A stretch of 64,000 nt of DNA from Saccharothrix sp. NRRL B-16348 (lineage in GTDB: Bacteria; Actinomycetota; Actinomycetes; Mycobacteriales; Pseudonocardiaceae), in contig NZ_LGED01000227.1 of the NCBI RefSeq assembly GCF_001280085.1, positions 1 through 64,000 of the forward strand, in the 5' to 3' direction. Made by a program: the position numbers and the translations under genes. Positions 1-64,000 of this stretch are shown in pieces. Below the pieces are notes generated by a model. The model worked only from the letters and a program-made list of their open reading frames with translations, was not told the origin of the DNA and made no database searches. Within the stretch, counting starts at the first letter, position 1; each line of letters opens with the position of its first letter.

Positions 1-1
1 C

Positions 2-480
2 TGCCTGATCGCCCGCACTGCGCCCGCCGACTGGGGCATCACCGCGTTCTCCACCTGGTCGTTGTCCAAGCTGCGCGACCATCTGCTCGACCGCGGCACG
101 GTCGCCGCGATCAGCCGGGAGACGCTGCGCCGCATCCTGCGCGACGCCGGGGTCTCCTGGCAGGCCACCACCACCTGGAAGGCCTCCACCGACCCGGACT
201 TCGTCATCAAGATGCAGCGGATCCTCGACCTCTACGACCATCCGCCCGGCGACGGACGGGTGGTCTGCGTCGACGAGTTCGGACCGCTCAACCTGATGCC
301 GCGCAAGGGCAGAGCCTGGCGACCCGCCGGGTCGCCGCGCCGATTACGGGCCACCTACAACCGCCACCACGGCGTGATGCACATGCTCGCCGCACTCGAC
401 CTGACCACCGGAAAGATCCACTACCGCATCCGGCGCCGCAAACGCCACCGCGAGTTCCTCGACCTGCTCAAGACCTGCGC
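2..480 (+). pseudogene. IS630-family transposase, truncated
   Basis: The reading frame is open from the left edge of the window, so the N-terminus lies outside. The translated part has the IS630 layout: the end of a helix-turn-helix region (AISRETLRRILRDAG) followed by the start of the DDE catalytic domain, with the first acidic motif VVCVDEFGPL around base 270. The IS630 protein stops making sense where the ISL3-type inverted repeat begins, so its second and third catalytic residues are missing. The gene was therefore interrupted by the neighbouring element and must be inactive. The remainder of IS630 is not found on the far side of the ISL3 element, so sequence was lost as well as interrupted. 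Confidence 0.8.
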
Positions 481-695
481 GGCTCTGGCACACATTCGGT
501 GACGTCGCCGGGGCGGGTCAGGTCCGTGCCAGGACGCGGCGTCGGAGCAGGTCGAAACTCGCTCGACCGAACATCGCGCGCTTGATCAACTTCAACCGGT
601 TCACGTTCGTCGGACCGTTGCTGTGTGACAACGTCAACCCGGCCACCACCGCGTCCCAATCACGCCGCAGGGCGGTGGCAAAGCCCCGCATCTCG
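481..695 (-). repeat. Inverted copy of the ISL3 3' end (left arm)
   Basis: Read on the minus strand this segment encodes the last ~60 residues of the ISL3 transposase (MRGFATALRRDWDAVVAG...), matching the plus-strand gene from base 2098. The two arms differ in two informative ways. The left arm keeps about 27 bp after RRRVL, containing the ancestral end RVLART and its TGA stop, which the right arm has lost. The left arm lacks 6 bp (two codons, EG) present in the right arm's TEGNVNR. Homology ends abruptly at about base 695. Confidence 0.85.
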
Positions 696-712
696 CCTGT
701 TGATCATGTCGT

Positions 713-2452
713 ATGCTCGTCGCCGATCTGCTCGCCGTCATGTTCCCGCATCTCTCCGTAGTGCGCGTGGAGAAGGTCGCCCGTGCGGGCGGGTCGGTTG
801 CGTTGCATGCCAGGCCGACATCGCGGACAGCGGCGTGTCCATGCTGCGGAGTCGACTCGGCGCGGGTGCACAGCCGCTATCCGCGCACGGTGTCGGACAT
901 GGCGGTGTCCGGGCAGGAGACGGTGCTGCGCCTGGAGGTACGCCGGTTCTTCTGTCGCAACGAGCTGTGCGAGCGTCGGATCTTCGCCGAACAGGTCGAC
1001 GGTCTGACCGTCCGTTACGGACGGCACAGTGTCCAACTCCGCGACGTGCTGGTGAGGTTGGCATTGGCGTTGGGAGGTCGTCCCGGGGCGCGGTTGTGCG
1101 TCGGACTCGCCAGTGCGGTGAGCAGGATGACGCTGCTGCGGCTCCTCCGTGCCCTGCCCGAACCCGATGTCGGGCGGTTACGGGTGGTCGGGGTGGACGA
1201 GTGGGCGTTCCGCAAAGGACGGAACTACGGGACGATCCTGGTGGACATGGCTACTCGACGACCGGTGGACCTGTTGCCGGAGGCGACCTCCGACGCCCTG
1301 GCCGCATGGCTGTTACGGCACCCCGGTGTCGAGGTGGTCTGCCGGGACCGCGCCGGTTACTTCGCCGACGGCGCCCGCCGCGGAGCACCCGACGCGATCC
1401 AGGTCGCGGACAGATGGCACTTGCTCGCGAACCTCTCCGCCGTGGTCGAACGGGTGATCAGCCGTTGCCGCTCCTGTCTGCGCGACAAGCCCGACGATAA
1501 GGTCCGGGTCCTGCCGACCCCCGAGGCGACGTCGACCCCGGGCCCGCTCGCGCAGCGGATCCGGGCCCTCCAACCGCAGATCCAGCGAATGATCGCCAAA
1601 GGCTGGACCATCTCCGCCATCTCCCGAGAGCTGAATCTGGATCGCAAGACCGTGCGTCGTTACGCCCGCCGCGACCTCGACGACCTGATGAGCACGGCGA
1701 CCGACCGCGGCAGCCTCATCGACGCCTTCGTGCCCTATCTGCGACGACGTTGGGGCGAGGGCTGTGTCAACGCCGCAGTCCTCTACACCGAGATCACAGC
1801 CCAGGGCTTCCGCGGCAGCCGCCAACTCGTGCGCCGCCGGATACAGCACTGGCGCGTCGCAGGCGTCCCCGCCGAGCCACCGCCCACGGTCACCCCCAGG
1901 AAGGCGACCGGTTGGATCATGAGACGACCCGAGGAGCTCACCGACCGGGAACAGGAGCACCTGGACCGGATCCTCCGCCGTTCCGACCACGTCGCCGTCA
2001 CCGGCAGACTCGCCGCGGAGTTCGCCTTGCTACTACGTCAACGCCGCGGGCACGAACTCGAAGCCTGGGTCAGGCAAGCCGAGACGAGCGACGTCACCGA
2101 GATGCGGGGCTTTGCCACCGCCCTGCGGCGTGATTGGGACGCGGTGGTGGCCGGGTTGACGTTGTCTCATAGCAACGGTCCGACGGAGGGGAACGTGAAC
2201 CGGTTGAAGTTGATCAAGCGCGCGATGTTCGGTCGAGCGAGTTTCGACCTGCTCCGACGCCGCGTCCTGGTCACCGAATGTGTGCCAGAGCCCATTTCAG
2301 AGAGCACCATCAGTGCATGCCGAAAATGGCATCCATGCAGCTCAGGCGGCTTGGTGGTACTCGTTGAGGATGCCGCCCAGTCGTTTCCGTCGGCGGATAT
2401 CGAGGCGGGCGACCGCTGCTTGGTCGGTGACGGTTGGTGGCAGGGGGTGTAG
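713..2452 (+). CDS. ISL3-family transposase, read-through C-terminus
   Basis: A 579-residue transposase of the ISL3 family, which cuts and rejoins the ends of its own element. An N-terminal zinc-binding region (CPCCG near residue 43, CRNELCERR near 80) is followed by the DDE domain. The first acidic residue lies in VVGVDEWAFRKGRNYG near 160, and the C-terminal TEGNVNRLKLIKR motif is near 498. Native sequence ends at about residue 518 (RRRVL). The last ~60 residues are encoded by the terminal inverted repeat and DNA beyond it, because a small deletion removed the stop codon still seen in the inverted left-arm copy. The ATG at 713 is the first start after the left-arm junction; the original start may have been lost. 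Activity is uncertain. Confidence 0.75.
   Translation: MLVADLLAVMFPHLSVVRVEKVARAGGSVALHARPTSRTAACPCCGVDSARVHSRYPRTVSDMAVSGQETVLRLEVRRFFCRNELCERRIFAEQVDGLTVRYGRHSVQLRDVLVRLALALGGRPGARLCVGLASAVSRMTLLRLLRALPEPDVGRLRVVGVDEWAFRKGRNYGTILVDMATRRPVDLLPEATSDALAAWLLRHPGVEVVCRDRAGYFADGARRGAPDAIQVADRWHLLANLSAVVERVISRCRSCLRDKPDDKVRVLPTPEATSTPGPLAQRIRALQPQIQRMIAKGWTISAISRELNLDRKTVRRYARRDLDDLMSTATDRGSLIDAFVPYLRRRWGEGCVNAAVLYTEITAQGFRGSRQLVRRRIQHWRVAGVPAEPPPTVTPRKATGWIMRRPEELTDREQEHLDRILRRSDHVAVTGRLAAEFALLLRQRRGHELEAWVRQAETSDVTEMRGFATALRRDWDAVVAGLTLSHSNGPTEGNVNRLKLIKRAMFGRASFDLLRRRVLVTECVPEPISESTISACRKWHPCSSGGLVVLVEDAAQSFPSADIEAGDRCLVGDGWWQGV
2098..2292 (+). repeat. ISL3 3' end (right arm of the long inverted repeat)
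   Basis: This is the partner of the inverted copy at 481-695, covering the transposase C-terminus and the terminal inverted repeat. Compared with the left arm it has a deletion of about 27 bp just before the terminal repeat. That deletion removes the normal stop codon and makes the transposase frame run through the terminal repeat into flanking DNA. Confidence 0.85.
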
Positions 2453-2880
2453 TGGTCGGCGTTGGCGATGCCTTGGTGGGGTCGGTGGGTGTTGTAGAAG
2501 TGCTCGTACTGACGTAGCGCATGGAGTAGGTGCTGTTGGTTCCGGATGAGGTGCGGTCGAGGAGCTCACGGCGGCAGCTGCGGATCCAGCGTTCCAAGAT
2601 CGCGTTCATGCGCGGGATGCGGACTCCGCTGAGGACGACTTTGATGCCGGCGGCTGGCGTGCTCGATCACCGCGAGTACGTACAGCCGAGTGCCGGTCAA
2701 CGTGGAGGCTTCGAAGAAGTCACAGGCCAGGAGTGCGTCGGGCTGGGAGCGGAGGAAGACGGTCCAGGTCGTCGAGGTGCGTTCGGGTGCAGGGTCGATC
2801 CCTGTGTCTTTGAAATCTGACAGACAGTGAATACCGGCTCTATTCGGCGGTCGTCGCGACTCGCACCTGACACCGGGGCA
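2345..2880 (-). pseudogene. Decayed integrase-core (rve) transposase
   Basis: Fragments in different minus-strand frames belong to one rve-type transposase. LRSQPDALLACDFFEAST and YVLAVIEHAS carry the first catalytic aspartate region at about 2670-2790. MNAILERWIRSCRRELLDR, containing the ERW-type segment, lies at about 2555-2609. The characteristic C-terminal end LGGILNEYHQAA is at about 2345-2380. At least two frameshifts separate the pieces, and the start is missing. I place it in the IS481/IS3-like rve group from these motifs. It is a relic with no expected activity. Confidence 0.7.
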
Positions 2881-2898
2881 CGCTCGGACCAAACCAGA

Positions 2899-2948
2899 GG
2901 GTGGTCACCGACCGGCCAGAGCCGACTGGTGACCACCCGGTCGTCTGT
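2899..2948 (-). terminator. Hairpin terminator for the secreted protein gene
   Basis: A perfect 11-bp inverted repeat (2899-2909 GGGTGGTCACC and 2938-2948 GGTGACCACCC) with a 28-nt loop lies 17 bp beyond the stop codon of the minus-strand gene that ends at 2966. There is no clear T-tract, as is common in high-GC actinomycetes. Confidence 0.6.
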
Positions 2949-2965
2949 GCGCTGATGGCACGGCC

Positions 2966-4063
2966 TCAGAACGTCTTCGCCATCCGGTACAGCATCCGGC
3001 CCGGCTTCTGGTACTCGGTCACCGACCACAGCAGGCCGCGGCTGCGTTCGAGGGACAGGTCCTCGGCCCCGGTCGGTGCCGGCTTCGTCTTCACAGAGGT
3101 CATCCCCCTCCCGCTCGCGGTGACGCGGTGCAGTGTGCTGGGGCCTTCCTCGGCGTTCCCGGTCTGGTTGAGGTAGAAGTACGTTCCGTCCGAGGCCGCC
3201 CCCTGGATGTTGGGGACCGGAAGGTCCCAGACGTCGCTCGGGACTGCGGGCGTCCCCGGCACACTCGGCCTGCCGGCCGAGGCGCTGTAGGCGACGAGTC
3301 TGCCGTTGCTGCTGTCCCTGCTCCTGCAGTACTCGCCCACGAGGATGCGGTGGGACGAGCGGTCGAGCCCGATGTAGGAGAACCTGGCGTCGGGGTTGTT
3401 CGTGCAGAAGTTCTCCGACTTGCTCGCCGTCTTGGTCTTCCACACCCCGATCTGCGGCAACACGTACTTGTCCGACCCCGAGCCGCGGTGGATCTGTTGG
3501 GTGTCGAACACCCGCAGGCCGTTCTTGGTGTCGACGAGGTAGATGTACTGCTCGTACCAGAGCACCCCGCCCGCGTGGACCGAGACGTTGCGGTACCCCG
3601 TCCCCGAGGCGTTCGGCACGACCAGCCGGACGTGGCGGTACTGCAGGTCCTGGTCGATGAAGGTGACGCGGGTGGACGCGCCGTTGTACCAACTCACGAT
3701 GAGCGGCGAGCGCCCGTTCCACTTCTCGTCCTCGAACGCGTCGGACGCGTGTGACACACCCTGTGGAATCCACGCCCCCCGGCTGCTCTTGTCGTCAGGA
3801 TCGAAGCAGTACCACGTGTCGAGCACGACGCCGCGTTTGATCGCGTCGTCGCACGCCTCATCGTTGCGCACCATGTCGTGATTCAGATCGGCGAACAGTT
3901 CCTCCATGGTCACCTTCTTCGAGGTGAGCTTCCCTGCGGCGGGTTTGAACTCCAGCGTGAAGTCGGCCTTGTCCTCATCGGCCGCAATCCGCGCATGCGC
4001 CGGCGACGCTACTGCGGTCAGCAACACCACGGCGGTCAGCACCCCAAGCCAACGTCCGATCAT
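2966..4063 (-). CDS. Secreted beta-propeller-like protein of unknown function
   Basis: A 365-residue protein with a clear signal peptide (MIGRWLGVLTAVVLLTAVAS, cleavage near PAHA). The mature part has repeated short aromatic/hydrophobic strands (GVLWYEQYIYLVD, GLRVFDTQQI, LLWSVTEYQKPGR), spaced like a propeller or other all-beta repeat fold; the fold is my inference. Four cysteines in the first half could form disulphides. A paralogue lies in the same orientation at 28756-29880 and shares HAGGVLWY/HAGGSVWY, the LVDTKNGLRVFD-type strand, SYIGLDRSS/SSVGLDRAS and the C-terminal SVTEYQKPGR/NVTEYPSRR. It stands alone, with a hairpin terminator downstream. No enzymatic motif was recognised. Confidence 0.8.
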   Translation of the reverse strand: MIGRWLGVLTAVVLLTAVASPAHARIAADEDKADFTLEFKPAAGKLTSKKVTMEELFADLNHDMVRNDEACDDAIKRGVVLDTWYCFDPDDKSSRGAWIPQGVSHASDAFEDEKWNGRSPLIVSWYNGASTRVTFIDQDLQYRHVRLVVPNASGTGYRNVSVHAGGVLWYEQYIYLVDTKNGLRVFDTQQIHRGSGSDKYVLPQIGVWKTKTASKSENFCTNNPDARFSYIGLDRSSHRILVGEYCRSRDSSNGRLVAYSASAGRPSVPGTPAVPSDVWDLPVPNIQGAASDGTYFYLNQTGNAEEGPSTLHRVTASGRGMTSVKTKPAPTGAEDLSLERSRGLLWSVTEYQKPGRMLYRMAKTF

Positions 4064-4387
4064 GGTTCCCCTTCTCGTTGTGAGTGGAGATCACCCTGCA
4101 CGGCGACCCTTGGGCGAATCTGGGGGATTCCTCGCACGACTCGGCCGCTCGACAGCACGAGCCGCGTACCGGGCGTGACGCCGGTCCGGCCCTCCAACCG
4201 CAACCGGCCAGTAGATACATGACAGACGGTCGTCCGCGCCGAGCGGATCGCCCCTGACGACAAGCGGTCGAACGGTCGGCAAGCGGCACGTCGGACAGGT
4301 CACTACGCCCAAATGATCTCCTACCGGCAGTAGATCACCGCACATAACGGCAATGACCCTGACCCTTGAATGGACATTGCTTCACTC
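4064..4387. other. Intergenic stretch upstream of the secreted protein
   Basis: This contains the promoter side of the gene starting at 4063 and the flank of the IS3 element. Short minus-strand frames occur (one contains VTCPTCRLPTVRP), but none has a ribosome-binding site or a convincing protein. I see no repeat or RNA gene. Confidence 0.4.
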
Positions 4388-4438
4388 TGTCTCGTGCCGG
4401 GTTTGATGGAGACCATCAAGCCTGGATGATGAGGGGTC

Positions 4439-4756
4439 ATGGCACCACCGAAGAAATATCCTGACGAGCTGCGTGAGCGGGCGACCCGGATGGTTGTGGA
4501 AGCCCGGCGGGATCCGGCCGCGGCGACCGGGGCGATCAAGCGGATCGCCGATCAGCTCGGGATCCACCCGGAGGCGTTGCGGACCTGGGTCAAGCGTGCG
4601 GAGATCGATGCCGGTGACCGGCCGGGCACCACCACGGGCGACGCGGAACGGATCGCGCAACTGGAGCGGGAGAACCGGGAACTGCGCCGTGCCAACGCGA
4701 TCCTGAAGTCCGCGTCCGCTTTCTTCGCGGCGGAGCTGGACCGCCCCTCCCGCTGA
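4439..4756 (+). CDS. IS3-family transposase OrfA
   Basis: A 105-residue protein with an N-terminal helix-turn-helix (KKYPDELRERATRMVV, IKRIADQLGIHPEALRTWVKR) and a C-terminal leucine-zipper-like segment (IAQLERENRELRRANAILK). It is the DNA-binding half of the IS3 transposase, which normally recognises the terminal repeats and is joined to OrfB by -1 frameshifting. OrfB sequence begins in the -1 frame at the very end of this gene, as expected. OrfA itself looks intact, but its partner is broken. Confidence 0.85.
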   Translation: MAPPKKYPDELRERATRMVVEARRDPAAATGAIKRIADQLGIHPEALRTWVKRAEIDAGDRPGTTTGDAERIAQLERENRELRRANAILKSASAFFAAELDRPSR

Positions 4757-5227
4757 TCGTCGCCTACACCGACGCCCACAAACACGAGTTCGGAGTCGAG
4801 CCGATCTGTGCCGTACTGACCGCGGCCAGCACCAAGATCGCTCCGAGCACCTACTACGCCGCCCGCTCCCGTCCGCCTTCGGCACGCGCGGTCCGCGACG
4901 CGGTGGTCACCGAGAAGATCACGGAGGTGCGCGAGAAGCTACGGCGTCTACGGGATCCGCAAGATCTACGCCGAGCTGGTCCGCCAAGGCGGCGTCGAGG
5001 GTCGTCCGGTCGCTCGCTGCACCGTCGCCCGACTGATGAAAGCCGTTGGCCTGCAGGGGATCTCACGATTGAAGACCCCGCGCACCACCCACGGCGGCAA
5101 GGGCGGCGACCCGCGTCCGGACCTTGTCAAGCGGGAGTTCGCCGCCCCGGCGCCCAACCGGCTGTGGGTCGCCGACATCACCTAATGGGTGGGTGAGACC
5201 TGGGGCGGTGGATCGTCTGTGGGTCGA

Positions 5228-5428
5228 GCGATTGGCAGGTGTCCACTGAGATATCACCGACCCGAGGTCTGGGAGGGTGTGCTCGTCGAGCCGCTGACGG
5301 GTGACCACTCCTGTTCCACCGACCATGAGGTCTCTAGGTAGACGGTGGCCCTGCCAGTCGCTGGGCTTGCAGCCGGCTGGTGAGGTGTCGTGCCTCGAGC
5401 ACTGTCCATTAGGTCGCCGCGCAGGCCC
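5228..5428 (+). ncRNA. IS110 bridge RNA (target and donor loops)
   Basis: Two stem-loops can be folded by eye upstream of the transposase. The first has a 12-bp stem (5228-5239 with 5350-5361, one G-U). Its loop holds GATATCACC at 5250-5258, matching 8 of 9 bases of the actual left target GACATCACC (5174-5182), and GTAG at 5338-5341, complementary to the CTAC of the core and right target. The second has an 8-bp stem (5363-5370 with 5421-5428, one G-U). It carries GTGAGGTGTC at 5380-5389, identical to the right end of the element (bases before the core at 6715), and CCATTAG at 5406-5412, complementary to CTAATGG at the left boundary. A GTGC/GCAC hairpin separates these two guides. Assignment to donor and target loops follows published IS110 bridge-RNA architecture; transcription is inferred. 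Confidence 0.75.
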
Positions 5429-5475
5429 TCGGGCTCGTCCCACCCTGTCCGCGATCACGACCCTCGAAAGGGCAC

Positions 5476-6693
5476 ATGACGATCACCTGTGGGATCGATT
5501 GGGCTGAGGGACACCACGACGTCGCCTTGGTCGACGCCGACGGCCGGCGGATCGCGAAGTTACGTATCGACACCGGGCTGACCGGGTTCACCGAGCTGAT
5601 GGCACTGCTCGCCGAGCACGCCGCCGACCCGACCGGCGTGTCGGTCGCGATCGAGACCGACAAGGTGCTGATCGTCGCGGCACTACGCGCTGCCGGGTTC
5701 GACGTCTACGCGATCAACCCCCGTGCGGTGGCCCGCTATCGGGAACGGTGGGGCCAGGCGGGCGGGAAATCGGACCGCGGTGACGCTCTGGTTCTGGCCA
5801 ACGTGCTGCGCACCGACCGCCACCTGCACCGGCTACTACCCGCGACCAGCGAGACAGGACAAGCGGTCAAAGTCCTTGCCCGCCAACATCAGGAGGCGAT
5901 CTGGGTCAGACAGGCGACGGTGAGCCGCCTACGTTCCCTGCTGATCGAGTACTACCCCAACGCCCTGACCGCCTTCCCGATCCTGACCCACCACGCGGCG
6001 TTGCACGTCCTGACTGCCGCGCCGACACCGACGGCCGCGGCCAGGCTGACCCGGACACGGGCGACGACCCTGCTCCGCCGAGCAGGCCGCCGCAACGACC
6101 CCGGCCTGGCCGAGCGGATCGTCGCACAGCTGCAGACGCCGGCCCTCCGCCAACCGCCACCGGTGGAAGCAGGCTACGGTCGCGCCGTCGCGGCACTGCT
6201 GGCCATCGTGACCGTGATGCAAGTCGGTATCGCAGACCTCGAGGCCGCGTTGGCGACCGAACTCGGCCGGCACCCGACCGCCGAGCTACTGCGCTCGGTA
6301 CCCGGGCTGGGACCGATCCTGGCGGCGCGCGTGCTCGCCGAGATCGGCGATGACACCAACCGCTTCGCCACCGCCCAGAACCTGCGCGCCTTCGCCGGAA
6401 CCGCACCGATCACCAAAGCCTCCGGCAAGTCCACGGTGGTCCGCGCCCGCCACATCCGCAACCGGCGCCTGGGCGACGCCTGCCACTGGTGGGCCTTCGC
6501 CTCGATCACCAAGTCCACCGGCGCCCGAGCCCACTACGACCAACGCCGCGCCACCGGAGACAGCCACAACGCCGCCCTACGCAACCTGGCCAACAAACTC
6601 CTCGGCCGCCTCTGGTGGTGCCACACCCACAACCAACCCTGGCGCGAAGACGCAGCCTGGCCCCAACCCCAACCACCAAACAAACCCGCTTGA
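5476..6693 (+). CDS. IS110-family DEDD transposase (bridge-RNA-guided recombinase)
   Basis: A 405-residue protein with the N-terminal RuvC-like DEDD domain: D8 in GIDWAEGHHD, E60 in VAIETDK, and the aspartates of GGKSDRGDALVLA near 101 and 104. A coiled-coil linker (about 130-270) and the C-terminal helix-hairpin-helix/serine domain follow (LLRSVPGLGPILAARVLAEIGD, then NLRAFAGTAPITKASGKS with the conserved serine region). Such enzymes insert their element at sites specified by a bridge RNA without classical inverted repeats. Length and motifs are normal for the family, with no frameshift, so this copy appears intact. It is the youngest of the nested elements here. Confidence 0.9.
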   Translation: MTITCGIDWAEGHHDVALVDADGRRIAKLRIDTGLTGFTELMALLAEHAADPTGVSVAIETDKVLIVAALRAAGFDVYAINPRAVARYRERWGQAGGKSDRGDALVLANVLRTDRHLHRLLPATSETGQAVKVLARQHQEAIWVRQATVSRLRSLLIEYYPNALTAFPILTHHAALHVLTAAPTPTAAARLTRTRATTLLRRAGRRNDPGLAERIVAQLQTPALRQPPPVEAGYGRAVAALLAIVTVMQVGIADLEAALATELGRHPTAELLRSVPGLGPILAARVLAEIGDDTNRFATAQNLRAFAGTAPITKASGKSTVVRARHIRNRRLGDACHWWAFASITKSTGARAHYDQRRATGDSHNAALRNLANKLLGRLWWCHTHNQPWREDAAWPQPQPPNKPA

Positions 6694-6709
6694 CACCTGA
6701 CCCGCGTGA

Positions 6710-7210
<501 letters not shown>

Positions 7211-7244
7211 TGATCAAACCCTCCATTAAACCCGGTACTTGACA

Positions 7245-7669
7245 ACCCATCTGGCATTAGGAAACGCGACGCTGAGTGGCAGATCCGTTCACAAGAGCCG
7301 AAAGGGCGGCGGCGGTCCTGGACAACGGCGCGGCGTTCGAACACCGACGTGTACGACGTTCCGCGCGGCAGGCGCCCCAGCGACCGGCCGTAACTGGAAA
7401 TCGACGCATGAATTCCCTCGACGGTGGGTGGCGGCCGCGCCCGCCGGGAATATTTGAACGGTACTCGCCGCTTACCCGGAACGGTTCGTCGGATAGCCGG
7501 CGTCGCCCGAAGCCTCCAGTCGCAGCTGCAACACTGGCGGCGATCTTCACTGTCTCAAGCCGAGTACTGTTGTCTTGCGAGGACAAGCCTGTTCACCAGG
7601 GCTCCGCTGTCCCATGATCAGCCTGCCCTCGACACCACTTCAAACCGCCTGAATTGAACGGCCTTCACA
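7245..7669. other. Intergenic stretch without recognisable gene
   Basis: About 425 bp between the IS3 element and the end of the membrane protein gene. Both strands give only short frames of arginine-rich, low-quality translation. No inverted repeat, RNA or promoter was recognised. Confidence 0.4.
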
Positions 7670-8605
7670 CTAGCCGGGCAGGAATTGGACGCGGACCGAC
7701 TCGTCGTAGGGCACCACCACCGTTCTCCTCGTTCCCGCCCACTGGTCGGGGACGAGGAAGAGTCGGCCGCCGGCCTCGGTCAGCAGGCGCAAGCCCTGGC
7801 ACCGCACCCGGAAGCGTTGGCCCTCCGAGTTCGGCAGCGGGAACTGGTGGACGCCCTTGATGCCCTCCGGCAGATAGAGTTGCTGTTCCAGGTCCAGCAC
7901 CACCATCGGTCGGGTGGGCAGTTCGGCGGCCAGTTCGGCGGCTCTGCCGCGCCCGTACGCCGCAGCGAAGTTGTTCGTCGCCCAGAACAGGCCGAGCACG
8001 ACGATCGCGCCGAGTGTCGTCACCAGCAGCACGTCGCCGGAACGCGCGCGTTCGCGCCGCGGCCGGGTGGCGTTTCGGCCTGTGCCGCGTCGGCCAGGGT
8101 TGCGGCTCGCGTTGCGGCGGTCGGCGTTGCGGAAGACCCAGATCCCGTAGGCCAGCAGCGGCAGACCCAGGCCCAGCGATATCGCCGTCACGCCCGGGAA
8201 CTCGTCCCGCGACACGCTCACCACCAGGATGCCCACCACGGCCCGCACAAACAGCGCCGCGCCGACCACCGCCAGCAAGGTGCCGACGGCCTTCGGCGCC
8301 CGTGCCCCACGCCGCCGCAGCAGCGCACGCACGCCGCGGTGGGCGACCAGGCTCAGCACGAGGAACACCAGCAGACCGGCCACCGGCGGGAAGATGACCT
8401 CCGTGCCCAGCAGCAGGAGTTCGGTGGTCGACAGGTCGAGCGCATTCAGGTCGACCCCGAAGTACTCGTACCGCACCAGCGTCGACACGTAGCCGAAGTA
8501 GAACAACAACGCGGCCACGAGCGTGGTCGGCGCGGCGATCGCGGCGAACGACTGGACCCGGGCGAGGATGCTCCCGGGCTCGTCCAGCGGACCGTGCGCG
8601 GTCAT
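7670..8605 (-). CDS. Multi-spanning membrane protein of unknown function
   Basis: The chosen start (MTAHGPLDEPGS) overlaps the stop of the upstream lipoprotein gene by ATGA, so the two are translationally coupled; the longer upstream frame is rejected. The 311-residue product has about five transmembrane segments: FAAIAAPTTLVAALLFYFGY, PVAGLLVFLVLSLV, LLAVVGAALFVRAVVGIL, ISLGLGLPLLAYGIWV and VLLVTTLGAIVVLGLFW. An Arg/Asn-rich cytoplasmic loop (about 180-215) and a C-terminal soluble domain of about 95 residues follow. The topology suggests the soluble domain lies outside, next to the partner lipoprotein. No family was recognised. The pair may form an envelope complex (inference). Confidence 0.7.
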   Translation of the reverse strand: MTAHGPLDEPGSILARVQSFAAIAAPTTLVAALLFYFGYVSTLVRYEYFGVDLNALDLSTTELLLLGTEVIFPPVAGLLVFLVLSLVAHRGVRALLRRRGARAPKAVGTLLAVVGAALFVRAVVGILVVSVSRDEFPGVTAISLGLGLPLLAYGIWVFRNADRRNASRNPGRRGTGRNATRPRRERARSGDVLLVTTLGAIVVLGLFWATNNFAAAYGRGRAAELAAELPTRPMVVLDLEQQLYLPEGIKGVHQFPLPNSEGQRFRVRCQGLRLLTEAGGRLFLVPDQWAGTRRTVVVPYDESVRVQFLPG

Positions 8606-9402
8606 GACGTGGGCGGTGTCGTCGTCCGGTTCGTCGTGGCGGTCTTGGTCCTGGTGGTCTCCGATAGGTCGGTTTCCGGCGCGGTTGTCTTCACCGCGCG
8701 GCAGATCCGCCCTGTGCCCGGCCACTCGGTTTCGTCGCTCGTGCACGGGAGGGCCACCACGGTCACGAGGTCCTGCTGCGACGTCCAGGTGACCAGGACC
8801 GGCTTGCCCGGCTCCGGCGACTCGGCAGCGACCCTCGGATCGTCGCACGGCTTCCCGGACGTGGACGGGCACCGGCTCTGGAAGGTGAACGTCACGGTAG
8901 CCTGGGCACGACCACTGGCGGGCCTCGACGCCTCGATCTCGACCCGACAGGCCTGATCCTTTTTCCCCGGTTGGAACGTGAAGCCGCGGCAGTCACCAAC
9001 ATCGTAAGTACACGACACCTGGTCGGAGGCGAGTCGGAGGAGCCGGGAGCCGGAAAGCGAGACGTCCACGGTGATCGGAACGGACGAGTCCGCGCTGATC
9101 TCGAACACCTTGCACCAGGTCTGCTTCGGTTCGTCCTCAGCCAGCGCGAACACGAACGGCCAGTTTCTGTGGTCGGTCTTGCCGTTGAGCCGCGCGCCGC
9201 CCACGTTGATCGCGGTCGACCCGTCCTTCGTCCGGGTGACCTCGGTGGTGTCGGGCGGTTCGGTGCCGAGCGTGTCCAACTCCGCCCGGGTGACCTCGGT
9301 GTTGGTCGTCGCTCCGCCGTTCGGGCCGGACTGCGAACCACAGGCGACGACCAGGACAATTGCACCCGCCGCAACGGTCACCACACGCCAACTCGGAATC
9401 AT
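8602..9402 (-). CDS. Putative lipoprotein
   Basis: A 266-residue protein with a type II signal peptide: a charged start, hydrophobic core VVTVAAGAIVLVVAC and lipobox VVAC with Cys21. The mature part contains six further cysteines (in TWCKV, SCTYDVGDCRGF, QACRVE, RCPSTSGKPCDD) that are likely disulphide-bonded, and ends in a Thr-rich tail. No domain was recognised. Its stop overlaps the start of the downstream membrane protein gene by 4 bp. Two adjacent palindromes lie 29-60 bp upstream of the start and may control the pair. Extracellular anchoring is supported by the lipobox; function is unknown. Confidence 0.75.
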   Translation of the reverse strand: MIPSWRVVTVAAGAIVLVVACGSQSGPNGGATTNTEVTRAELDTLGTEPPDTTEVTRTKDGSTAINVGGARLNGKTDHRNWPFVFALAEDEPKQTWCKVFEISADSSVPITVDVSLSGSRLLRLASDQVSCTYDVGDCRGFTFQPGKKDQACRVEIEASRPASGRAQATVTFTFQSRCPSTSGKPCDDPRVAAESPEPGKPVLVTWTSQQDLVTVVALPCTSDETEWPGTGRICRAVKTTAPETDLSETTRTKTATTNRTTTPPTS

Positions 9403-9430
9403 TGCCGATCACCTCCGACGCGACACCTCA

Positions 9431-9462
9431 TACCTGGAATCCAGGTAACGCCGGAAGCGTTA
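9431..9462 (-). promoter_or_regulatory. Two adjoining palindromes upstream of the lipoprotein operon
   Basis: TACCTGGaatCCAGGTA (9431-9447) is immediately followed, sharing two bases, by TAACGCcggaaGCGTTA (9446-9462). Both arms are perfect. The position just upstream of the start at 9402 suggests operator sites or a leader hairpin; which protein binds is unknown. Confidence 0.5.
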
Positions 9463-9665
9463 CGGCCATTCACCCGTTAGAGGTGGTATCGAAATCGGTC
9501 CATCTCGTCGCCGACCCAGACCTCCAACACCACACAACCCGGACGGGGGAGCCTGGTATACAGGCCAGGGACGTGATCGGCACCGGAGAAGCCGAGCTGG
9601 CCACGTCGTCAGCCCTTCAGCCAAGTGCATGGGCGGTAGCCCGGGGTGAGGGCAGAGGTAGAGCA

Positions 9666-9914
9666 TCAATCGCCAGCCTGAGCCTCGGCCGCAAGGCGCG
9701 AACGGGCAAGGTCGAGGGGTTCGGTACGCCCTTCCCTCCCCGTATCGAACACGGCCCGCCGCAGCTTTCCCTCGGCGTACTCCGATGAGAACCCGAGATC
9801 CGCAGCGTGGGCGTAGTAGTCGGCCTCGGCACGAGCAGCATCGGCATAGAGATCGTTGTTCACGTCCGCGAGATTGGCGCACACCGCCCGCCGTCGCCAT
9901 CTAAGGGCGAGCAC
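9666..9914 (-). CDS. Small hypothetical protein
   Basis: An 82-residue frame from a GTG whose translation looks protein-like after about residue 11: CANLADVNNDLYADAARAEA, then YYAHAADLGFSSEYAEGKLR, ending LDLARSRLAAEAQAGD. The composition is helical and acidic, unlike the arginine-rich shadow frames around it. The first residues are less convincing and no good ribosome-binding site is seen, so the start is uncertain and it could be the 3' remnant of a longer gene. It follows an AT-richer region with inverted TGCACT half-sites. No family was recognised. Confidence 0.45.
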   Translation of the reverse strand: MLALRWRRRAVCANLADVNNDLYADAARAEADYYAHAADLGFSSEYAEGKLRRAVFDTGREGRTEPLDLARSRLAAEAQAGD

Positions 9915-9933
9915 GACCGTCCATCACCACACG

Positions 9934-9975
9934 ATGCACTACACATTATCAGTTTGCACTGAAGCGATAGTGCAT
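9934..9975. promoter_or_regulatory. TGCACT half-site cluster in an AT-richer promoter region
   Basis: ATGCACTA (9934-9941) and TAGTGCAT (9968-9975) form an 8-bp inverted repeat with another direct TGCACT at 9955-9960 between them. The surrounding 60 bp are distinctly AT-richer than the window, as expected for a promoter. It may serve the small gene starting at 9914. Confidence 0.4.
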
Positions 9976-10083
9976 ATAGCTTCCGACGTGCGCATCGACT
10001 GGATTCGGCCGCTTCCGGACGGTCTTGGCATTGCGTGAGCTGAAGGTGGGCCTTGGGTCACGGGCGGTCCAGGTGGCGTGACG

Positions 10084-10752
10084 TCAGGCGGGTCGGACGG
10101 TGATGGGGTCGTTCGGGCACTGTGCCGCTGCGGCGATCAGTGCGTCGTGTTCCACCGTGTCGACCGTCAAGCCCCACCGCAGCTTCACCGTGACCCATTC
10201 GGCGACGTAGCGGCACACCGCAGGCGCGTGCGGTGGCAGCCACGAGGCAGGATCCCGGTCGGCTTTGCCGCGATTGGAGCGTGCGGTCACCGCTACCAAC
10301 GCGGCGGGTTCGTCCAAGTCGTTGGCGTAGGACTGACGGCGCTGCGCGGTCCAGTCGAAGGCGCCGCTGTCCCACGCCTCGGCCAGCGGCACCATGTGGT
10401 CGATGTCCAACCCTTGAGGGCCGTCGACGTGAGTGTCGTCGTAGTAGGAGTACCACCGGCCTCCCGACAGGTCGCAGTGCGGTGCGACCTGCGGGGCGGT
10501 GTTCGCCTCCTGCAGCAGGACTTCTGCGCGAGTGGAACAGCCATCGCGGTCGGCGTCGATCCAGTGGCGGAACTCGGCGTGGTCGTAGCCGTCACGTACC
10601 TCGTCGGCCACAGCCAGGCGGGTGATCGCCTCGCGCAGCGGCACCGCCTCGGCCCGTGCCGTGTCGGTCTCCGATGCTGCCTGTCCGGCTACTGTCGTGA
10701 GCACGGTGCAGATCAACGCGATCGTCGCCGACACTCGCCAAGATGCCCTCAT
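10084..10752 (-). CDS. Secreted HNH-type endonuclease family protein
   Basis: The ATG at 10752 is chosen because it gives a signal peptide (MRASWRVSATIALICTVLTT, cleavage near GQAASE); the longer upstream frame is poor. The 222-residue protein carries the DUF1524-like HNH signature LDIDHMVPLAEAWDSGAFDW with the catalytic His in DIDHMVPL, then YANDL and ARSNRGKADRDPASWLPP. This is the usual secreted HNH nuclease of actinomycetes, in which the metal-bound His/Asn/His set cuts DNA. Cysteine pairs (DGCSTRAE, APHCDL, AVCRYV, AAQCPN) suggest disulphides. It lies downstream of the DNA-modification operon in the same orientation but has its own start about 350 bp away. A role in nutrient release or in degrading competitor DNA is possible. 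Confidence 0.85.
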   Translation of the reverse strand: MRASWRVSATIALICTVLTTVAGQAASETDTARAEAVPLREAITRLAVADEVRDGYDHAEFRHWIDADRDGCSTRAEVLLQEANTAPQVAPHCDLSGGRWYSYYDDTHVDGPQGLDIDHMVPLAEAWDSGAFDWTAQRRQSYANDLDEPAALVAVTARSNRGKADRDPASWLPPHAPAVCRYVAEWVTVKLRWGLTVDTVEHDALIAAAAQCPNDPITVRPA

Positions 10753-10777
10753 CGTGTTCCTTCGCCGTGAACGGACC

Positions 10778-11293
10778 TCATGCGTCCAGAAGTAGCGGCG
10801 GCACCCTGTGGCCGCCTGACAGCGAACGAGGTTCCACCCGATGGTGAAGGGGCGTGGAGCCGATGGTTGATCGCCTCGGGCGCCACTGTGTCCAACGCCG
10901 CGCCGTCGTGGCATGGAGGTGGTGTCGGAGATAGGGTGTCTCGCTGTCGGCCCTCGGCGTGCGGTGATTCGTTTCCCCGACCGTGACCCCGTGCCGAGGG
11001 CTGCTCTCTTGCCCGGACGCGTATTTCATCGTGTGATGGGGTTGATCGTGCATCCGCAGATGCATGGTGGCGGCTTGTTCGGGGGTGTACAGGATCGGTG
11101 TGGTGTCACCGGTGTCGGGTTGCGGGGTGTTCCGGGCGGCGGCCGGGTCGACGGGTTCGACCGGTTCGGGGTTCTCCGTTGGGCGGATGCGGGCCGGTGG
11201 CGGGTCGGTCGTCGCCGGGGCGAGCGTCGGCGGGGCGAGCGTCGGCGGGGCGAGCGGGCGTAGACGTCCGGGGACGCGTCGTGGCGTGTTCAT
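10778..11293 (-). CDS. Possible HTH (excisionase-like) ORF, overlapping the dpdA tail
   Basis: A frame beginning MNTPRRVPGRLRPL has a GAGGA ribosome-binding site at the right distance and continues to PILYTPEQAATM. That resembles the first helix of excisionase/MerR-type helix-turn-helix proteins of actinomycete islands. The sequence after this helix is not convincing, suggesting a frameshift or decay, and the first 188 bp overlap the low-complexity end of the dpdA-like gene in another frame. Either dpdA ends earlier in the ancestral element and this is a small DNA-binding protein, or it is a chance frame. Low confidence. Confidence 0.35.
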   Translation of the reverse strand: MNTPRRVPGRLRPLAPPTLAPPTLAPATTDPPPARIRPTENPEPVEPVDPAAARNTPQPDTGDTTPILYTPEQAATMHLRMHDQPHHTMKYASGQESSPRHGVTVGETNHRTPRADSETPYLRHHLHATTARRWTQWRPRRSTIGSTPLHHRVEPRSLSGGHRVPPLLLDA

Positions 11294-12074
11294 GGAGTCC
11301 TCGCGTGGGATCCGAGTCCGGTTCCCGTGGGTCGGTGTGGGGTGTGAGGGTGCGCAGGACGCGGTTGTGCCATGTGAGGGCGAAGCGGAGGCAGTTGGAT
11401 TCGCTGCGGTGGCTGGGTGTGCAGCCGGTGGTGTAGCGGCCGGTGAGGCTCCAGGATGCGGAGTCGGAGCTGGTGATGGTGTCGGCGTAGCGGGTGAGGC
11501 CGGTGAGTTTGACGCCGAAGCCGTGCAGGCGGAGTGCGCGTGTGGCCAGTGAGCGCATGATGTGTTCGACGTCGGTGGTGTGTTGTCGTCGGCAGACGCT
11601 GCCGACGCCGACCAGGGGCAGGGTGGCGAGGTCGATGCCGTGTCGTTCGTACAGGTCGGCGCAGCGGTGGTAGTCGGCGGTGGATTGTCCTTGCAGGACG
11701 GGGATGATCGGGAGGTCGGGTGCGAGGTCGCGTAGTCGGAGGTAGTTGGTGACGGTGCGGTGTTGGTGGGTGCGCAGGCTCAGTCCGGTGCGGGCGAGGA
11801 CGTGGGGTTCTGTCATCCAGTCCTGGGGTGCGGCCCAGTCGAGGTGGCCGATCTCGGTGGCGTAGCGGCGGACGGCGGCGGCGTAGGTGGTCGCGTCGGT
11901 GCGCCAGTGGCCGTGCAGGGACAGTTCGGTGAAGCCGCCGGAGTCCAGTGCCCATCCTGTGGTGGCGCGTGGGAGGGTTCGGCGGTCGGCCAGGCGGCGG
12001 TGGCTGACCAGGAGCGGCACGCCGAGGTCGCGGGCCAGCCAGGCCGGTTGGTGGGTGCCGAGGTAGAACTTCAT
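11106..12074 (-). CDS. DpdA-like tRNA-guanine-transglycosylase-fold protein
   Basis: A 322-residue protein. The first ~230 residues have the TGT-like pattern of DpdA-family enzymes: YLGTHQPAWL, WALDSGGFTELS (conserved Asp44), WAAPQDWMTEP, IPVLQGQSTADYHRCADLY, LPLVGVGSVCRRQ, LRLHGFGVK and TITSSDSASWS with a second conserved Asp. DpdA enzymes exchange guanine in DNA for a 7-deazaguanine base such as preQ0, made or imported by the cell. The start overlaps the stop of the VUT transporter gene (ATGA), so it is translationally coupled to a likely precursor importer. The last ~90 residues are a Pro/Arg/Thr-rich tail containing a 15-bp tandem repeat and are probably not part of the fold. No TGT zinc site is obvious. 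The family assignment is strong; the in vivo DNA substrate is inferred. Confidence 0.8.
   Translation of the reverse strand: MKFYLGTHQPAWLARDLGVPLLVSHRRLADRRTLPRATTGWALDSGGFTELSLHGHWRTDATTYAAAVRRYATEIGHLDWAAPQDWMTEPHVLARTGLSLRTHQHRTVTNYLRLRDLAPDLPIIPVLQGQSTADYHRCADLYERHGIDLATLPLVGVGSVCRRQHTTDVEHIMRSLATRALRLHGFGVKLTGLTRYADTITSSDSASWSLTGRYTTGCTPSHRSESNCLRFALTWHNRVLRTLTPHTDPREPDSDPTRGLHEHATTRPRTSTPARPADARPADARPGDDRPATGPHPPNGEPRTGRTRRPGRRPEHPATRHR
11221..11256 (-). repeat. 15-bp tandem repeat in the dpdA tail
   Basis: The unit CGAGCGTCGGCGGGG occurs twice exactly (11221-11235, 11236-11250) with a partial third copy. In the dpdA-like frame it encodes repeated RPADA; in the overlapping frame it encodes APPTL. 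It looks like slipped-strand expansion in a non-conserved tail. Confidence 0.75.
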
Positions 12075-12652
12075 GTCCGTGCCGTCCGACGGCGCCGCTG
12101 GGCGGTGTGCAGGGCGGTCAGGGTGAGGATCGTGGCGACGGCTTTGCCCGTGATCTGACCGGGCAGGGCGGCGACGCCGCCGAAGGCCAGCGGGACGAAC
12201 AGCACGCTGTCGACCACCAGCCCCGCGGCGTTGGACGCCGCGACCGCCGTGGTTCGTGTGCGGTGGCGTAGCCGGGTGTAGACGAGTGTGTCGAGGACTT
12301 CGGAGACGGTGAACGCGACGACACAGGCCACGGCGATCCGCGGCGAGGCAAACAGGGCTGACAGTCCGGCGCCGGCGAGGATGCCCGCTGTGACCCCGAG
12401 GGCTCCGCACCGGTCGTGCACCAGGTCGCGGAGGGTCAGACCGGCACCGACGAACAGCGTGCCCGCCGGCAGCAGCATCCCGCCGACAATCAACGGCGGC
12501 CAGTGGACCGAGGCGATGTTGGCAGCGACGACCGCCACCAGGTATCCGGCCAGCACCGCGACAACGGACACCACGCGACACGGTGATGGCACCGGACCGA
12601 CCACCGCCCCCGGCCCGGTCGTGCGGAGCTGCGGGATCGTCGTGGTGTTCAC
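12071..12652 (-). CDS. VUT-family (YhhQ-like) queuosine-precursor transporter
   Basis: A 193-residue membrane protein with about six hydrophobic segments and the VUT/YhhQ signatures: YLVAVVAANIASVHWPP near the start, then PAGTLFVGAGLTLRDLVHDRCG and FTVSEVLDTLVYTRLR in the middle. YhhQ-type proteins import 7-deazapurines such as preQ0/preQ1 for queuosine synthesis. Here the gene sits inside a DNA-methylation operon and directly before a DpdA-like gene, with GTGA overlap upstream and ATGA overlap downstream. That supports a role in supplying the deazaguanine that DpdA would insert. No preQ0 biosynthesis genes are in the window. Family assignment is confident; cargo is inferred. Confidence 0.8.
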   Translation of the reverse strand: MNTTTIPQLRTTGPGAVVGPVPSPCRVVSVVAVLAGYLVAVVAANIASVHWPPLIVGGMLLPAGTLFVGAGLTLRDLVHDRCGALGVTAGILAGAGLSALFASPRIAVACVVAFTVSEVLDTLVYTRLRHRTRTTAVAASNAAGLVVDSVLFVPLAFGGVAALPGQITGKAVATILTLTALHTAQRRRRTART

Positions 12653-14115
12653 GCCGCACGCTCCCCGGGCCCGGTGTCGGTGACCGGCTCACCGGAGCGG
12701 CACGACCAGGGTGAGCAGCCGTCCGGGTCGCTGCCGTCGTCGTGCGTCGGCGCCAGCGTGAGCGACCGCGGGTGCCGCGTCGTCTTGCGGGGCGCCGCAA
12801 GCACCTCCGTGCCGGTCCCGGTCCGGTGGTCGGCGTGCAGGAGTTCGGCGAGGTCGTGCAGCAGCAGCGACACCGCGTGGGCGGCCTGCTGGGGGACGAC
12901 GCCGTTGCCCAGCGCCCGCAGCTGTGCGGTGCGGGGCAGCGGGAGGTCGGTGACCCACCCGGGCGGGAGGCCCATGAGGTGCTCGACGAAGGCCGGGGCG
13001 AGTACCGGGCGGCCGTGGTTGCCGGGTTGGGTCGGGTGGGGTGTCGGGCGGCCGAGCACGGTCTCCCAGCGGCCGATCGCCGCCTCGTAGACGCCCCAGT
13101 CCACCGACAGCAAGGACAGCCGGCTGGCCGGGCCGTCGGTGGGTCCGCCGTCCTCTGAGGGCGCTGTTACGAGCTGGCGTCGCCGCTGTGGTTCGTGGCT
13201 GGGTTGAGCAGGCTGATCACCGCGGAGGGCAGCATCAGGTCGCCCTTGGAGCCTCGCTGGGCCGGGCAGCCTTTCGTGCCGTCCGTGGCGCGCGGTGTCA
13301 GCAACAACCACTGCGGGTCGGCCAGCGGGAGCACCTGCTGTGACAGTGGCGGCCGGAACCCCGTTCCCGCCGCGCGTCCCGCCGTTCCGGTGTCCGAGGC
13401 CCGCGGGGTCGGCAGCAGCCTCGCCTCGTCCGGCAGCGACGGCCCACCGGTCTGCGTCCGGTGCGTGCAGTTCTTCGCATCCGAGGATGGCGTGGGTGGT
13501 GTCGCGGGGCCAGGCGAGCAGGAACACGCGTTCGCGGCGGTGGGCGGCTCCGACGTCGGCGGCGCGGACGCTACGCCAGAACGCGTCATACCCCGCTTCG
13601 GCCAGGTCGCCGAGTACACGGTGGAGCCCTCCGCCTTTCCAGCGAAGCGCGGCGACGTTCTCCAGCACGACGAGCGCGGGTCGTAGTACGCGAACGCCCG
13701 CCACGATGTCGGTCCACAGGCCACTGCGGCGCCCTTTCTCGATGCCCGCGCGTTTGCCCGCGGCGGAGATGTCCTGACACGGCCACCCGGCTACGAGCAC
13801 GTCGACGGGCTCGACCGCGGCCCAGTCGATGCGCCGCAGGTCGCCCAGGTTCGGGATGCCCGGCATCCGGGCGTCGAGGATCCGGGCGATGTGCGGGTCG
13901 GGGTCGGCGACCCAGGCGATCCGGCCGCCGCCGAGAGCGGCCAGCACGCCGAGGTCCAAGCCGCCGTGGCCGGTGCACAACGACCCAATCAGGGGACCGC
14001 GTTCGACGGTCGGTCGCGTCGGCCGTCCCGCGCCCGGCGGCATCTTGCGGGTTGGGGCGACCGCGAGCGGGTGAGCCGTCTGCTCGCGTGTCGACTGACG
14101 TGGTCGGCCGGTCAT
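12649..14115 (-). CDS. C5-cytosine DNA methyltransferase, TRD region disturbed
   Basis: The start (MTGRPRQSTREQ) overlaps the previous stop by ATGA. Motif I is SLCTGHGGLDLG (45-56). The catalytic loop is VLVAGWPCQDIS with Cys113, then LENVAALRWKGGG, RRERVFLLAWP, and C-terminal motifs FVEHLMGLPPGWVT and LRALGNGVVPQQAAHAV. Such enzymes methylate cytosine C5. The middle (about 13170-13420) is open in this frame, but the neighbouring frame reads LLPTPRASDTGTAG and LLLTPRATDGTKGCPAQRGS, which is the expected target-recognition sequence of this family. The gene probably carries two compensating frameshifts around its specificity domain, so it may be inactive or altered, unless these are sequencing errors. 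It keeps its place in the coupled operon. Confidence 0.7.
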   Translation of the reverse strand: MTGRPRQSTREQTAHPLAVAPTRKMPPGAGRPTRPTVERGPLIGSLCTGHGGLDLGVLAALGGGRIAWVADPDPHIARILDARMPGIPNLGDLRRIDWAAVEPVDVLVAGWPCQDISAAGKRAGIEKGRRSGLWTDIVAGVRVLRPALVVLENVAALRWKGGGLHRVLGDLAEAGYDAFWRSVRAADVGAAHRRERVFLLAWPRDTTHAILGCEELHAPDADRWAVAAGRGEAAADPAGLGHRNGGTRGGNGVPAATVTAGAPAGRPAVVVADTARHGRHERLPGPARLQGRPDAALRGDQPAQPSHEPQRRRQLVTAPSEDGGPTDGPASRLSLLSVDWGVYEAAIGRWETVLGRPTPHPTQPGNHGRPVLAPAFVEHLMGLPPGWVTDLPLPRTAQLRALGNGVVPQQAAHAVSLLLHDLAELLHADHRTGTGTEVLAAPRKTTRHPRSLTLAPTHDDGSDPDGCSPWSCRSGEPVTDTGPGERAA

Positions 14116-15299
14116 GCCGCCCTGCTCTCCGACACATCCGAGGCGGTCCTCGGATTCGCGGCGTGCCGTACCGTTCCGGTGACGGAACCTCGGGAATTCT
14201 TGAGATCCGCCGCGCCCGCGGATGGCGAACTCGTGCTTGTGAGGGGCGTCCTGAGGACCAGTACGTCCTCGTGCGCGATGAGGTGCAGTGGCAGTCCGGC
14301 TTCGCGTTGTTTGCGGATGAAGTCGCGTTGGAAGAACGAGCCCCTGGGTACGAGGTCGTGTTCGGCCGCGCGTGCGAGCAGGGCGACGCAGCGTTCGACG
14401 GGGATGAGTCCGGCGGCGCGTCCGCAGGCGAGGATCTGGGAGGGCAGGTCGATGAGTTCGGCGTGTTCGCGCCAGGGGCGGATGGTGATGGCGATGTGTC
14501 CGCCGGGGCGCAGGAAGGCGGTGAGTCCGGTGAGGATGCGGGTGAACCCGGCGAGTAGGCGGTGGTGGCCGATGTTGGCGAGGTTGCCGCGGTCGAGGGT
14601 GTTGCCGTAGAGGTGGTGGTACTTCTGCACTCCGACGCCCGGTATCGCCGAGACCTGTCCGTGGGTGGAGGGCCCGTACGGCGGCGAGGTGACCACCAGC
14701 GCGGCCTGCCCGAGGTATTCCGGTGGTAGCAGTGAGGTGATCCGGCGGGCGTCGCCGTGGAACACACGGCCCTCGTGGGTGACGCCGGCGTGGTGGGCGA
14801 GGTCGACGTTGGCGCGGGAGACCTCGACCCAGTGGGGTTCGTACTCGACACCGACGGCACGGCGTCCGGCGTGCAGTGCCTCGACGAGGGTGGTGCCGAT
14901 CCCGCACATCGGGTCGAGCACCAGGTCGCCGGGCGCGGTGTAGTGGCCGATCGCGTAGGCGGCGACGGCGGGGAGCATCTTGGCCGGATGAGCGGTCGAC
15001 TCGGCCGTGTAGCGGCCCTTGCGCTGCGCTCCCGGTGAGGTCTGCGCGGTCGTCCACACCGACACCGCGGACTCCGCCACGGCGCACTCGGCGGACCGGT
15101 CCGGTGTGGTGTCGACGCCGTCGACGACGGCGCGCGCGACGCGCCGGGTCGGCCCGTCGACCGCGCTCCCGATGCAGGCCCGGGCCGGGCCGACGCGCGT
15201 GTCCGAGGCGGTGCGGACGAGGTGGACGTCGGCCACGGGCGTACCTTCCTGACAGGCGGTCGGGGTCTGCGTAGGGTTCGGAATCGGGCCGCTGGTCAT
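14112..15299 (-). CDS. Beta-class DNA methyltransferase (N4-C or N6-A)
   Basis: A 395-residue protein. The region STAHPAKMLPAVAAYAIGHY leads into the AdoMet-binding motif DPMCGIGTTLVEAL (129-142), followed by VGVEYEPHWVEVSRANV and the catalytic motif VVTSPPYG (about 202-209). This order, with a TSPPY motif, is typical of beta-type methyltransferases that modify exocyclic amino groups of adenine or cytosine in DNA. The N-terminal 90 residues are less conserved, and a start at about residue 22 (VADVHLV) is possible, but the ATG at 15299 overlaps the upstream stop exactly. It is the second gene of the operon. The C-terminal 50 residues look disordered. DNA specificity cannot be read from sequence. 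Confidence 0.85.
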   Translation of the reverse strand: MTSGPIPNPTQTPTACQEGTPVADVHLVRTASDTRVGPARACIGSAVDGPTRRVARAVVDGVDTTPDRSAECAVAESAVSVWTTAQTSPGAQRKGRYTAESTAHPAKMLPAVAAYAIGHYTAPGDLVLDPMCGIGTTLVEALHAGRRAVGVEYEPHWVEVSRANVDLAHHAGVTHEGRVFHGDARRITSLLPPEYLGQAALVVTSPPYGPSTHGQVSAIPGVGVQKYHHLYGNTLDRGNLANIGHHRLLAGFTRILTGLTAFLRPGGHIAITIRPWREHAELIDLPSQILACGRAAGLIPVERCVALLARAAEHDLVPRGSFFQRDFIRKQREAGLPLHLIAHEDVLVLRTPLTSTSSPSAGAADLKNSRGSVTGTVRHAANPRTASDVSESRAA

Positions 15300-16375
15300 C
15301 GGATGACTCCGGTCGCGACCATCGCGGTGCCCGCGGCGGCCTGGCGGGGCGGTTCGTAGTCGTGCTGCTGTCCGAACACGAGTAGGTCCGAGTGGATTCG
15401 GCGGTGCGGCGTGGGCAGCCCGCGCACGGCTGCGCGGTGTCGGGCGCGGATGTCGTCCTCGGCCGTCGGACTGTCGAGTCCGGTGAGCTGGTCGGAGGCG
15501 AACCGGCCGGCGTGCACCGGCGCGTGCAGGGCGACGATGTGCTGGAGGTAGAGCAGGTCGGCGTTCTGCGCCGCGGCCACCACTGCTCCGGTCGGGTCGG
15601 TCAGTTCACCGCTCGTCCAGTCGCAGTGCGTGAGCACGGCGAGGATTCCTCCGACCCTCAGCAGTCGTGCCGCGACCAGTGCCACGAGGTCGCCGGCGTG
15701 GTCTCCGCCGTGCTGGGGACGCAGGCTTGTGATGATCAGGTCCGTGCTCGCCTGCGGGGTACCGAGGTCATCGGACACTCCGTCGCCGATGTCGGAACGC
15801 GGCGACGCCGAGACGGTCGAGCGTGAGGCGCCGGGGTCGCCGACGAGGTCGTCCCAGAACGGTCGCGACGCCGGACCGGTGGCGGCCGGACCCGCCGTCA
15901 CGCGCACCACACGGCCGGTCCGGCGGAGGCCCTCGACGGCGGCGAGCGCGTCGGCCAACACACCGTCGGGCTCCGCCGATGGCGTGTTGTCGACCGTCCG
16001 GTCATCGCCTGCCGGCATGTGCGGGGAAGTGTCGCCTGGGGTCGGCCAGGGCAGCAGCACGACCTGTCCGCCGGGCTTGCTGAACGCGCGGACGATCTTG
16101 CCGATGATCGGTGTGGGCCAGGACGTGTCGAGGTCCATCGGGACCGGGCCGGCCGTCCACACCGTTGCCGGTGTCGGCGACGCTGCCGCATCACGTGACC
16201 GCGACCGGGTGCGTTCGGAGCCGGGTTTGGCGGGGCTGATCCTGGTGGTGGTCGGGGCGGTCGGGTAGGGGCGGCGGTTCCCATCCAGGTGTCGGCGCGA
16301 ACTGGTGCCCGCCGGGCGGGTGGCGTCGTCGCGGCGCGTCGGACCGCGACGTGAGGGGTGGTCGGGCTGGGTCAT
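15296..16375 (-). CDS. Methyltransferase-like protein lacking catalytic motifs
   Basis: The start MTQPDHPSRRGP at 16375 is chosen; the longer frame has no support. The 359-residue product has a disordered N-terminus, then an arrangement echoing the next gene's methyltransferase: TSWPTPIIGKIVRAFSKPGG in place of the HPAKMLPA...PGD segment, TDLIITSLRP where a catalytic TSPPY motif would stand, and LRVGGILAVLTHCDWTSGEL where a late strand is expected. The glycine-rich DPxCGxG motif is replaced by QVVLLPWPTPG. It is probably a catalytically inactive paralogue acting as a specificity or regulatory partner, or a methyltransferase with unusual motifs. First gene of the minus operon; its stop overlaps the next start by 4 bp. 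Confidence 0.6.
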   Translation of the reverse strand: MTQPDHPSRRGPTRRDDATRPAGTSSRRHLDGNRRPYPTAPTTTRISPAKPGSERTRSRSRDAAASPTPATVWTAGPVPMDLDTSWPTPIIGKIVRAFSKPGGQVVLLPWPTPGDTSPHMPAGDDRTVDNTPSAEPDGVLADALAAVEGLRRTGRVVRVTAGPAATGPASRPFWDDLVGDPGASRSTVSASPRSDIGDGVSDDLGTPQASTDLIITSLRPQHGGDHAGDLVALVAARLLRVGGILAVLTHCDWTSGELTDPTGAVVAAAQNADLLYLQHIVALHAPVHAGRFASDQLTGLDSPTAEDDIRARHRAAVRGLPTPHRRIHSDLLVFGQQHDYEPPRQAAAGTAMVATGVIR

Positions 16376-16642
16376 GGATTCCTCGCAGAGCAGTCGGGGT
16401 GCGCGGCGAACGCGGCACACTCGTACGCCCTCGACTCCGAAATCCGGACCGTTTTTCAACAGCCTGTACCCGATTTTTCAGAGAAACCTATTCGACACCC
16501 ATGGGTAGTCGCACGGCAGAGGTTCGCATGTGCACCCATACCCAAGGCAGGGCGCAGTCGGGAGAAAGTCGCCGAGCGGCTCGATTGCTCGCGTCCGGGC
16601 AGGAGACTCACCACCGCGGTGCGGCTTGAGCCGGCGACCCGC

Positions 16643-16675
16643 GCCACCGGAAGGCCACCGGATCGCCACCGATTC
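16643..16675 (-). repeat. 11-bp iterons, reverse array (3 copies)
   Basis: GCCACCGGAAG, GCCACCGGATC and GCCACCGATTC follow one another at 16643, 16654 and 16665. Each is an 11-bp unit starting with GCCACCG, the reverse complement of the forward array's CGGTGGC. The exact 11-bp phase places them on one face of the DNA. Confidence 0.8.
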
Positions 16676-16801
16676 CCTGTTCCACCAGGTCGAGTGCGGT
16701 CACTGCTGGTCATCGGGTGATCTTGAGCACCGGCCGTGAGGCCGGGAGAAGGCACCCTTGGCGATCTTGACGGCGACTCGACATGACGTTTTCGAGGTGC
16801 C

Positions 16802-16856
16802 CGGTGGCGGTTCGGTGGCTTTCCGGATGCGGTTCGGTGGCATTGCGGTGGACGTG
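16802..16856 (+). repeat. 11-bp iterons, forward array (5 units)
   Basis: Units CGGTGGCGGTT, CGGTGGCTTTC, CGGATGCGGTT, CGGTGGCATTG and CGGTGGACGTG start at 16802, 16813, 16824, 16835 and 16846. Four keep CGGTGG exactly; the middle one is degenerate. The array ends about 50 bp before the regulator gene start at 16909, so it overlaps the probable promoter of the conjugation operon. Confidence 0.8.
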
Positions 16857-16908
16857 ACCTGGCTTCCTTGCCTGGTCGTTGTTCGCCGATCGCGCAAGGA
16901 GCTTCGCC

Positions 16909-17967
16909 ATGGCGAAACGTCACATGTTGAATTGTGTTCCTCTTGGGCGTGATTGTCTGCCGTTGGATGCGGCGAGGACGGCATTCGAGTGGCTGGTCAC
17001 CGGCCCGGATCCGATCTCGGTCGAGGGTCGGTGTTTCGCCGGTCTGCCGCGGCGGCGGGTGCCGCTGGACGAGCTGCGGGATCTGCTGTTGGATCCCGCT
17101 CTGCCGATGTCGACGGTGGACCCGGTCTGGGTGCATCTGGTCGCGCGTTCACGCGACGAGGGCGGTGCGGCGACGGTGGGCTGTGTCGGGGTCGCGCTGC
17201 CGGCGTTGTTCGCCATCGCGGCCGAGCTGTGCGCGCCGTTCGCCGATGACCACCACGACATCCACGCCGCGGTGCTGACCGGGTTCCTGTCCGAGTTGGC
17301 CCGTGCGGACCTGGACAGGCCGTGGGTGATGTGGCGGCTGCGGTGCGCGGCGTTGCGCGCGGGACACCTGTTCATCCGCGACGCGTTGGAGAGCCCGACC
17401 CCGTCGGATGAGGACTTCCACTCCGGCGAGCCGACCCGGCCGTGGGGGCATGAGGACTTCGTGCTTGCCCGCGCGGTGGCCGAGGGTGTGATCACCGGGG
17501 CGCAGGCCGAGCTGATCGGCTCCACCCGGCTGGAGCCGGAGTACACGCTGCGCCAGGCCGCCGCGGACCGGGGCGTGAGCTACAAGGCCATCGAACAGGT
17601 CCGTCGCCGCGCGGAGCGCAGGTTGGTGGCCTGGCTCGCCGACCAGGCCCCGTACGACGACCCCGGCGATCGCCGCGAACGCGATGTGGAGATCCGTGCG
17701 GTCAACGCGGTCACGATCACCGCCGCCGCCCACGGGACCGCGCACCCGTCGACCGGCACACCCGAGAAGTCACGCATGGTGACCGCTCGTCGGGGAAGGT
17801 CGGCGAAAGAAGTCCGGCGAAGCGTGTTGAAAAACGCTGCGGAATCCGGAGTCGAGGGCTGCGGGAGACGAGCGGTCGCTGCCGTGCACACCACCTCGCC
17901 CGACCGTCCGACCGGGACCACGCGGCGGACGTCGGGCACGACTCCGGAGGAACCCCGATGCGCCTGA
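16909..17967 (+). CDS. Sigma-like/HTH regulator, first gene of the conjugation operon
   Basis: The ATG at 16909 has AAGGA 8 bp upstream. The 352-residue protein is largely helical and unfamiliar, but near residues 205-245 it has VAEGVITGAQAELIGSTRLE followed by TLRQAAADRGVSYKAIEQVR. This resembles a sigma-region-4/LuxR-type helix-turn-helix as found in island-encoded regulators. The C-terminal ~80 residues (RRGRSAKEVRR, HTTSPDRPTGTTRR) are basic and probably disordered. It opens the conjugation operon and lies beside the 11-bp repeat array, so it is the best candidate for the protein that binds it. The stop overlaps the pilin gene's start region. Confidence 0.6.
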   Translation: MAKRHMLNCVPLGRDCLPLDAARTAFEWLVTGPDPISVEGRCFAGLPRRRVPLDELRDLLLDPALPMSTVDPVWVHLVARSRDEGGAATVGCVGVALPALFAIAAELCAPFADDHHDIHAAVLTGFLSELARADLDRPWVMWRLRCAALRAGHLFIRDALESPTPSDEDFHSGEPTRPWGHEDFVLARAVAEGVITGAQAELIGSTRLEPEYTLRQAAADRGVSYKAIEQVRRRAERRLVAWLADQAPYDDPGDRRERDVEIRAVNAVTITAAAHGTAHPSTGTPEKSRMVTARRGRSAKEVRRSVLKNAAESGVEGCGRRAVAAVHTTSPDRPTGTTRRTSGTTPEEPRCA

Positions 17968-18479
17968 CCCATCTGCCCGGCAACTGCCCGCCCGACCGCC
18001 GAGACAGCGGCCACCGGCTGTGCCGCGGCCCCGTCGCCGGTCCTTCCGCGACTACTCGCCGAGCCCGGTCGGGTGCGTCGCGATCGACCGCCGGCACACC
18101 GTCCATACCTCCGATGTGTACCGCGTCGGTGCGCCGTCGCACCACCGTCGCCCGGCGGTTCGTGGTGATAGCCGAGCTGGTGGTCGGGCTCGTCGTCGTC
18201 CTGCCCGTGTCGTCGGCTCATGCGGACACCGCGGTGCTCGCGGTCGCGGGCAGCGTCGACGAGGTTCTCACCAACATCCGCAACTGGTTGATGGGCATCC
18301 TCGCCGGGCTGGCGACGGTGTTTTTGACCGTCGGTGGTGTGCGTCGGGTGTTCGGTGGCGGTGATCCCGGCGAGCAGGAGAAGGCGAAGACCGCGTTCAA
18401 GTCCGCCGGGATCGGCTATGGACTGGCCGCGCTCGCACCGCTGGTCGTCTCGGTGCTCAAGGGCATCGTGGGCGCCTAG
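17958..18479 (+). CDS. VirB2/TrbC-like T4SS pilin precursor
   Basis: The ATG at 17958 has GGAGG 7 bp upstream and overlaps the previous gene's end. After a basic, poorly conserved N-terminus of about 65 residues comes a signal-like segment (FVVIAELVVGLVVVLPVSSA, cleavage near AHADTA). The mature pilin has ~87 residues with two hydrophobic helices: WLMGILAGLATVFLTVGGVR and, after GEQEKAKTAFKSAGIG, YGLAALAPLVVSVLKGIVG. This two-helix pattern with a short positive loop is that of TrbC/VirB2-type pilins of actinobacterial type IV secretion systems. It probably forms the conjugation channel or surface polymer. An internal ATG at 18114 is an alternative start. Confidence 0.75.
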   Translation: MRLTHLPGNCPPDRRDSGHRLCRGPVAGPSATTRRARSGASRSTAGTPSIPPMCTASVRRRTTVARRFVVIAELVVGLVVVLPVSSAHADTAVLAVAGSVDEVLTNIRNWLMGILAGLATVFLTVGGVRRVFGGGDPGEQEKAKTAFKSAGIGYGLAALAPLVVSVLKGIVGA

Positions 18480-18481
18480 CC

Positions 18482-20569
18482 ATGGCCACCACCACGTCCA
18501 CCGTGTGTCGACACCGGCAGCCACCGTGGAACGAGTCCCCCACCACCGTCCCGGCCCCGATGTCGCCGGGCGACCGTGGCGGCCTCGTGCAGCCGACGAT
18601 CGGGCGCCGCCGCCGCACGGTGTCGGTGTTGTTGGCCGGTGCGGTCGCGGTACTGGGCTGCACCCTGGTGCTGTCGGCGTCCGCGCAGCCGACGACACCG
18701 GCCACGGCGCCTGCCGCTCAACCTTCCGATCCGTGTGCCGGTCCGGGTCCACACCCTGTGCCGTGCCCACCGTCGACGACGAGCTCGCCGACAGCAGCGG
18801 TGCCGTCGACCACGGCGCCGTCGAACCCCTGCCTCACACCACAACCCGGCCGACCAGTTCCGCCCGGATGTCTACCGCGCCCGACGACCACCTTGTCCCG
18901 ACCGTCCACGACCCCGACGGGCACCCCACCGGCACGTCCGGAGGGCCCGGAGTGCGGGATTCTCAACCCGAGCGCGTGTGTCGGGGAGGGGATCGCCGGG
19001 TTCCTGCACCTGCTGGTCGGCGAGTCGCTGAACGTGTTGTTGGGCTGGGTCGGCGGCACGCTGCTGTCCACGCCGACGCTCGCCGACCTGCCCCGGGTCG
19101 GGGAGTTGTGGGAGAAGTCGCGGCTGGTCGTGGTGGCGGTCTACTCGCTGGTGGTGATGCTGGCCGGGCTCCTGCTGATGGGGCACGAGACCGTGCAGGC
19201 CCGCTACTCGATCCGCGACATCGCGCCGCGCGTCGCGGTCGGGTTCCTGGCCGCCAACCTCAGCCTGCTCGTCGGCGACCACGCCATCCGGCTGGCCAAC
19301 GCGGCCAGTCTGGCCGTGCTCGGCGACGGGCTCGACCCCCAGACCTCCGGGCAGGCGGTCACCGAACTGTTCGTCGGTCTGGTGGCCAACTCACTCGTGA
19401 CGGGCGGGTTGTTCGCCGGGGTGTTGTCGGTGGTGCTCACCGTCCTGCTGGTCGCGTTGCTGGTCGGCTACATCGTGCGGGTCGCGCTCACCGTGATCCT
19501 GCTGGCCGGGGCACCGCTGGCGCTGATGTGGCACGGCCTGCCCCAGACCGAAGGGCTCGCGCACTGGTTCTGGCGAACCGGAGCCGGAGTGCTCGGCATC
19601 CAGGTCGGCCAAAGCCTCGCACTGATCTGCGCCCTGAAGGTCTTCCTGGAGCCCGGAGGGTTCCACTTCTTCGGCGCCCCGACCACCGACGGACTCGTCA
19701 ACCTCATCGTCCTGATCGCCCTGGTGTGGATCCTGGTCAAGATCCCCGGCTGGGTGATGCGACAGGTCCAACTCGGCGGCGGACGCCGGACCTTCGTCGG
19801 CGGACTCGCCCGCGCCTTCGTGATCGGCAAGACGATGGGTGTACTCGGCGGTCGAGGCACCCGGACGGCGACTGCCGGGCGGTCGACTGGTCCGGGTCTC
19901 GGCACCGGGGGCGCGCCGCGCCGTGAGCCGCCGTGGCCGGCGCCGATCCGCGAGTGGGGCGGCATCGGCGGCGCGGCGACCCCGGAGGCGGTCGGACGCC
20001 GCCTGCACACTCAACGGGCGCAGGAGTCCGCGCGGCGGCGCACGGTGTCCGGTCGACAGCACCTGCGGTTCCTTCAACCCACACCCCAGGCACCGACGCA
20101 CGACCTCGCCGCCTGGAAACCCGCGGGCAGCACCACCGTGCCCGAGTTCCGGACCGCCGGCGCGTCCGAAGAAGGTTCGTCGTCGAGTCCTCTGCCCTAT
20201 CCGGTCGGTACTGCGGCGCCACCGGTGTTCGGCGCGGCGGCGCCGCGTGTGTCGTCCCGGTCCACGCCCGTGCCTCCGATGCGCACGGCATCGGTGCCGC
20301 CGGAGCTGCGGTTCCGACCGGCCACCGGCGACGCTCCCGTGCGCCCGGTCCGGGCGGCCGCGCGGGCCGAGGTGCCGGTGTTCCGATCGGTGTCACCGCA
20401 GACCGGTGTGCACGGCAGGCGGACCAGGACCCACACGCCGGCGCCGGTGCTGTTCCAGCCGCCGCGTCGTCCCGATACGTCACCACCCACACCGCCTCCG
20501 GCGTCGGTTCCTCCGGCTCGGGGCGTTGCGCCGGCAGTGCCTACTCGATCGGAAGGTGAGCGGTCGTGA
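18482..20569 (+). CDS. VirB6/TrbL-like T4SS inner-membrane protein
   Basis: A 695-residue protein. An N-terminal hydrophobic segment (TVSVLLAGAVAVLGCTLVLS) is followed by an extracytoplasmic Pro/Thr/Ser-rich stretch (about 75-150) with paired cysteines (NPCLTPQPG, GPECGILNPSACVG). About six transmembrane helices follow between 165 and 450, for example LVVVAVYSLVVMLAGLLLMG and GVLSVVLTVLLVALLVGYIV. The cytoplasmic C-terminal third is Pro/Arg-rich. The multi-spanning centre with a short GLPQTEGLAHWFWRTG loop matches the TrbL/VirB6 type that forms part of the DNA channel. It starts 2 bp after the pilin stop, and its own stop overlaps the next gene (GTGA). Confidence 0.75.
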   Translation: MATTTSTVCRHRQPPWNESPTTVPAPMSPGDRGGLVQPTIGRRRRTVSVLLAGAVAVLGCTLVLSASAQPTTPATAPAAQPSDPCAGPGPHPVPCPPSTTSSPTAAVPSTTAPSNPCLTPQPGRPVPPGCLPRPTTTLSRPSTTPTGTPPARPEGPECGILNPSACVGEGIAGFLHLLVGESLNVLLGWVGGTLLSTPTLADLPRVGELWEKSRLVVVAVYSLVVMLAGLLLMGHETVQARYSIRDIAPRVAVGFLAANLSLLVGDHAIRLANAASLAVLGDGLDPQTSGQAVTELFVGLVANSLVTGGLFAGVLSVVLTVLLVALLVGYIVRVALTVILLAGAPLALMWHGLPQTEGLAHWFWRTGAGVLGIQVGQSLALICALKVFLEPGGFHFFGAPTTDGLVNLIVLIALVWILVKIPGWVMRQVQLGGGRRTFVGGLARAFVIGKTMGVLGGRGTRTATAGRSTGPGLGTGGAPRREPPWPAPIREWGGIGGAATPEAVGRRLHTQRAQESARRRTVSGRQHLRFLQPTPQAPTHDLAAWKPAGSTTVPEFRTAGASEEGSSSSPLPYPVGTAAPPVFGAAAPRVSSRSTPVPPMRTASVPPELRFRPATGDAPVRPVRAAARAEVPVFRSVSPQTGVHGRRTRTHTPAPVLFQPPRRPDTSPPTPPPASVPPARGVAPAVPTRSEGERS

Positions 20570-21792
20570 GCTACCACGAGACCCGGACGGGCGGGTCCTA
20601 TGCGGTGCGAATCCCGGCCGACGTCGACATGGACGACCGTGTGCTGGGGCCGCTGACCGCGCGCCAGCTGGCGATCCTCGCAGTGACCGGGGCGGTGCTC
20701 TACCTGCTCTGGGCGGCCACTCGCACGCTGCTGCCGACGCCGGTGTTCGCCGTGTTCGCAGTCCCGGTCGGCGCGGCCGCGATGATGCTCGCGTTGGGCC
20801 GTCGTGACGGCGTCGCGATGGACAAGCTGCTGCTCGCCGCGATCCGGCAGCGCTTGGCTCCGCGTCACCGTGTCGCCGCGCCGGAAGGTGTGCGCCCGGC
20901 CCCGGCCTGGCTCACCGCCGCCGCGGGCGAACCGGCCGGCGGTCGCCCGCGTGACGGGCGACGGGCATCACGGTCCGAGCAGGTGTCGCCGTCGGCGTTG
21001 CGGCTGCCCGCCGAGGCCGTCACCGACACCGGTGTGGTCGATCTGGGCGGCGACGGCCTGGCGGTGGTCGCGGTCGCGAGCACGGTGAACTTCGCCCTGC
21101 GCACGCCGAACGAGCAGGAAGCGCTCGTCGCCGGGTTCGGCCGCTACCTGCACTCCCTGACCGCCCCGGTGCAGGTGCTCGTCCGGACCGAACGTCTGGA
21201 CCTGTCCGGGCAGATCGCGCAGCTGCGCGAGCGGGCGGGCGGGCTGCCGCACCCGGCGCTGGAGGCCGCCGCGTTGGAGCACGCCGACTACCTGGTCCAG
21301 CTGGGCGGGCAATCGCATCTGCTGCGCCGCCAGGTGCTGCTGGTGTTGCGCGAGCCCTACGGTGTCGCCGCCCCGACCGACGGCCTGGGCGGTCCGGGCC
21401 CGCTCGCGGTGCTCGGCTCAATGGCCAGCAGACGCCAGCGGAAACACGCGGCCGGCCAGGTCGACGGTGGGCTCCGGTGGGCGGCGGAGTCGAGGTTGGT
21501 GCGCCGCCTGAGCGAGGCGATCGAGTTGCTGTCCCCGGCCGGGATCGCGGTGACCCCGCTGGACGCCGGGCAGGCCACGGCGGTGCTGGCCTCGGCATGT
21601 AACCCCGACAGCCTGTTGCCGCCGACAGCCCGGTTGGCCGGCGCGGACGAGGTCATCACCACGTCCCACCCCGACCCGTCCGAGCAGGACACCGCCGGCA
21701 TCTTGCGCCGGCCCGTCGGCCATGCGTTCGGGCAGGACGAGGACTACGACGACCCCGACTTCGACGACGAGGATGGAAGGGTGCGGTCCTGA
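20566..21792 (+). CDS. PrgI/SCO6880-like T4SS membrane protein
   Basis: The GTG start overlaps the previous stop and has GGAAGG upstream. The 408-residue protein begins YAVRIPADVDMDDRVLGPLT, then has two transmembrane segments (QLAILAVTGAVLYLLWA and VFAVFAVPVGAAAMMLAL), the typical PrgI module (VirB3-like). A ~200-residue soluble domain follows (AVVAVASTVNFALRTPNEQE; RYLHSLTAPVQVLVRTERLD) like the N-terminal domain of VirB4-type ATPases. It probably anchors the VirB4 ATPase encoded next to the membrane. The C-terminus is very acidic (DEDYDDPDFDDEDG). Confidence 0.75.
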   Translation: MSYHETRTGGSYAVRIPADVDMDDRVLGPLTARQLAILAVTGAVLYLLWAATRTLLPTPVFAVFAVPVGAAAMMLALGRRDGVAMDKLLLAAIRQRLAPRHRVAAPEGVRPAPAWLTAAAGEPAGGRPRDGRRASRSEQVSPSALRLPAEAVTDTGVVDLGGDGLAVVAVASTVNFALRTPNEQEALVAGFGRYLHSLTAPVQVLVRTERLDLSGQIAQLRERAGGLPHPALEAAALEHADYLVQLGGQSHLLRRQVLLVLREPYGVAAPTDGLGGPGPLAVLGSMASRRQRKHAAGQVDGGLRWAAESRLVRRLSEAIELLSPAGIAVTPLDAGQATAVLASACNPDSLLPPTARLAGADEVITTSHPDPSEQDTAGILRRPVGHAFGQDEDYDDPDFDDEDGRVRS

Positions 21793-21797
21793 TTGCC

Positions 21798-23720
21798 TTG
21801 CGGGTACGGCGCCACCGCCGCCCGGCCGTCACCGCGGCCTCGGCCGGGGCAGCGGCGTTCACCCCGGACGCCCTGTCGGTCGGCGCGCGGCACCTGGAGG
21901 TCGGCGGCGACTGGGTCTCCTCGTTCGCCGTGGTCGGGTTCCCGCGCGAGGTGCACCCCGGCTGGCTCGCGCCGTTGTTGACCTACCCCGGTCGGTTGGA
22001 CGTGGCGCTGCACGTGGAGCCGATCGACCCGGCCACCGCCGCCTCCCGACTCAGGAAGCAGCTGGCGAAGCTGGAGGCCGGGCGCCGCCACACCGCCGAG
22101 CACGGCCGCCTGTTCGACCCCCAGGTCGAGGCCGCGACCGAGGACGCCTACGACCTGTCCTCCCGGGTCGCCCGCGGCGAGGGGAAACTGTTCCGGGTCG
22201 GCCTGTACCTGACCGTTCACGCCGGCACGGAGCAGGGGTTGGCCGACGAGGTGGCGGCGCTGCGGTCGCTGTGCGCGTCGTTGCTGCTCGACGCCAAGCA
22301 CACCACATACCGGTCGCTGCAGGGCTGGGTGTCCACGCTGCCGATGGGCCTGGACCTGATCGGCATGCGCCGGACCTTCGACACCTCGGCGTTGGCGGCG
22401 GCGTTCCCGTTCACCAGCCCCGACCTGCCCGCCCCGGACCCCGCCTCGGTCGCCGCGCCGTCGGGGGTGCTCTACGGCTACAACATCGGCTCCCAAGGCC
22501 TGGTGCACTGGGACCGGTTCGGCGAGGCCATGCACAACCACAACTCGGTGATCCTCGGCCGGAGCGGGGCGGGCAAGTCCTACCTGGTCAAACTCGAACT
22601 CCTGCGCAACCTGTACCGGGGCATCGAGATCGCCGTCGTCGACCCCGAGGACGAGTACGCCCGCCTGGCCGCCGCCGTGGGCGGCACCTACGTCCACCTC
22701 GGCGCACACGGTGTCCGGTTGAACCCGTTCGACCTGCCCATCCACACCCGCGCCGACGGACGCCGCACCGCACCCAAGGACGCACTCCTGCGACGCAGCC
22801 TGTTCCTGCACACCGTCATCGCCGTACTCGCCGGCGGCGAACCGGCCGCTGCAGGGCGGGCGGCGTTGGACCGGGCGATCGCCGCGACCTACCAGAGTGT
22901 CGGGATCACCGCCGACGCCCGCACCTGGACGCGCCCCTCCCCCACTCTGCGCGTCCTGCGCGACCAGCTCACGGACGCGGGACAGGCCGGTGACCCGGCT
23001 GCCGCCGAGTTGGCCGCGAGGCTGCACCCCTACGTGGAAGGCGCGTTCAAGCAGCTGTTCGACGGGCCTAGCAGCGTCAATCCCGAGGGTCATCTCGTCG
23101 TGTTCAGCCTGCGCGACCTGCCCGACGAGGTGAAAGGGATCGGCACGCTGCTCACTCTGGACGCGGTGTGGCGGCGGGTGTCCAACCCGGCGATCCGCCG
23201 CCCGCGGCTGGTCGTGGTCGACGAGGCGTGGCTGCTCATGAAAGAGCCCTCCGGGGCCGAGTTCCTGTTCCGCATGGCGAAGGCGTCCCGCAAACACTGG
23301 GCCGGCCTGACGGTGGCCACCCAGGACACGGCCGACGTGCTGGGCAGCGATCTGGGCAAGGCGGTCGTGGCGAACGCGGCGACCCAGATTCTGCTGCGGC
23401 AGGCGTCGCAGGCGATCGACGAGATCACCCGGACGTTCGACCTCTCGGCAGGGGAACGGGCGTTCCTGCTCTCGGCCGACCGGGGGCAGGGCCTGCTGTC
23501 TGCCGGAACGCAACGGGTGGCGTTCCACGCCATCGCCTCACCGACCGAGCACCATCTCGTCACCAGCGACCCGGCCGAACTCGCCGCCTACGCGGACGCG
23601 GCCGATCCGACGGACGAGGCCGATGCCGCCTACGTCGACCTGGGATCCGGCGACGACGTCCCCCACGCCGTCGCCGACGAGTCCGACACCGACGACCAAG
23701 TCGCGGCCGACTCCGCCTGA
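21798..23720 (+). CDS. virB4: VirB4-like T4SS ATPase
   Basis: A 640-residue ATPase from a TTG start shortly after the preceding stop; no better start is in frame. Walker A is GRSGAGKSYL (about 254-263), Walker B is LVVVDEAWLL (about 471-480). The conserved VATQDTADVLGSDLGKAVV and ATQILLRQASQAIDEITRTF segments of VirB4/TraC proteins are present. The N-terminal half (residues 1-240) is the usual membrane-proximal domain. VirB4 powers pilus biogenesis and substrate transfer in type IV secretion. The acidic C-terminus resembles that of the preceding gene. The sequence appears intact, and its place between PrgI-like and coupling protein genes is typical. Confidence 0.9.
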   Translation: MRVRRHRRPAVTAASAGAAAFTPDALSVGARHLEVGGDWVSSFAVVGFPREVHPGWLAPLLTYPGRLDVALHVEPIDPATAASRLRKQLAKLEAGRRHTAEHGRLFDPQVEAATEDAYDLSSRVARGEGKLFRVGLYLTVHAGTEQGLADEVAALRSLCASLLLDAKHTTYRSLQGWVSTLPMGLDLIGMRRTFDTSALAAAFPFTSPDLPAPDPASVAAPSGVLYGYNIGSQGLVHWDRFGEAMHNHNSVILGRSGAGKSYLVKLELLRNLYRGIEIAVVDPEDEYARLAAAVGGTYVHLGAHGVRLNPFDLPIHTRADGRRTAPKDALLRRSLFLHTVIAVLAGGEPAAAGRAALDRAIAATYQSVGITADARTWTRPSPTLRVLRDQLTDAGQAGDPAAAELAARLHPYVEGAFKQLFDGPSSVNPEGHLVVFSLRDLPDEVKGIGTLLTLDAVWRRVSNPAIRRPRLVVVDEAWLLMKEPSGAEFLFRMAKASRKHWAGLTVATQDTADVLGSDLGKAVVANAATQILLRQASQAIDEITRTFDLSAGERAFLLSADRGQGLLSAGTQRVAFHAIASPTEHHLVTSDPAELAAYADAADPTDEADAAYVDLGSGDDVPHAVADESDTDDQVAADSA

Positions 23721-23776
23721 CCATCAACGCTCGTCCACTCTCCGCGCCTCGTCGCGGCTTTCTCGAAGGATCCGTG

Positions 23777-26392
23777 ATGCTGCCCTGGATACAGGCTGCC
23801 GTCGATCAGCCGCCGGAACCGCTTCCGCACAAGGACTGCCGCCCGGCACGCTCGTCCGCTGTCCAGGCCGTCGGGTGGATGGAGGACTATCTGCGCGACC
23901 CTGGCGGCGTCGTGCTCGCGCTGCTGGAACGGCTGCGTGACCTCGCACTGGGCTGGGGCCCGCTCGTGGCGCCGGTACTCGCGGTCCTCGCCGTCGCGAT
24001 CGTGACCGGCCGGCGCTGGTGGGCGCGGCGCTGCCACGAGCTGCTGCTCGCCGACGCCCGCCAGGTCACCGTGCTCGCCCCACCGCAGGTGGATCCCGCG
24101 GGCGGCGCCGCGCTGTGGTCCAACCTCGTCGGCCTGCTGCGGCCGGGCTGGCGGCGGGCATTCACCGGCCAACCGCACATCGCCTGCGAGTACGCGTTCT
24201 CCGAAGCCGGTGTCGCGATCCGGCTGTGGGTGCCCGGTGTCATCCCGCCCGGCCTGGTCGAGCGCGCGGTCGAGGCCGCCTGGCCCGGCTCCCACACCCG
24301 CGTCGGCCCCGCCCACCCGCCGCTACCCGCAGCCGGTGACGGCCGAAGGCGGGTGGTGGTCGGCGGCGAGCTGCGCCTGGCACGCCCCGAAGCACTGCCC
24401 ATCCGGTCGGTGTTCGACGCCGACCCGCTCCGCGCCCTGATCGGAGCGCCGGTCGGGCTGGGCCGGGACGAGCACGCCTGCGTGCAGATCCTGGCCCGCC
24501 CGGTCACCGGCCACCGCGTCCAACGCGCCCGCCGCGCCGCCCGACGCGTGCACACCGGCAGGTCGCCCCGCCTGGTCGGCCAGCTGTTGGACGTCGTCAC
24601 GCCCGGTGCGAGGACCGGTGGGTCCCGGCGCGCGGCGGCGCAGGGCTCGGTGCACAGCGATCCGCAGACGTCGCTGGAGTACGCGGCGCAGAACCGCGCG
24701 ATCGTCACCAAACAGCGCGGCAGCCAGTACGAGACGGTGATCCGCTATGCCGTCGCCACCCTCCTCCCCGCGGACATGGCCGACGGTGAGGTGCGGGCCG
24801 CGCGGGATGTCGCCCGCGGACGGGCCCACGCCCTCGCCGCGTCGTTTGCCTCCTACACCGAGCACAACCACTACACCCGCCACCGCCTCCGCGACCCCGG
24901 CACGGTGATCGACTCACGGCGGCTCGGGCGCGGGGACCTGTTGTCGGTGCCAGAGTTGGCCGCCCTCGCGCACCTGCCCACCGACGAGGCCATCCCCGGC
25001 ATCCAACGCGCCGGAGCCCGCGCCATCGCACCACCACCCGGCATCGCCACACCCGGCCCCGAGGCCAAGCCGCTCGGGATCACCGACACCGGCCACGAAC
25101 GTCCCGTCGCGCTGCGCGTGCCCGACGCCCGGCACCACCTGCACGTCATCGGCGCCACCGGCTCCGGCAAGTCCACCCTGCTCGGCAACATGATCCTGGC
25201 CGACGCCGAAGCCGGCCGCGGCATCGTCCTGATCGACCCCAAAGGCGACCTCGTCACCGACGTCCTGTCCCGCCTGCCGACCGCGGCCCGGGACCGGGTC
25301 GTGCTCTTCGACGCCGACAGCCGCAGCCGACCGCCCTGCCTCAACCCCCTCGACGGCGGCGAGACCGACCTGACCGTCGACAACCTCGTGTCGGTGTTCC
25401 GGCGGGTGTACTCCGCGTTCTGGGGGCCGCGCACCGACGACGTCATGCGCGCCGCCTGCCTCACCCTGCGCACCCAGCAAGGCGTCGCGACCCTCGACGA
25501 CCTGCCCAAACTCCTGGGCGACCCGGCCTTCCGGTCGCGGGTCACCGCCGCCGTCGCCGACCCTGTTCTGCGCGGTTTCTGGTCCTGGTACGAGGAACTG
25601 ACCGACTCGTCGCGTTCCCAGGTCATCTCGCCGTTGATGAACAAGCTGCGCGCGTTCCTGCTCCGCCCGTTCGTCCGCGACGCCATCGCAGGCGGCCCCT
25701 CCACAGTGGATATGGGCAGCGTCCTGGACGGCGGGATCTGCCTGGTGCGCATCCCCAAAGGCTCACTCGGCGAGGAGACCACCCGGCTGGTCGGATCGCT
25801 GGTCGTCGCCGGCACCTGGCAGGCCACCACCGCCCGCGCCCGCACCCCGCAACGCCAACGACGCGACGCGAGCCTGGTGATCGACGAGTGCCACAACTTC
25901 CTCAACCTGCCCTACCCCATCGAGGACATGCTCGCCGAAGCCCGCGGCTTCCGCGTCGCCATGACCCTGGCCCACCAACACCTCGGCCAACTCCCCCGCG
26001 AACTACGCGAAGGCATGTCCACCAACGCCCGCAGCAAAATCTTCTTCAACGCATCCCCCGAAGACGCCCGCGAACTGTCCCGCCACACCGCCCCACGGCT
26101 GACCGACCACGACCTCGCCCACCTCGGCGCCTACCACGCCGCCGCCCGCCTCGTCCTGGCCGGTGAACAAGCCCAACCGTTCACCCTGCTCACCACTCCC
26201 CTGCCACCCGCGATCCCCGGCCGCGCCCGCGACATCCGCAGCACCGCCCGCCGCGCCCTGCACAACCCCGCCACCCGCACCGCCCCATCCACGTCCGGCC
26301 CACAAGACCGGCCAGACCCGCCGCCCACCGCCGGCGATCGACACACCGGACCCGCCGGGCAGCGGCACAGCGCCGACCCGCGCCGCCGCTGA
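23777..26392 (+). CDS. VirD4/TraD-type coupling protein
   Basis: An 871-residue ATPase; ATG at 23777 with GAAGGA 6 bp upstream is preferred to the in-frame GTG at 23774. One N-terminal transmembrane segment (WGPLVAPVLAVLAVAIVTG) is followed by a large periplasmic-type/assembly region. The motor domain comes next: Walker A VIGATGSGKSTLLGNM (about 457-472), IVLIDPKGDLVTD, and Walker B SLVIDECHNFL (about 698). TLAHQHLGQLPRELREGMST and KIFFNASPEDARELSRH are the helicase/AAA elements of type IV coupling proteins. It brings DNA-protein substrate to the T4SS channel and pumps single-stranded DNA. The last 60 residues are Pro/Arg-rich and probably bind the substrate complex. Intact, and central to the claim that the element is conjugative. 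Confidence 0.9.
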   Translation: MLPWIQAAVDQPPEPLPHKDCRPARSSAVQAVGWMEDYLRDPGGVVLALLERLRDLALGWGPLVAPVLAVLAVAIVTGRRWWARRCHELLLADARQVTVLAPPQVDPAGGAALWSNLVGLLRPGWRRAFTGQPHIACEYAFSEAGVAIRLWVPGVIPPGLVERAVEAAWPGSHTRVGPAHPPLPAAGDGRRRVVVGGELRLARPEALPIRSVFDADPLRALIGAPVGLGRDEHACVQILARPVTGHRVQRARRAARRVHTGRSPRLVGQLLDVVTPGARTGGSRRAAAQGSVHSDPQTSLEYAAQNRAIVTKQRGSQYETVIRYAVATLLPADMADGEVRAARDVARGRAHALAASFASYTEHNHYTRHRLRDPGTVIDSRRLGRGDLLSVPELAALAHLPTDEAIPGIQRAGARAIAPPPGIATPGPEAKPLGITDTGHERPVALRVPDARHHLHVIGATGSGKSTLLGNMILADAEAGRGIVLIDPKGDLVTDVLSRLPTAARDRVVLFDADSRSRPPCLNPLDGGETDLTVDNLVSVFRRVYSAFWGPRTDDVMRAACLTLRTQQGVATLDDLPKLLGDPAFRSRVTAAVADPVLRGFWSWYEELTDSSRSQVISPLMNKLRAFLLRPFVRDAIAGGPSTVDMGSVLDGGICLVRIPKGSLGEETTRLVGSLVVAGTWQATTARARTPQRQRRDASLVIDECHNFLNLPYPIEDMLAEARGFRVAMTLAHQHLGQLPRELREGMSTNARSKIFFNASPEDARELSRHTAPRLTDHDLAHLGAYHAAARLVLAGEQAQPFTLLTTPLPPAIPGRARDIRSTARRALHNPATRTAPSTSGPQDRPDPPPTAGDRHTGPAGQRHSADPRRR

Positions 26393-26443
26393 CAGACCCA
26401 CCCGACGGTGCCCCTTCCACCACTCCACTCGCGGAGGTTCGCC

Positions 26444-27505
26444 GTGATCACCAACCCGACCCGGCAACGCACCCTGCGCGGCCACAAGCCCACCCGACCC
26501 ACACCTCGCGCCGCCAACACCGCCGACCACCAAGCCGCCCTCGCCTGGCGACTCACCCCACGCGACCGGTGGATCATCCGCATGGTGCACGAACACCGCG
26601 TGCTCACCGCCCACCAGATCACCACCCTCGCCTTCCCCTCCTTCCGATCCGGCCGGATGCGACTGCGCGAGCTGTACCTGTGGGGCGTCGTCGACCGGTT
26701 CCAGCCCTACGTCACCGTCGGCACCGCCCCCATGCACTACGTCCTCGCCCCCGCCGGAGCCGCCGTCCTCGCCAGCGAGGACGGCCTGGACGTCAAGGAA
26801 CTCGGCTACCGACACGACCGCGCGTTCGGCGTCGCCCACTCCCTGCGGCTCGCCCACACCGTCGGCGTCGCCGAATGGTTCACCGCCCTGGTCGACCACG
26901 CCCACCACAGCAACCCCGAGCACCACACCGCCCTGAGCGCCTGGTGGTCCGAAGCCCGCTGCGCCCGCCACTTCGGCGACCTGATCAAACCCGACGCCTA
27001 CGGCCGCTGGACCACCCACGGCACCGAGATCGAGTTCTTCCTCGAATACGACTTCGGCACCGAGGTCCTCGCCAAACTCACCGGGAAACTCGCCGGCTAC
27101 GCAGCCCTCGCCCACGCCACCGGCATCACCACCCCACTCCTGGTCTGGCTGCCCACCTCACGCCGCGAAGCCACCACCCGCCGACTCCTGCACCGCGCCT
27201 GGCACGAACTCGACGACCCCCACACGGTGCCGGTCGCGACCGCCACGGCCGAACTGCTCAACCCCACCGCACCTCACCCCAGCCCTGCCGACGCAGTATG
27301 GCTGCCGTTGGACGTCACCGGCGGCGCAACGGGAACCCGCAGGGCACTGCACCGACTGCTCGACGCCTGGCCGCACCTCACGACAACCACCGACAACGAC
27401 CCCGACCGAGAGCCGGACGTCCCGTCCCTGATGGCCCCGGCGCCGCAGCCGATGCCACCAGCCACCACACGGACACCCGTCGCAGCGAGCCGGCAGTACC
27501 CATGA
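26444..27505 (+). CDS. Replication-relaxation family protein
   Basis: The GTG at 26444 has GGAGG 6 bp upstream. The 353-residue protein has an N-terminal winged helix (LTPRDRWIIRMVHEHRVLTA, QITTLAFPSFRSGRMRLREL, YLWGVVDRF) and the family body, including FGVAHSLRLAHTVGVAEWF and the acidic stretch IEFFLEYDFGTEVLAKLTGK. These are the marks of the replication-relaxation (PF13814) family found beside coupling proteins in Gram-positive plasmids and islands. It is the best candidate here for processing the origin of transfer, because no MOB-type relaxase with a His-triad is present in the window; its nicking activity is unproven. The stop overlaps the next gene's ATG (ATGA). Confidence 0.8.
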   Translation: MITNPTRQRTLRGHKPTRPTPRAANTADHQAALAWRLTPRDRWIIRMVHEHRVLTAHQITTLAFPSFRSGRMRLRELYLWGVVDRFQPYVTVGTAPMHYVLAPAGAAVLASEDGLDVKELGYRHDRAFGVAHSLRLAHTVGVAEWFTALVDHAHHSNPEHHTALSAWWSEARCARHFGDLIKPDAYGRWTTHGTEIEFFLEYDFGTEVLAKLTGKLAGYAALAHATGITTPLLVWLPTSRREATTRRLLHRAWHELDDPHTVPVATATAELLNPTAPHPSPADAVWLPLDVTGGATGTRRALHRLLDAWPHLTTTTDNDPDREPDVPSLMAPAPQPMPPATTRTPVAASRQYP

Positions 27506-28488
27506 CCGCGAAGGGCGCCGCCGCGATCGCAACGATCCTGCTGCTGATCACCGCCGGAGCAACCGGCGCGATCTCGGCCGTGTTCGGTGACTCCTCCGAG
27601 ACCTCGACCGGTTGCGCGAACTCGATCGCCGATATCCCGCACCAGTACTGCCTGCTCTACGTCACCGCAGCGCCGAACTGCCCCGGCCTGGACTGGACGA
27701 TCCTCGCGGCCATCGGCAAGGTCGAAACCGACCACGGCCGGCTACAGGCACCCGGCGTGACCGAGGGCGAGAACCACGCCGGGGCCGGCGGTCCGATGCA
27801 GTTCCTCGCCCCGACCTTCGACGGCGTCATCGCCGCACACCGGATCCCGCCCGGCGGCGCCACCCCACCCTCGCGGTACAACCCGCACGACGCCATCCAC
27901 GCCGCCGCCTTCCTCCTCTGCGACGAAGGCGTTCAACAAGGTGATCTACATGCGGCGATCTTCGCCTACAACCACGCCGACTGGTACGTCGACATAGTCC
28001 TCCAACAGGCCGCCGAGTACGCCGAAGCCGCCACTACCAGCGTCGGCAACGGCGACTGCAACACCATCCAGGCCCCCAACCCCGTCACGCTGGCGGCGAT
28101 CAACTACGCCTGCGGCATGCGAGGCCTGCCCTACGTGTGGGGCGGCGACGGCCCGGACAGCGGCCACACAGGCTTCGACTGCTCCGGGCTGACCAAGGCC
28201 GCCTACGCCGCCGCCGGAATGAACCTGCCCCGTACCGCTCAAACCCAGTTCGACGCAGGCCCCCAGGTCCCACCGGGGCAGCCGCTACTGCCCGGCGACC
28301 TGATCTTCTACGGCACACCCGGCAACATCCACCACGTCGGCCTCTACATCGGCGCCGGACTCATGATCAACGCCCCGACCTTCGACCAACCCGTACAGAT
28401 CGACAACCACCGCTACAACGGCGACGACTACGCCGGGGCAACCCGCCCCGCGGCCTCCCGTGCTGTCACAGCTCCTACAGCGAGGTGA
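27502..28488 (+). CDS. Bifunctional SLT + NlpC/P60 cell-wall hydrolase (VirB1-like)
   Basis: A 328-residue exported protein: one N-terminal membrane/signal segment (AAIATILLLITAGATGAISA), then a lytic transglycosylase domain (ILAAIGKVETDHGR with catalytic Glu near 75, GPMQFLAPTF, SRYNPHDAIHAAAFLLC, AIFAYNHADWYV). A NlpC/P60 domain follows, with catalytic Cys in GFDCSGLTKAAYAAAG (near 225), PGDLIFYG and His in HHVGLYIG (near 278). It opens peptidoglycan for the T4SS channel, the same job as VirB1, using a glycan-strand and a peptide-bond activity. It is the last gene of the conjugation operon, coupled to the previous one by ATGA. All catalytic residues are present. Confidence 0.9.
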   Translation: MTAKGAAAIATILLLITAGATGAISAVFGDSSETSTGCANSIADIPHQYCLLYVTAAPNCPGLDWTILAAIGKVETDHGRLQAPGVTEGENHAGAGGPMQFLAPTFDGVIAAHRIPPGGATPPSRYNPHDAIHAAAFLLCDEGVQQGDLHAAIFAYNHADWYVDIVLQQAAEYAEAATTSVGNGDCNTIQAPNPVTLAAINYACGMRGLPYVWGGDGPDSGHTGFDCSGLTKAAYAAAGMNLPRTAQTQFDAGPQVPPGQPLLPGDLIFYGTPGNIHHVGLYIGAGLMINAPTFDQPVQIDNHRYNGDDYAGATRPAASRAVTAPTAR

Positions 28489-28712
28489 GCGCATGCCACC
28501 AGTCGGCTGAAAACGAACGCACTGCCATCCCGATCGCCGGACAACGCGCGGCCGATTGCAGTCCGGTAGGGGTGCGAAATGAACGAGAGGGAAGGCGAAG
28601 AACGCCTGCTTCTGCCGATGACCGGCCGTCGGCGATCGGGTCGAAATCGAGTCGCTCGCCGTAACCTGCCTGCCTGTTGGACGATTCGTTCCGGCCAACA
28701 GGACAAGTTCCG

Positions 28713-28746
28713 GGATGGGCCGGACTCCTGAGCGCCCGGCCCATCC
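28713..28746. terminator. Hairpin between convergent genes
   Basis: An 11-bp inverted repeat (GGATGGGCCGG at 28713-28723, CCGGCCCATCC at 28736-28746) with a 12-nt loop lies 10 bp beyond the stop of the minus-strand gene ending at 28756 and about 225 bp after the conjugation operon. It can serve as a terminator for the minus-strand gene and possibly for read-through from the left. Confidence 0.6.
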
Positions 28747-28755
28747 TCGCGCCGA

Positions 28756-29880
28756 TTACGGGTAGTTCGATGCCTCCACCGCGAGGATCACACGCCTGGA
28801 CGGGTACTCGGTGACGTTGAGCAGCACACCGGTCCCATCGCCGCGGTTCCAGTAGGACACACTCTCCGCCCCGACGGTCCACGGCTTCTCTCGGACGGGC
28901 CGGCCGTCGCCCCTGGTCCAGGAGCGCAACGTGCCCGTCCCCTGTTCGCCGGCGCTGCTGGAGAACCACAGCAAGTCGCCCCTGCTCACAGCTCCTTGCA
29001 TGGACGTGAACGCCGTGTTGAAAGCGTCGTAGGTGGGCAGGGTTCCGCTTGTCAACGCACCGGAATCCGGCAACGCGAAGCGGAAGACCGAGCATCGGTT
29101 GCCCTGGGGACTGTCCAGCGATGCGCAACTCGTGCTCCACCGGGAGACCACCAACAGGTCCGGGTCGGACGCGCGATCCAGCCCGACCGAGGAGAATCGG
29201 CCGACCGCACCGCCGGTAATCGTGCCCACCTGCACCATGATGTGCTGGTTGCCGACTTGGTAGATCTTGCGCCAGTCGAACACCTTGATGGTGCCGGTGC
29301 ACGCGACGATCAGGTGGTGCTGGTACCAGACCGAGCCGCCGGCGTGGCACCGGGCGTTGCCGCCGCCCGGGCCGGTCGGCGTGACGAGGCGGATGTTCAG
29401 GTGGCTCTCGTTGCCGAAGTTGGGCAGGAACGAGACCCGGGCCTCGTTCGTCCCCCGCTGGTAAGAAGTAACCGCGAGTGCTTGGCGGCCGTCGTAGAAG
29501 TTGGTCGGTGAGGCGTCAGAGGTGCTGGTAATGCCTTGGGGCATGAAGTTTTCGGTCCGGTTGCGCCCACTCCAGCACCGCAGGGCGACCGGAGCCGGAG
29601 TGATGCTTCGCACCACGCTGCGTTCCACTCTGGTGTCACAACTACGTGTGCCCGTGCTCGCCACCAACCGGCTCACCGGTACCGGAGCCGAACCGAGCCG
29701 CCGCTCGAACTGCGCCACCTGCTCCGCCATACTCGTCAAGTCCACGGTGAGCGCGAACTTGGCGGCATCCGGAATCGCCTTCGGCGCGTCGACCGCCGCA
29801 GCAGCCGTTGTCGGCGACGCCACGAGGCTCGCCGTCGCGAGCGCGGCAAGGAACGCGCTCATCTGCAGTGCTCTCCGCAC
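28756..29880 (-). CDS. Secreted beta-propeller-like protein, paralogue of 2966-4063
   Basis: A 374-residue protein with a signal peptide (LQMSAFLAALATASLVASPT, cleavage near AAAA). Shared landmarks with the paralogue at 2966-4063 are MPQGITSTSDAS / IPQGVSHASDAF, NIRLVTPTG / HVRLVVPNA, HAGGSVWYQHHLIV / HAGGVLWYEQYIYL, TIKVFDWRKIYQVG, SSVGLDRASDPDLLV and LNVTEYPSRR. Identity is modest (roughly one third by eye), so the copies are old. Cysteines (TRSCDTR, LRCWSGR, ARCHAGG, VACTGT, TSCASLD, NRCSVF) suggest an extracellular, disulphide-rich protein. Function is unknown; it may be a sugar- or wall-binding propeller. Confidence 0.8.
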   Translation of the reverse strand: MRRALQMSAFLAALATASLVASPTTAAAAVDAPKAIPDAAKFALTVDLTSMAEQVAQFERRLGSAPVPVSRLVASTGTRSCDTRVERSVVRSITPAPVALRCWSGRNRTENFMPQGITSTSDASPTNFYDGRQALAVTSYQRGTNEARVSFLPNFGNESHLNIRLVTPTGPGGGNARCHAGGSVWYQHHLIVACTGTIKVFDWRKIYQVGNQHIMVQVGTITGGAVGRFSSVGLDRASDPDLLVVSRWSTSCASLDSPQGNRCSVFRFALPDSGALTSGTLPTYDAFNTAFTSMQGAVSRGDLLWFSSSAGEQGTGTLRSWTRGDGRPVREKPWTVGAESVSYWNRGDGTGVLLNVTEYPSRRVILAVEASNYP

Positions 29881-30655
29881 TTGTCCTCCTCTTGGTGTCG
29901 ATCAACCGGACAGCCGGCACGCTTCTCCCGGTTGATCTCATCCGTTGTCAATGTGCTCACCACGAACCCGAGCGACGCACCGATCGACGGCATCGCCTGA
30001 TGCTCGCCGCGAAGTCGTCCGTAGCCGAGGCGATATTGCCACTGGGCTCTGGGACAAATCTGGAATCCCGGGGCTTGTACGGCACGACCATGGGCCCGTT
30101 CTCACATCGTCGATGAACACCACTCAGCGGTCGGTGGCGCTCACGACGCCGTAGGGACGTAGCGTAAGTCTTTTATGTCAAGGGGTCGGTCCGTGGCCGG
30201 GTTCGTCGTCGTTCCCTGCATCGCGGCATGGTTGGTCCCGGCAGGGTGTAATCGGGTTTTGTGACGACGGGTGGGGCTGCCTGTGATGAGCGCCGAGATC
30301 GTCGAAAGGTGTCTACATGCCGCGTGGGACTGACCCTGCCCTGCTCGTAGCGCGGGCCGCGCGGTTCAGGCCGCGGTGACCGCGAGGTTGAGCCGTTGCA
30401 GCCACGCGAGACCCGGCGCGGGCCTGCTCGGGCCCCTCCCGCCGCAGAGCGGGCCCGCCACCGGTATTGGCGTGAGCACCTCCGACGGTGTCCCGTTGGC
30501 GTCCGACTCGTGCTGCGATCCGGCTCGTGCCTCACCACGTGGTCGCCTCCCGAGGTACGTGCCCTGAACCGTTACAACCTCCCCCCGGCCCTCCGGAGTC
30601 TTACCGCAGAATTGCGACTCCTCGCGGGGGTCGGAGGCGACTGGTTCAGCACGAT
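29881..30655. other. 775-bp region without recognisable gene
   Basis: The first part is the promoter side of the gene starting at 29880. Around 30160-30660 minus-strand frames give fragments such as APGLAWLQRLNLAVTAA that hint at the end of an unidentified (perhaps transposase) gene. I could not match this to a known family, and no terminal repeats were found. No RNA gene was recognised. Confidence 0.35.
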
Positions 30656-32140
30656 TCAGCAGGTGGTGCAGGTCCAGATGTTCCAACTGCCGCCCAGTCC
30701 GCCCGCGTCGTTGACCCGGTCCGCCGCTACGAACCAGGTGGTGGTGTCGCCGATCACGGGGTCAAGGCCGGCCGAGGTCAGTCCCCATGCACGGTTTCCG
30801 TAGTACAGCGGGCCTCCGCTGTCGCCGTGATCGGCCATGTTGTCGGTCTCGATATTGCCGAGGTAGCGCTTCCCGTTGTCGATGATGTCCGTGATGTCCA
30901 CGTTGACGTCGACGATGTCGTCACAGGTTGCGCCGGTCTTCCTGCCGAACTTGCAGACCGGTTGCCCGATCACCGGTGAAGTGCCCACGTCGTGGACGTA
31001 TCGTGGTTTATTCAAGTCGTAGTAGAATGTGCGCGTGTAGGTCATGCTGCCGCCGGAAAACCGGGCGATGTCGAAGTCGACAGCGCGCGCCCAGCGGGAC
31101 ACCGTGGTGATGTCCGTAGCGTAGTTCGAATGGTTGCGGTACAGGAAGTACTGGTCTTTGTCGGCGCAGTGACGGGCGGTCAGTGTGCCCTTCTCATTGG
31201 TGGACGCCTTGATGAGGTTGAAGCCGTTCGTACAGAGGATGTGGTCGCCGTCGAGGAGCCCACCACCTCGAAGGTAGCCATCGTACTTGGCCAATCCGAG
31301 GCGCTCGTCGACTTCCACGACGACATCGATCGCCGCATTGCGCGGCGGTGCGGGACGTAGGCGCGAGACCAGGTTCGCCCGTTCCGTGTCGGACCGTAGT
31401 GCCGTCTTCGGTCGCACGGCGAGTTTCACCCGGCCGTGTTCCGCGTCGTACCTGGCAACGATGAGAGCGGCGAGCCCTTGGCCTTCGACGTTGTCACGCG
31501 CCACCTTGAGAGTGGCTTGCAATTCGGCCTCGGAGAACCCCCGGTCTCGGAACAGTCGCACCTCGACCGGAAGTTTCCTGGCCAGTTCGACCACTCCGGC
31601 CGGGATGCCGTTCTTGAATCCGATCCGGACTCCGCGTCCGCCGTCCACGATGGCAATGTCCGCCACGTCGCCGGAGTATTCGGCCCGCAGGCGCGCTGCC
31701 ACTGCGTTGATCGCCGGGGTCCACGCGTACCTGGCGATGGCCTCCTCGAACGAGATCTTCTTCGACTCCGCCACGCGCTGGAGGTCGATCAGTTCGGCGT
31801 AGCGTATTCCGTCGATCGTGATATCCGGGTCGGAGACCGGCCCGTCGGGCAACTTCGCCACGAGGGCGGGGTTGTTCCTGACTACGGTCTCCGCGTAAGT
31901 GCGCAGCGCGTCAGCCAAAGGCACACCCTTCGCCCACGCGTCCATCTCCAACCGGTTCAGCGTCGGCCGACTGACCGCAGGCCGGTCCTCCGCGGCCAAT
32001 ATGATCGCCAGCGTGCCTTTCGAGGTCTCCACCCCGGGTCGCGGCGCCGCTACACCCGCAGGTGCCGCGACGATCACGGCGAAGACGCTGACGAGCGCAG
32101 CCGCACATGCTGCCGGTCTACGCAGAACGGATGCTGCCAT
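30656..32140 (-). CDS. Secreted trypsin-like serine protease with prodomain
   Basis: The start MAASVLRRPAAC is chosen (AGGGGG about 9 bp upstream, signal peptide VSVFAVIVAAPAGVAA); the longer frame has no signal. The 494-residue preproprotein has a ~270-residue propeptide with features of alpha-lytic-type prodomains (FSEAELQATLKVARD, GQGLAALIVARYDAEHGR). The mature S1-family domain has His324 in TLTARHCADK, Asp357 in AVDFDIARF and Ser441 in DHGDSGGPLYYG. Cys pairs at HILCTNG/ARHC and CKFGRKTGATC fit the fold. It is expected to act outside the cell after self-cleavage of the propeptide. It stands alone on the minus strand. Specificity cannot be set from sequence alone. Confidence 0.85.
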   Translation of the reverse strand: MAASVLRRPAACAAALVSVFAVIVAAPAGVAAPRPGVETSKGTLAIILAAEDRPAVSRPTLNRLEMDAWAKGVPLADALRTYAETVVRNNPALVAKLPDGPVSDPDITIDGIRYAELIDLQRVAESKKISFEEAIARYAWTPAINAVAARLRAEYSGDVADIAIVDGGRGVRIGFKNGIPAGVVELARKLPVEVRLFRDRGFSEAELQATLKVARDNVEGQGLAALIVARYDAEHGRVKLAVRPKTALRSDTERANLVSRLRPAPPRNAAIDVVVEVDERLGLAKYDGYLRGGGLLDGDHILCTNGFNLIKASTNEKGTLTARHCADKDQYFLYRNHSNYATDITTVSRWARAVDFDIARFSGGSMTYTRTFYYDLNKPRYVHDVGTSPVIGQPVCKFGRKTGATCDDIVDVNVDITDIIDNGKRYLGNIETDNMADHGDSGGPLYYGNRAWGLTSAGLDPVIGDTTTWFVAADRVNDAGGLGGSWNIWTCTTC

Positions 32141-32269
32141 GGTTCGTCCCCCTGAAGTCGATGAAATGTCGACGGTGTCAGCGTGTCGACCATCGGGCAT
32201 CGGGAACAAGCCACAACACCGTTCGAGATCGTTCGAATGTGTTCGGAACGCTGCCCACTTGTTCACGAA

Positions 32270-32949
32270 CACGTGAGGACCTGCGTGTAGGCCGAGCCGC
32301 GGTCACGGTGGTGGATCAACTGTCCGTCACGCACGTCGCGGGACGAGATGGCGTACTCCCAGGGCGCCCAGGACCAGTCGGTGTCGCAGCGGTCGGAAGT
32401 CTTCCAGCCGACGATGCGGTTGGAGAATGCGTCGCGCACGACCGCGAGCCAGAAGGCGCCCTCGCCGGTGCGGATGCGGGTCGCGTCGGCCACCCACAAC
32501 GGGTCCGACGCAATGAAGTCCCGGTTCACCCGATCGGGCATGCCGGTGCGGCTCGCGGATCCCGCCTGGCCGACTGAGTGCGCCACTGTTTACGCAGGAA
32601 GGCGCCCTGCAAATCGGCTTGGCGCATCAGCCGCTCGACCCGCTTGCGCGACACGCGGATGCCCGACGCCGCAGGACCTGGTGTGCCTGCGGGCTGCCGT
32701 AGTGCCGCCCGAGGGCGGTGCGATGTCGGTGATCTCGGAGGTGATCGCCCGGTCTTCGCGCTCGCGGCGGGACGGGTCGGCCTGTCGGGCCATCCAGGCG
32801 TGGTAGGTGGAGGAGGCAATGCACAGGACCCGGAGGACGAAATCGACCCCGAAGCGGCCGCGAAGCTGATCGACGAGCGTCACGACCGTCGCCGGGTCGG
32901 GTCGAGTTCCACCGCAAAACGCGGACGCGGCCTGGAGGATCTCGTTCAT
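32270..32949 (-). pseudogene. Decayed IS3-family OrfB
   Basis: The beginning (MNEILQAASAFCGG, then VVTLVDQLRGRFGVDFVLRV and SSTYHAWMARQADPSRRERE) and the catalytic part in another frame (DFIASDPLWVADATRIRTGE, WLAVVRDAFSNRIVGWKTSD, GQLIHHRDRGSAYT) belong to one IS3 OrfB. There are at least two frameshifts, and the C-terminal third with the final glutamate is missing. Its first ATG lies on the stop codon of the neighbouring small gene, so insertion may have redefined that gene's end. Confidence 0.8.
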
Positions 32950-33248
32950 GCGGTTTCCAGCAGCAGTGTGTTGAGTTCGTCGGCTACACGCGTGCAGACC
33001 TCGATCGTGGGCCCGACCAGCCGGCCGGAGCCGTCGCGGTGGAAGCGCAGTCCGTCATCGAGCAGGTCGCTGCTGGTGCACAGCACCGCGGTGTAGATCC
33101 CGTCGAACAGGCCGTGGAACGCAGCCATCGGGGTCACCACCTTCGGGTCGCCTTCCGCAGCGAGCACCAGGACGGTGCGCCCCTGCGAGCCGGCGCACAG
33201 CGCTCGCACGTGCGCCACCGTCACCGTGGCCGCCTTCCCGGTCGTCAT
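32946..33248 (-). CDS. Small island-type protein of unknown function
   Basis: A 100-residue protein starting at MTTGKAATVTVAHVRAL with GGAGGA 8 bp upstream. The translation is compact and protein-like (GRTVLVLAAEGDPKVVTPMA, YTAVLCTSSDLLDDG, CTRVADELNTLLLETA), with alternating strands and helices but no known motif. The stop coincides with the junction to a decayed IS3 gene, so the last residues may not be original. The next genes on the same strand are also accessory proteins of unknown function. Confidence 0.65.
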   Translation of the reverse strand: MTTGKAATVTVAHVRALCAGSQGRTVLVLAAEGDPKVVTPMAAFHGLFDGIYTAVLCTSSDLLDDGLRFHRDGSGRLVGPTIEVCTRVADELNTLLLETA

Positions 33249-33648
33249 CGCGTTTCCTCCGATGCCTGCGCCCGTCGTCGCACGCCCGTGTGCCGCAGCT
33301 TTGCACGCCATGGCGTGCCGGGCCGCTCCAGGCGGTCAGACCCGATCACGCGTAGCTTTCCGCATCCGCGTCGGGCTTGCCACCAGGTACCCGTTCGACC
33401 CGATTCCGGCGCTTCAGGAGTACGCCTTTCACTGGCTCGCCGGGTGGGGTGTCGTGCCGCAACGCTGCGGGGGACGTGGGCGGCGGTGTCCGCTTGCGGG
33501 CAGCCGGGTAGGTCGCGCGGTTACGGGAGCCCTGCTGTTTCGAGCGGGTGCAGAAATTGCTCGCGTGTGCCGGGAGCCGCCTTTCCCGTCGGCTTGTCCG
33601 CTGGCGCGGAACTGAAGACGGAGCCTATGACACTCCTGGCCGCCGTCG
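33249..33648. other. 400-bp gap without recognised gene
   Basis: This lies between two minus-strand accessory genes. One plus-strand frame contains RYPFDPIPALQEYAFHWLAG, which looks somewhat protein-like but has no start signal or family match. No repeats or RNA were recognised. Confidence 0.3.
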
Positions 33649-34134
33649 TCATTGGTGTCCGGTGGTGGGTGGGCGGTCTGACGACGGGTCGCGAGCGGTG
33701 TCGTGGGGATCGTCGAAGATGAGGCCGGCCAGGGGTTCGACGTCGCCGACGGCTGCACCGATCAGTCCGGCGAAGGGCAGGCCGTCGGTTCCGATCAGCA
33801 GGATGCGTTGGGTGAACAGCGGAGGGGTGTGGTCGTCGAGGACGACGATGTTGTGGAAGCTGGCGAGTTCGAACAGCACGTTCATGACGGTGCGGATTTG
33901 TGTGCGGTCAGGGTCGGTGTGGGGCGACAGTCCTTCGACTCGGATGTCGAGGCGTCGTTGGTGGGGCAGGACGGTGACGGTGGTGCGGATTGCCGGCGGC
34001 AGGCAGCCGTCGGCGCGCAGTTCGCCGATGCTGTCGACCAGTCGGGTGGCGGTGGCTTCGAGGGTGTGGCCGGGGCCGAATGCGGCGCGTTGGCCGAGTA
34101 CGGCGTGGTCGTCGACGGGGCGGTCGGTGGGCAT
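33649..34134 (-). CDS. Hypothetical accessory protein
   Basis: The start MPTDRPVDDHAVLGQR (34134) is preferred; upstream residues in the longer frame are low-complexity. The 161-residue product has a regular alpha/beta pattern: TLEATATRLVDSIGELRADG, TTVTVLPHQRRLDIRVEGL, IRTVMNVLFELASFHNIVVL and ILLIGTDGLPFAGLIGAAVG. It ends in a Pro/Asp-rich tail. No family was recognised. The gene lies among island-type genes on the minus strand, about 80 bp downstream of the zinc-motif protein gene, and may share its transcript. Confidence 0.6.
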   Translation of the reverse strand: MPTDRPVDDHAVLGQRAAFGPGHTLEATATRLVDSIGELRADGCLPPAIRTTVTVLPHQRRLDIRVEGLSPHTDPDRTQIRTVMNVLFELASFHNIVVLDDHTPPLFTQRILLIGTDGLPFAGLIGAAVGDVEPLAGLIFDDPHDTARDPSSDRPPTTGHQ

Positions 34135-34217
34135 CGCACGGTCCTTCCATGGCTCGGCGGGTTCCGGTGGCGCGTCGTGGGCCTGTCCCGGGAGAGGGCG
34201 ACTGGTGTCCGGTGTGG

Positions 34218-35003
34218 TCAGCGGATGGTGTCGGGTCGGGTCGTGTGGGGGCCGAGGGTGCAGCCCGGTAGGTGGGCCGGGTCGTGGCGGAACTGGGCGC
34301 AAGGGTGGATGCCGGCGTCGGGGTCGAGGTGTTCGCCGAGGTCGCTGAGTGTGGCGACGGGCGTGGCGGGTACGTCGATGCCGCATTCGGGGCAGGGTGT
34401 GATCAGGAGCCAGCCGTTGCCGTGGGCGGTGGGGTCGGGGATGAACAGCCATGTCTGTTCGGTGGTGGCGTCGGTGACGGTGACGAGGTCGCCGGGCACT
34501 TGTCCGTCCCGTGTGCGGTGGTCGCGGTGGGTGTCGTCGGTGACGATCACCCAGTCGGCGGGGATCTGGAGTGCGGCGGCGATGGTGCGGGCGACACGGG
34601 CGCGGCGGGCCCACCGTGCCCATCGGAGGGGGTCGTCGTGGCGGTGGTCGAATCCGTCGGGGTCGACGGCGCGGTAGGCGCGTGCGGCGCGAACCGCTCG
34701 TTCGGCGAGTCCTGGCGGGGTGGCCGTTCCTGCCGGGTCGGGTACTGGTCGGGGTTTACTGCCGTCGCTGATATCGCCCTGTTTCCCGGCGGCATCCGCA
34801 TGCGTGCGGCGGCGTCCGAGAGGATCGATGACAGCAGCGTCCGGCTGCGCATCTCCGGCGTCCGCCGACGACTCGTCGTGACGTGACGGCCCGCCGTCGG
34901 GTTGGTCCGGCCGTGTCGGAGCTGTCTGGGCGTTGACGGGCCTCTGCCCGACGGGCGGTCGGATTGGGATCTGTGTACGTCGGCGCGGTTCACTGGTCGA
35001 CAT
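34218..35003 (-). CDS. Accessory protein with HTH-like and zinc-knuckle regions
   Basis: A 261-residue frame; the first ~95 residues are Pro/Arg/Asp-rich and may not be translated. The conserved core begins at GLAERAVRAARAYRAVDPDG, followed by RWARRARVARTIAAALQIPA, WVIVTDDTHRDHRTRDGQVP and GDLVTVTDATTEQTWLFIPD. A cysteine motif follows (LLITPCPECGIDVPA, then AHLPGCTLGPH). The same core, in the same order, is in the broken gene at 41985-42698 (GLAERAVRAAHAHRASDPDG; LLLDHCPDCAARIPA), so this is an island-specific family duplicated in the window. Four cysteines/histidines could hold a metal ion. Function is unknown. Confidence 0.65.
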   Translation of the reverse strand: MSTSEPRRRTQIPIRPPVGQRPVNAQTAPTRPDQPDGGPSRHDESSADAGDAQPDAAVIDPLGRRRTHADAAGKQGDISDGSKPRPVPDPAGTATPPGLAERAVRAARAYRAVDPDGFDHRHDDPLRWARWARRARVARTIAAALQIPADWVIVTDDTHRDHRTRDGQVPGDLVTVTDATTEQTWLFIPDPTAHGNGWLLITPCPECGIDVPATPVATLSDLGEHLDPDAGIHPCAQFRHDPAHLPGCTLGPHTTRPDTIR

Positions 35004-35314
35004 TTGTTCGGCGCCCCTTCGGTTCTGTGGTCACTGGCTGTGGTGCCCGTGTGTATGGACGCTGGGTATGCCGATCGTGTCAACCCGGTGTGCGGGATTT
35101 CCGGTGGAATTGACCGGTGTGGGTGCGATAAGTCGGTGGACGCGTGTCCACACGAGACGGTCATGGTTCTCCGCGGGGCCGGCTTGACTTCAGGGCGCGA
35201 AGGAAGCGTTCATAGTCGTGCGGCCCTGAACCCATCGGATGCGCACCGGGGGCCGTACCCGCTCCGGCCGGGGCATGACCGCCATATCGATCACGCACTC
35301 GAATCGAGGTAGTC

Positions 35315-36145
35315 GTGTCCAGCAAGACTCGCACGCGCGAAACCCGTACCACCCCTGGGTCCGGCTCGACTCCGATCCTGCGATCGGTTCCCGATCACAC
35401 GACCGTCGTGAAGGTCCGCACGGACGCGGAGGACAAGCTGTGGGCGGCGTTGCACGCAGCCCCGAACAGCACCGCCACCGACCTTGCCGAGGCAGCGGAG
35501 ATCGGAAGGTCGACAGCGCAGAAGCTTCTCGTCAAGTGGGCGAGCGACGGCAGCCTCACACGCACCGTCGGCATCGCCAAGGGTGGTCGGCGCGCCGCCG
35601 ACCTGTGGGCGATCACCGAAGCCGACACCGACCCGACCGACGCGGACCACCAGATTCCGACCGGTGACGTCGACGTGGAGGACGCCGCGCAGCCGGATCC
35701 CCCTGCACCGATCGAACAGAACACGTCCGGCACCTGCGACGCCGCGCCCATCGACGATGATCCGGCCGAGCCGACGAACCCCACACCGACCGACACTGCA
35801 GCTCGCACGCCGGCGACGACCGGTACCGAGATGACCGAGCCCGTCGATGAGAGGGTGGCGACCGACCCAGGGACGGAAGCCGAGCGCGGCGGGTACGTGA
35901 AGGCGGCCCGGTTGGCATCAGGGTCCTTGCGCGGAATGGTCGAGGACTACTTGCGCGACCACCCCGGTGAGGAGTTCGGTCCCACCGCGATCGCCAAGGC
36001 CCTAGGCGGGAAGTCATCGGGCGCGGTGAGCAACGCACTCGACAAGTTGACAGGAGACGGAACCGCTGTGAAGACCAAGGAGTCGCCCAGGCGCTTCACG
36101 CTTGCCACGGCGGAGCAGACGTCATCCCACACAGCCACGAGCTAG
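35315..36145 (+). CDS. Protein with two winged-helix domains
   Basis: The GTG at 35315 has GAGGT at a suitable distance. The 276-residue protein carries an N-terminal winged helix (DKLWAALHAAPNSTATDLAE, IGRSTAQKLLVKWASDGSLT), an acidic Pro/Thr-rich linker (about 110-185) and a C-terminal winged helix (SLRGMVEDYLRDHPGEEFGP, IAKALGGKSSGAVSNALDKL). The second domain is closely related to the N-terminal domain of the MoxR ATPase at 44851-46116 (LRAMVARILTDRAGTALTPR, AIAAELNGRSSGAVGNALKT). The protein probably binds DNA as a regulator. The shared domain suggests a functional link with that ATPase module; this is an inference. Confidence 0.7.
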   Translation: MSSKTRTRETRTTPGSGSTPILRSVPDHTTVVKVRTDAEDKLWAALHAAPNSTATDLAEAAEIGRSTAQKLLVKWASDGSLTRTVGIAKGGRRAADLWAITEADTDPTDADHQIPTGDVDVEDAAQPDPPAPIEQNTSGTCDAAPIDDDPAEPTNPTPTDTAARTPATTGTEMTEPVDERVATDPGTEAERGGYVKAARLASGSLRGMVEDYLRDHPGEEFGPTAIAKALGGKSSGAVSNALDKLTGDGTAVKTKESPRRFTLATAEQTSSHTATS

Positions 36146-36476
36146 CCGGACTCCGATGGGCGAGGTGGTTCGTGCCCCAACGGTAGGTCGTTGGGGCACA
36201 ACCGCGTTCGCACCCGCGATATGGGCCGGGCCATGGCGTGGCGACCGCGCGGGCGACCGAACGGAAATCACCGACTCTCTCGTCGGGAGGGCAGACCATC
36301 GGGTCTTATGTTCGTAGATCAGGTGGATAACGGGTGTTGCGGTACACCACCAACACGCAGTCGCCGACGTAGGTTGGGGCTGACCCGTTTTGACGGACAG
36401 GGTGATCCTCCCCTGGTTGCACGGAGTCGGGTTACTGGATGATCACTCATCTCAGTAGCCCGGAGGACAACCCACG

Positions 36477-36779
36477 ATGCCCAAGCGGTACCCACCCGAG
36501 TTCCGGCGCAAGGTGCTCGACCTGGTCGCGTCCGGCCGCCGCGTCGCACAAGTCGCGGCGGACCTCGACGTCAGTGACCAGACCATCTACGCCTGGCGCC
36601 GCCAGGAGCTCATCGACTCCGGGCAACTACCCGGCACCACCAGCACCGACAACGCCGAGCTGATCGCCGCTCGTCGGCGGATCGCCGAACTCGAGGCCGA
36701 GATCGCCGTCCACCGGCGCGCCGCCGAACTGCTCAAGGAGGGCAGCACCCCAAAAGACGGTACGAGGCGGTCACGGTGA
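36477..36779 (+). CDS. IS3-family transposase OrfA
   Basis: A 100-residue DNA-binding protein: KRYPPEFRRKVLDLVASGRR, then VAADLDVSDQTIYAWRRQEL as helix-turn-helix, then a zipper-like helix (IAARRRIAELEAEIAVHRRA). It recognises the ends of the element and, fused to OrfB by -1 frameshifting, forms the transposase. A run CCCCAAAAG near the end is a possible slippage site. The stop overlaps the first GTG of orfB (GTGA). Confidence 0.85.
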   Translation: MPKRYPPEFRRKVLDLVASGRRVAQVAADLDVSDQTIYAWRRQELIDSGQLPGTTSTDNAELIAARRRIAELEAEIAVHRRAAELLKEGSTPKDGTRRSR

Positions 36780-37627
36780 TCGCCTCCGAAGGGCGGTCGA
36801 TCCAACTCGCCTGCCGCGTGCTCGGAGTGTCCGAATCCGGCTTCTACGACTGGCGAGGCCGCGCGCCCTCACCACGGGCGATCCGTCAGGCCTGGCTCGT
36901 CGACCTGATCCGCGAGATCCATGTCGAGTCGTTCCAGGTCTACGGCGCCCCACGAGTGCACGCCGAACTCACCCTCGGCCGCGGGATCACGGTCGGACAC
37001 AACACCATCGCGCTTCTCATGCGCCGCAACGGAATCAAGGGCCTGCCCAACCGGCGCAGACCACGGCCGAAACACGACACGCCCACCGCGGTGGACCTGG
37101 TCGACCGCGTCTTCGCCAGACCTGCGCCGAACCAGCTGTGGGTCACCGACATCACCGAACATCCCACCCGGGAGGGAAAGGTGTACTGCGCGGTCGTGCT
37201 CGACGTGCACTCCCGTCGCGTCGTCGGCTGGTCGATCGACTCCAGCCAGACCGCCGCCTTGGCGACGAACGCGCTCGGCATGGCGATCTCGAACCGGTCC
37301 CCGCTGTCGGACACGGTGATCCACTCCGACCACGGAGTCCAATTCACATCGTGGACTTTCACCAGGCGTGCCAAGGAATCCGGCCTTCTACCCTCGATGG
37401 GTTCGATCGGTGACTGCTACGACAACGCCATGATCGAATCGTTCTGGGGACGCGTGCAGACCGAGCTGCTCGACCGCCGACGATGGCGCACCCGCCTCGA
37501 GTTGGCCAACGCCCTGTTCGAGTACCTCGAGATGTTCCACAACCGCCGCCGACGCCACACCGCACTCGGCATGCTCACACCGATCGAGTACGAACTCCGA
37601 CACGCCAGGATCGCTCCAGTAGCCTGA
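36776..37627 (+). CDS. IS3-family transposase OrfB
   Basis: A 283-residue integrase-like catalytic subunit, with an N-terminal helical region (SIQLACRVLGVSESGFYDWR) and YGAPRVHAELTLGRGITVGH. The DDE domain has Asp in LWVTDITEHPTREGKVYCAV, Asp in TVIHSDHGVQFTSW and Glu in YDNAMIESFWGRVQTELLDR. It ends with the usual FEYLEMFHNRRRRHTALGML. All catalytic residues are present and no lesion is seen. It is probably produced mainly as an OrfA-OrfB fusion. Confidence 0.9.
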   Translation: MIASEGRSIQLACRVLGVSESGFYDWRGRAPSPRAIRQAWLVDLIREIHVESFQVYGAPRVHAELTLGRGITVGHNTIALLMRRNGIKGLPNRRRPRPKHDTPTAVDLVDRVFARPAPNQLWVTDITEHPTREGKVYCAVVLDVHSRRVVGWSIDSSQTAALATNALGMAISNRSPLSDTVIHSDHGVQFTSWTFTRRAKESGLLPSMGSIGDCYDNAMIESFWGRVQTELLDRRRWRTRLELANALFEYLEMFHNRRRRHTALGMLTPIEYELRHARIAPVA

Positions 37628-37691
37628 ACTCCAGCAACCCGACTCCGCCAAACGGGGTGAGGATCAGGATGTCCGTCAGAACGGGTCAGGC

Positions 37692-38263
37692 CCAGGTGTA
37701 GGCGTAGGCGTTGAGCCTCCGGCAGAGGGTGGCACGGCCGACCTTGAAGGCCTGGGCGATCTCGTCCACGGTGTGCTCGCCGGGGTCGTACATCATCTGG
37801 GCCTGGTCGAGCTGGCGTTGGATGAGCGCCTCAGGCGTCCGCCGACCCTACCTCGGGCGCCGAGCGGCCATCCACGATCAGTTCGCGGTCGTACTCAGCC
37901 ATCGCGGCGAGGAAATGGAGCACCAGTAGGCCACCGGAGGTAGTGGTGCCGATGCCTTCCTCCAGTACGACGAAGTCCACACCGGTCTCACCGAAGCCGC
38001 GCACCAGTTCGAGCAGGTGCTGGTGCGAGTGGCCGATGCGGCGCAGCTGGGTGACCATCACCTCGTTCCCGGTCTGGAGCTCGGCCAGCATCGCGTCGAG
38101 CTTCTTGCGGGAGGCGAGGTTTGCCGGAGACCTTCTCGGTGAACAGGTTCTCCTCGGGCACGTCGGCGGCGAGCAGCGCGTCGACCTGGGATCGGATTCT
38201 GTCGCGGTGGATGCCCGCGCGTGTCCGTACCGCGCGATACGAGTCTCCTAACTCGCCCAACAC
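37692..38263 (-). pseudogene. Decayed serine resolvase/invertase
   Basis: Pieces in different frames reconstruct a small serine recombinase: QVDALLAADVPEENLFTEKV, then MLAELQTGNEVMVTQLRRIG, then SHQHLLELVRGFGETGVDFV, LHFLAAMAEYDRELIVDG and finally the C-terminal helix-turn-helix PEALIQRQLDQAQMMYDPGE...FKVGRATLCRRLNAYAYTW. The N-terminus with the catalytic serine (expected YARVST) is replaced by unrelated sequence, there are at least two frameshifts, and an IS3 element sits at its 3' end. It cannot be functional. It may have belonged to an older mobile element. Confidence 0.75.
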
Positions 38264-38400
38264 CTCTTTATGGGACGACGTTGTTGGCGAGACAGCCCTT
38301 CTGGAGACTCCGGCTACCTGGGGTGATCCACTGCACGCTCATGGGTCTTGAAGACGATCGTCTTGGACGGCTCTGTCGCCCAGCTTGATCGGGCCAAGGT

Positions 38401-40698
38401 TCATTCGCCGCCTTGCCCGCTCGTCTCGTGTCCACCTGTGTTCTGTGACGTCGTGCCCGATGTCTGCTCTGGATCGAGGCCGTCGAGTTGCCGTTGGATG
38501 CGTTCGGCGTCGGTTTCGCGGCCTTGTTGCCGGTACAGCTCCAACGCTTCCCGCCAGGCCATGCGGGCCTGGGGGTGTTGGCCAAGGGCGGTGTGGGGGT
38601 GGCCGAGGTTGTCGAGGGTGTCGGCGGTCTCGGTGATGTTGCCGAGGGTGCGGAGCAGGCTGACGGCCAGTTGGTAGTGGTGGATGGCCTGGTGGTGGTG
38701 GCCGGTGTGGTGGTCGATGTAGCCGAGGCTGTCCAGGGTGGCCGCTTCGGCAGCGGCGTTGTGGTGGCGTCTGTGCAGGGTGAGGGCAATCTGGCAGTGC
38801 AGGCGGGCGGTGTCGTAGTCGCCGAGCCGGGCGGCATGCCAACCCACGTTGTTAAGCGCGGCGGCTTCCCACACCGGCCGGTCGAGGGCGCGGTAGAGGT
38901 CCAGGGCGTGGTGGGCGTGCTCCAAGGCCCGTCGGTCGTCCCCCCGCCGCTCCCATACCCGCGTGAGCATGCGGTGGGTGTGGGCTTGCTGGGTGGGGTC
39001 GTGGTGCTGTTCGGCCAGGGTGAGGGCCCGGCCCAGGTGTTCGGTGGCCTGCTCGTGCCGCCCCATCTCGGCGTGGGCACGACCGAGGAGCCGGTGGGCG
39101 AGGGTACGGGTGGTGAGGTCGGGTAGGTGGTCGGTGGCATCGGCGGCGGCCTGCCACACGGCCAGCTCGTCTTGGCGGTGCCCCCGCCACGTGTGGAAGG
39201 TGTGCAGTGTCCAGGCCAGGTCCCACACGACGTGATGGCGGCGGTGGGTGGCGGCGGTGCGTTGGGCGGCCAGCAGATGGGGGTGGTGGGTGTCCATCCA
39301 CGTCAGCGCGGCTGGAAGATCGGGCAGCGGGTGCGGGCGCGCGCCGGAGGTGGGCGGGTCGAGCCGGATCGGCGGGCGATGGGGGTTCAGGAGTTGGTCG
39401 GCGGTGTGGGCAGTGTGCAGATGGAAGTCCACCACTCGTTCCAGCGCCGCCCTTCGCACCGGTTCCGGGAGGTTGTCGTGGGCGGTGGTGGCAGCGTAGG
39501 CGCGGACCAGGTCGTGCATCGAGTAGCGGCCGTGCGGGCGCCGGTCGAGCAGGGAGGAATCCTCCAGGACGCGCAGGGCTTGGCGCGTCTGCGCTTCGGG
39601 TAGGCCGGTGAGGGAGGTGGCGGCGGACAGGCCGATGTCCGGGCCGGGAGCGATCGCTAGCAGCGCGAACACCCGCCGTTGGTCGTCGGTGAGGTGACGC
39701 AGGGACCAGGACAGCACCGTGGGCAGGCTGGCGGCGGGGTCGGTGTCGTGGTCGAGCGCCTCCAGGCCCAGGTCGCGTAGTTCGGCGGCGAACTCGGCGA
39801 GCGGGAGGGTGGGGCGTGTGGCGGCGTGTCGGGCCGTGATCGCCAACGCCAGCGGGTGGCGTCCGCACAGCTCGATCAGCTCGTCGGTCGCATCGGGTTC
39901 GGCGTCGACCCGGTGGTCGCCGAGGCGTGCGGCCAACAGGGCGCGGGCCTCGACCTGAGTGAGGACGTCCAGCTGCACGTGGCGGGCACCGTACCTGTCG
40001 ATCAGTGAGGGCAGTGTGGTGCGGCCGGTGACCAGCACCGTGCAGGTCGGGCTGCCGGGCAGCAGCGGGACGACCTGTTCGGCGGTGGCGGCGTTGTCCA
40101 GCACGATGAGCATCCGCCGCCCGGCGACCAGGCTGCGGTACAGCGCGGCCTGCGCGTCCAGATCCGGTGGAAACCCGCCGGGATCGACGCCGAGGGCTCC
40201 GAGGAAGCCGCGCACCGCGTCGCCTGGTTCGGCCGGCATGCCGGTGGGGCTGAACCCGTGCAGGTCGACGAACAACTGCCCGTCGGGAAACCGGCGCAGG
40301 TTGCGGTGCGCCCAGGCCAGTGCCAGCCAGGTCTTGCCGACTCCGCCCGTCCCGCCGATCGCAGAGATCATCACCGCCGTGCCCACCGCCGGGGCGCCGG
40401 AGACGATTCCCGGCGCGGCCGTGTCCCGGCCGGCCGGTGCGGCGGCGGACGGGGCGCCGTCCAGCTCTGCCAACTCCGCCACCCGGCCGGCGAACACCCC
40501 CGGCGCGGCGGGCAGTTGGCGCGGCATCACCGGCGCGGGCGGCGGCGGTGCCGCGTGCAGGTGCACGTCACCGTGCACCACACCGGCCTGCACCGCTCCG
40601 CCCGTGGCACCGGACACCGTGTTGCGCACCCGCAGTTCGCCTCCACGGTGGCGGGCCGAGGGCGCGGAGTCATCGGGTTGTTCAGGCTCGGGCGTCAC
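38401..40698 (-). CDS. STAND-type NB-ARC ATPase with TPR repeats
   Basis: The GTG at 40698 is chosen (GGAGG 9 bp upstream); the much longer frame upstream is poor. The 765-residue protein begins with a short glycine-rich motif (RNTVSGATGGAVQAGVVHGD). The NB-ARC ATPase follows: P-loop AIGGTGGVGKTWLALAWAHR (about 113-132), Walker B RMLIVLDNAA, VLVTGRTTLP, and winged-helix end YSMHDLVRAYAATTAH. Tetratricopeptide repeats cover about 470-740 (NVGWHAARLGDYDTARLHCQ, SLGYIDHHTGHHHQAIHHYQ, NLGHPHTALGQHPQARMAWR). Such proteins act as signal sensors, some in antiphage defence, others with specific partners. No effector domain is visible at either end, so the output is unknown. Confidence 0.85.
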   Translation of the reverse strand: MTPEPEQPDDSAPSARHRGGELRVRNTVSGATGGAVQAGVVHGDVHLHAAPPPPAPVMPRQLPAAPGVFAGRVAELAELDGAPSAAAPAGRDTAAPGIVSGAPAVGTAVMISAIGGTGGVGKTWLALAWAHRNLRRFPDGQLFVDLHGFSPTGMPAEPGDAVRGFLGALGVDPGGFPPDLDAQAALYRSLVAGRRMLIVLDNAATAEQVVPLLPGSPTCTVLVTGRTTLPSLIDRYGARHVQLDVLTQVEARALLAARLGDHRVDAEPDATDELIELCGRHPLALAITARHAATRPTLPLAEFAAELRDLGLEALDHDTDPAASLPTVLSWSLRHLTDDQRRVFALLAIAPGPDIGLSAATSLTGLPEAQTRQALRVLEDSSLLDRRPHGRYSMHDLVRAYAATTAHDNLPEPVRRAALERVVDFHLHTAHTADQLLNPHRPPIRLDPPTSGARPHPLPDLPAALTWMDTHHPHLLAAQRTAATHRRHHVVWDLAWTLHTFHTWRGHRQDELAVWQAAADATDHLPDLTTRTLAHRLLGRAHAEMGRHEQATEHLGRALTLAEQHHDPTQQAHTHRMLTRVWERRGDDRRALEHAHHALDLYRALDRPVWEAAALNNVGWHAARLGDYDTARLHCQIALTLHRRHHNAAAEAATLDSLGYIDHHTGHHHQAIHHYQLAVSLLRTLGNITETADTLDNLGHPHTALGQHPQARMAWREALELYRQQGRETDAERIQRQLDGLDPEQTSGTTSQNTGGHETSGQGGE

Positions 40699-40875
40699 CG
40701 TCTGGACACCTCCCCGATCCGGTGGTACTGGGGGTCCCAGCGTTGCACCACACGACCGGACCACCGGCGGGTGTCGGTGGAGTTCACCCGCCCGCCTGAA
40801 CCCACTCCGCAGAAAGGCGGACCCACGGCCTGCAATACCAAGCCACCCGTACTCGCACCGCAGTTCAAGTCCACA

Positions 40876-41260
40876 ATGGACCGAGAACCCGCCCTCGCGG
40901 GCCGGTTGGGCCGTGCACTGCTGCAGGCGGGCCTCGACGTGGAACTCCTTGGTGTCGCCGGGCTCGCCGTCGTCGTCGCCACCCAGCGCGACGACCACGG
41001 GCCTTCGCCGCCGCGGGACTCGTAGTCGGGCTCGGACTGCGAGTCGTCCGCGCCGACGTCCGCGACTCCCACAGCATGCAGACGTCATCGACGGACACGA
41101 CGCAGTCGTGTCCGTCATCGGACCCGCCGGGCGCAAAGCCCTCGGCCTCTACTCGGACGGTGCCCGCGCGACCGTCACCGCGATGCGGAACACCGGCGTC
41201 GATCGACCAACAGGCGTTTCGACGTCTCAGCAGCCGCTGGGAGCACGTCCCGCAGGCGGC
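40876..41260 (+). pseudogene. Possible frameshifted small gene
   Basis: Plus-strand pieces look like one small protein broken by frameshifts: MDREPALAGRLGRALLQAGL / DVELLGVAGLAVVVATQRDD, then in another frame GLVVGLGLRVVRADVRDSH, then VIDGHDAVVSVIGPAGRKAL / GLYSDGARATVTAMR. The alternation of strands and helices is protein-like. No family was recognised and no clear ribosome-binding site was seen. It lies divergently next to the STAND gene. Confidence 0.35.
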
Positions 41261-41300
41261 AGGCAACGCTCGATGTCAACCCTTCCCCAGGGGCCTTGGT

Positions 41301-41544
41301 TCAGAGAACGTGTGGCCTGGTCACCAACCGGCCGGCCGTCTCGCCGCAATCGTGGTCGACATTGCACATCAACCGCTGGTAATCGGTCACGAGGCAGCGC
41401 GCGACATCGCACCCGCCGTCGCGCTCGTTGATTTCGTGGGCTTCGCCCACCGCCGCATCGCAGTAAGGGCACCGCCCCGGGAATCCATCAGAGGGGCAGT
41501 GCGGGCTGCGGGCTCGAGTTCGGGTTGTCTTCGTCGCTGATCAT
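41301..41544 (-). pseudogene. Small cysteine-rich island protein, frameshifted
   Basis: MISDEDNPNSSPQPALPL starts at 41544 with GAGG upstream and hits a stop at 41488. In the next frame the sequence continues convincingly as DGFPGRCPYCDAAVGEAHEI, NERDGGCDVARCLVTDYQRL and MCNVDHDCGETAGRLVTRPH to a stop at 41301. The CPYC...CDVARC...C...C pattern looks like a zinc-binding domain. A single frameshift near 41490 separates the halves, so it is broken unless the shift is programmed. Confidence 0.6.
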
Positions 41545-41570
41545 GACCTCGCGGTCGTCGGTGGTTGCAC

Positions 41571-41928
41571 TCACCCGTCGAGCCATTGGTTCCGGTCGGC
41601 GGGGTGGGGGAAGCGGCAGTCCACGTCGCAGTCCTGCGTGCCTGCGCTGGTGATGAACGGGCAGTCGTCGCGGTGGGCTTTGGTGAAGGTGACGCTGCCG
41701 TCGGGGTGCTCGATGACGTGCAGCGCGCCGCCCCACGTGTAGGCCCAGGCGATGTCGTCGGGGTCGATGCGGTGTTCGGCGTCGAAGCCGTAGCTGGTAG
41801 TCGAGGTAGTAGTCGCGTTCGACACGGGCTCGGACGGTGCGCCCGGCGATCTCCACGACGCGGGTGTGGTGGTAGCGGTACGCGGAGGCTCCCGCGGACT
41901 CGTCGCGTTCGATCACGGAAGTGCTCAT
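41571..41928 (-). pseudogene. Small island protein, frameshifted
   Basis: MSTSVIERDESAGASAYRYH begins at 41928 with AAGGAG upstream and reads YYLDYQ at about 41797. From there the protein-like sequence continues in the next frame as SYGFDAEHRIDPDDIAWAYT, WGGALHVIEHPDGSVTFTKA, HRDDCPFITSAGTQDCDVDC and RFPHPADRNQWLDG. One base difference near CTACCAGCTACGG accounts for the break. The C-terminal half has three cysteines. The family was not recognised; it precedes another broken small gene. Confidence 0.6.
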
Positions 41929-41984
41929 CACCGGGCTCCTTTGAGTCGGACGGATGTCCGCCAGGTGGTGTAGCGATTGGCGGG

Positions 41985-42698
41985 TTACCAGGGCGTGTCG
42001 CGTGTGCCGCGCGATGGGGTGTCAGCGCACGGCGGACGTGTCGCGGCCGCCGGCGGAGGTGCCGCAGACGGTGCAGCGTTCCTATCGTTCGGTGGTGCCG
42101 GCGAAGCCCGGGACGAGTCCCTGTCTTGGGTGTTGGTCGCGCCGCAGACGGTGCACTGTTCGTCGGTGTCGCCGATCCGGTCGAACGGGGATCGGCGGTG
42201 TACCGGTGTGGTGACGTGGTCCATGGTGCAGTCGGGTCGGTGGTTGGACTCGTCTCGGGCCTCGTCGGTGAGGCGGATGTCGTGATGGGGTTGGAGGTAC
42301 TCGCCGAGGTCGGCGAGTGTGGCGATGCGGAAGGCGGGGATTCGGGCGGCGCAGTCGGGGCAGTGGTCGAGCAGCAGTCATGCCTGTCCGGGGGTGGTGT
42401 GGTCGGGGATGAACCGCCACGCCCGCCCGGTGGTGGGGTCGGTGACGGTGATCAGGTCGCCGGGAACCGGTCCGCTTCGGGTGGGATAGGGGCGGTGGGG
42501 GTCGTCGGTGACGAGCACGGCGTCGGCGGGTACGTGCAGGGCGGTGGCGACGGTGCGGGCGACGCGGGCGCGGCGTGCCCACCGGTTCCACGTCTCGGGG
42601 TTGTCGTGGCGGCGGTGGAATCCGTCGGGGTCGGAGGCGCGGTGGGCGTGCGCGGCGCGTACCGCGCGTTCGGCGAGTCCGTGCGTCATGGTGGTCAT
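41985..42698 (-). pseudogene. Accessory protein broken by one nonsense codon
   Basis: The gene starts MTTMTHGLAERAVRAAHAHR, overlapping the previous stop by ATGA, and is parallel to the intact paralogue at 34218-35003. After FIPDHTTPGQA a TGA (42378-42380) replaces the TGG that encodes the tryptophan present in the paralogue (GNGWLLITPCPECG). The frame then continues as LLLDHCPDCAARIPAFRIAT and on to a natural-looking end with a second cysteine pair (EQCTVCGATN). A single C-to-T/G-to-A change explains the loss, so the event is recent or the codon is read through. Confidence 0.75.
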
Positions 42699-42955
42699 CG
42701 CGACCATCCGAGGGCGTCGGCGGCGGACTCGGGCAGGTGACCGACCTGTTCGCCTACGCCGAGCCACACCATGGGCGGGTCGGTGGGCGGGGTGCCGTCG
42801 GCTTCGGCGTCGTCGGGGGTGCACACCACCCGTGCGAGGAGGTGTCGCATCGGGTAGCCGGGCTGGACGGCGACCCGCAGGGGCGTGGTCGGATCGTAGG
42901 CGGACAGGGCGGCGATCGCGTCGCCCACGGTCGCGAGTCCGGTGGTGTTGGTCAT
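42695..42955 (-). CDS. Small accessory protein
   Basis: An 86-residue protein starting MTNTTGLATVGDAIAALSAY, then PTTPLRVAVQPGYPMRHLLA, RVVCTPDDAEADG and MVWLGVGEQVGHLPESAADA. It has a short alpha/beta pattern and no cysteine motif. The ATG at 42955 is preferred to the longer frame; its stop overlaps the start of the following gene by 4 bp. It lies downstream of the VWA/MoxR genes on the same strand and probably belongs to their transcript. Function unknown. Confidence 0.65.
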   Translation of the reverse strand: MTNTTGLATVGDAIAALSAYDPTTPLRVAVQPGYPMRHLLARVVCTPDDAEADGTPPTDPPMVWLGVGEQVGHLPESAADALGWSR

Positions 42956-43026
42956 CGTGGTTCGCTTCGTGCGTTGTGGTCGGTGTGGTGGCGGTGGGAA
43001 AGGTCCGGGTGGGTTGTCCGCCCCGG

Positions 43027-44802
43027 TCAGCGGGCTGCGCGCAGGGCGGCGGTGGCGGCGCGTCCAATGGCCTGGGCGGTGGTGGTGGGGTCGGTCAACA
43101 GGTGCACGGTCGCCCCGTCGAGGGGGGTGTCGTCGGTGTCGGTGGTGAGCCACAGCACCGCACAACCGGCGGCGCACAACCGGTCGAGTTTGCGCTGCCC
43201 GGCGCGACGGGGCTGATCGCGGAACCGGCCGTCGGAGACCACGACCAGCAGCCGTGCCGCTCCAGGACGGGCCAGTCCGAGGGCACCGTCGAGGGCGTCG
43301 ATGGCGGTGGGGATGTCCTCCCAGTTGTCGCGGGAGGCGAACTCGGTGACCTCGGCGGGGTGCTTGCCGGGGCGGGTCAGCGGGCGGACGTGGCGGCCGA
43401 AGATCACGCTCGCGGTCTGGGTGGGGACCCTGGTGTGGCGGGCGGCGTCGGCGAGGATCCACGCGGCCGAGGCCACGTGGGCGCGTGCCCAGTCCATCGA
43501 GCCGGACACGTCGCAGGCCACGGCCACCCGCAGCGGTGGGGTGGTGACCGGGGTGCGGGTGATGCGGGTGAACGGTTCGGCGGTGACGGTCGCACGGGCG
43601 GCGCGTTGGGCTTCGGCGGCGAGCACGCCGCGCATCCGCAACCGTCCCGGCGGCACGTCGGAGGTGGACTTCACCGCGACGCGTTCCCGGACTCCGGCGG
43701 TGTCCAACGCCCTCGCCAACGCCCGCGCGGCGGTCCGCTCCGCGGGTGTGGGCCGACGGGTGCCCGCCGTGGCGGTGGTTCCGGTGCGGGGACCGCCGAG
43801 GACGAACACCGACCGTGCCGCCTTCTGTGCGGCTTTGTCGGCGGCGGCCTCGCGCGCCTTCTCGGCGGCGGTAATGGCGGCGGGGTCCTCGGGTGTCTGC
43901 TCACGCGCCACGTTCGCCGCCACGCCGTTGAGCACGGCGGCGACCGCGCCCGCCAACGGCGACGGGGCACCGGGCACGCCGGGAGTGCCGGGGCGGCCGC
44001 CGGACGGGTCGGAGGTGGCGGACGGGTCGGGTGCCGCGCCGGGGTCCGGGGCGTCGGGGTCGGTGCCGAGGATCTCGCACCACTGCCGTCCGAGGGTGAG
44101 CATGGTGTCGCCGTCGTCGTCGGCAGTGCGCACGGCCGTGGTCCACACCGCCCGCAGCTTGATCAGCGTGTCGACGCCGAGTACGTCCTGCACGACTCGG
44201 GTGACCGGGCCGACCTCGATCTCGGTGAGCACGCCGGCGTCGGCCCGTCCCAGCAGCAGCGCGGCGCTGCGGGCGGCGTCGGCCTTGGTCATCTTCGGTG
44301 CGGTGGCGGGGCCGGCGAACAGGTGCAGGTCGGCGGCGACGATGCTGTGCACGCAGGCGCGCAGCCAGTGCCGGTCGTCGGGGCGGCGCAGGATGTGGCG
44401 GCCTTCCATGCGGGGCTCTTCCAGCAGCATGGCGGCGGCGACCACGCCGGGCGGGGCGTCGGGCAGTGGTTCCCAGGCGGTGTGTTTGGCGTGTCCGCAC
44501 TCGTGGGTCAGCGCGCCCCACGTCGGGGCGTAGCGGGACCGGTCGGACAGGTTCGCGGGATCGACGGTGGCGGGGTCGACGCCGAGGTGGGTGCCGTCGA
44601 CTTCGATCAGGGCGCGGGCCGGGTAGAAGCACGCCGGGGCACCGCCGCCCGCGCCGGGTGCGACGGTGACCACGAGATCATCCCGCTCGGCGATCACGGG
44701 GACCTCGTCGGCGAAGGCGACGGACAAGGTCAGCCATTCGGGAAGGGCGGGAAACACGACGGCACCGGTGGCATCGGGGTCGGTCGTGAGGTGGGTGCTC
44801 AT
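43027..44802 (-). CDS. Metallopeptidase-like + VWA domain protein (MoxR partner)
   Basis: A 591-residue protein. The N-terminal third has a zincin-type motif THECGHAKHT (His100, Glu101, His104) within YAPTWGALTHECGHAKHTAW. The middle is Ala/Pro-rich with a charged helix (about 300-350). The C-terminal 180 residues are a von Willebrand A domain: MIDAS LRVAVACDVSGSMDWARAH (near 425-443), RLLVVVSDGRFRD and GCAVLWLTTDTDDTP. This combination matches predicted metal-dependent peptidases with VWA-like domains (DUF2201_N/VWA-like, COG3864) that are encoded beside MoxR ATPases. MoxR-VWA pairs remodel target proteins, and some belong to conflict systems. The partner ATPase gene lies 48 bp upstream. Substrate unknown. 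Confidence 0.75.
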   Translation of the reverse strand: MSTHLTTDPDATGAVVFPALPEWLTLSVAFADEVPVIAERDDLVVTVAPGAGGGAPACFYPARALIEVDGTHLGVDPATVDPANLSDRSRYAPTWGALTHECGHAKHTAWEPLPDAPPGVVAAAMLLEEPRMEGRHILRRPDDRHWLRACVHSIVAADLHLFAGPATAPKMTKADAARSAALLLGRADAGVLTEIEVGPVTRVVQDVLGVDTLIKLRAVWTTAVRTADDDGDTMLTLGRQWCEILGTDPDAPDPGAAPDPSATSDPSGGRPGTPGVPGAPSPLAGAVAAVLNGVAANVAREQTPEDPAAITAAEKAREAAADKAAQKAARSVFVLGGPRTGTTATAGTRRPTPAERTAARALARALDTAGVRERVAVKSTSDVPPGRLRMRGVLAAEAQRAARATVTAEPFTRITRTPVTTPPLRVAVACDVSGSMDWARAHVASAAWILADAARHTRVPTQTASVIFGRHVRPLTRPGKHPAEVTEFASRDNWEDIPTAIDALDGALGLARPGAARLLVVVSDGRFRDQPRRAGQRKLDRLCAAGCAVLWLTTDTDDTPLDGATVHLLTDPTTTAQAIGRAATAALRAAR

Positions 44803-44850
44803 GGTGACTGTCCTTTCGCGATGGTCGCGGGTCGGGACGGGATCCGGGTG

Positions 44851-46116
44851 TCAGGGATTGGTCGGGGTGATGCGGGCACCGAGGGCCAGTGGGGTGACGG
44901 CGCGGCCGAAGACGGTGCGCACGACGGTGGCGACGGTGTCCCGGTCCTCTTCCGGCGCGATGCCCACCAGGTTCGCGGCGGCGGCATCCGTGCCGAGCAC
45001 GGCGGCGATCTTCTTGAACGCGAGCAGCTCGCGCAGTTGCGGTGTCCAGCCGACCTCGCCCCTGGCCTGCCGGCTGGCGAGGTTGCGCGCCACCCTGACC
45101 GCCTTGCCGTCCACGCCCAACTGGTCGGCGAGGTCGTAGTCGCTGGAGACCTGGACCTGTACGGAGAACCGGCTGGAAAGGGCGTCGGTGAGCACCGCGC
45201 CGTGCACACCGGGGTTGTGGCCGGCGACCACGTAGAAGCCGGGGGCGGCGTCGACGACCTCTCCCCCGTTGGCCTTGACGACGATCTGGCGGCGGCCGTC
45301 CATCGCGGGGTAGACCACGGCGAGCACGGTCGGCGGGATCAGGGTCGCGTCGTCGATGAACAACGGCACGCCCTCGCGCATCGCGCGGACCAGCGGGCCG
45401 TGCACGAACACAAACTCGCCGTCCGGAGTCTTCGTGTAGTCGCCCACGAGGTCGGCCACCACGGTGTCCCCGTCGCCCTGCACCGTGACGCAGTCCGGGA
45501 ATGCCGCCTCCACCACCGACGTCTTGCCGGTGCCGGGAGGCCCGTACAACAGGGCGGCGACACCGGCGTCCCGCAACCGCCGCAGCGCGGTCACGTCCGG
45601 CACTCCGGACAACAGGCGAGGGTGGTAGGCCGTGCCGTTGGGGCGCATCACCGGACCGGTCACCACCACCGAACCCGACGCCGGGGCGGGGTCGGGCGTC
45701 GCGGTGGCCGGAGGCTCGGCTCGTCCGGTCGTGCGAGGCGGGAGGGCACCGGCCGAGGCGGACGCGGGCGTCTTCTTCCGGTGGGACGTACCGGATGGTC
45801 GGGGCGCGGCCGGCGCGATGGCAGGCCCGGCGGCGGCAGCGGTGGTCGTGGTGGCCCGGTAGCTCAGCGGCGTGGTCGACGCCACCTCGGCTTCGCCGCG
45901 CCCGGCGAGCGTCTTGAGCGCGTTGCCCACCGCGCCCGAGGACCGTCCGTTCAGCTCGGCGGCGATCGCACGCGGGGTCAGGGCGGTGCCCGCCCGGTCC
46001 GTGAGGATCCGCGCGACCATCGCGCGCAGCTCCCCGTTGCGCAACCGGGAGGTCGCTCCGGAGGCGGACACGGCGGCGGCCGGTGTGATGGCGGGTGAGG
46101 TGGTCGTGGCGGTCAC
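44851..46116 (-). CDS. MoxR-type AAA+ ATPase with N-terminal winged helix
   Basis: The GTG at 46116 is chosen (GAAGGA 8 bp upstream); the longer frame is arginine-rich noise. The 421-residue protein has a winged-helix domain at about 22-80 (LRAMVARILTDRAGTALTPR, NGRSSGAVGNALKTLAGRGE), a disordered linker and an AAA+ module. The module has Walker A LLYGPPGTGKTSVVEAAFP (about 189-207), Walker B VPLFIDDATLIPP (Asp-Asp where MoxR proteins usually have Asp-Glu), sensor 1 YVVAGHNPGVHG and SSRFSVQVQV arginine-finger region. The ATPase is expected to act with the VWA/metallopeptidase protein encoded next. Fusion to a DNA-binding-like domain is unusual and links it to the winged-helix protein at 35315-36145. 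Confidence 0.8.
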   Translation of the reverse strand: MTATTTSPAITPAAAVSASGATSRLRNGELRAMVARILTDRAGTALTPRAIAAELNGRSSGAVGNALKTLAGRGEAEVASTTPLSYRATTTTAAAAGPAIAPAAPRPSGTSHRKKTPASASAGALPPRTTGRAEPPATATPDPAPASGSVVVTGPVMRPNGTAYHPRLLSGVPDVTALRRLRDAGVAALLYGPPGTGKTSVVEAAFPDCVTVQGDGDTVVADLVGDYTKTPDGEFVFVHGPLVRAMREGVPLFIDDATLIPPTVLAVVYPAMDGRRQIVVKANGGEVVDAAPGFYVVAGHNPGVHGAVLTDALSSRFSVQVQVSSDYDLADQLGVDGKAVRVARNLASRQARGEVGWTPQLRELLAFKKIAAVLGTDAAAANLVGIAPEEDRDTVATVVRTVFGRAVTPLALGARITPTNP

Positions 46117-46163
46117 GGTGGTGGTCCTTCCGGTTGGTCGAGGTCGTCGGTCGGGCGGTGTCG

Positions 46164-46370
46164 TCACTTGACGTCGTCGGCGCAGGCGGTCACGCCGTCG
46201 GAGTGGGCGGCAGTGCGGTAGGCGGTGACGAAGCGCGGCGGCATGACCGGCTCGGCGTGCGGATTTCCGCCGTAGGCGTCGACGAAGGCGGCCCGCGTCC
46301 GGTCGTGGCGTATTCGGACTTGGCCGCCGAGTTCCGCAATTCGATGATCTGCATGATCGGCTCCGTTCAT
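46164..46370 (-). CDS. Possible small protein upstream of the MoxR gene
   Basis: A 68-residue frame ends RAAFVDAYGGNPHAEPVMPP, RFVTAYRTAAHSDGVTACAD, which looks real. Its first residues are less convincing, while an overlapping frame starting at about 46355 with GGAG upstream reads MQIIELRNSAAKSEYATTGR. The likely ancestral protein joins the two through a frameshift near 46300. It is therefore either a short real protein or another broken small gene of this region. Confidence 0.35.
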   Translation of the reverse strand: MNGADHADHRIAELGGQVRIRHDRTRAAFVDAYGGNPHAEPVMPPRFVTAYRTAAHSDGVTACADDVK

Positions 46371-46884
46371 CGGACATTACTCACGCCGGGGGTGGCATTC
46401 GCGGCGTTTTCAATCCCTTGTGACAATTCAAAGATAACTCTGCCGCACGGTGCGCGCTATGCGAAACACGCAGTTTTTCAAGACTCTTTCGCCGCTTTAT
46501 TCGATCGCGTGTCGCAACCGATGAGCCGAGGATCGTTCAGACCGGTCGAGATGCACGGCGGCAGGCGCCGTTCGTGCAGGTCGGCCGCCCAGCCGTGAGC
46601 CCGACGATCGCGCACTATGCAACAATTACGCCCGACGAGACGGAAAGCACGAGGACAAGGAAAGGATAATCACGGAATAAAGCCGGAGGCCAGAAACCCG
46701 GGTATGCGAACACGGGGCAGGAGATGCGGACAGCGGTGACCACAGGGATCTGGGGGGCCATGACCCAGCGATCCGTCCCGATGTGTCCACCGGCTTGCGG
46801 GCAAGCGAGTCTGGGACACCAGCGGATCCCGTTCCACCCCCGCGAGCTGGTCTTACATGACTTGTAAGGGGTGGTCGTCTAACG

Positions 46885-46932
46885 TGATCCCCCGTGTGAA
46901 CCCCATTCTGAACCCCCGTGTGAACCCCCGAC
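46885..46932. repeat. 12-nt tandem repeat, four units
   Basis: TGATCCCCCGTG, TGAACCCCATTC, TGAACCCCCGTG and TGAACCCCCGAC follow each other without gaps at 46885, 46897, 46909 and 46921. The phase is exactly 12 nt and the core TGAACCCC is conserved in three of four. No start signal or protein pattern suggests that it is coding. Confidence 0.8.
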
Positions 46933-47618
46933 GGAACTGGCTGTACGTGCAGACGATCTCTTTCTTTGTCACGCATCGTAATGATGCCCATGGTCGAGGG
47001 AAACAAGGCTGGACGTTTCGCGCAGAGCAACGGCCGGAACTCCGCCTCCCGATCCGGGCAACCGGCGAGCAGGAGTCCGCACCGTACGACCGCAGCGGCG
47101 CAGAGGGTCGCTTGGATCGACTTGCACGAGAAATAGCCTTTCGTGAGCGGCTACATTCAACCAGCGACGTCATTCGGTAGCACATTATGCCGAACAATAG
47201 CATCGTAACGCGCGTGTCGTTCGTATCGAGCATGCGGCGCTCGAACCCGGCGACGTCCACCGGCGGCGGGCGACGTCCATCGCGGCAGTGACTCCGGCAG
47301 GCCCAGGCCGCCTGACGTTGTGCGCCTCGACGTAGTCCGCAACCCTTTCCGCCAGACAAACCGAACGCCGTCGGTCAGCTCCGCACAACCGTTCGCCTTC
47401 CCGCAGAGGCGACACGGTGACGTGCCGGCGGCCGCGATGAACACGCTCCCGCTGCGGAGGTATACCACCACTCGATCGCGCAGCGCCGAATCGAAAGATT
47501 AATCGACGAACGACCGAACGTCAGGCCACCTGGGCACCTCGGACCGAGCCAGTACCCACAGGCTCCGGGCCGTCCCGTTCACCGCTCCATCATCCCAGAC
47601 ACCGATCATGAGCAGCGT

Positions 47619-47673
47619 CATCGACATGAGCGCGCAACCCGAAGCACCCGATCAGCGGCATGACCGGACGTTC
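47619..47673 (+). repeat. 55-bp dispersed repeat, copy 1
   Basis: This segment (CATCGACATGAGCGCGCAAC...GGACGTTC) recurs at 55798-55852 with only a few substitutions and the same length. It contains an ATG that would start MSAQPEAPDQRHDRTF here and MSAQPGAPDQRQKRTF in the other copy. Each copy lies next to a STAND/TPR-type sequence. Confidence 0.75.
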
Positions 47674-47879
47674 ACACACGTACCGCGGCCGAGTGTCACG
47701 GCCCGAGTGGGGTTCAGATGACCTGGGCAGCCCGCTCTGCGAGCAGAATATCCCGCTGAGCAGGATGTACGCGTTCGATCCTCGCAGCGGTCGCCTCTGG
47801 CCCGGTAGGAAGCAGGTAGGAGGATGATCGCCGCATTTGTGCGCCCTCCGCACAATGGGGGATCGGCATACTCGGTCCC

Positions 47880-50279
47880 ATGACGTCGGGGCGTGAGGGA
47901 CCATCGGTGGTGTCCAACGCCATCCTCGGTGTCGTCGCCGCGCCCATGGTGCAGGCGCACACGATCGAGGGCGGTGTCCATCAACACCACCATGGTACGA
48001 CTCGCCGTGTCGCCCTGCCTTACCGTGCGGGTGTGGTGCCGCCGCGGGCCGGGGCGTTCCAGGTTCGCCGTGTGACTTTTCCGGTGCTCGGGGCCGTTGG
48101 GAGGGCGACCGGAGCCTCGACAGCGGTGCGGGTGTTGTCGGGCCTTGGCGGGGTCGGCAAGACCCAGTTGGCGATAGACCACGCGGAACGGTTGTGGGGC
48201 GCAGGCAAGATAGACCTGTTGGTGTGGATCACCGCGGCGTCGCGTGATGCGGTCGTCTCGGAGTACGCGCGAGTCGCCGCGGATCTGACGGGCCTCGACG
48301 AGCCGGACTCCGAGGTGGGCGCGCGGCGGCTGCTGGAGTGGCTGGCGCGCACCCGGTCCAACTGGTTGGTGGTGCTTGATGACGTGTGCCGGCCCGGGGA
48401 TATCGACGGGTTGTGGCCGCCGCCCAATCCGACCGGGAAGGTTCTGGTGACAACGCGCCGCCAGGACGCCGCTCTGCGTGGACACGACCGCCAGGTCGTC
48501 GAGGTCGGCGTGTTCACCCCGGAGGAAGCCGGGATGTATCTGCGGTCTGCGTTGGTCGACCAACCGCAACTGCTCGACCATGTCGACGACCTGGCCAAGG
48601 ACTTGGGTTATCTCCCGCTGGCGCTGGCCCAAGCCGCCGCCTACATGCTGGACCGCGACCTGACCTGTTCGGCCTACGAGGCACGATGGGCGGCCAGGCG
48701 ACGGCTTGCGGCGCTGCTTCCGGACAACGAGGCCCTGCCTGACGGGCACCGTGTGACGGTCGCCGCCACGTGGGCGCTGTCGATCGAGCAGGCCAATCAC
48801 CTCGAACCCGCCGGGCTGGCCGAGCCGCTGCTACAAGCGGCCGCCCAGATGGACGCCAACGGCATTCCGATCGACATCTTCGCCTCCGCCGCCGTGACAC
48901 GGTGGCTGTCGCACACCACCGGCCGGTCCGTCACGACGGACGACACCCGTGACGCGCTGAACTGCCTGCGCCGATTGAGCCTGGTCACGCTTGATCCAGC
49001 CGAACCGCACCGCGCGGTGCGGGTGCACGCACTGGTGCAGCGCGCCACACGCGACAACATGCCCGAGGACCTGCATCGCACCGTCACTCGAACTGTCGCC
49101 GAGGCCCTGCTGGAGGTGTGGCCAGCTATCGAGGGCGACAGCGTGCTCTCCCAAGTCCTGCGGGCCAACACCGAGGCGCTCCATCACGCAGCCGGTGTGC
49201 ACCTGTGGCACGACGGTGGCCACCAAGTGCTGTTCCGCGCCGGACAGAGCCTCGGCAACGGCGGCCTGGTCGTGCAGGCCCGCGACTGGTACCTCCGGCT
49301 GCACGATGCCGCCGCGCGGCACCTGGGGCCGCGACACCGCGCGGTGTTCAACGCCCGCCACAACTACGCGACATGGCGCGGCGAGGCAGGAGACCCGATC
49401 GGAGCGCTCGCCCAGTTCCGGGCCCTGCTCGCCGACCAGGGACACGTGCTGGGCACCGACGATCCCGACACGCTGGTCACCCGGCACAACATCGCTGCGC
49501 TCCTGGCCGAGAACGGCGGCCTGCACGATGCGGTGCGGGAGTTCGAAACCCTGCTGACCGACCAAGCCCGCCTACTCGGCCCCGACCACCCCGACACACT
49601 CGGCACCCGCGGCAACCTGGCGTCCTGGCGAGGCGAAGCCGGAGAACCCCACAGGGCTGTGGCCGCATTGCGAGGCGTCCTGCGAGCCAAGGTCCGCATC
49701 CTAGGCCCCGACCACCTCGACACGCTGGCCACCCGCAGCAGCCTCGCGCGCTGGCGGCGGGAGGCCGGCGACCCACAGGGCGCAGTCGCGGATCTCGAGG
49801 CCGTGCTGGCAGGCAGGCAGCGTGTGCTGGGCCCCGACCACCCCAGCACACTCGCCACCCGCGGAACGCTCGCCCGATGGCGCACGACAACCGGCTCGAC
49901 GCCCGGCGATGCCGTCGTCGAGTTGGAGCAACTGTTGTCCGAGCACATCCGGGCGCTCGGACCCGATCACCCCTACACGCTCACCGCCCGACACAACCTC
50001 GCAGTGTGGCGCGGCACAGCGGGCGACATCGCTGGCGCCGTCGCCGACCTGACCACCGTGCTGGCCGACGACACGAGGGTCCTGGGAGTCGACCACCCCG
50101 ACACTCTGCTCACCCGGGCGAACCTCGCTCACTGGCGCGGCCGGGCCGGTGACGTCGCAGAGGCGGTCGCGGATCTGGAGGCGGTGCTGTCAGAACGGAA
50201 CCGGGTCCTCGGGCCCCAACACCCGGACACGCTGATAACCCGCAGCAACCTCGTGCTGTTGCGCAGCCGGTTGTCCTGA
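47880..50279 (+). CDS. STAND-type NTPase with 42-residue TPR repeats
   Basis: A 799-residue protein. Near the N-terminus it has a short motif (APMVQAHTIEGGVHQHHH) like that of the other STAND protein in the window. The NB-ARC-type ATPase follows: P-loop SGLGGVGKTQLAIDHAERLW (87-106), Walker B SNWLVVLDDVCRPGDIDGLW, KVLVTTRRQDAAL and GYLPLALAQAAAYML. From about 480 there are at least seven ~42-residue repeats with the consensus LGPDHPDTLxTRxNLAxWRGEAGDxxGAVAxLExLL, a TPR-like superhelix common in actinobacterial STAND proteins. The repeats probably bind a ligand or partner. No effector domain is fused. The ATG at 47880 lacks a strong ribosome-binding site. Confidence 0.85.
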   Translation: MTSGREGPSVVSNAILGVVAAPMVQAHTIEGGVHQHHHGTTRRVALPYRAGVVPPRAGAFQVRRVTFPVLGAVGRATGASTAVRVLSGLGGVGKTQLAIDHAERLWGAGKIDLLVWITAASRDAVVSEYARVAADLTGLDEPDSEVGARRLLEWLARTRSNWLVVLDDVCRPGDIDGLWPPPNPTGKVLVTTRRQDAALRGHDRQVVEVGVFTPEEAGMYLRSALVDQPQLLDHVDDLAKDLGYLPLALAQAAAYMLDRDLTCSAYEARWAARRRLAALLPDNEALPDGHRVTVAATWALSIEQANHLEPAGLAEPLLQAAAQMDANGIPIDIFASAAVTRWLSHTTGRSVTTDDTRDALNCLRRLSLVTLDPAEPHRAVRVHALVQRATRDNMPEDLHRTVTRTVAEALLEVWPAIEGDSVLSQVLRANTEALHHAAGVHLWHDGGHQVLFRAGQSLGNGGLVVQARDWYLRLHDAAARHLGPRHRAVFNARHNYATWRGEAGDPIGALAQFRALLADQGHVLGTDDPDTLVTRHNIAALLAENGGLHDAVREFETLLTDQARLLGPDHPDTLGTRGNLASWRGEAGEPHRAVAALRGVLRAKVRILGPDHLDTLATRSSLARWRREAGDPQGAVADLEAVLAGRQRVLGPDHPSTLATRGTLARWRTTTGSTPGDAVVELEQLLSEHIRALGPDHPYTLTARHNLAVWRGTAGDIAGAVADLTTVLADDTRVLGVDHPDTLLTRANLAHWRGRAGDVAEAVADLEAVLSERNRVLGPQHPDTLITRSNLVLLRSRLS

Positions 50280-50282
50280 TAG

Positions 50283-50565
50283 GCGTAGTGCCCGCCGAAA
50301 CCCGTCCATACAGCCCCGGCAGCGAGGGGACTCGCCAGGGCACGGTGGAGGGCTTGAAACGGCGGACTTCCTGCATCCACCGCACGTACAGCTCCACCTG
50401 CGCCCGCTCGACCGACAGTGGGGCTGGCCTGCGCTCCGTGCACCAAGCGAAGAACAGCCGCAGGTCGGACTCGGAGTGGACCCGCGACGCCCCGGTGAAC
50501 CGCCCGAGGTAGGCCGAGGTCGCCAACCGCACTACAACATCATCAACATCCGATACGACATCCAT
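50283..50565 (-). pseudogene. Tyrosine recombinase, N-terminal fragment
   Basis: From 50565 the minus strand encodes VVVRLATSAYLGRFTGASRV, HSESDLRLFFAWCTERRPAP, LSVERAQVELYVRWMQEVRR and FKPSTV, followed by a corrupted copy of the next helix (WRVPSLPGLYGR). This is the SAM-like core-binding domain of phage/ICE integrases. It breaks off where the STAND gene ends, and the catalytic domain is absent. A C-terminal integrase fragment is found in the opposite orientation at 57870-58231. Confidence 0.7.
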
Positions 50566-50922
50566 GAGCCACGATCCCCACGGCGCGAGCCCGGCCGCAC
50601 CGGTCGCGGCAGAAGCGGATGTTCGTCAGGTCGCGTCCGACGGTGTCGGCGGTCGCCAGCCAGACCGCGCTGTCCGGCCCGTTTCCCTGGGCCCGGCACA
50701 CCACACGTCGTTCCTGCCCGGCGTCCGCCACAGCCCTCGACATCCTGTCCCGGCCCATCGGAAGCTCACCGAGGCCGACCGGCCCAGCCCGGACATGTCA
50801 TCGGGCAGCGCCTGCCACGCCAGTCGGTACAGCTCGATCGAGGTGTCGCCGTTGACCGACGCATTTGCCTGCACGGCGGCGACCACGTCGTCCAGGTGCT
50901 GCGTCCACCGCTGCTCGAGCAT
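50543..50922 (-). pseudogene. Unidentified small gene remnant
   Basis: From 50922 the minus strand reads MLEQRWTQHLDDVVAAVQAN, ASVNGDTSIELYRLAWQALP, DDMSGLGRSASVSFRWAG, which looks protein-like. The end continues in another frame as WLATADTVGRDLTNIRFCRD. A frameshift near 50740 would join them. Unknown family; it lies directly upstream of the integrase fragment on the same strand. Confidence 0.35.
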
Positions 50923-51061
50923 GGCATCACGCGGAGGTACCGATGACAGGGCGCAGGCGGTGCCCGCCAGGCTGCTCGTCGTTGCCGTGCTGGTGGACGT
51001 GGACCCGCGCGCCTGCCGGGTGCCTCCGTTGGCCCGTTCCACCGTGGCGGGTGATCCCGGA

Positions 51062-54000
51062 TCACGTGCAGCCGGTGTCGGTGGTGTCGGCCCTGGGCAC
51101 GGCGGTCAGCAGCGCGCACAGTCGGGTGACGGCCGTGTCCGTGTCGGTCGGGATCATCAGCACCTCGTCACCGGCGCTCACCAGCCCGTCGGCGGTGAAG
51201 GCGAGGCGAGGTGGGTTCGGGCGCGGGCTCGACCTGTGGCCTTGGACGCCGGCCAGCTTCTCCCCGGTCGCCACGTCCCACAGTTGCACCTCGGCGCTGC
51301 CGGAGGAGGCGGTCGCCATGGTCTTGCCGTCGGGGGCGATGGCCAGGTCGGTCACGTCGGGGCCGATCGCGATCTCCCGTTCGACGCGCGCCGTGGCGGG
51401 GTCGGTGAACTTCGCGGTCCCGCCCGCCGCGACGACCAGCGATCCGCCGTGGAAGGTGACGGCGAGCAGATCCTTGTCCTCGACACGGCCCTCCTGGCGG
51501 GTGAACGATCCGGTGTCCCACGCCTGTGACCACACGCTGACGTCGCCGAGCATCTCGCCGGCGAGCCACCTTCCATCCGGTGAGAACAGCAGGTCTCGCG
51601 CCGGGTAGGGCGTCTCGACGCGGGCGCGTTCGGCGAAGGTGTCCAGCGTCCAGACCCGGATCTCGGAGTAGTCCTTCGCCCCCGGCGGACGCAGTACGGC
51701 CGCGATCAGGTCCGCCGCCACCGCGACGTCCCTGACCTCGGTGCCCGCCGCCAGTGGCACCGTCCGCTCCTCGCCGTCCGGGTCGGTTACCGCGATCTCC
51801 TTTCCCGTGGTCAGCTCGCGGGTCACCGCACGGTGCCCGCGCGGGCCGAACCGGACGTCCACGCCCGTCACTGGTTCGCCCTTCCGGACAGGCACCACGC
51901 GGTGCTCGTCGGCGACCCACGGCGTGCCGGCGGGATCGACGGCCAGACTCTGGGCGGCGCCGTACAGGCCGTCGTAGCGGTGCGGGGTGGGCCGCCACAC
52001 CACGACCATGTCGACCGGCGTCACCCTCGCCGTCGCCGTGTCCGCCGCCTTGTCCGTCGCTCTGGCGGCGATGGTGCCGCCGGAGGAGGCCAGTACGGAG
52101 ACAGGGCTGACGTCGGCCGGGTACTCGGCCATGACGGCACCGTCGACGGGCGAGTGCGCGGTCACCTTTCCCGTGTCGGTGACCAGCACTCGTTCACCGT
52201 CGCCGAGCACGGCCATCGCGCCGTCGCCGGTCGCCAGCGAGCCGAGCGGTTCGGCGGTGTCCGGGTTCCACAGCCGCACGGTGCCGTGGTGGCGGGTGGA
52301 CGCCAGGAACGCGGAGGCGTAGTCCAGGCGCACGAGGTGGTTCGAGTCCGGCTGCGCGTCGCGGTGCTCGGTGCGCAGGGCGATCCGTTCCCCGGTCGGG
52401 TCCCACACCTCCAGCACACCATCGGACCGCCCGACCGCCAGCCGTCGCCCGTCCGGGCGGAACTTCACGTCGCTGACCAGCGCACCGTGCGCGAACGCCG
52501 ACCGGATGCGGGTGCCGTCGCGCCACAACTCCAGCCCGCCGCCGACGGCGACCGCGAGCGTCCCGTCCGGGCTCCAGTCGACCGCGCCCGACGGCCACCC
52601 GCCGGTGCGCGGGCCACCGTACTCCTTCGACTTCGAGCCGAGGTTCCACACGGTGGTGTCGCCGGCGGAGACCGCGAGGCGCGCACCGTCCGGGGAGAAC
52701 CGGAGACCGGCCACGTCCTCGTCGGCGCTGTTGCCGCTGTCCTCGACCGAGATCAGCGCCCGCCGTTCGACGACGTCCCAGACCAGGAACTCGCCCCGGT
52801 ACCCACCCACGGCGATGCGCCGCCCCTCCGGGTCCACGGCGATGGCCCGCGCGGTGGCGAAGGTCGGGTGGTCCTGCCCGGTGAACGTCAGCGGGGCGGT
52901 CCGGGTCAGCGCCGTGAGCAGCGCCGAACGCGCCTCCGGGGTCGGGGCGGCGTGCTGGGCGCGCAGGGCGTCGCGCATCGCCTGCACCGGGTCCAGGGTG
53001 GTCAACGACTCGGTGGCGCGTTGCCGGGACAGCTGCTGCGCCGACTCGTCACGGGCCAGTACCGCCATGGTGGCGGCGATCGCGACGACCACCACCAGCG
53101 CGGTGGACGCGGCGGCGGTGGTCACCCGGGCGGTCCGGGACCGCCGGCGCGCCCGGCGGATCGCGTCGAGGTAGTCCCGCTCGACGGGCGTGAGGGCGGG
53201 GTGCCCGGAGGCCCACGACAGGGTCGTCACCAGGCGCGGCCCACGCGGCAGGTCACCGGCATGGCGGCCCGCGTCGACCCAGCGCCGGGCGGCGTCCGCG
53301 AGCCTGCGGTGGGCCACCAGGACGTCGCGGTCCTCGTCCACCCAGGTGCGCAGCCGGGGCCAAGCGGACAGCAGCGCCTCGTGGCTGAGCTGCGCGCCGT
53401 TCCGGTCGACGGTGACCAGCCGGGCCTCGACGAGCCGGTCCAACACCGGGCTCGGCGGCAGCACCGCGCGTCTGCGGGTGACCGCGCCGCTGTCGTGCAC
53501 GCTCGTCATGAGCAGCACGATCGTGCGCAGGGCGTGCTTGTCGGAGGAAGAGAGCTGCGCGTAGACCTGTTCGGCGGTGCGCGCGACGGCGCCGTCGATC
53601 CCGCCCGTGGCCAGGTAGGCGGCCAGGGTGAGGGTGTCGCCCTGGCGGTGGTGCCAGGTCTCGCGCAGCGCGTGCGCCAGGCGGGGCAGTGCACCCGGGT
53701 CGTAGTCGGCGCCGCCGAGGTCGGCGATCAGCCGGGCGGGCAGCCCGGGTTCGACGGACGTGCCCACCGCCTCGGAGGGCGCGGTGATCGCCCGGCCGAG
53801 TTCGTCCACGCCGAGCGGCCCCACGATCACCGCGCGGGCCAGGGCGCGGCGCAGCGGCGGCAGACCGATGCAGCGGTCCACGAAGTCCGCCCGCACGGAC
53901 AGCACCACAAGACCCGAGCCCGCGTCCGCCAGGGCCGACGTGAACGCCACGCGCTCGTGGTCGCCGATGTCGTGCGTGAACAGCTCCTCGAACTGGTCCA

Positions 54001-55240
54001 CCACGATCAGCACCCGCCGGGTCAGCGCGAGCCTGCCGGCCCGGATGCCGTCCGCGAGCACGGCGGGATCGGCTCCGATGACGCCCGCGACGGCGCCGGC
54101 GAGCGCACCGATCGGGTCCGCGCCGGGGGTCAGCACCACGTGCGGCCAGTCCGGCACCGCCGGCAGCAGCCCCGCGCGCAGCAGCGACGACTTGCCCGCG
54201 CCCGACGCGCCCACGACGATCGTCGGCTCCGGCTGGACGGCCTGCTCGGCCAGCCGCACCACCAGCTCGGTGACCACGTGCGCCCGGCCGTGGAACCAAC
54301 CGGCCTCCTGCTCGGTGAACCCGCGCAACCCCGGGTAGGGGCAGCCCTCACCCGGCGCGCGGGTGACCGTGCCGGCGGCCGAGCGGATGACCGCCTGGAC
54401 GAACAGCTCGCGCTCGGCGGTGTCGGCGGCCACGGTCATGGTGCCGTTGAGCCGGGCGGCCTCGGCGGCGGCGGAGATCAGCGCGGACGCCGTCGGGTAG
54501 CGGTGGTCCGGCTCCTTGGCCAGGCCACGGGCCAGCACCGCGTCCAGACCGGGCCCGATGCGCGGGTCGAGCCGGGACGGGACGGGCGGCGGCTCCAGCA
54601 GGTGAGCGGCCAGCTTCGCGGCGGGCTCGACCCCGTCGAACGGCAGCCGGCCGGTCAGCCCTTCGAACAGCACGCAGGCGAGCGAGTAGACGTCCGCGCG
54701 GCCGTCCACCTCGCCGCCGAGCCGTTCGGGCGCGATGTAGTCCAGCGAACCGATGAACTGCCCGGTCCGGGTGATCGCGGTGGCCGCCGTGGGTAGGGCG
54801 ATGCCGAAGTCGGCCAGGTAGGCGTGCCCGAACCGGTCCACCAGGACGTTGGAGGGCTTGACGTCCCGGTGCACGAGCCCGGCGGAGTGCGCGGCGTCGA
54901 GCGCTTCGGCGACCTGCCGCAGCAGCGCGAGCAGGGCGTCCGGCGTCAGGCCGTCGGCCAGCAGCCGGTTGAGGTGGACGCCCTCCACGAGCCGCATGTC
55001 GAGGTAGAGCGTGCCGTCGATCTCGCCGTACGCGTGCACCGGGACCACGTGCGGGTGCGAGAGCCCTGCCGCGATCCGGGACTCCCGTCGGAACCGGGCC
55101 TCGAACTCCTCGTCGTCGGACAACAGCCGCTTGAGCGCCACCGTGCGGTCGTTGACGGTGTCGTGGGCCCGGTGCACCACCCCCATGCCACCACGGCCCA
55201 ACAACTCCCCGACCAGGTAGGGCCCGAACCGCTCCGCCAT
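51062..55240 (-). CDS. Ser/Thr protein kinase fused to nSTAND ATPase and WD40 repeats
   Basis: A 1392-residue protein. Residues 7-265 form a Hanks-type kinase: GRGGMGVVHRA, Lys37 in VALKRL, HRDVKPSN (124-131), DFG (144-146) and YIAPERLGG. A second ATPase module starts at CPYPGLRGFTEQEAGWFHGR (about 300) with P-loop VGASGAGKSSLLRAGLLPAV (343-362) and RVLIVVDQFEELF. A transmembrane helix lies near 706-728 (ASTALVVVVAIAATMAVLA). The C-terminal ~600 residues are WD40-type repeats (IRFSPDGARLAVSAGDTTVW-like, SDGVLEVWDPTGERIA, LLFSPDGRWLAGEMLGDVSV). The layout is typical of large actinomycete sensor kinases, with kinase and NTPase inside and propeller outside. All kinase motifs are intact. Substrates unknown. 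Confidence 0.85.
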   Translation of the reverse strand: MAERFGPYLVGELLGRGGMGVVHRAHDTVNDRTVALKRLLSDDEEFEARFRRESRIAAGLSHPHVVPVHAYGEIDGTLYLDMRLVEGVHLNRLLADGLTPDALLALLRQVAEALDAAHSAGLVHRDVKPSNVLVDRFGHAYLADFGIALPTAATAITRTGQFIGSLDYIAPERLGGEVDGRADVYSLACVLFEGLTGRLPFDGVEPAAKLAAHLLEPPPVPSRLDPRIGPGLDAVLARGLAKEPDHRYPTASALISAAAEAARLNGTMTVAADTAERELFVQAVIRSAAGTVTRAPGEGCPYPGLRGFTEQEAGWFHGRAHVVTELVVRLAEQAVQPEPTIVVGASGAGKSSLLRAGLLPAVPDWPHVVLTPGADPIGALAGAVAGVIGADPAVLADGIRAGRLALTRRVLIVVDQFEELFTHDIGDHERVAFTSALADAGSGLVVLSVRADFVDRCIGLPPLRRALARAVIVGPLGVDELGRAITAPSEAVGTSVEPGLPARLIADLGGADYDPGALPRLAHALRETWHHRQGDTLTLAAYLATGGIDGAVARTAEQVYAQLSSSDKHALRTIVLLMTSVHDSGAVTRRRAVLPPSPVLDRLVEARLVTVDRNGAQLSHEALLSAWPRLRTWVDEDRDVLVAHRRLADAARRWVDAGRHAGDLPRGPRLVTTLSWASGHPALTPVERDYLDAIRRARRRSRTARVTTAAASTALVVVVAIAATMAVLARDESAQQLSRQRATESLTTLDPVQAMRDALRAQHAAPTPEARSALLTALTRTAPLTFTGQDHPTFATARAIAVDPEGRRIAVGGYRGEFLVWDVVERRALISVEDSGNSADEDVAGLRFSPDGARLAVSAGDTTVWNLGSKSKEYGGPRTGGWPSGAVDWSPDGTLAVAVGGGLELWRDGTRIRSAFAHGALVSDVKFRPDGRRLAVGRSDGVLEVWDPTGERIALRTEHRDAQPDSNHLVRLDYASAFLASTRHHGTVRLWNPDTAEPLGSLATGDGAMAVLGDGERVLVTDTGKVTAHSPVDGAVMAEYPADVSPVSVLASSGGTIAARATDKAADTATARVTPVDMVVVWRPTPHRYDGLYGAAQSLAVDPAGTPWVADEHRVVPVRKGEPVTGVDVRFGPRGHRAVTRELTTGKEIAVTDPDGEERTVPLAAGTEVRDVAVAADLIAAVLRPPGAKDYSEIRVWTLDTFAERARVETPYPARDLLFSPDGRWLAGEMLGDVSVWSQAWDTGSFTRQEGRVEDKDLLAVTFHGGSLVVAAGGTAKFTDPATARVEREIAIGPDVTDLAIAPDGKTMATASSGSAEVQLWDVATGEKLAGVQGHRSSPRPNPPRLAFTADGLVSAGDEVLMIPTDTDTAVTRLCALLTAVPRADTTDTGCT

Positions 55241-55439
55241 GTTCCTCCTCCGCCGCGTGCGATGAGCAGTAAACCGGCTTCGCGCTGCCGTGTGCCCGGA
55301 GTCACCGGGTCAAGCGGATGTTTCCGCCCGCTTCGGCGGCATGAGTCCAAGGCCGGTAGGGAGGAGGTGCCCTCGCGGGCAACTCTGATGGTTGAACACC
55401 ATCCCGTGTCGCCACTTCGTGGACCGAGCGACCGACACC

Positions 55440-55732
55440 CCACAGACCTGCCTACTGCTCAGCCAGATCGCGATCCCAACTCGACGACCAAGGCGACACC
55501 TCGACCACCATCGCCTACACGACACGCGACGCCCGCAGCAGCGAACGCCTCCACGGCCCCGACCACCCCTGCACGCTGACCTCCCGGCCTACGCCTGCCA
55601 GGCGGCGGGTGACCTGGGCCGGGTCATCCCGCTGTACGAAGCCACCCTCGCGGACTGCGAGCGGGTGCTGGGCCCGAGCACCCCAAGACCAGGATCGTCC
55701 GCCAGAAACTGAACGCCGTCACGGACGACTGA
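55440..55732 (+). pseudogene. TPR-protein 3' remnant
   Basis: Short pieces match the 42-residue TPR repeats of the STAND protein at 47880: ERLHGPDHPCTLTSR in one frame, then ACQAAGDLGRVIPLYEATLA and DCERVLGP in another, ending HPKTRIVRQKLNAVTDD before TGA at 55730-55732. At least two frameshifts separate them and no ATPase domain remains. The 55-bp dispersed repeat follows 65 bp later. Confidence 0.6.
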
Positions 55733-55797
55733 GCACGCCTCCCCGACCACAGGGACATGCAACACCAACCGACTCGACAACGCCGCCGACGACCGGA

Positions 55798-55852
55798 CAT
55801 CGACATGAGCGCGCAACCCGGAGCACCCGATCAGCGGCAGAAGCGGACGTTC
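55798..55852 (+). repeat. 55-bp dispersed repeat, copy 2
   Basis: This is the second copy of the segment at 47619-47673, same length and orientation. It lies 65 bp downstream of the TPR remnant's stop codon. Its role is unknown; it may be a conserved downstream piece carried along when STAND/TPR genes were duplicated. Confidence 0.75.
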
Positions 55853-55910
55853 GGTTCGGGGATCGCAGTAGTCAGGACGTGGGGTTCGGACGTCGCCGTT
55901 GCCTGCGTGG

Positions 55911-56513
55911 TCACTTCGGTTGCCTGGTTGCGATGTCGATGGCACGCCGCATTGCCGTCCCGAGGGGTTGGCCGGTCCGCAGAGCTGCCTGTCCGGCGGC
56001 GAGAACGGCTCCGGTGACGCCGCCGACGATCGCGGCGGCGTCGATGTCGTCGAGTTCGTCGGCGCAGGTGTGTCGGAGTGCGGCGGCCAGTTGTTGTTGG
56101 GCGTCGAATGCCCGTTGCAGCATGGTCGCTCGCAGCGCCGGCACCGAGGTGATCAGGTCCAGCCGGATCATCTCCAGGTCGCCGGCCGGGTCGCGGAGTC
56201 CTGCCCCGGCCTCGGCCAGCATCCGCAGCATCGCGCGCCGCAGGACGTCGAGCGCCGTGTCGCCGGAGTGGCGCTCCGCGATGACGTCCAGCCCGGCGCG
56301 CAGGATGTGCTCGCCGTCCTCGGTGAGGACCAGGTCCTCTTTGGTCGCGAAGTGGTTGAAGAACGTCGCGTTGGACACCTCGGCGGCGGCGGCGATCTCG
56401 GCGGTGGTCGTCCGGTCGTAGCCCTTCTGCGCGAAGAGCCGGTACGCCGTTTCGACCAGCGCCCTCCGGGTGCGCTGCTTCTTCCGCTCTCGCAACCCCG
56501 TCGGTTCGGTCAT
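55911..56513 (-). CDS. TetR-family transcriptional regulator
   Basis: A 200-residue protein from MTEPTGLRERKKQRTRRALV; the longer upstream frame would run through the operator and is rejected. The N-terminal helix-turn-helix is typical (AYRLFAQKGYDRTTTAEIAA, AAEVSNATFFNHFATKEDLV). The C-terminal ligand domain is all-helical (AMLRMLAEAGAGLRDPAGDL, ATMLQRAFDAQQQLAAALRH). It is divergent from the arylamine N-acetyltransferase gene, and a perfect palindrome stands between them. It most likely represses both genes and is released by a small aromatic or antibiotic-like ligand. The ligand is not predictable from sequence. Confidence 0.9.
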   Translation of the reverse strand: MTEPTGLRERKKQRTRRALVETAYRLFAQKGYDRTTTAEIAAAAEVSNATFFNHFATKEDLVLTEDGEHILRAGLDVIAERHSGDTALDVLRRAMLRMLAEAGAGLRDPAGDLEMIRLDLITSVPALRATMLQRAFDAQQQLAAALRHTCADELDDIDAAAIVGGVTGAVLAAGQAALRTGQPLGTAMRRAIDIATRQPK

Positions 56514-56542
56514 GCGGTCATGGTACTGGAGTGACCGTAATG

Positions 56543-56557
56543 TTAGAGTCACTCTAA
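56543..56557. promoter_or_regulatory. TetR operator palindrome
   Basis: TTAGAGTcACTCTAA is a perfect 7-1-7 palindrome in the 73-bp gap between the divergent TetR and N-acetyltransferase genes, 30 bp from each start codon. This is the expected place and size for the regulator's operator. Confidence 0.75.
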
Positions 56558-56586
56558 ATCTGGAGTTCATGTAGCGAGGGGCGGAC

Positions 56587-57420
56587 ATGGCGATCGAGGC
56601 GTTTCTGAGGCGACTGGAGTACCGCGAGCCCGTCCGGGCCGATCTGGTCACGCTGCGCGGGTTGCACCGGGCGTGGCGGCTGCGGGTTCCGTACGAGAAC
56701 ATCGACATCCAGCTCGCCCGGCCGGTCCTGCTCACAACGGACGCGCTGGTGGACAAATTCGCGCGTCGAGGGCGCGGAGGTCTCTGCTACGAGATGAACG
56801 GCGCGCTCGCCCTGCTGCTACGGGCGGTCGGGTTCACTGTGACGATCGTGGAGGCGGCGGTGCTCCGCGCCACCCGCGGCGAGGGGCAGTGGGGCAACCA
56901 CATCGCCCTGCTGGTGGACGTCGAGGGACAGCGGTGGCTGGCCGACACGGGGATCGGAGACGCGTTCCTCGAACCGCTGCCGCTGCGGGAGGGCACGCAC
57001 CGCCAGGAGAGGCTGGCCTACCGGATGGAACGTCTCGACACTGGAACGTGGCGTGTGCACCACCACCCGGAGGGCACGGTCTCCTCTTACGACTTCCGCA
57101 CCGCGCCACGCGAACTCGCCGAGTACGCCAACAGGGCGGCGGACAAGCCGGCCGACTCCCCGTTCGCCAGGGTGCTCGTGGCTCAACACCACCGCGACGA
57201 CCACGAACTGGCCCTCCGCGCACGCACGATCACCCGCACCGGCCCTTACCGCACCGACCAACGCACGTTGTCCACCCTCGACGAATTCGCCGCGGCGCTG
57301 ACGGAGTTCCGAATCCCGCTGGACGACATCGAACCCGGACACCTGACCACGCTCTGGGAGAAGACCGCCCACCAACACGAGGCCTGGCTGGCCATCCGAC
57401 AGCGGGCCGGGCGGACCTGA
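56587..57420 (+). CDS. nat: Arylamine N-acetyltransferase
   Basis: A 277-residue enzyme that transfers acetyl (or another acyl) groups from CoA to aromatic amines and hydrazines. The catalytic triad is visible: Cys67 in RGRGGLCYEMN, His105 in QWGNHIALLVD and Asp120 in RWLADTGIGD. The N-terminal helical domain (RRLEYREPVRADLVTLRGLH, RLRVPYENIDI) and C-terminal lid are of normal length. GAGGGG lies upstream of the ATG. The gene is divergent from a TetR regulator and shares its operator region, which suggests induction by a xenobiotic or an aromatic metabolite. Homologues also act in ansamycin ring closure, but no polyketide genes are nearby, so detoxification is more likely here. Confidence 0.92.
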   Translation: MAIEAFLRRLEYREPVRADLVTLRGLHRAWRLRVPYENIDIQLARPVLLTTDALVDKFARRGRGGLCYEMNGALALLLRAVGFTVTIVEAAVLRATRGEGQWGNHIALLVDVEGQRWLADTGIGDAFLEPLPLREGTHRQERLAYRMERLDTGTWRVHHHPEGTVSSYDFRTAPRELAEYANRAADKPADSPFARVLVAQHHRDDHELALRARTITRTGPYRTDQRTLSTLDEFAAALTEFRIPLDDIEPGHLTTLWEKTAHQHEAWLAIRQRAGRT

Positions 57421-57429
57421 GCACGGGAA

Positions 57430-57783
57430 CCGGTGTGGCACACCACGGCGACCGGTCCGAGCCGATGAACCGCCTGGCCAACGTGAACGGCCGCAACAGC
57501 TTCGGCCACTCGTTCGAGGCGGGCAGCACGCCCGTGTCGAGACCGGCCAGCAAACCGGCGCGCAGCACGACGACTTGCCCGCGCCCGAGGGCGCCATGAC
57601 CACTTGGAGACCACCGGTCCGGACCCATCGATCCAGGCGCGCGACCACGTCGGCAACCACCCCCTCGCGCCCGAAGAACCACCCCGCCTGTGCCCGATCG
57701 AAGGCCGCCAGGCCGGGATACGGGCAGTCGCCGCTGACCTGGCCAGATATGACCCGGCGCTGACCCCGTGCCTGGAGATCCAC
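57430..57783 (-). pseudogene. nSTAND ATPase fragment
   Basis: Minus-strand pieces GDCPYPGLAAFDRAQAGWFF, GREGVVADVVARLDRWVRTG and LQVVMAPSGAGKSS, then after a frameshift VLRAGLLAGLDTGVLPASNE and RRFIGSDRSPWCATP, are the start of an nSTAND1 module. The same module appears in the kinase at 51062 (CPYPGLRGFTEQEAGWFHGR). The start, Walker B and everything after it are missing. It is a relic wedged between the NAT gene and an integrase fragment. Confidence 0.7.
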
Positions 57784-57869
57784 GACTGACGACGGCAGGC
57801 CGAGCTGGCGCAGTTCGGCGACCTCGCCGAACTGGCAGTGCGGTGGGGAAGTCGTTGCCCGGTCAGCCG

Positions 57870-58231
57870 CCGCACCGCCGGATGGTGGTCTCTGTCTGGC
57901 CGTGGGCGGTGATTACCTTGGAGTACTACGTCGCGCAGATCCGGCCGCTGTTCTAAACGACCGGCCCGACGACGGGGTGATGTTTCCGACCGGGCGGGGC
58001 AGGCGATCTCCAACCGGTCGGTCGACGACCGGCTCGCGCACTGGCGCGCTGCGGCGGGGGTTGCCGGACTGCCTCTGTGTCCATTGCCTGCGCCATACGT
58101 ACGTGACCAGGCTGATAGAGGCCGGTTACGACGCGCGGTTCGTCACCGAGCAGTTCGGCCACTCCCACGCTGTGACCACCGCGATCCACACCGCGCTGTC
58201 CAGCGACTATCAGAACACCAAGGGTGCGTGA
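57870..58231 (+). pseudogene. Tyrosine recombinase, C-terminal fragment
   Basis: Pieces in several frames rebuild an integrase catalytic domain: RRMVVSVWPWAVITLEYYVA / QIRPLF with a stop, then NDRPDDGVMFPTGRG, then AISNRSVDDRLAHWRAAAG, and finally LPDCLCVHCLRHTYVTRLIE / AGYDARFVTEQFGHSHAVTT. The last piece includes HxxRH (HCLRHTY) and the HSHAVTTAIHTALSSDY box. In this box, the position of the nucleophilic Tyr in ATTAIYT-type integrases is His (TTAIHTALSS). With multiple frameshifts it is dead. Its N-terminal counterpart may be the fragment at 50283-50565. Confidence 0.7.
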
Positions 58232-58234
58232 GTT

Positions 58235-58395
58235 CCTTAAGGCACAGCAGGCTCGGCCACGCCTATCTGGCGAGGTCGGACCTGACCGGCGGGGACCTGA
58301 CCGGCGGGGAACTCACCAACGCAGACATCACCAAAGCCGACCTGACGAAGGCGGACCTGCGCGATGTGGACCATCGAGACGTTCGGCGGAGCTGA
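58235..58395 (+). pseudogene. Pentapeptide-repeat fragment
   Basis: The plus strand encodes GHAYLARSDLTGGDLTGGEL, TNADITKADLTKADLRDVDH, i.e. seven A/xDLxx-type pentapeptides without a start signal, in frame after the integrase fragment's end. It is the middle of a pentapeptide-repeat protein truncated at both ends by rearrangement. Confidence 0.6.
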
Positions 58396-58512
58396 CCGGC
58401 CGGGCGTCACCTGCTATCGGCTTGGCGTCACGTTCGGCGCACGCCGGTGTCTGGTTGGCGCATCGAACCCGTCGGGTCGTGTTGGTAACCCCGGCTATTG
58501 AAGTTGCGGAGT

Positions 58513-58833
58513 TCACGGACGCGGGCGCCGCTGTAGGTCTCGGCGTGTCGACGCGATCGGCTGCGGAGGAAGACCTAAGAGGACATCTGATCTGCTTTTG
58601 GGTGCGAGTACCTCTGTTTTGCGCAGATCGTTTTGCCAGTTTCGGCGTTCGGGGTGGTCGAGGTTGCCGTCGAACACGCCGTGGACGTCCGCGTCCCCCT
58701 TCGGCGGAAGCGCAGCCGTCGTGCTGGTCGTCGTTGGGTTCACGAGAGTCGCATCTGCCACCGAGGCGGTGGTGAACCCAGCCAGCACGGCGGCCACGGA
58801 TACGGCGATCGCCCATCGTAAGGGTCTCGTCAT
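58513..58833 (-). CDS. Small secreted protein
   Basis: A 106-residue protein with GGGAGGA upstream of the ATG and a clear signal peptide (MTRPLRWAIAVSVAAVLAGF, cleavage near SVADA). The mature part is short and polar (LPPKGDADVHGVFDGNLDHP, ERRNWQNDLRKTEVLAPKSR), with no cysteine and a basic C-terminus. No family was recognised. It lies downstream of another small secreted protein gene on the same strand but is separated from it by a strong hairpin, so the two are probably transcribed independently. Confidence 0.6.
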   Translation of the reverse strand: MTRPLRWAIAVSVAAVLAGFTTASVADATLVNPTTTSTTAALPPKGDADVHGVFDGNLDHPERRNWQNDLRKTEVLAPKSRSDVLLGLPPQPIASTRRDLQRRPRP

Positions 58834-58860
58834 CGTCCTCCCTCGTGAATGGGTTGATCC

Positions 58861-58908
58861 CTCCCGTGTGGCGTCTCCGTCCGGTCGTGCGGTGACGCCA
58901 CACGGGAG
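58861..58908 (-). terminator. Strong hairpin after the SH3-like protein gene
   Basis: A perfect 15-bp inverted repeat (CTCCCGTGTGGCGTC at 58861-58875; GACGCCACACGGGAG at 58894-58908) with an 18-nt loop begins 6 bp after the stop codon of the minus-strand gene ending at 58914. This is a typical actinomycete terminator without T-tract. Confidence 0.8.
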
Positions 58909-58913
58909 GCGCG

Positions 58914-59294
58914 TCAGCAGCGCACGGCTGAGCCGTAACCTTCCAGGTTCTCGTCCCAGACCCAGCCGGCGATGCCCTCTCCGACCACCCGGACCCACGT
59001 CCAGGTGTTGCCGTAGTCGTTGACCGTGTAGCAGTGGTAGTGCAGCCGCGTGCTGCTGTCGATAGAGCCGTCGATCGGACAGTCCCCGTACGGGCCCGCC
59101 GAGCGGACCGGGACGCTGCCCTTGGACGGGTAGCCGTTGTTGAACGTGTCCTTCGCCGAGTGCGAGTGCGGACGACACGCCGCCGATGCCGACACGCCGC
59201 CCTCGACCGGCACGGCGGCCGCGGGCGACGGTGCCATCCAAATGAGACCGACCGCGACGACGCCAAGCGCAGCCAACGCTTTACGCAACGCCAT
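58914..59294 (-). CDS. Small secreted SH3-like protein
   Basis: A 126-residue protein; ATG at 59294 with GAGGAAG upstream gives a good signal peptide (ALRKALAALGVVAVGLIWMA, cleavage near AAAVPVE), so the longer frame is rejected. The mature ~100 residues contain four cysteines (SAACRPHS, YGDCPIDG, HYHCYTV, and the C-terminal AVRC) and a WTWVRVVGEGIAGWVWDENL segment. That segment resembles the end of bacterial SH3 domains, which bind peptidoglycan peptides. It is exported, probably disulphide-bonded. It stands divergently next to the two-component system starting at 59438. Confidence 0.75.
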   Translation of the reverse strand: MALRKALAALGVVAVGLIWMAPSPAAAVPVEGGVSASAACRPHSHSAKDTFNNGYPSKGSVPVRSAGPYGDCPIDGSIDSSTRLHYHCYTVNDYGNTWTWVRVVGEGIAGWVWDENLEGYGSAVRC

Positions 59295-59368
59295 GTTCTT
59301 CCTCCGTGTGGTGATTGAATCGGCATGTTCTTCACCTGTGATGCGTTTGCCACAGTGCCGGGCAGTCC

Positions 59369-59431
59369 CTGAAAGGAGACTGAAGCAACCTGAAGCGTCT
59401 TTCAGGGTCATTGATCGCAATAGGGCATAGT
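59369..59431 (+). promoter_or_regulatory. Response-regulator binding repeats and leaderless promoter
   Basis: Direct repeats CTGAAA (59369), CTGAAG (59380) and CTGAAG (59390) are spaced 10-11 bp, followed by TTCAGG (59401). A -10-like CATAGT at 59426-59431 ends 6 bp before the ATG at 59438, so the transcript probably starts at the start codon (leaderless). The same repeats and the same CATAGT-to-ATG distance are found in front of the paralogous regulator gene at 63877. Confidence 0.65.
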
Positions 59432-59437
59432 GCGGCT

Positions 59438-60124
59438 ATGCGGGTACTGGTGGTGGAGGACGATCGTCGGTTGGCCGGGCTGCTCGTGCGCGGGCTCGCG
59501 GCGGAGAATTTCGTCACCGACGTGGAATACAACGGTCTGGACGGGTTGTGGCGGGCGGGCGAGCACGCTTACGACGTGATCGTGTTGGACGTGATGCTGC
59601 CCGGACTCAACGGCTACGAGGTGTGCGGGCGACTGCGGGCCGCGCAGGTGTGGACGCCGATCCTGATGCTCACCGCCATGGACAGCGAGCTGGACGAGGC
59701 CGAGGGCCTGGACATCGGCGCGGACGACTACCTGACCAAACCGTTCTCCTACCTGGTGCTGGTCGCCCGACTGCGGGCACTGGCGCGCCGCGGCGCCACG
59801 CCGCGACCGGCCGTGCTGCGCGCCGGCGACCTGGAACTGGACCCGGCGATGCGGACCTGCCGCCGCGGCGACACGCCGATCATGCTGACCGCCAAGGAGT
59901 TCGCGGTGCTGGAGTTCCTGCTGCGCCACCGGGACAGGGTGGTTTCCAAGGCCGAGATCATCGCCGGCGTGTGGGACGAGGCCCGTGAGCCGGAACCCAA
60001 CCTGGTCGAGGTCTACATCAGCAGCCTGCGCCGCAAGATCGACACACCCTTCGGCCGGCGCACCATAATCACAGTCCGCGGCACGGGCTATCGCCTGGGT
60101 AGCCGGGAAGGGTTACTCGCATGA
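59438..60124 (+). CDS. OmpR-family response regulator
   Basis: A 228-residue regulator starting MRVLVVEDDRRLAGLL. The receiver domain is complete: acidic pair Asp8-Asp9, phospho-acceptor Asp51 in YDVIVLDVMLPG, Thr near 80 in ILMLTAM, and Lys near 103 in DDYLTKPF. The C-terminal winged helix is of OmpR/PhoB type (LTAKEFAVLEFLLRHRDRVV, PNLVEVYISSLRRKID, ITVRGTGYRLG). It is controlled by the kinase encoded next (stop and start overlap by ATGA). Repeats in its own promoter suggest autoregulation. Target genes could include the adjacent small secreted protein genes (inference). Confidence 0.9.
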   Translation: MRVLVVEDDRRLAGLLVRGLAAENFVTDVEYNGLDGLWRAGEHAYDVIVLDVMLPGLNGYEVCGRLRAAQVWTPILMLTAMDSELDEAEGLDIGADDYLTKPFSYLVLVARLRALARRGATPRPAVLRAGDLELDPAMRTCRRGDTPIMLTAKEFAVLEFLLRHRDRVVSKAEIIAGVWDEAREPEPNLVEVYISSLRRKIDTPFGRRTIITVRGTGYRLGSREGLLA

Positions 60125-61626
60125 GCGGGCGGATGCCCAGACGGCGTTCACTACGCAGGCGAGTCACCTTGATCGCCACCCTGGTCGTCGCCGTGCCGAT
60201 CATCACCGTGGCGGCGCTGGCCGCCGTCTTCCTCAAGAACCAGGCCATGCGATACGGGGTATCACCGGATGGCCAGGCCAGTCAAATCTGTGCCTTCGGC
60301 GTATACATTCGCCCCGAGACCAATCTGGTAGCTGATGGGCCGAGTTGGGCGAGTGAGTGCGTCGCTGACGGCGACAGTCTGCAGCTGCCGCCGGTGAAAG
60401 TCGACGACCTCAGACTTCCAGGAGTCGGAACCTCGGAAACGGTCATCTCGGTGTTCGCCCAGCGCACATCCGGTCCGTACATTCCGCACCTTTCGCTGTG
60501 GCCATTCACGGACACCGACTCCATCGAGTTTGGAAGATGGCGTACCGACGGCACGGTGGAAGGCCGGTATCCGCTCTCCAGACTGGGATTAAGCCTGGAC
60601 CCAGACGACCCAACGACGATGAAAGACCTAGGCCCAGTCTACGAGGCGAGGTGGCTGAAAGTACGGAACCAACTCACGCAGGCCCAGCGAACCCTGAATC
60701 TTCAAATCATGTCGCTGGGCGGTGGTGCGTTGTCGCTGATCGGGTTGTTCGCACTGGTGGCGTGGGTGGCGACCGGCCGGGTGTTGCGGCCGGTAGAGGC
60801 GATCCGGCGCCAGATGGCCGACATCACCGAGCACGACCTGACCCGACGCGTACCCGTGCCGCGGGCCCACAACGAAATCGCACGCCTCACGACCACGGTC
60901 AACACCACCCTGGATCGGTTGCAGGCCGCAGTGGAGGAGAACCGACGCTTCGTCGCCGACGCCTCCCACGAACTACGCAGCCCCATTACCGCCCTGCGCG
61001 CAGAACTGGAAATCGCCACCGCCCACCCAGACCAGGCCGACTGGCCCAACATCGTCGACGCCGCACTGGCCGACACCCAGCGCCTGCAAAGCCTCGCCAC
61101 CGACCTGCTCCTGCTCGCGCGCCTGGACCAGACCGCCACCACGCCCGCAGCCGTCCATGCCGGCACCGTCGACCTCACCGCCCTCGCCACCGACCACATC
61201 GCCCGCCGCCGGACCCGCCACACCCTCATCGCAGACCTACCCGACTACCCGGTATCGGTCCCCGGCCGCCACGCCGCGCTGGAACGACTGGTGGGCAACC
61301 TGCTCGACAACGCCGAACACCACGCCACCACCACCGTCACCATCCGCCTCGCCACCACCGACGACCACGCCGTGTTGGAAATCGTCGACGACGGCCCCGG
61401 CATCCCACCCGAAGACCGCGAACGCGTCTTCGACCGCTTCACCCGCCTCGACGACGCCCGCACCCGTGACAGCGGCGGCACCGGACTCGGACTGCCCATC
61501 GCCCGCCGCATCGCCACCACCCACGGCGGAACCCTCAACGCCACCGACCACCCCAACCGACACGGCGCGCGACTCGTCGCCACCCTGCCCCGCACGCCAT
61601 CGAACCGGCGCCCCGCACTCCTCTAG
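60121..61626 (+). CDS. Sensor histidine kinase
   Basis: A 501-residue kinase. There are two transmembrane helices (about 14-38, VTLIATLVVAVPIITVAALA; about 198-220, GGGALSLIGLFALVAWVATG) enclosing a ~155-residue extracytoplasmic sensor with two cysteines (ICAFGVYIRPE, ASECVADG). Then come HAMP (RPVEAIRRQMADITEHDLTR), dimerisation/phospho-acceptor (FVADASHELRSPITALRAEL, His near 283), and ATPase motifs (N box LLDNAEHHATTTV, G1 VDDGPGIPPEDRERVF, G2 GGTGLGLPIARRIA). Intact. It phosphorylates the regulator encoded immediately upstream. Signal unknown. The paralogous kinase at 61686 has the same sensor landmarks (SLWPFTD). Confidence 0.92.
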   Translation: MSGRMPRRRSLRRRVTLIATLVVAVPIITVAALAAVFLKNQAMRYGVSPDGQASQICAFGVYIRPETNLVADGPSWASECVADGDSLQLPPVKVDDLRLPGVGTSETVISVFAQRTSGPYIPHLSLWPFTDTDSIEFGRWRTDGTVEGRYPLSRLGLSLDPDDPTTMKDLGPVYEARWLKVRNQLTQAQRTLNLQIMSLGGGALSLIGLFALVAWVATGRVLRPVEAIRRQMADITEHDLTRRVPVPRAHNEIARLTTTVNTTLDRLQAAVEENRRFVADASHELRSPITALRAELEIATAHPDQADWPNIVDAALADTQRLQSLATDLLLLARLDQTATTPAAVHAGTVDLTALATDHIARRRTRHTLIADLPDYPVSVPGRHAALERLVGNLLDNAEHHATTTVTIRLATTDDHAVLEIVDDGPGIPPEDRERVFDRFTRLDDARTRDSGGTGLGLPIARRIATTHGGTLNATDHPNRHGARLVATLPRTPSNRRPALL

Positions 61627-61685
61627 ATCAATTACCCCTTCACCGAAGATGTGTCGCAGCCGATCGCGGAATGGACCCTCGACAC

Positions 61686-63104
61686 CTATAGGGCCAGGGG
61701 CAGGGTGGCGACAAGTCGCGCGCCGCCCGTGGGGTGATTGGTGGCGTGGAGTGTTCCCGCATGCGCGGTGGCGATGCGGCGTGCGATGGCCAGTCCGAGG
61801 CCAGCGCCGCCGCTGTCACGGGCGCGGGCGTCGTCCAAGCGGGTGAAGCGGTCGAAGACGCGGTCGCGGTCTTCGGGTGGGATGCCGGGGCCGTCATCGA
61901 CGACTTCCAGGATCGCGTGCCGATCGGTGGTGTCCAGATGCACGGCGATGCTGGTGGTGGCGTGGCGTTCGGCGTTGTCGAGCAGGTTGCCCAGCAGACG
62001 CTCCAGCAGGGCGCGACTGCCGTGCACGAGGGCCGGGCGATGCGGCAGGGTGGCGGTCAGGATGTGCTCGCTGCGGCGGCGGACGGCGTGTTCGCGTACC
62101 AGGTGGGTGAGGTCGACGGCGGTATCGTGGCCGGTCATGGTGGGGACATGGTCGAGGCGGGCCAGCAGGAGCAGGTCGGTGGCCAGGTGCTGAAGGCGTT
62201 CAGTGTCGGCAAGGGCAGCGTCCACGACGGCGGGCCAGTCGGTCATACTGGGGTGTGCGGTAGCGATCTCCAGCCCCGTCCGTAGCGCGGTGATCGGGCT
62301 GCGCAGTTCATGCGAGGCGTCAGCCACGAATCGTCGGTTCTCGTCTACCGCGTGCTGCAACCGGTCCAGGGTGGCGTTGACCGTGGACGCCAGGAGCGTG
62401 ATCTCGTTCCGAGCGTGGGAAACGGGCACCCTGCGGGTCAGATCGTGCTCGGTGATGTCGGCCATTTCCCGCCGGATCGCCTCCACCGGTCGTAGCACTC
62501 GCCCCATGGCAAGCCAGACCACGGAGGCGATGATGCCGACCAGTGCCAGCCATCCGACGGCCAATACGAGCACCTGTCTGTTGATCGTCCGTTGGGCGTC
62601 GACCAGGTCGTCCCCCAGGTGGAGGAGCTGCGAGACGGGTCGACTCGGTCCGATCCTGCCGTTGTCGGACACCGGGTGGTAGTCGATGCCGGCGGGGTCG
62701 GTGAACGGCCACAGCGACAACTCCGCAACCCACGCCTGGGACAAATAGTGGGCTTTGGCCGACACCACTTTGTCGGCGTCGGTGGCTCCGACCACGAGGA
62801 CGTCGCCCATCCTCGCGGACGTTATCTCGATCTCGCTCGAGCCACCCTCGCACCGGGACGCCAACCGCACGAGGTCCGACGCATGCGGGTCCGGAGGCTG
62901 CTGCGGTCGAGGTGGCCGGGCGAGCACGCTCGCCTCGATGCAGATGCTGTACATCTTGGGCGCCGTGTCGGGCCGAGTTGCCTGGCTGTGGAGGAACACC
63001 CCCGCACCAGCCGCCAAGGCGAGCAGCGGCGCGCCGATCGCCACGGCAGCCAGGAGCGTCACCCGGACGCGCATCGACGGCGACCTCCACCGCCCGCGGG
63101 TCAT
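61686..63104 (-). CDS. Sensor histidine kinase, paralogue
   Basis: A 472-residue kinase whose start MTRGRWRSPSMRVRV overlaps the stop of the upstream regulator gene. Two transmembrane helices (VTLLAAVAIGAPLLALAAGA and VLAVGWLALVGIIASVVWLA) flank a sensor of about 140 residues with conserved SLWPFTD and two cysteines (ICIEAS, SRCEGG). HAMP (RPVEAIRREMADITEHDLTR), FVADASHELRSPITALRTGL, LLDNAERHATTSI, VDDGPGIPPEDRDRVF and GGAGLGLAIARRIA are all present. Catalytic parts are intact and very similar to the kinase at 60121, with which it is convergent. Its cognate regulator has lost the phospho-acceptor, so it may act on the other regulator. Confidence 0.9.
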   Translation of the reverse strand: MTRGRWRSPSMRVRVTLLAAVAIGAPLLALAAGAGVFLHSQATRPDTAPKMYSICIEASVLARPPRPQQPPDPHASDLVRLASRCEGGSSEIEITSARMGDVLVVGATDADKVVSAKAHYLSQAWVAELSLWPFTDPAGIDYHPVSDNGRIGPSRPVSQLLHLGDDLVDAQRTINRQVLVLAVGWLALVGIIASVVWLAMGRVLRPVEAIRREMADITEHDLTRRVPVSHARNEITLLASTVNATLDRLQHAVDENRRFVADASHELRSPITALRTGLEIATAHPSMTDWPAVVDAALADTERLQHLATDLLLLARLDHVPTMTGHDTAVDLTHLVREHAVRRRSEHILTATLPHRPALVHGSRALLERLLGNLLDNAERHATTSIAVHLDTTDRHAILEVVDDGPGIPPEDRDRVFDRFTRLDDARARDSGGAGLGLAIARRIATAHAGTLHATNHPTGGARLVATLPLAL

Positions 63105-63877
63105 GCGCCGACTCCGCCGTCGCAGCACAGCCGGTAGCCGTAGCCACGGACCGTCGTGGCGGTATCCCGGCGGAGCGGTGTGTCGATCTTGCAGCGTAGG
63201 ATGCTGATGTAGACCTCGACCAGATTCGGGTCGGGGTCGCCGGCCTCGTCCCATGCCCGGGCGGCGATCTCCATCCTGGGCACCGCCCGATCGGCTCGGC
63301 GCAGCAGAAACTCCAGCATCGTGAACTCCTTCGCGGTCAGCGCCACTGGATGCCGCCTGCGGTAGCGCAGTCGGGCGGCGAGGTCCGAATCCGGGTCGCC
63401 GGCACGCGGAACCGTTGGGAAGGGCACGCCACCGTGGCGGGCCGGGACCCGCAAACGTACGACCAGTACCGGCCGGGAAAACGGTTTGGTCAGGTAATCG
63501 TCGGCACTGTGGGCGAGACCTTCGGCCTGGCCGCGCTCGCCGCCCTTTGCGGTGCGCTTCAGGATCGGCGTCGACACCTTTGCCGCCCACCGCTGTCGAC
63601 GTATCCGGTGATCATTCAGTCCTGGCGGCATCAGACCCAACCTGATCACCTTATAGGGATACCCAGTAGCCCACCACAATCCGTCAAGACCGTCATACTC
63701 CGGCAACGCCTCCGGCTCTACCACGACTGGCGGCACGATACCCTGGCCGCCCAACAGCAGGTACAGCGCGAATGCCGACCCGACGCATTTCGAATCGACC
63801 GCGAAACCCTCTGCGTTGAGCCCGTGGACGAGCAAGCCGGCCAGGCGTCGATCATCCTCCACAACTAGGACTCGCAT
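63101..63877 (-). CDS. OmpR-type regulator with degenerate receiver
   Basis: A 258-residue protein paralogous to the regulator at 59438. It begins identically (MRVLVVEDDRRLAGLLV) but has an insertion of about 30 residues after position 29 (SAFALYLLLGGQGIVPPVVV). The phospho-acceptor segment YDVIVLDVMLPG has become YKVIRLGLMPPG, so the aspartate is now Gly81. The lysine (DDYLTKPF) and threonine are kept. The winged helix (LTAKEFTMLEFLLRRADRAV, NLVEVYISILRCKIDTP, TTVRGYGYRL) appears functional. The frame is open throughout despite the changes. It is either a pseudo-receiver regulator that works without phosphorylation or a gene in early decay. The start at 63877 has a CATAGT box 6 bp upstream. 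Confidence 0.8.
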   Translation of the reverse strand: MRVLVVEDDRRLAGLLVHGLNAEGFAVDSKCVGSAFALYLLLGGQGIVPPVVVEPEALPEYDGLDGLWWATGYPYKVIRLGLMPPGLNDHRIRRQRWAAKVSTPILKRTAKGGERGQAEGLAHSADDYLTKPFSRPVLVVRLRVPARHGGVPFPTVPRAGDPDSDLAARLRYRRRHPVALTAKEFTMLEFLLRRADRAVPRMEIAARAWDEAGDPDPNLVEVYISILRCKIDTPLRRDTATTVRGYGYRLCCDGGVGA

Positions 63878-63883
63878 GAACCT

Positions 63884-63963
63884 ACTATGCCCCATCGGTC
63901 GACGGTTTCCTGAAGAACACTTCAGCCCGGTTCAGGAAGCGTTCGGTTCAGGAAGCGTTCAGG
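63884..63963 (-). promoter_or_regulatory. Promoter and binding repeats of the degenerate regulator
   Basis: Read on the minus strand: CTGAA motifs whose plus-strand complement TTCAG(G) lies at 63921, 63931, 63947 and 63958 (spacings 10, 16 and 11 bp), then an inverted TTCAGG just before a CATAGT box (63884-63889), and 6 bp to the ATG at 63877. The arrangement copies that of the regulator gene at 59438, so both promoters are probably bound by the same regulator(s). Confidence 0.65.
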
Positions 63964-64000
63964 GCCGCATGACACGGTGCCGATGCGAATCCATTGGATT

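Follow-up and report, generated by a model that had tools for sequence, protein, structure and literature searches.

Mobile elements that carry a gene for DpdA, a DNA base-exchange enzyme, without genes for making the base raise the question of where that base comes from, and the passages of a 2019 survey that deal with DpdA-only mobile elements leave its source open (PMC6884629). We investigated this question in a 64,000-nucleotide stretch of Saccharothrix sp. NRRL B-16348 (contig NZ_LGED01000227.1, positions 1 to 64,000; hereafter the window), in which a DpdA-type gene closes a minus-strand operon that lies divergent from a set of conjugation genes.

A five-gene operon divergent from conjugation genes

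The operon and the adjoining region contain the following features.

15296..16375, minus strand: G1, degenerate methyltransferase-like partner protein (probable; partial homology to the G2 family)
14112..15299, minus strand: G2, N6/N4-type DNA methyltransferase (PF01555; motif I, then SPPY)
12649..14115, minus strand: G3, C5-cytosine DNA methyltransferase, a variable operon member (PF00145; PCQ and ENV motifs)
12071..12652, minus strand: small QPTR/VUT-type transporter, 193 aa, presumed 7-deazaguanine base importer (PF02592)
11106..12074, minus strand: DpdA-type DNA base-exchange enzyme, 322 aa (PF23859)
16963..28488, plus strand: conjugation region, divergent from the operon, with genes of unknown family first
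Within 16963..28488, plus strand: downstream conjugation genes for PrgI, a TraC/TraG-like ATPase, a TrwB/VirD4-like coupling protein, Replic_Relax and NlpC/P60 (Pfam)

Given suitable start codons, the four junctions of the operon are 4-bp overlaps (ATGA, ATGA, GTGA and ATGA), as the initial annotation had described them. Gene calling favored later starts for G2 (15236) and G3 (14043), so that the first two overlaps hinge on start choice. Comparison of G1, G2, the transporter and DpdA with five relatives gave dN/dS values of 0.30–0.62, and purifying selection acts on these four genes. Together with the recurrence of the transporter–DpdA overlap in 24 related loci (see below), these values make the operon more than a chance arrangement, and we regard it as real. 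The conjugative setting proposed at the outset was borne out by the TraC/TraG-like and TrwB/VirD4-like proteins, PrgI and Replic_Relax; no integrase or attachment site was identified within the window. Pfam and NCBIfam family scans found no QueC, QueD or QueE among the operon genes, in agreement with the earlier description of an operon free of preQ0-synthesis genes.

The methyltransferase genes fared differently from one another. G3 matched PF00145 with 109.6 bits and contains the PCQ and ENV motifs, as its earlier assignment to the C5 methyltransferases would have it. G2 matched PF01555 with 55.5 bits, and its motif I (DPMCGIGTT, residue 129) precedes SPPY (residue 205), an order that we take to differ from that of the beta class; the beta-class label first given to G2 is therefore unsupported and was dropped. 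G1 matched no Pfam family, but shares homology with the G2 family over about 100 C-terminal columns (hhalign, 97.5%). Because it shows this homology but neither a DPxxGxG-type motif I nor an SPPY-type motif, G1 is probably a degenerate methyltransferase-like partner subunit, and its earlier description as methyltransferase-like is doubtful if an intact enzyme is meant. G1, the transporter and DpdA gave no match to DndB or DpdB (Pfam and PADLOC); the Pfam matches of G2 and G3 were methyltransferases, and no DpdB occurred among the 25 of 52 and 25 of 54 PADLOC matches listed for them.

The transporter scored 41.6 bits against PF02592 (Pfam cut-off 27.2) and 35.4 bits against the NCBIfam equivalog TIGR00697, under the cut-off of 50.95, and we therefore refer to it as QPTR-like rather than as YhhQ. 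It shares the PF02592 domain with the QPTR/YhhQ (COG1738) preQ0/preQ1 transporters, but is smaller and belongs to a diverged subfamily that travels with DpdA; it also matches phrog_4899. An AF2 model predicts long helices (mean pLDDT 84.5), a fold search with it returned nothing significant (best E 0.2, ThiT), and sequence searches of the PDB gave no meaningful match. Judged by its family and neighboring genes alone, the transporter may carry a 7-deazaguanine; public annotation labels related transporters as queuosine salvage, and the E. coli QPTR transports preQ0 and preQ1, according to part of a report on that protein (PMC11130926).

The 322-aa protein matched PF23859 with 288.3 bits (cut-off 27) and returned no matches in PDB sequence searches. 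Its structure model is confident for residues ~1–240, with a low-confidence tail, and a fold search with the model retrieved the DpdA/TGT fold, TGTs matching about as closely as DpdA. The earlier identification as DpdA thus agrees with both family and predicted fold, and the structural comparison suggested with it placed the protein in this fold but cannot separate DpdA from TGT. D44, which lies in the DSGGF motif pointed out initially, D85 and D204 are invariant in 20 sequences; we take these residues to be the putative counterparts of TGT D102, D156 and D280. The enzyme is closest to mycobacteriophage proteins (391 of the 399 phage records matched, many of them phages of ~68 kb), with ~49–54% identity in the mycobacteriophage matches listed, and by sequence it is of the phage "singleton" type. 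The DpdA-only mycobacteriophage Orion, considered below, is presumably a member of this 68-kb cluster.

Pairing of the transporter with DpdA

To describe the pairing from the side of the transporter, we used the best 80 of 113 relatives in IMG/VR, with loci of up to 5 kb on each side. A DpdA/TGT-type gene is present in 75 of the 80 loci, and in 74 it is encoded on the strand of the transporter at a distance of no more than 300 bp; one locus has a gene for preQ0 synthesis. The contigs are partly redundant; clustering at 90% identity left 55 clusters, 50 of them with the partner, and clustering at 70% left 27, 23 of them with it. Fourteen of the partners are PF23859-like, 23 belong to a short group A and 38 to a short group B. 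The profiles of A and B, each built from two seeds, are linked to each other by hhalign (92.6%) but not to PF23859 (1.6% and 3.3%, respectively); B matches phrog_887 ("queuine tRNA-ribosyltransferase"), and A matches phrog_15826 (unknown function) and is named DpdA-like by depositors. One of the five partnerless loci contains an overlapping frame with IIDSGAF, noticed by eye, which has no Pfam match and was not counted. Among ten phage records inspected, eight have a DpdA/TGT-type gene near the transporter; none was seen near that of Aminobacter phage Erebus (one neighbor profiled, the others judged by annotation) or of MT837598 (three profiles, 3 kb on each side).

The same association was observed in cellular genomes and plasmids. 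Across 249 genomes of the order, four of eight low-score VUT matches adjoin a PF23859 DpdA, three lie within ~2.5 kb of QueC and one is near neither, whereas none of the 47 full-score VUT matches, the QPTR/YhhQ-type relatives, adjoins DpdA when compared by coordinates. One genome, which gave no QueC match, carries the transporter at both of its DpdA loci, as detected with the transporter's own profile. The transporter was matched in 22 plasmid records, and among the 40 DpdA plasmid records listed, four plasmids (from Embleya, two Streptomyces and Nocardia) contain both genes, adjacent to each other. The pairing of transporter and DpdA is not due to chance. Conservation of the transporter mainly without DpdA, raised initially as an outcome that would speak against a partnership, was ruled out by the 75 viral loci, and the reading of the transporter as a DpdA partner gains from the 74 close viral pairs and the 24 overlap loci.

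The pairing was also viewed from the side of DpdA. A scan of named genomes yielded 106 loci encoding a relative, and in the best 80, two of which (L047 and L073) are labeled as non-actinobacterial, the transporter adjoins DpdA in 31, in a split reading frame in L085. The pair thus recurs in other, mostly actinobacterial, islands, where the initial annotation had suggested looking for it. In 24 of these loci (L036–L058 and L105), the transporter gene ends in an exact 4-bp overlap with the start of DpdA, and in 20 of the 24, homologs of the genes at 16963–21792 lie beside the operon on the opposite strand; among the remaining four, no genes were called in L040 and L047, and the sequences of L044 and L046 stop short of this region. 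The other 49 of the 80 loci have no adjoining transporter. In a FastTree phylogeny of 182 DpdA sequences, presence of the transporter, recorded for 63 of them, switches at least 16 times by raw count. Among the best 80 of 194 DpdA relatives in IMG/VR, the transporter is present in 27 loci (in 26 within 300 bp), a que gene in three, and both in none.

These loci also bear on whether the methyltransferases and the transporter–DpdA pair belong together. Upstream of the pair, 23 of the 24 overlap loci carry G1 and G2, ~5 kb off in L044, which argues for a common function; the exception, L046, ends at a contig edge. The C5 methyltransferase, by contrast, occurs in only nine of the 24, six further pair-bearing Streptomyces loci have no adjoining matches to the G1–G3 profiles, and DNA identity to L036 is unequal between the two segments. 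Such variation would be expected if the methyltransferases and the pair shared a transcript and not a function, a reading that is compatible with the others considered here and that we regard as possible, if rather doubtful. Locus L077 carries methyltransferases and DpdA and has no transporter.

Source of the base in the window's genome and in other hosts

The assembly that contains the window (10.9 Mb; contamination 3.62%) has a single strong QueC match, on a contig (C253) that encodes FolE2, QueD, QueC and, where QueE would be expected, a radical SAM protein, as well as another small transporter and a dpd island with the order DpdC-DpdB-DpdA-DpdB. Tetranucleotide correlations between three parts of C253 and the window are 0.95–0.97, and if C253 is not a contaminant, synthesis of preQ0 by the host and modification of the host's own DNA are probable. 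Since C253 encodes both FolE2-QueD-QueE-QueC and a dpd island, salvage alone does not describe this genome, and pure salvage in it was ruled out unless C253 is a contaminant. The initial proposal of a salvage-based system needs correction on this point. A second PF23859 DpdA gene of this genome lies on another contig, beside genes for a Prim-Pol protein, an AAA ATPase and an integrase.

The presence of a dpd island next to preQ0-synthesis genes would also fit an element whose DpdA copies the mark of the resident island so that dpd-type restriction reads its DNA as self, with preQ0 of the host as the normal source and the transporter as a back-up. The dpd islands appear to tell self from non-self, in the portion of a study devoted to them (PMC11888242), and DpdA-containing genomes are enriched for QueC: in one family of the order sample (42 genomes), QueC (at least 100 bits, a threshold set by us) was matched in 7 of 11 genomes with a DpdA match, three of which have DpdA fragments only, versus 1 of 31 without (p 9e-5). 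Pure salvage does not predict this enrichment, which is as compatible with supply by the host or imitation of its mark as it is with salvage. Such mimicry is nevertheless unlikely in our estimation: QueC was not found in most pair-bearing genomes (see below), the operon lacks DpdB, which accompanies the bacterial enzyme, and none of 14 distinct C253 proteins scanned matched DpdD–DpdK in PADLOC, the model coverage of which is uncertain.

The prevalence of QueC and TGT in other hosts was examined for 50 of the 80 DpdA loci, in the genomes that carry them (47 genomes; matches with E up to 1e-10). Among the 30 pair-bearing genomes, QueC was matched in 10 and not found in 20, and TGT was found in none, as was the case for the genome of the window; these absences are soft, since drafts and MAGs are included. 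The 17 genomes with DpdA alone gave QueC in four and TGT in three, and the difference in QueC (10/30 versus 4/17) is not significant. With QueC not found in 20 of the 30 pair-bearing genomes and TGT found in none of them, the base must often come from outside and would not serve tRNA queuosine.

The lack of TGT matches bears directly on the alternative that the pair salvages a queuosine precursor for tRNA, DpdA being an unusual tRNA transglycosylase. The predicted fold, to which TGTs are about as near as DpdA, and the labeling of the transporter in public records as queuosine salvage are what this alternative has in its favor. Nothing in the pair-bearing genomes points to tRNA queuosine, however, the genes lie beside DNA methyltransferases on mobile elements, and the sequence family of the enzyme is that of DpdA and not of TGT. 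Queuosine salvage was accordingly rejected as the main use, and a role in RNA is very improbable.

In phages, que genes were found in place of the transporter and the reverse. Near their DpdA, Arbiter and Sonali have genes for QueC, QueD, QueE and GTP cyclohydrolase, and no VUT is annotated in the stretches inspected. In Aoka (10.4 kb), StevieRay, Pam5 and phiLM21, the transporter is present and the stretches inspected contain no que annotation. These phages suggest that base supply near DpdA alternates between que genes and a transporter.

A proposed import-and-insert explanation and the spread of the element

We lean slightly towards one explanation of the gene content, the pairing, the fold and conserved residues of DpdA, and the hosts in which QueC and TGT were not found, namely that the operon serves a family of actinobacterial integrative conjugative elements as its DNA-modification module. 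The small QPTR-type transporter would import a 7-deazaguanine as the free base, most probably preQ0 or a relative of it, made by neighboring bacteria, and DpdA would exchange guanine in DNA for this base by a TGT-type reaction. G1–G2, and in some elements the C5 methyltransferase, would add further marks, and the combined marks may make the DNA of the element hard to restrict in the hosts that it enters after transfer. Carrying its own importer, the element would be independent of a preQ0-making host. A broader form of this proposal, to which we give somewhat less than even weight, is a salvage-only DNA hypermodification in which a small QPTR subfamily is the near-obligate partner of DpdA/TGT-type enzymes from at least two profile-unlinked groups, on phages, plasmids and conjugative elements, with protection relying on a base shared by the community.

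Several known systems resemble the operon in part. Phages of the Rosebush type (DpdA with FolE, QueD, QueE and QueC), Rosebush being the proven case among actinophages, likewise combine DpdA and base supply in a tight cluster, but synthesize the base rather than import it and use a DpdA from another family; gp2 of Arbiter, a phage of the same species as Rosebush, gave no PF23859 match. Bacterial dpd islands (DpdA-DpdB-DpdC, with or without DpdD-K) sometimes include a transporter, as does the one in the same assembly, and YhhQ is given for ~9% of them in the relevant part of PMC11888242; they differ in an other-family DpdA, a DpdB partner, which the operon lacks, and a self mark that serves the host. 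According to sections of the 2019 survey, YhhQ homologs occur in some phages, uncorrelated with any phage group, and phage 7-deazaguanines block restriction enzymes, a protection that phage CAjan loses without dpdA (PMC6884629).

The DpdA-only (singleton) phages of the Orion type share the PF23859-type DpdA with the operon, and differ from it in having no methyltransferase operon and, in Orion, no detected modification. In two such mycobacteriophages, neither an importer (within 4 kb) nor a que gene is annotated near DpdA, and neither phage was among the records that two transporter queries matched. For Orion, the one DpdA-only mycobacteriophage tested, passages of the survey report that no 7-deazaguanine was detected in its DNA, and flag the singleton class as possibly diverged (PMC6884629). 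The PF23859 enzymes might thus insert no 7-deazaguanine and instead use another base, which the transporter would then carry, excise a base, or be non-catalytic. We consider such divergence improbable, since 20 sequences all keep the putative catalytic residues, the predicted fold is that of DpdA/TGT, and a QPTR-related partner is what a user of 7-deazaguanine would need; moreover, the authors state in the same passages that preQ0 synthesis is encoded by neither the phage Orion nor the host of Orion (PMC6884629). Besides the singleton type of the enzyme, unmodified Orion and the other-family enzyme of Rosebush, the sub-cut-off score and non-significant fold match of the transporter, a DpdA fold match that does not separate it from TGT, preQ0 synthesis in the genome of the window, the QueC enrichment among genomes with a DpdA match and the 49 of 80 DpdA loci without a transporter count against the import-and-insert explanation.

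The initial annotation knew of no description of a salvage-based version. Uptake of exogenous 7-deazapurines by DpdA-only phages had in fact been proposed, as a passage of the survey shows (PMC6884629); the transporter–DpdA pair on conjugative elements, by contrast, was found without description in a literature search of limited coverage. A dedicated importer that overlaps DpdA, in genomes where QueC and TGT were not found, offers an answer to the question of the base source of DpdA-only elements. If the import-and-insert explanation is correct, anti-restriction of mobile DNA would rely on cross-fed preQ0, and preQ0-free cultures would mask the modification.

The spread of the element was apparent from five loci (L048–L051 and L105) that are 99.5–99.98% identical over 12.3–13 kb and come from two Prauserella and three Amycolatopsis species, among which QueC was matched only in A. 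marina. Given this near-identity across five species and the presence of QueC in one, the element is mobile and was recently acquired by hosts that have QueC as well as by hosts in which it was not found. Loci L050–L052 and L055–L057 have a tRNA-Ala gene at ~12.5–12.9 kb, and none was called in L048, L049 or L105. Within the L049 group, identity ends near the position of tRNA-Ala (L050 and L051), and in L051, a serine-recombinase-like frame, judged by eye, lies just ahead of the tRNA-Ala gene.

Mosaic structure and variation at the C5 methyltransferase position

When window positions 11284-16377 were compared with L036, a related locus, DNA identity was ~93-96% over DpdA, the transporter and most of the C5 methyltransferase gene, but 73% across G1 (the degenerate methyltransferase-like protein) and G2 (the N6/N4-type DNA methyltransferase). 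This difference in sequence identity suggests that the methyltransferase segment has been exchanged. Among other relatives, at L043 (6567-7310) the transporter is in frame with what appears by eye to be a C5-methyltransferase-like N-terminal remnant, as if the bulk of the C5 methyltransferase gene had been lost. At L052, a PF07508 recombinase-domain protein (6692-7486) lies between G2 and the transporter, occupying the place of the C5 methyltransferase.

Other dpd genes in the same genome

A bacterial dpd island is present on another contig of the same assembly, C253 (loci L006, L123 and L124), in the order DpdC-DpdB-DpdA-DpdB, accompanied by FolE2-QueD-QueE-QueC and a small transporter. HerA-like and TIR-like matches lie close to this island; DpdD-K had no matches among the 14 distinct C253 proteins scanned, and no TGT match was found in the genome carrying the island. 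Contig C24 encodes a further DpdA:

L005, 8575-9405: second PF23859 DpdA, flanked by a Prim-Pol gene and an AAA ATPase gene

No transporter was found beside this DpdA, and the element bearing it also carries an integrase.

Window features outside the operon

10084-10734, minus strand (as the operon), downstream of the operon: GmrSD_C-domain protein
4717-4845: ALIL pseudoknot (Rfam RF01497, 54.5 bits)

The N-terminus of the GmrSD_C-domain protein looks hydrophobic by eye, which suggests that the protein may be secreted. The ALIL pseudoknot is known from frameshifting insertion sequences.
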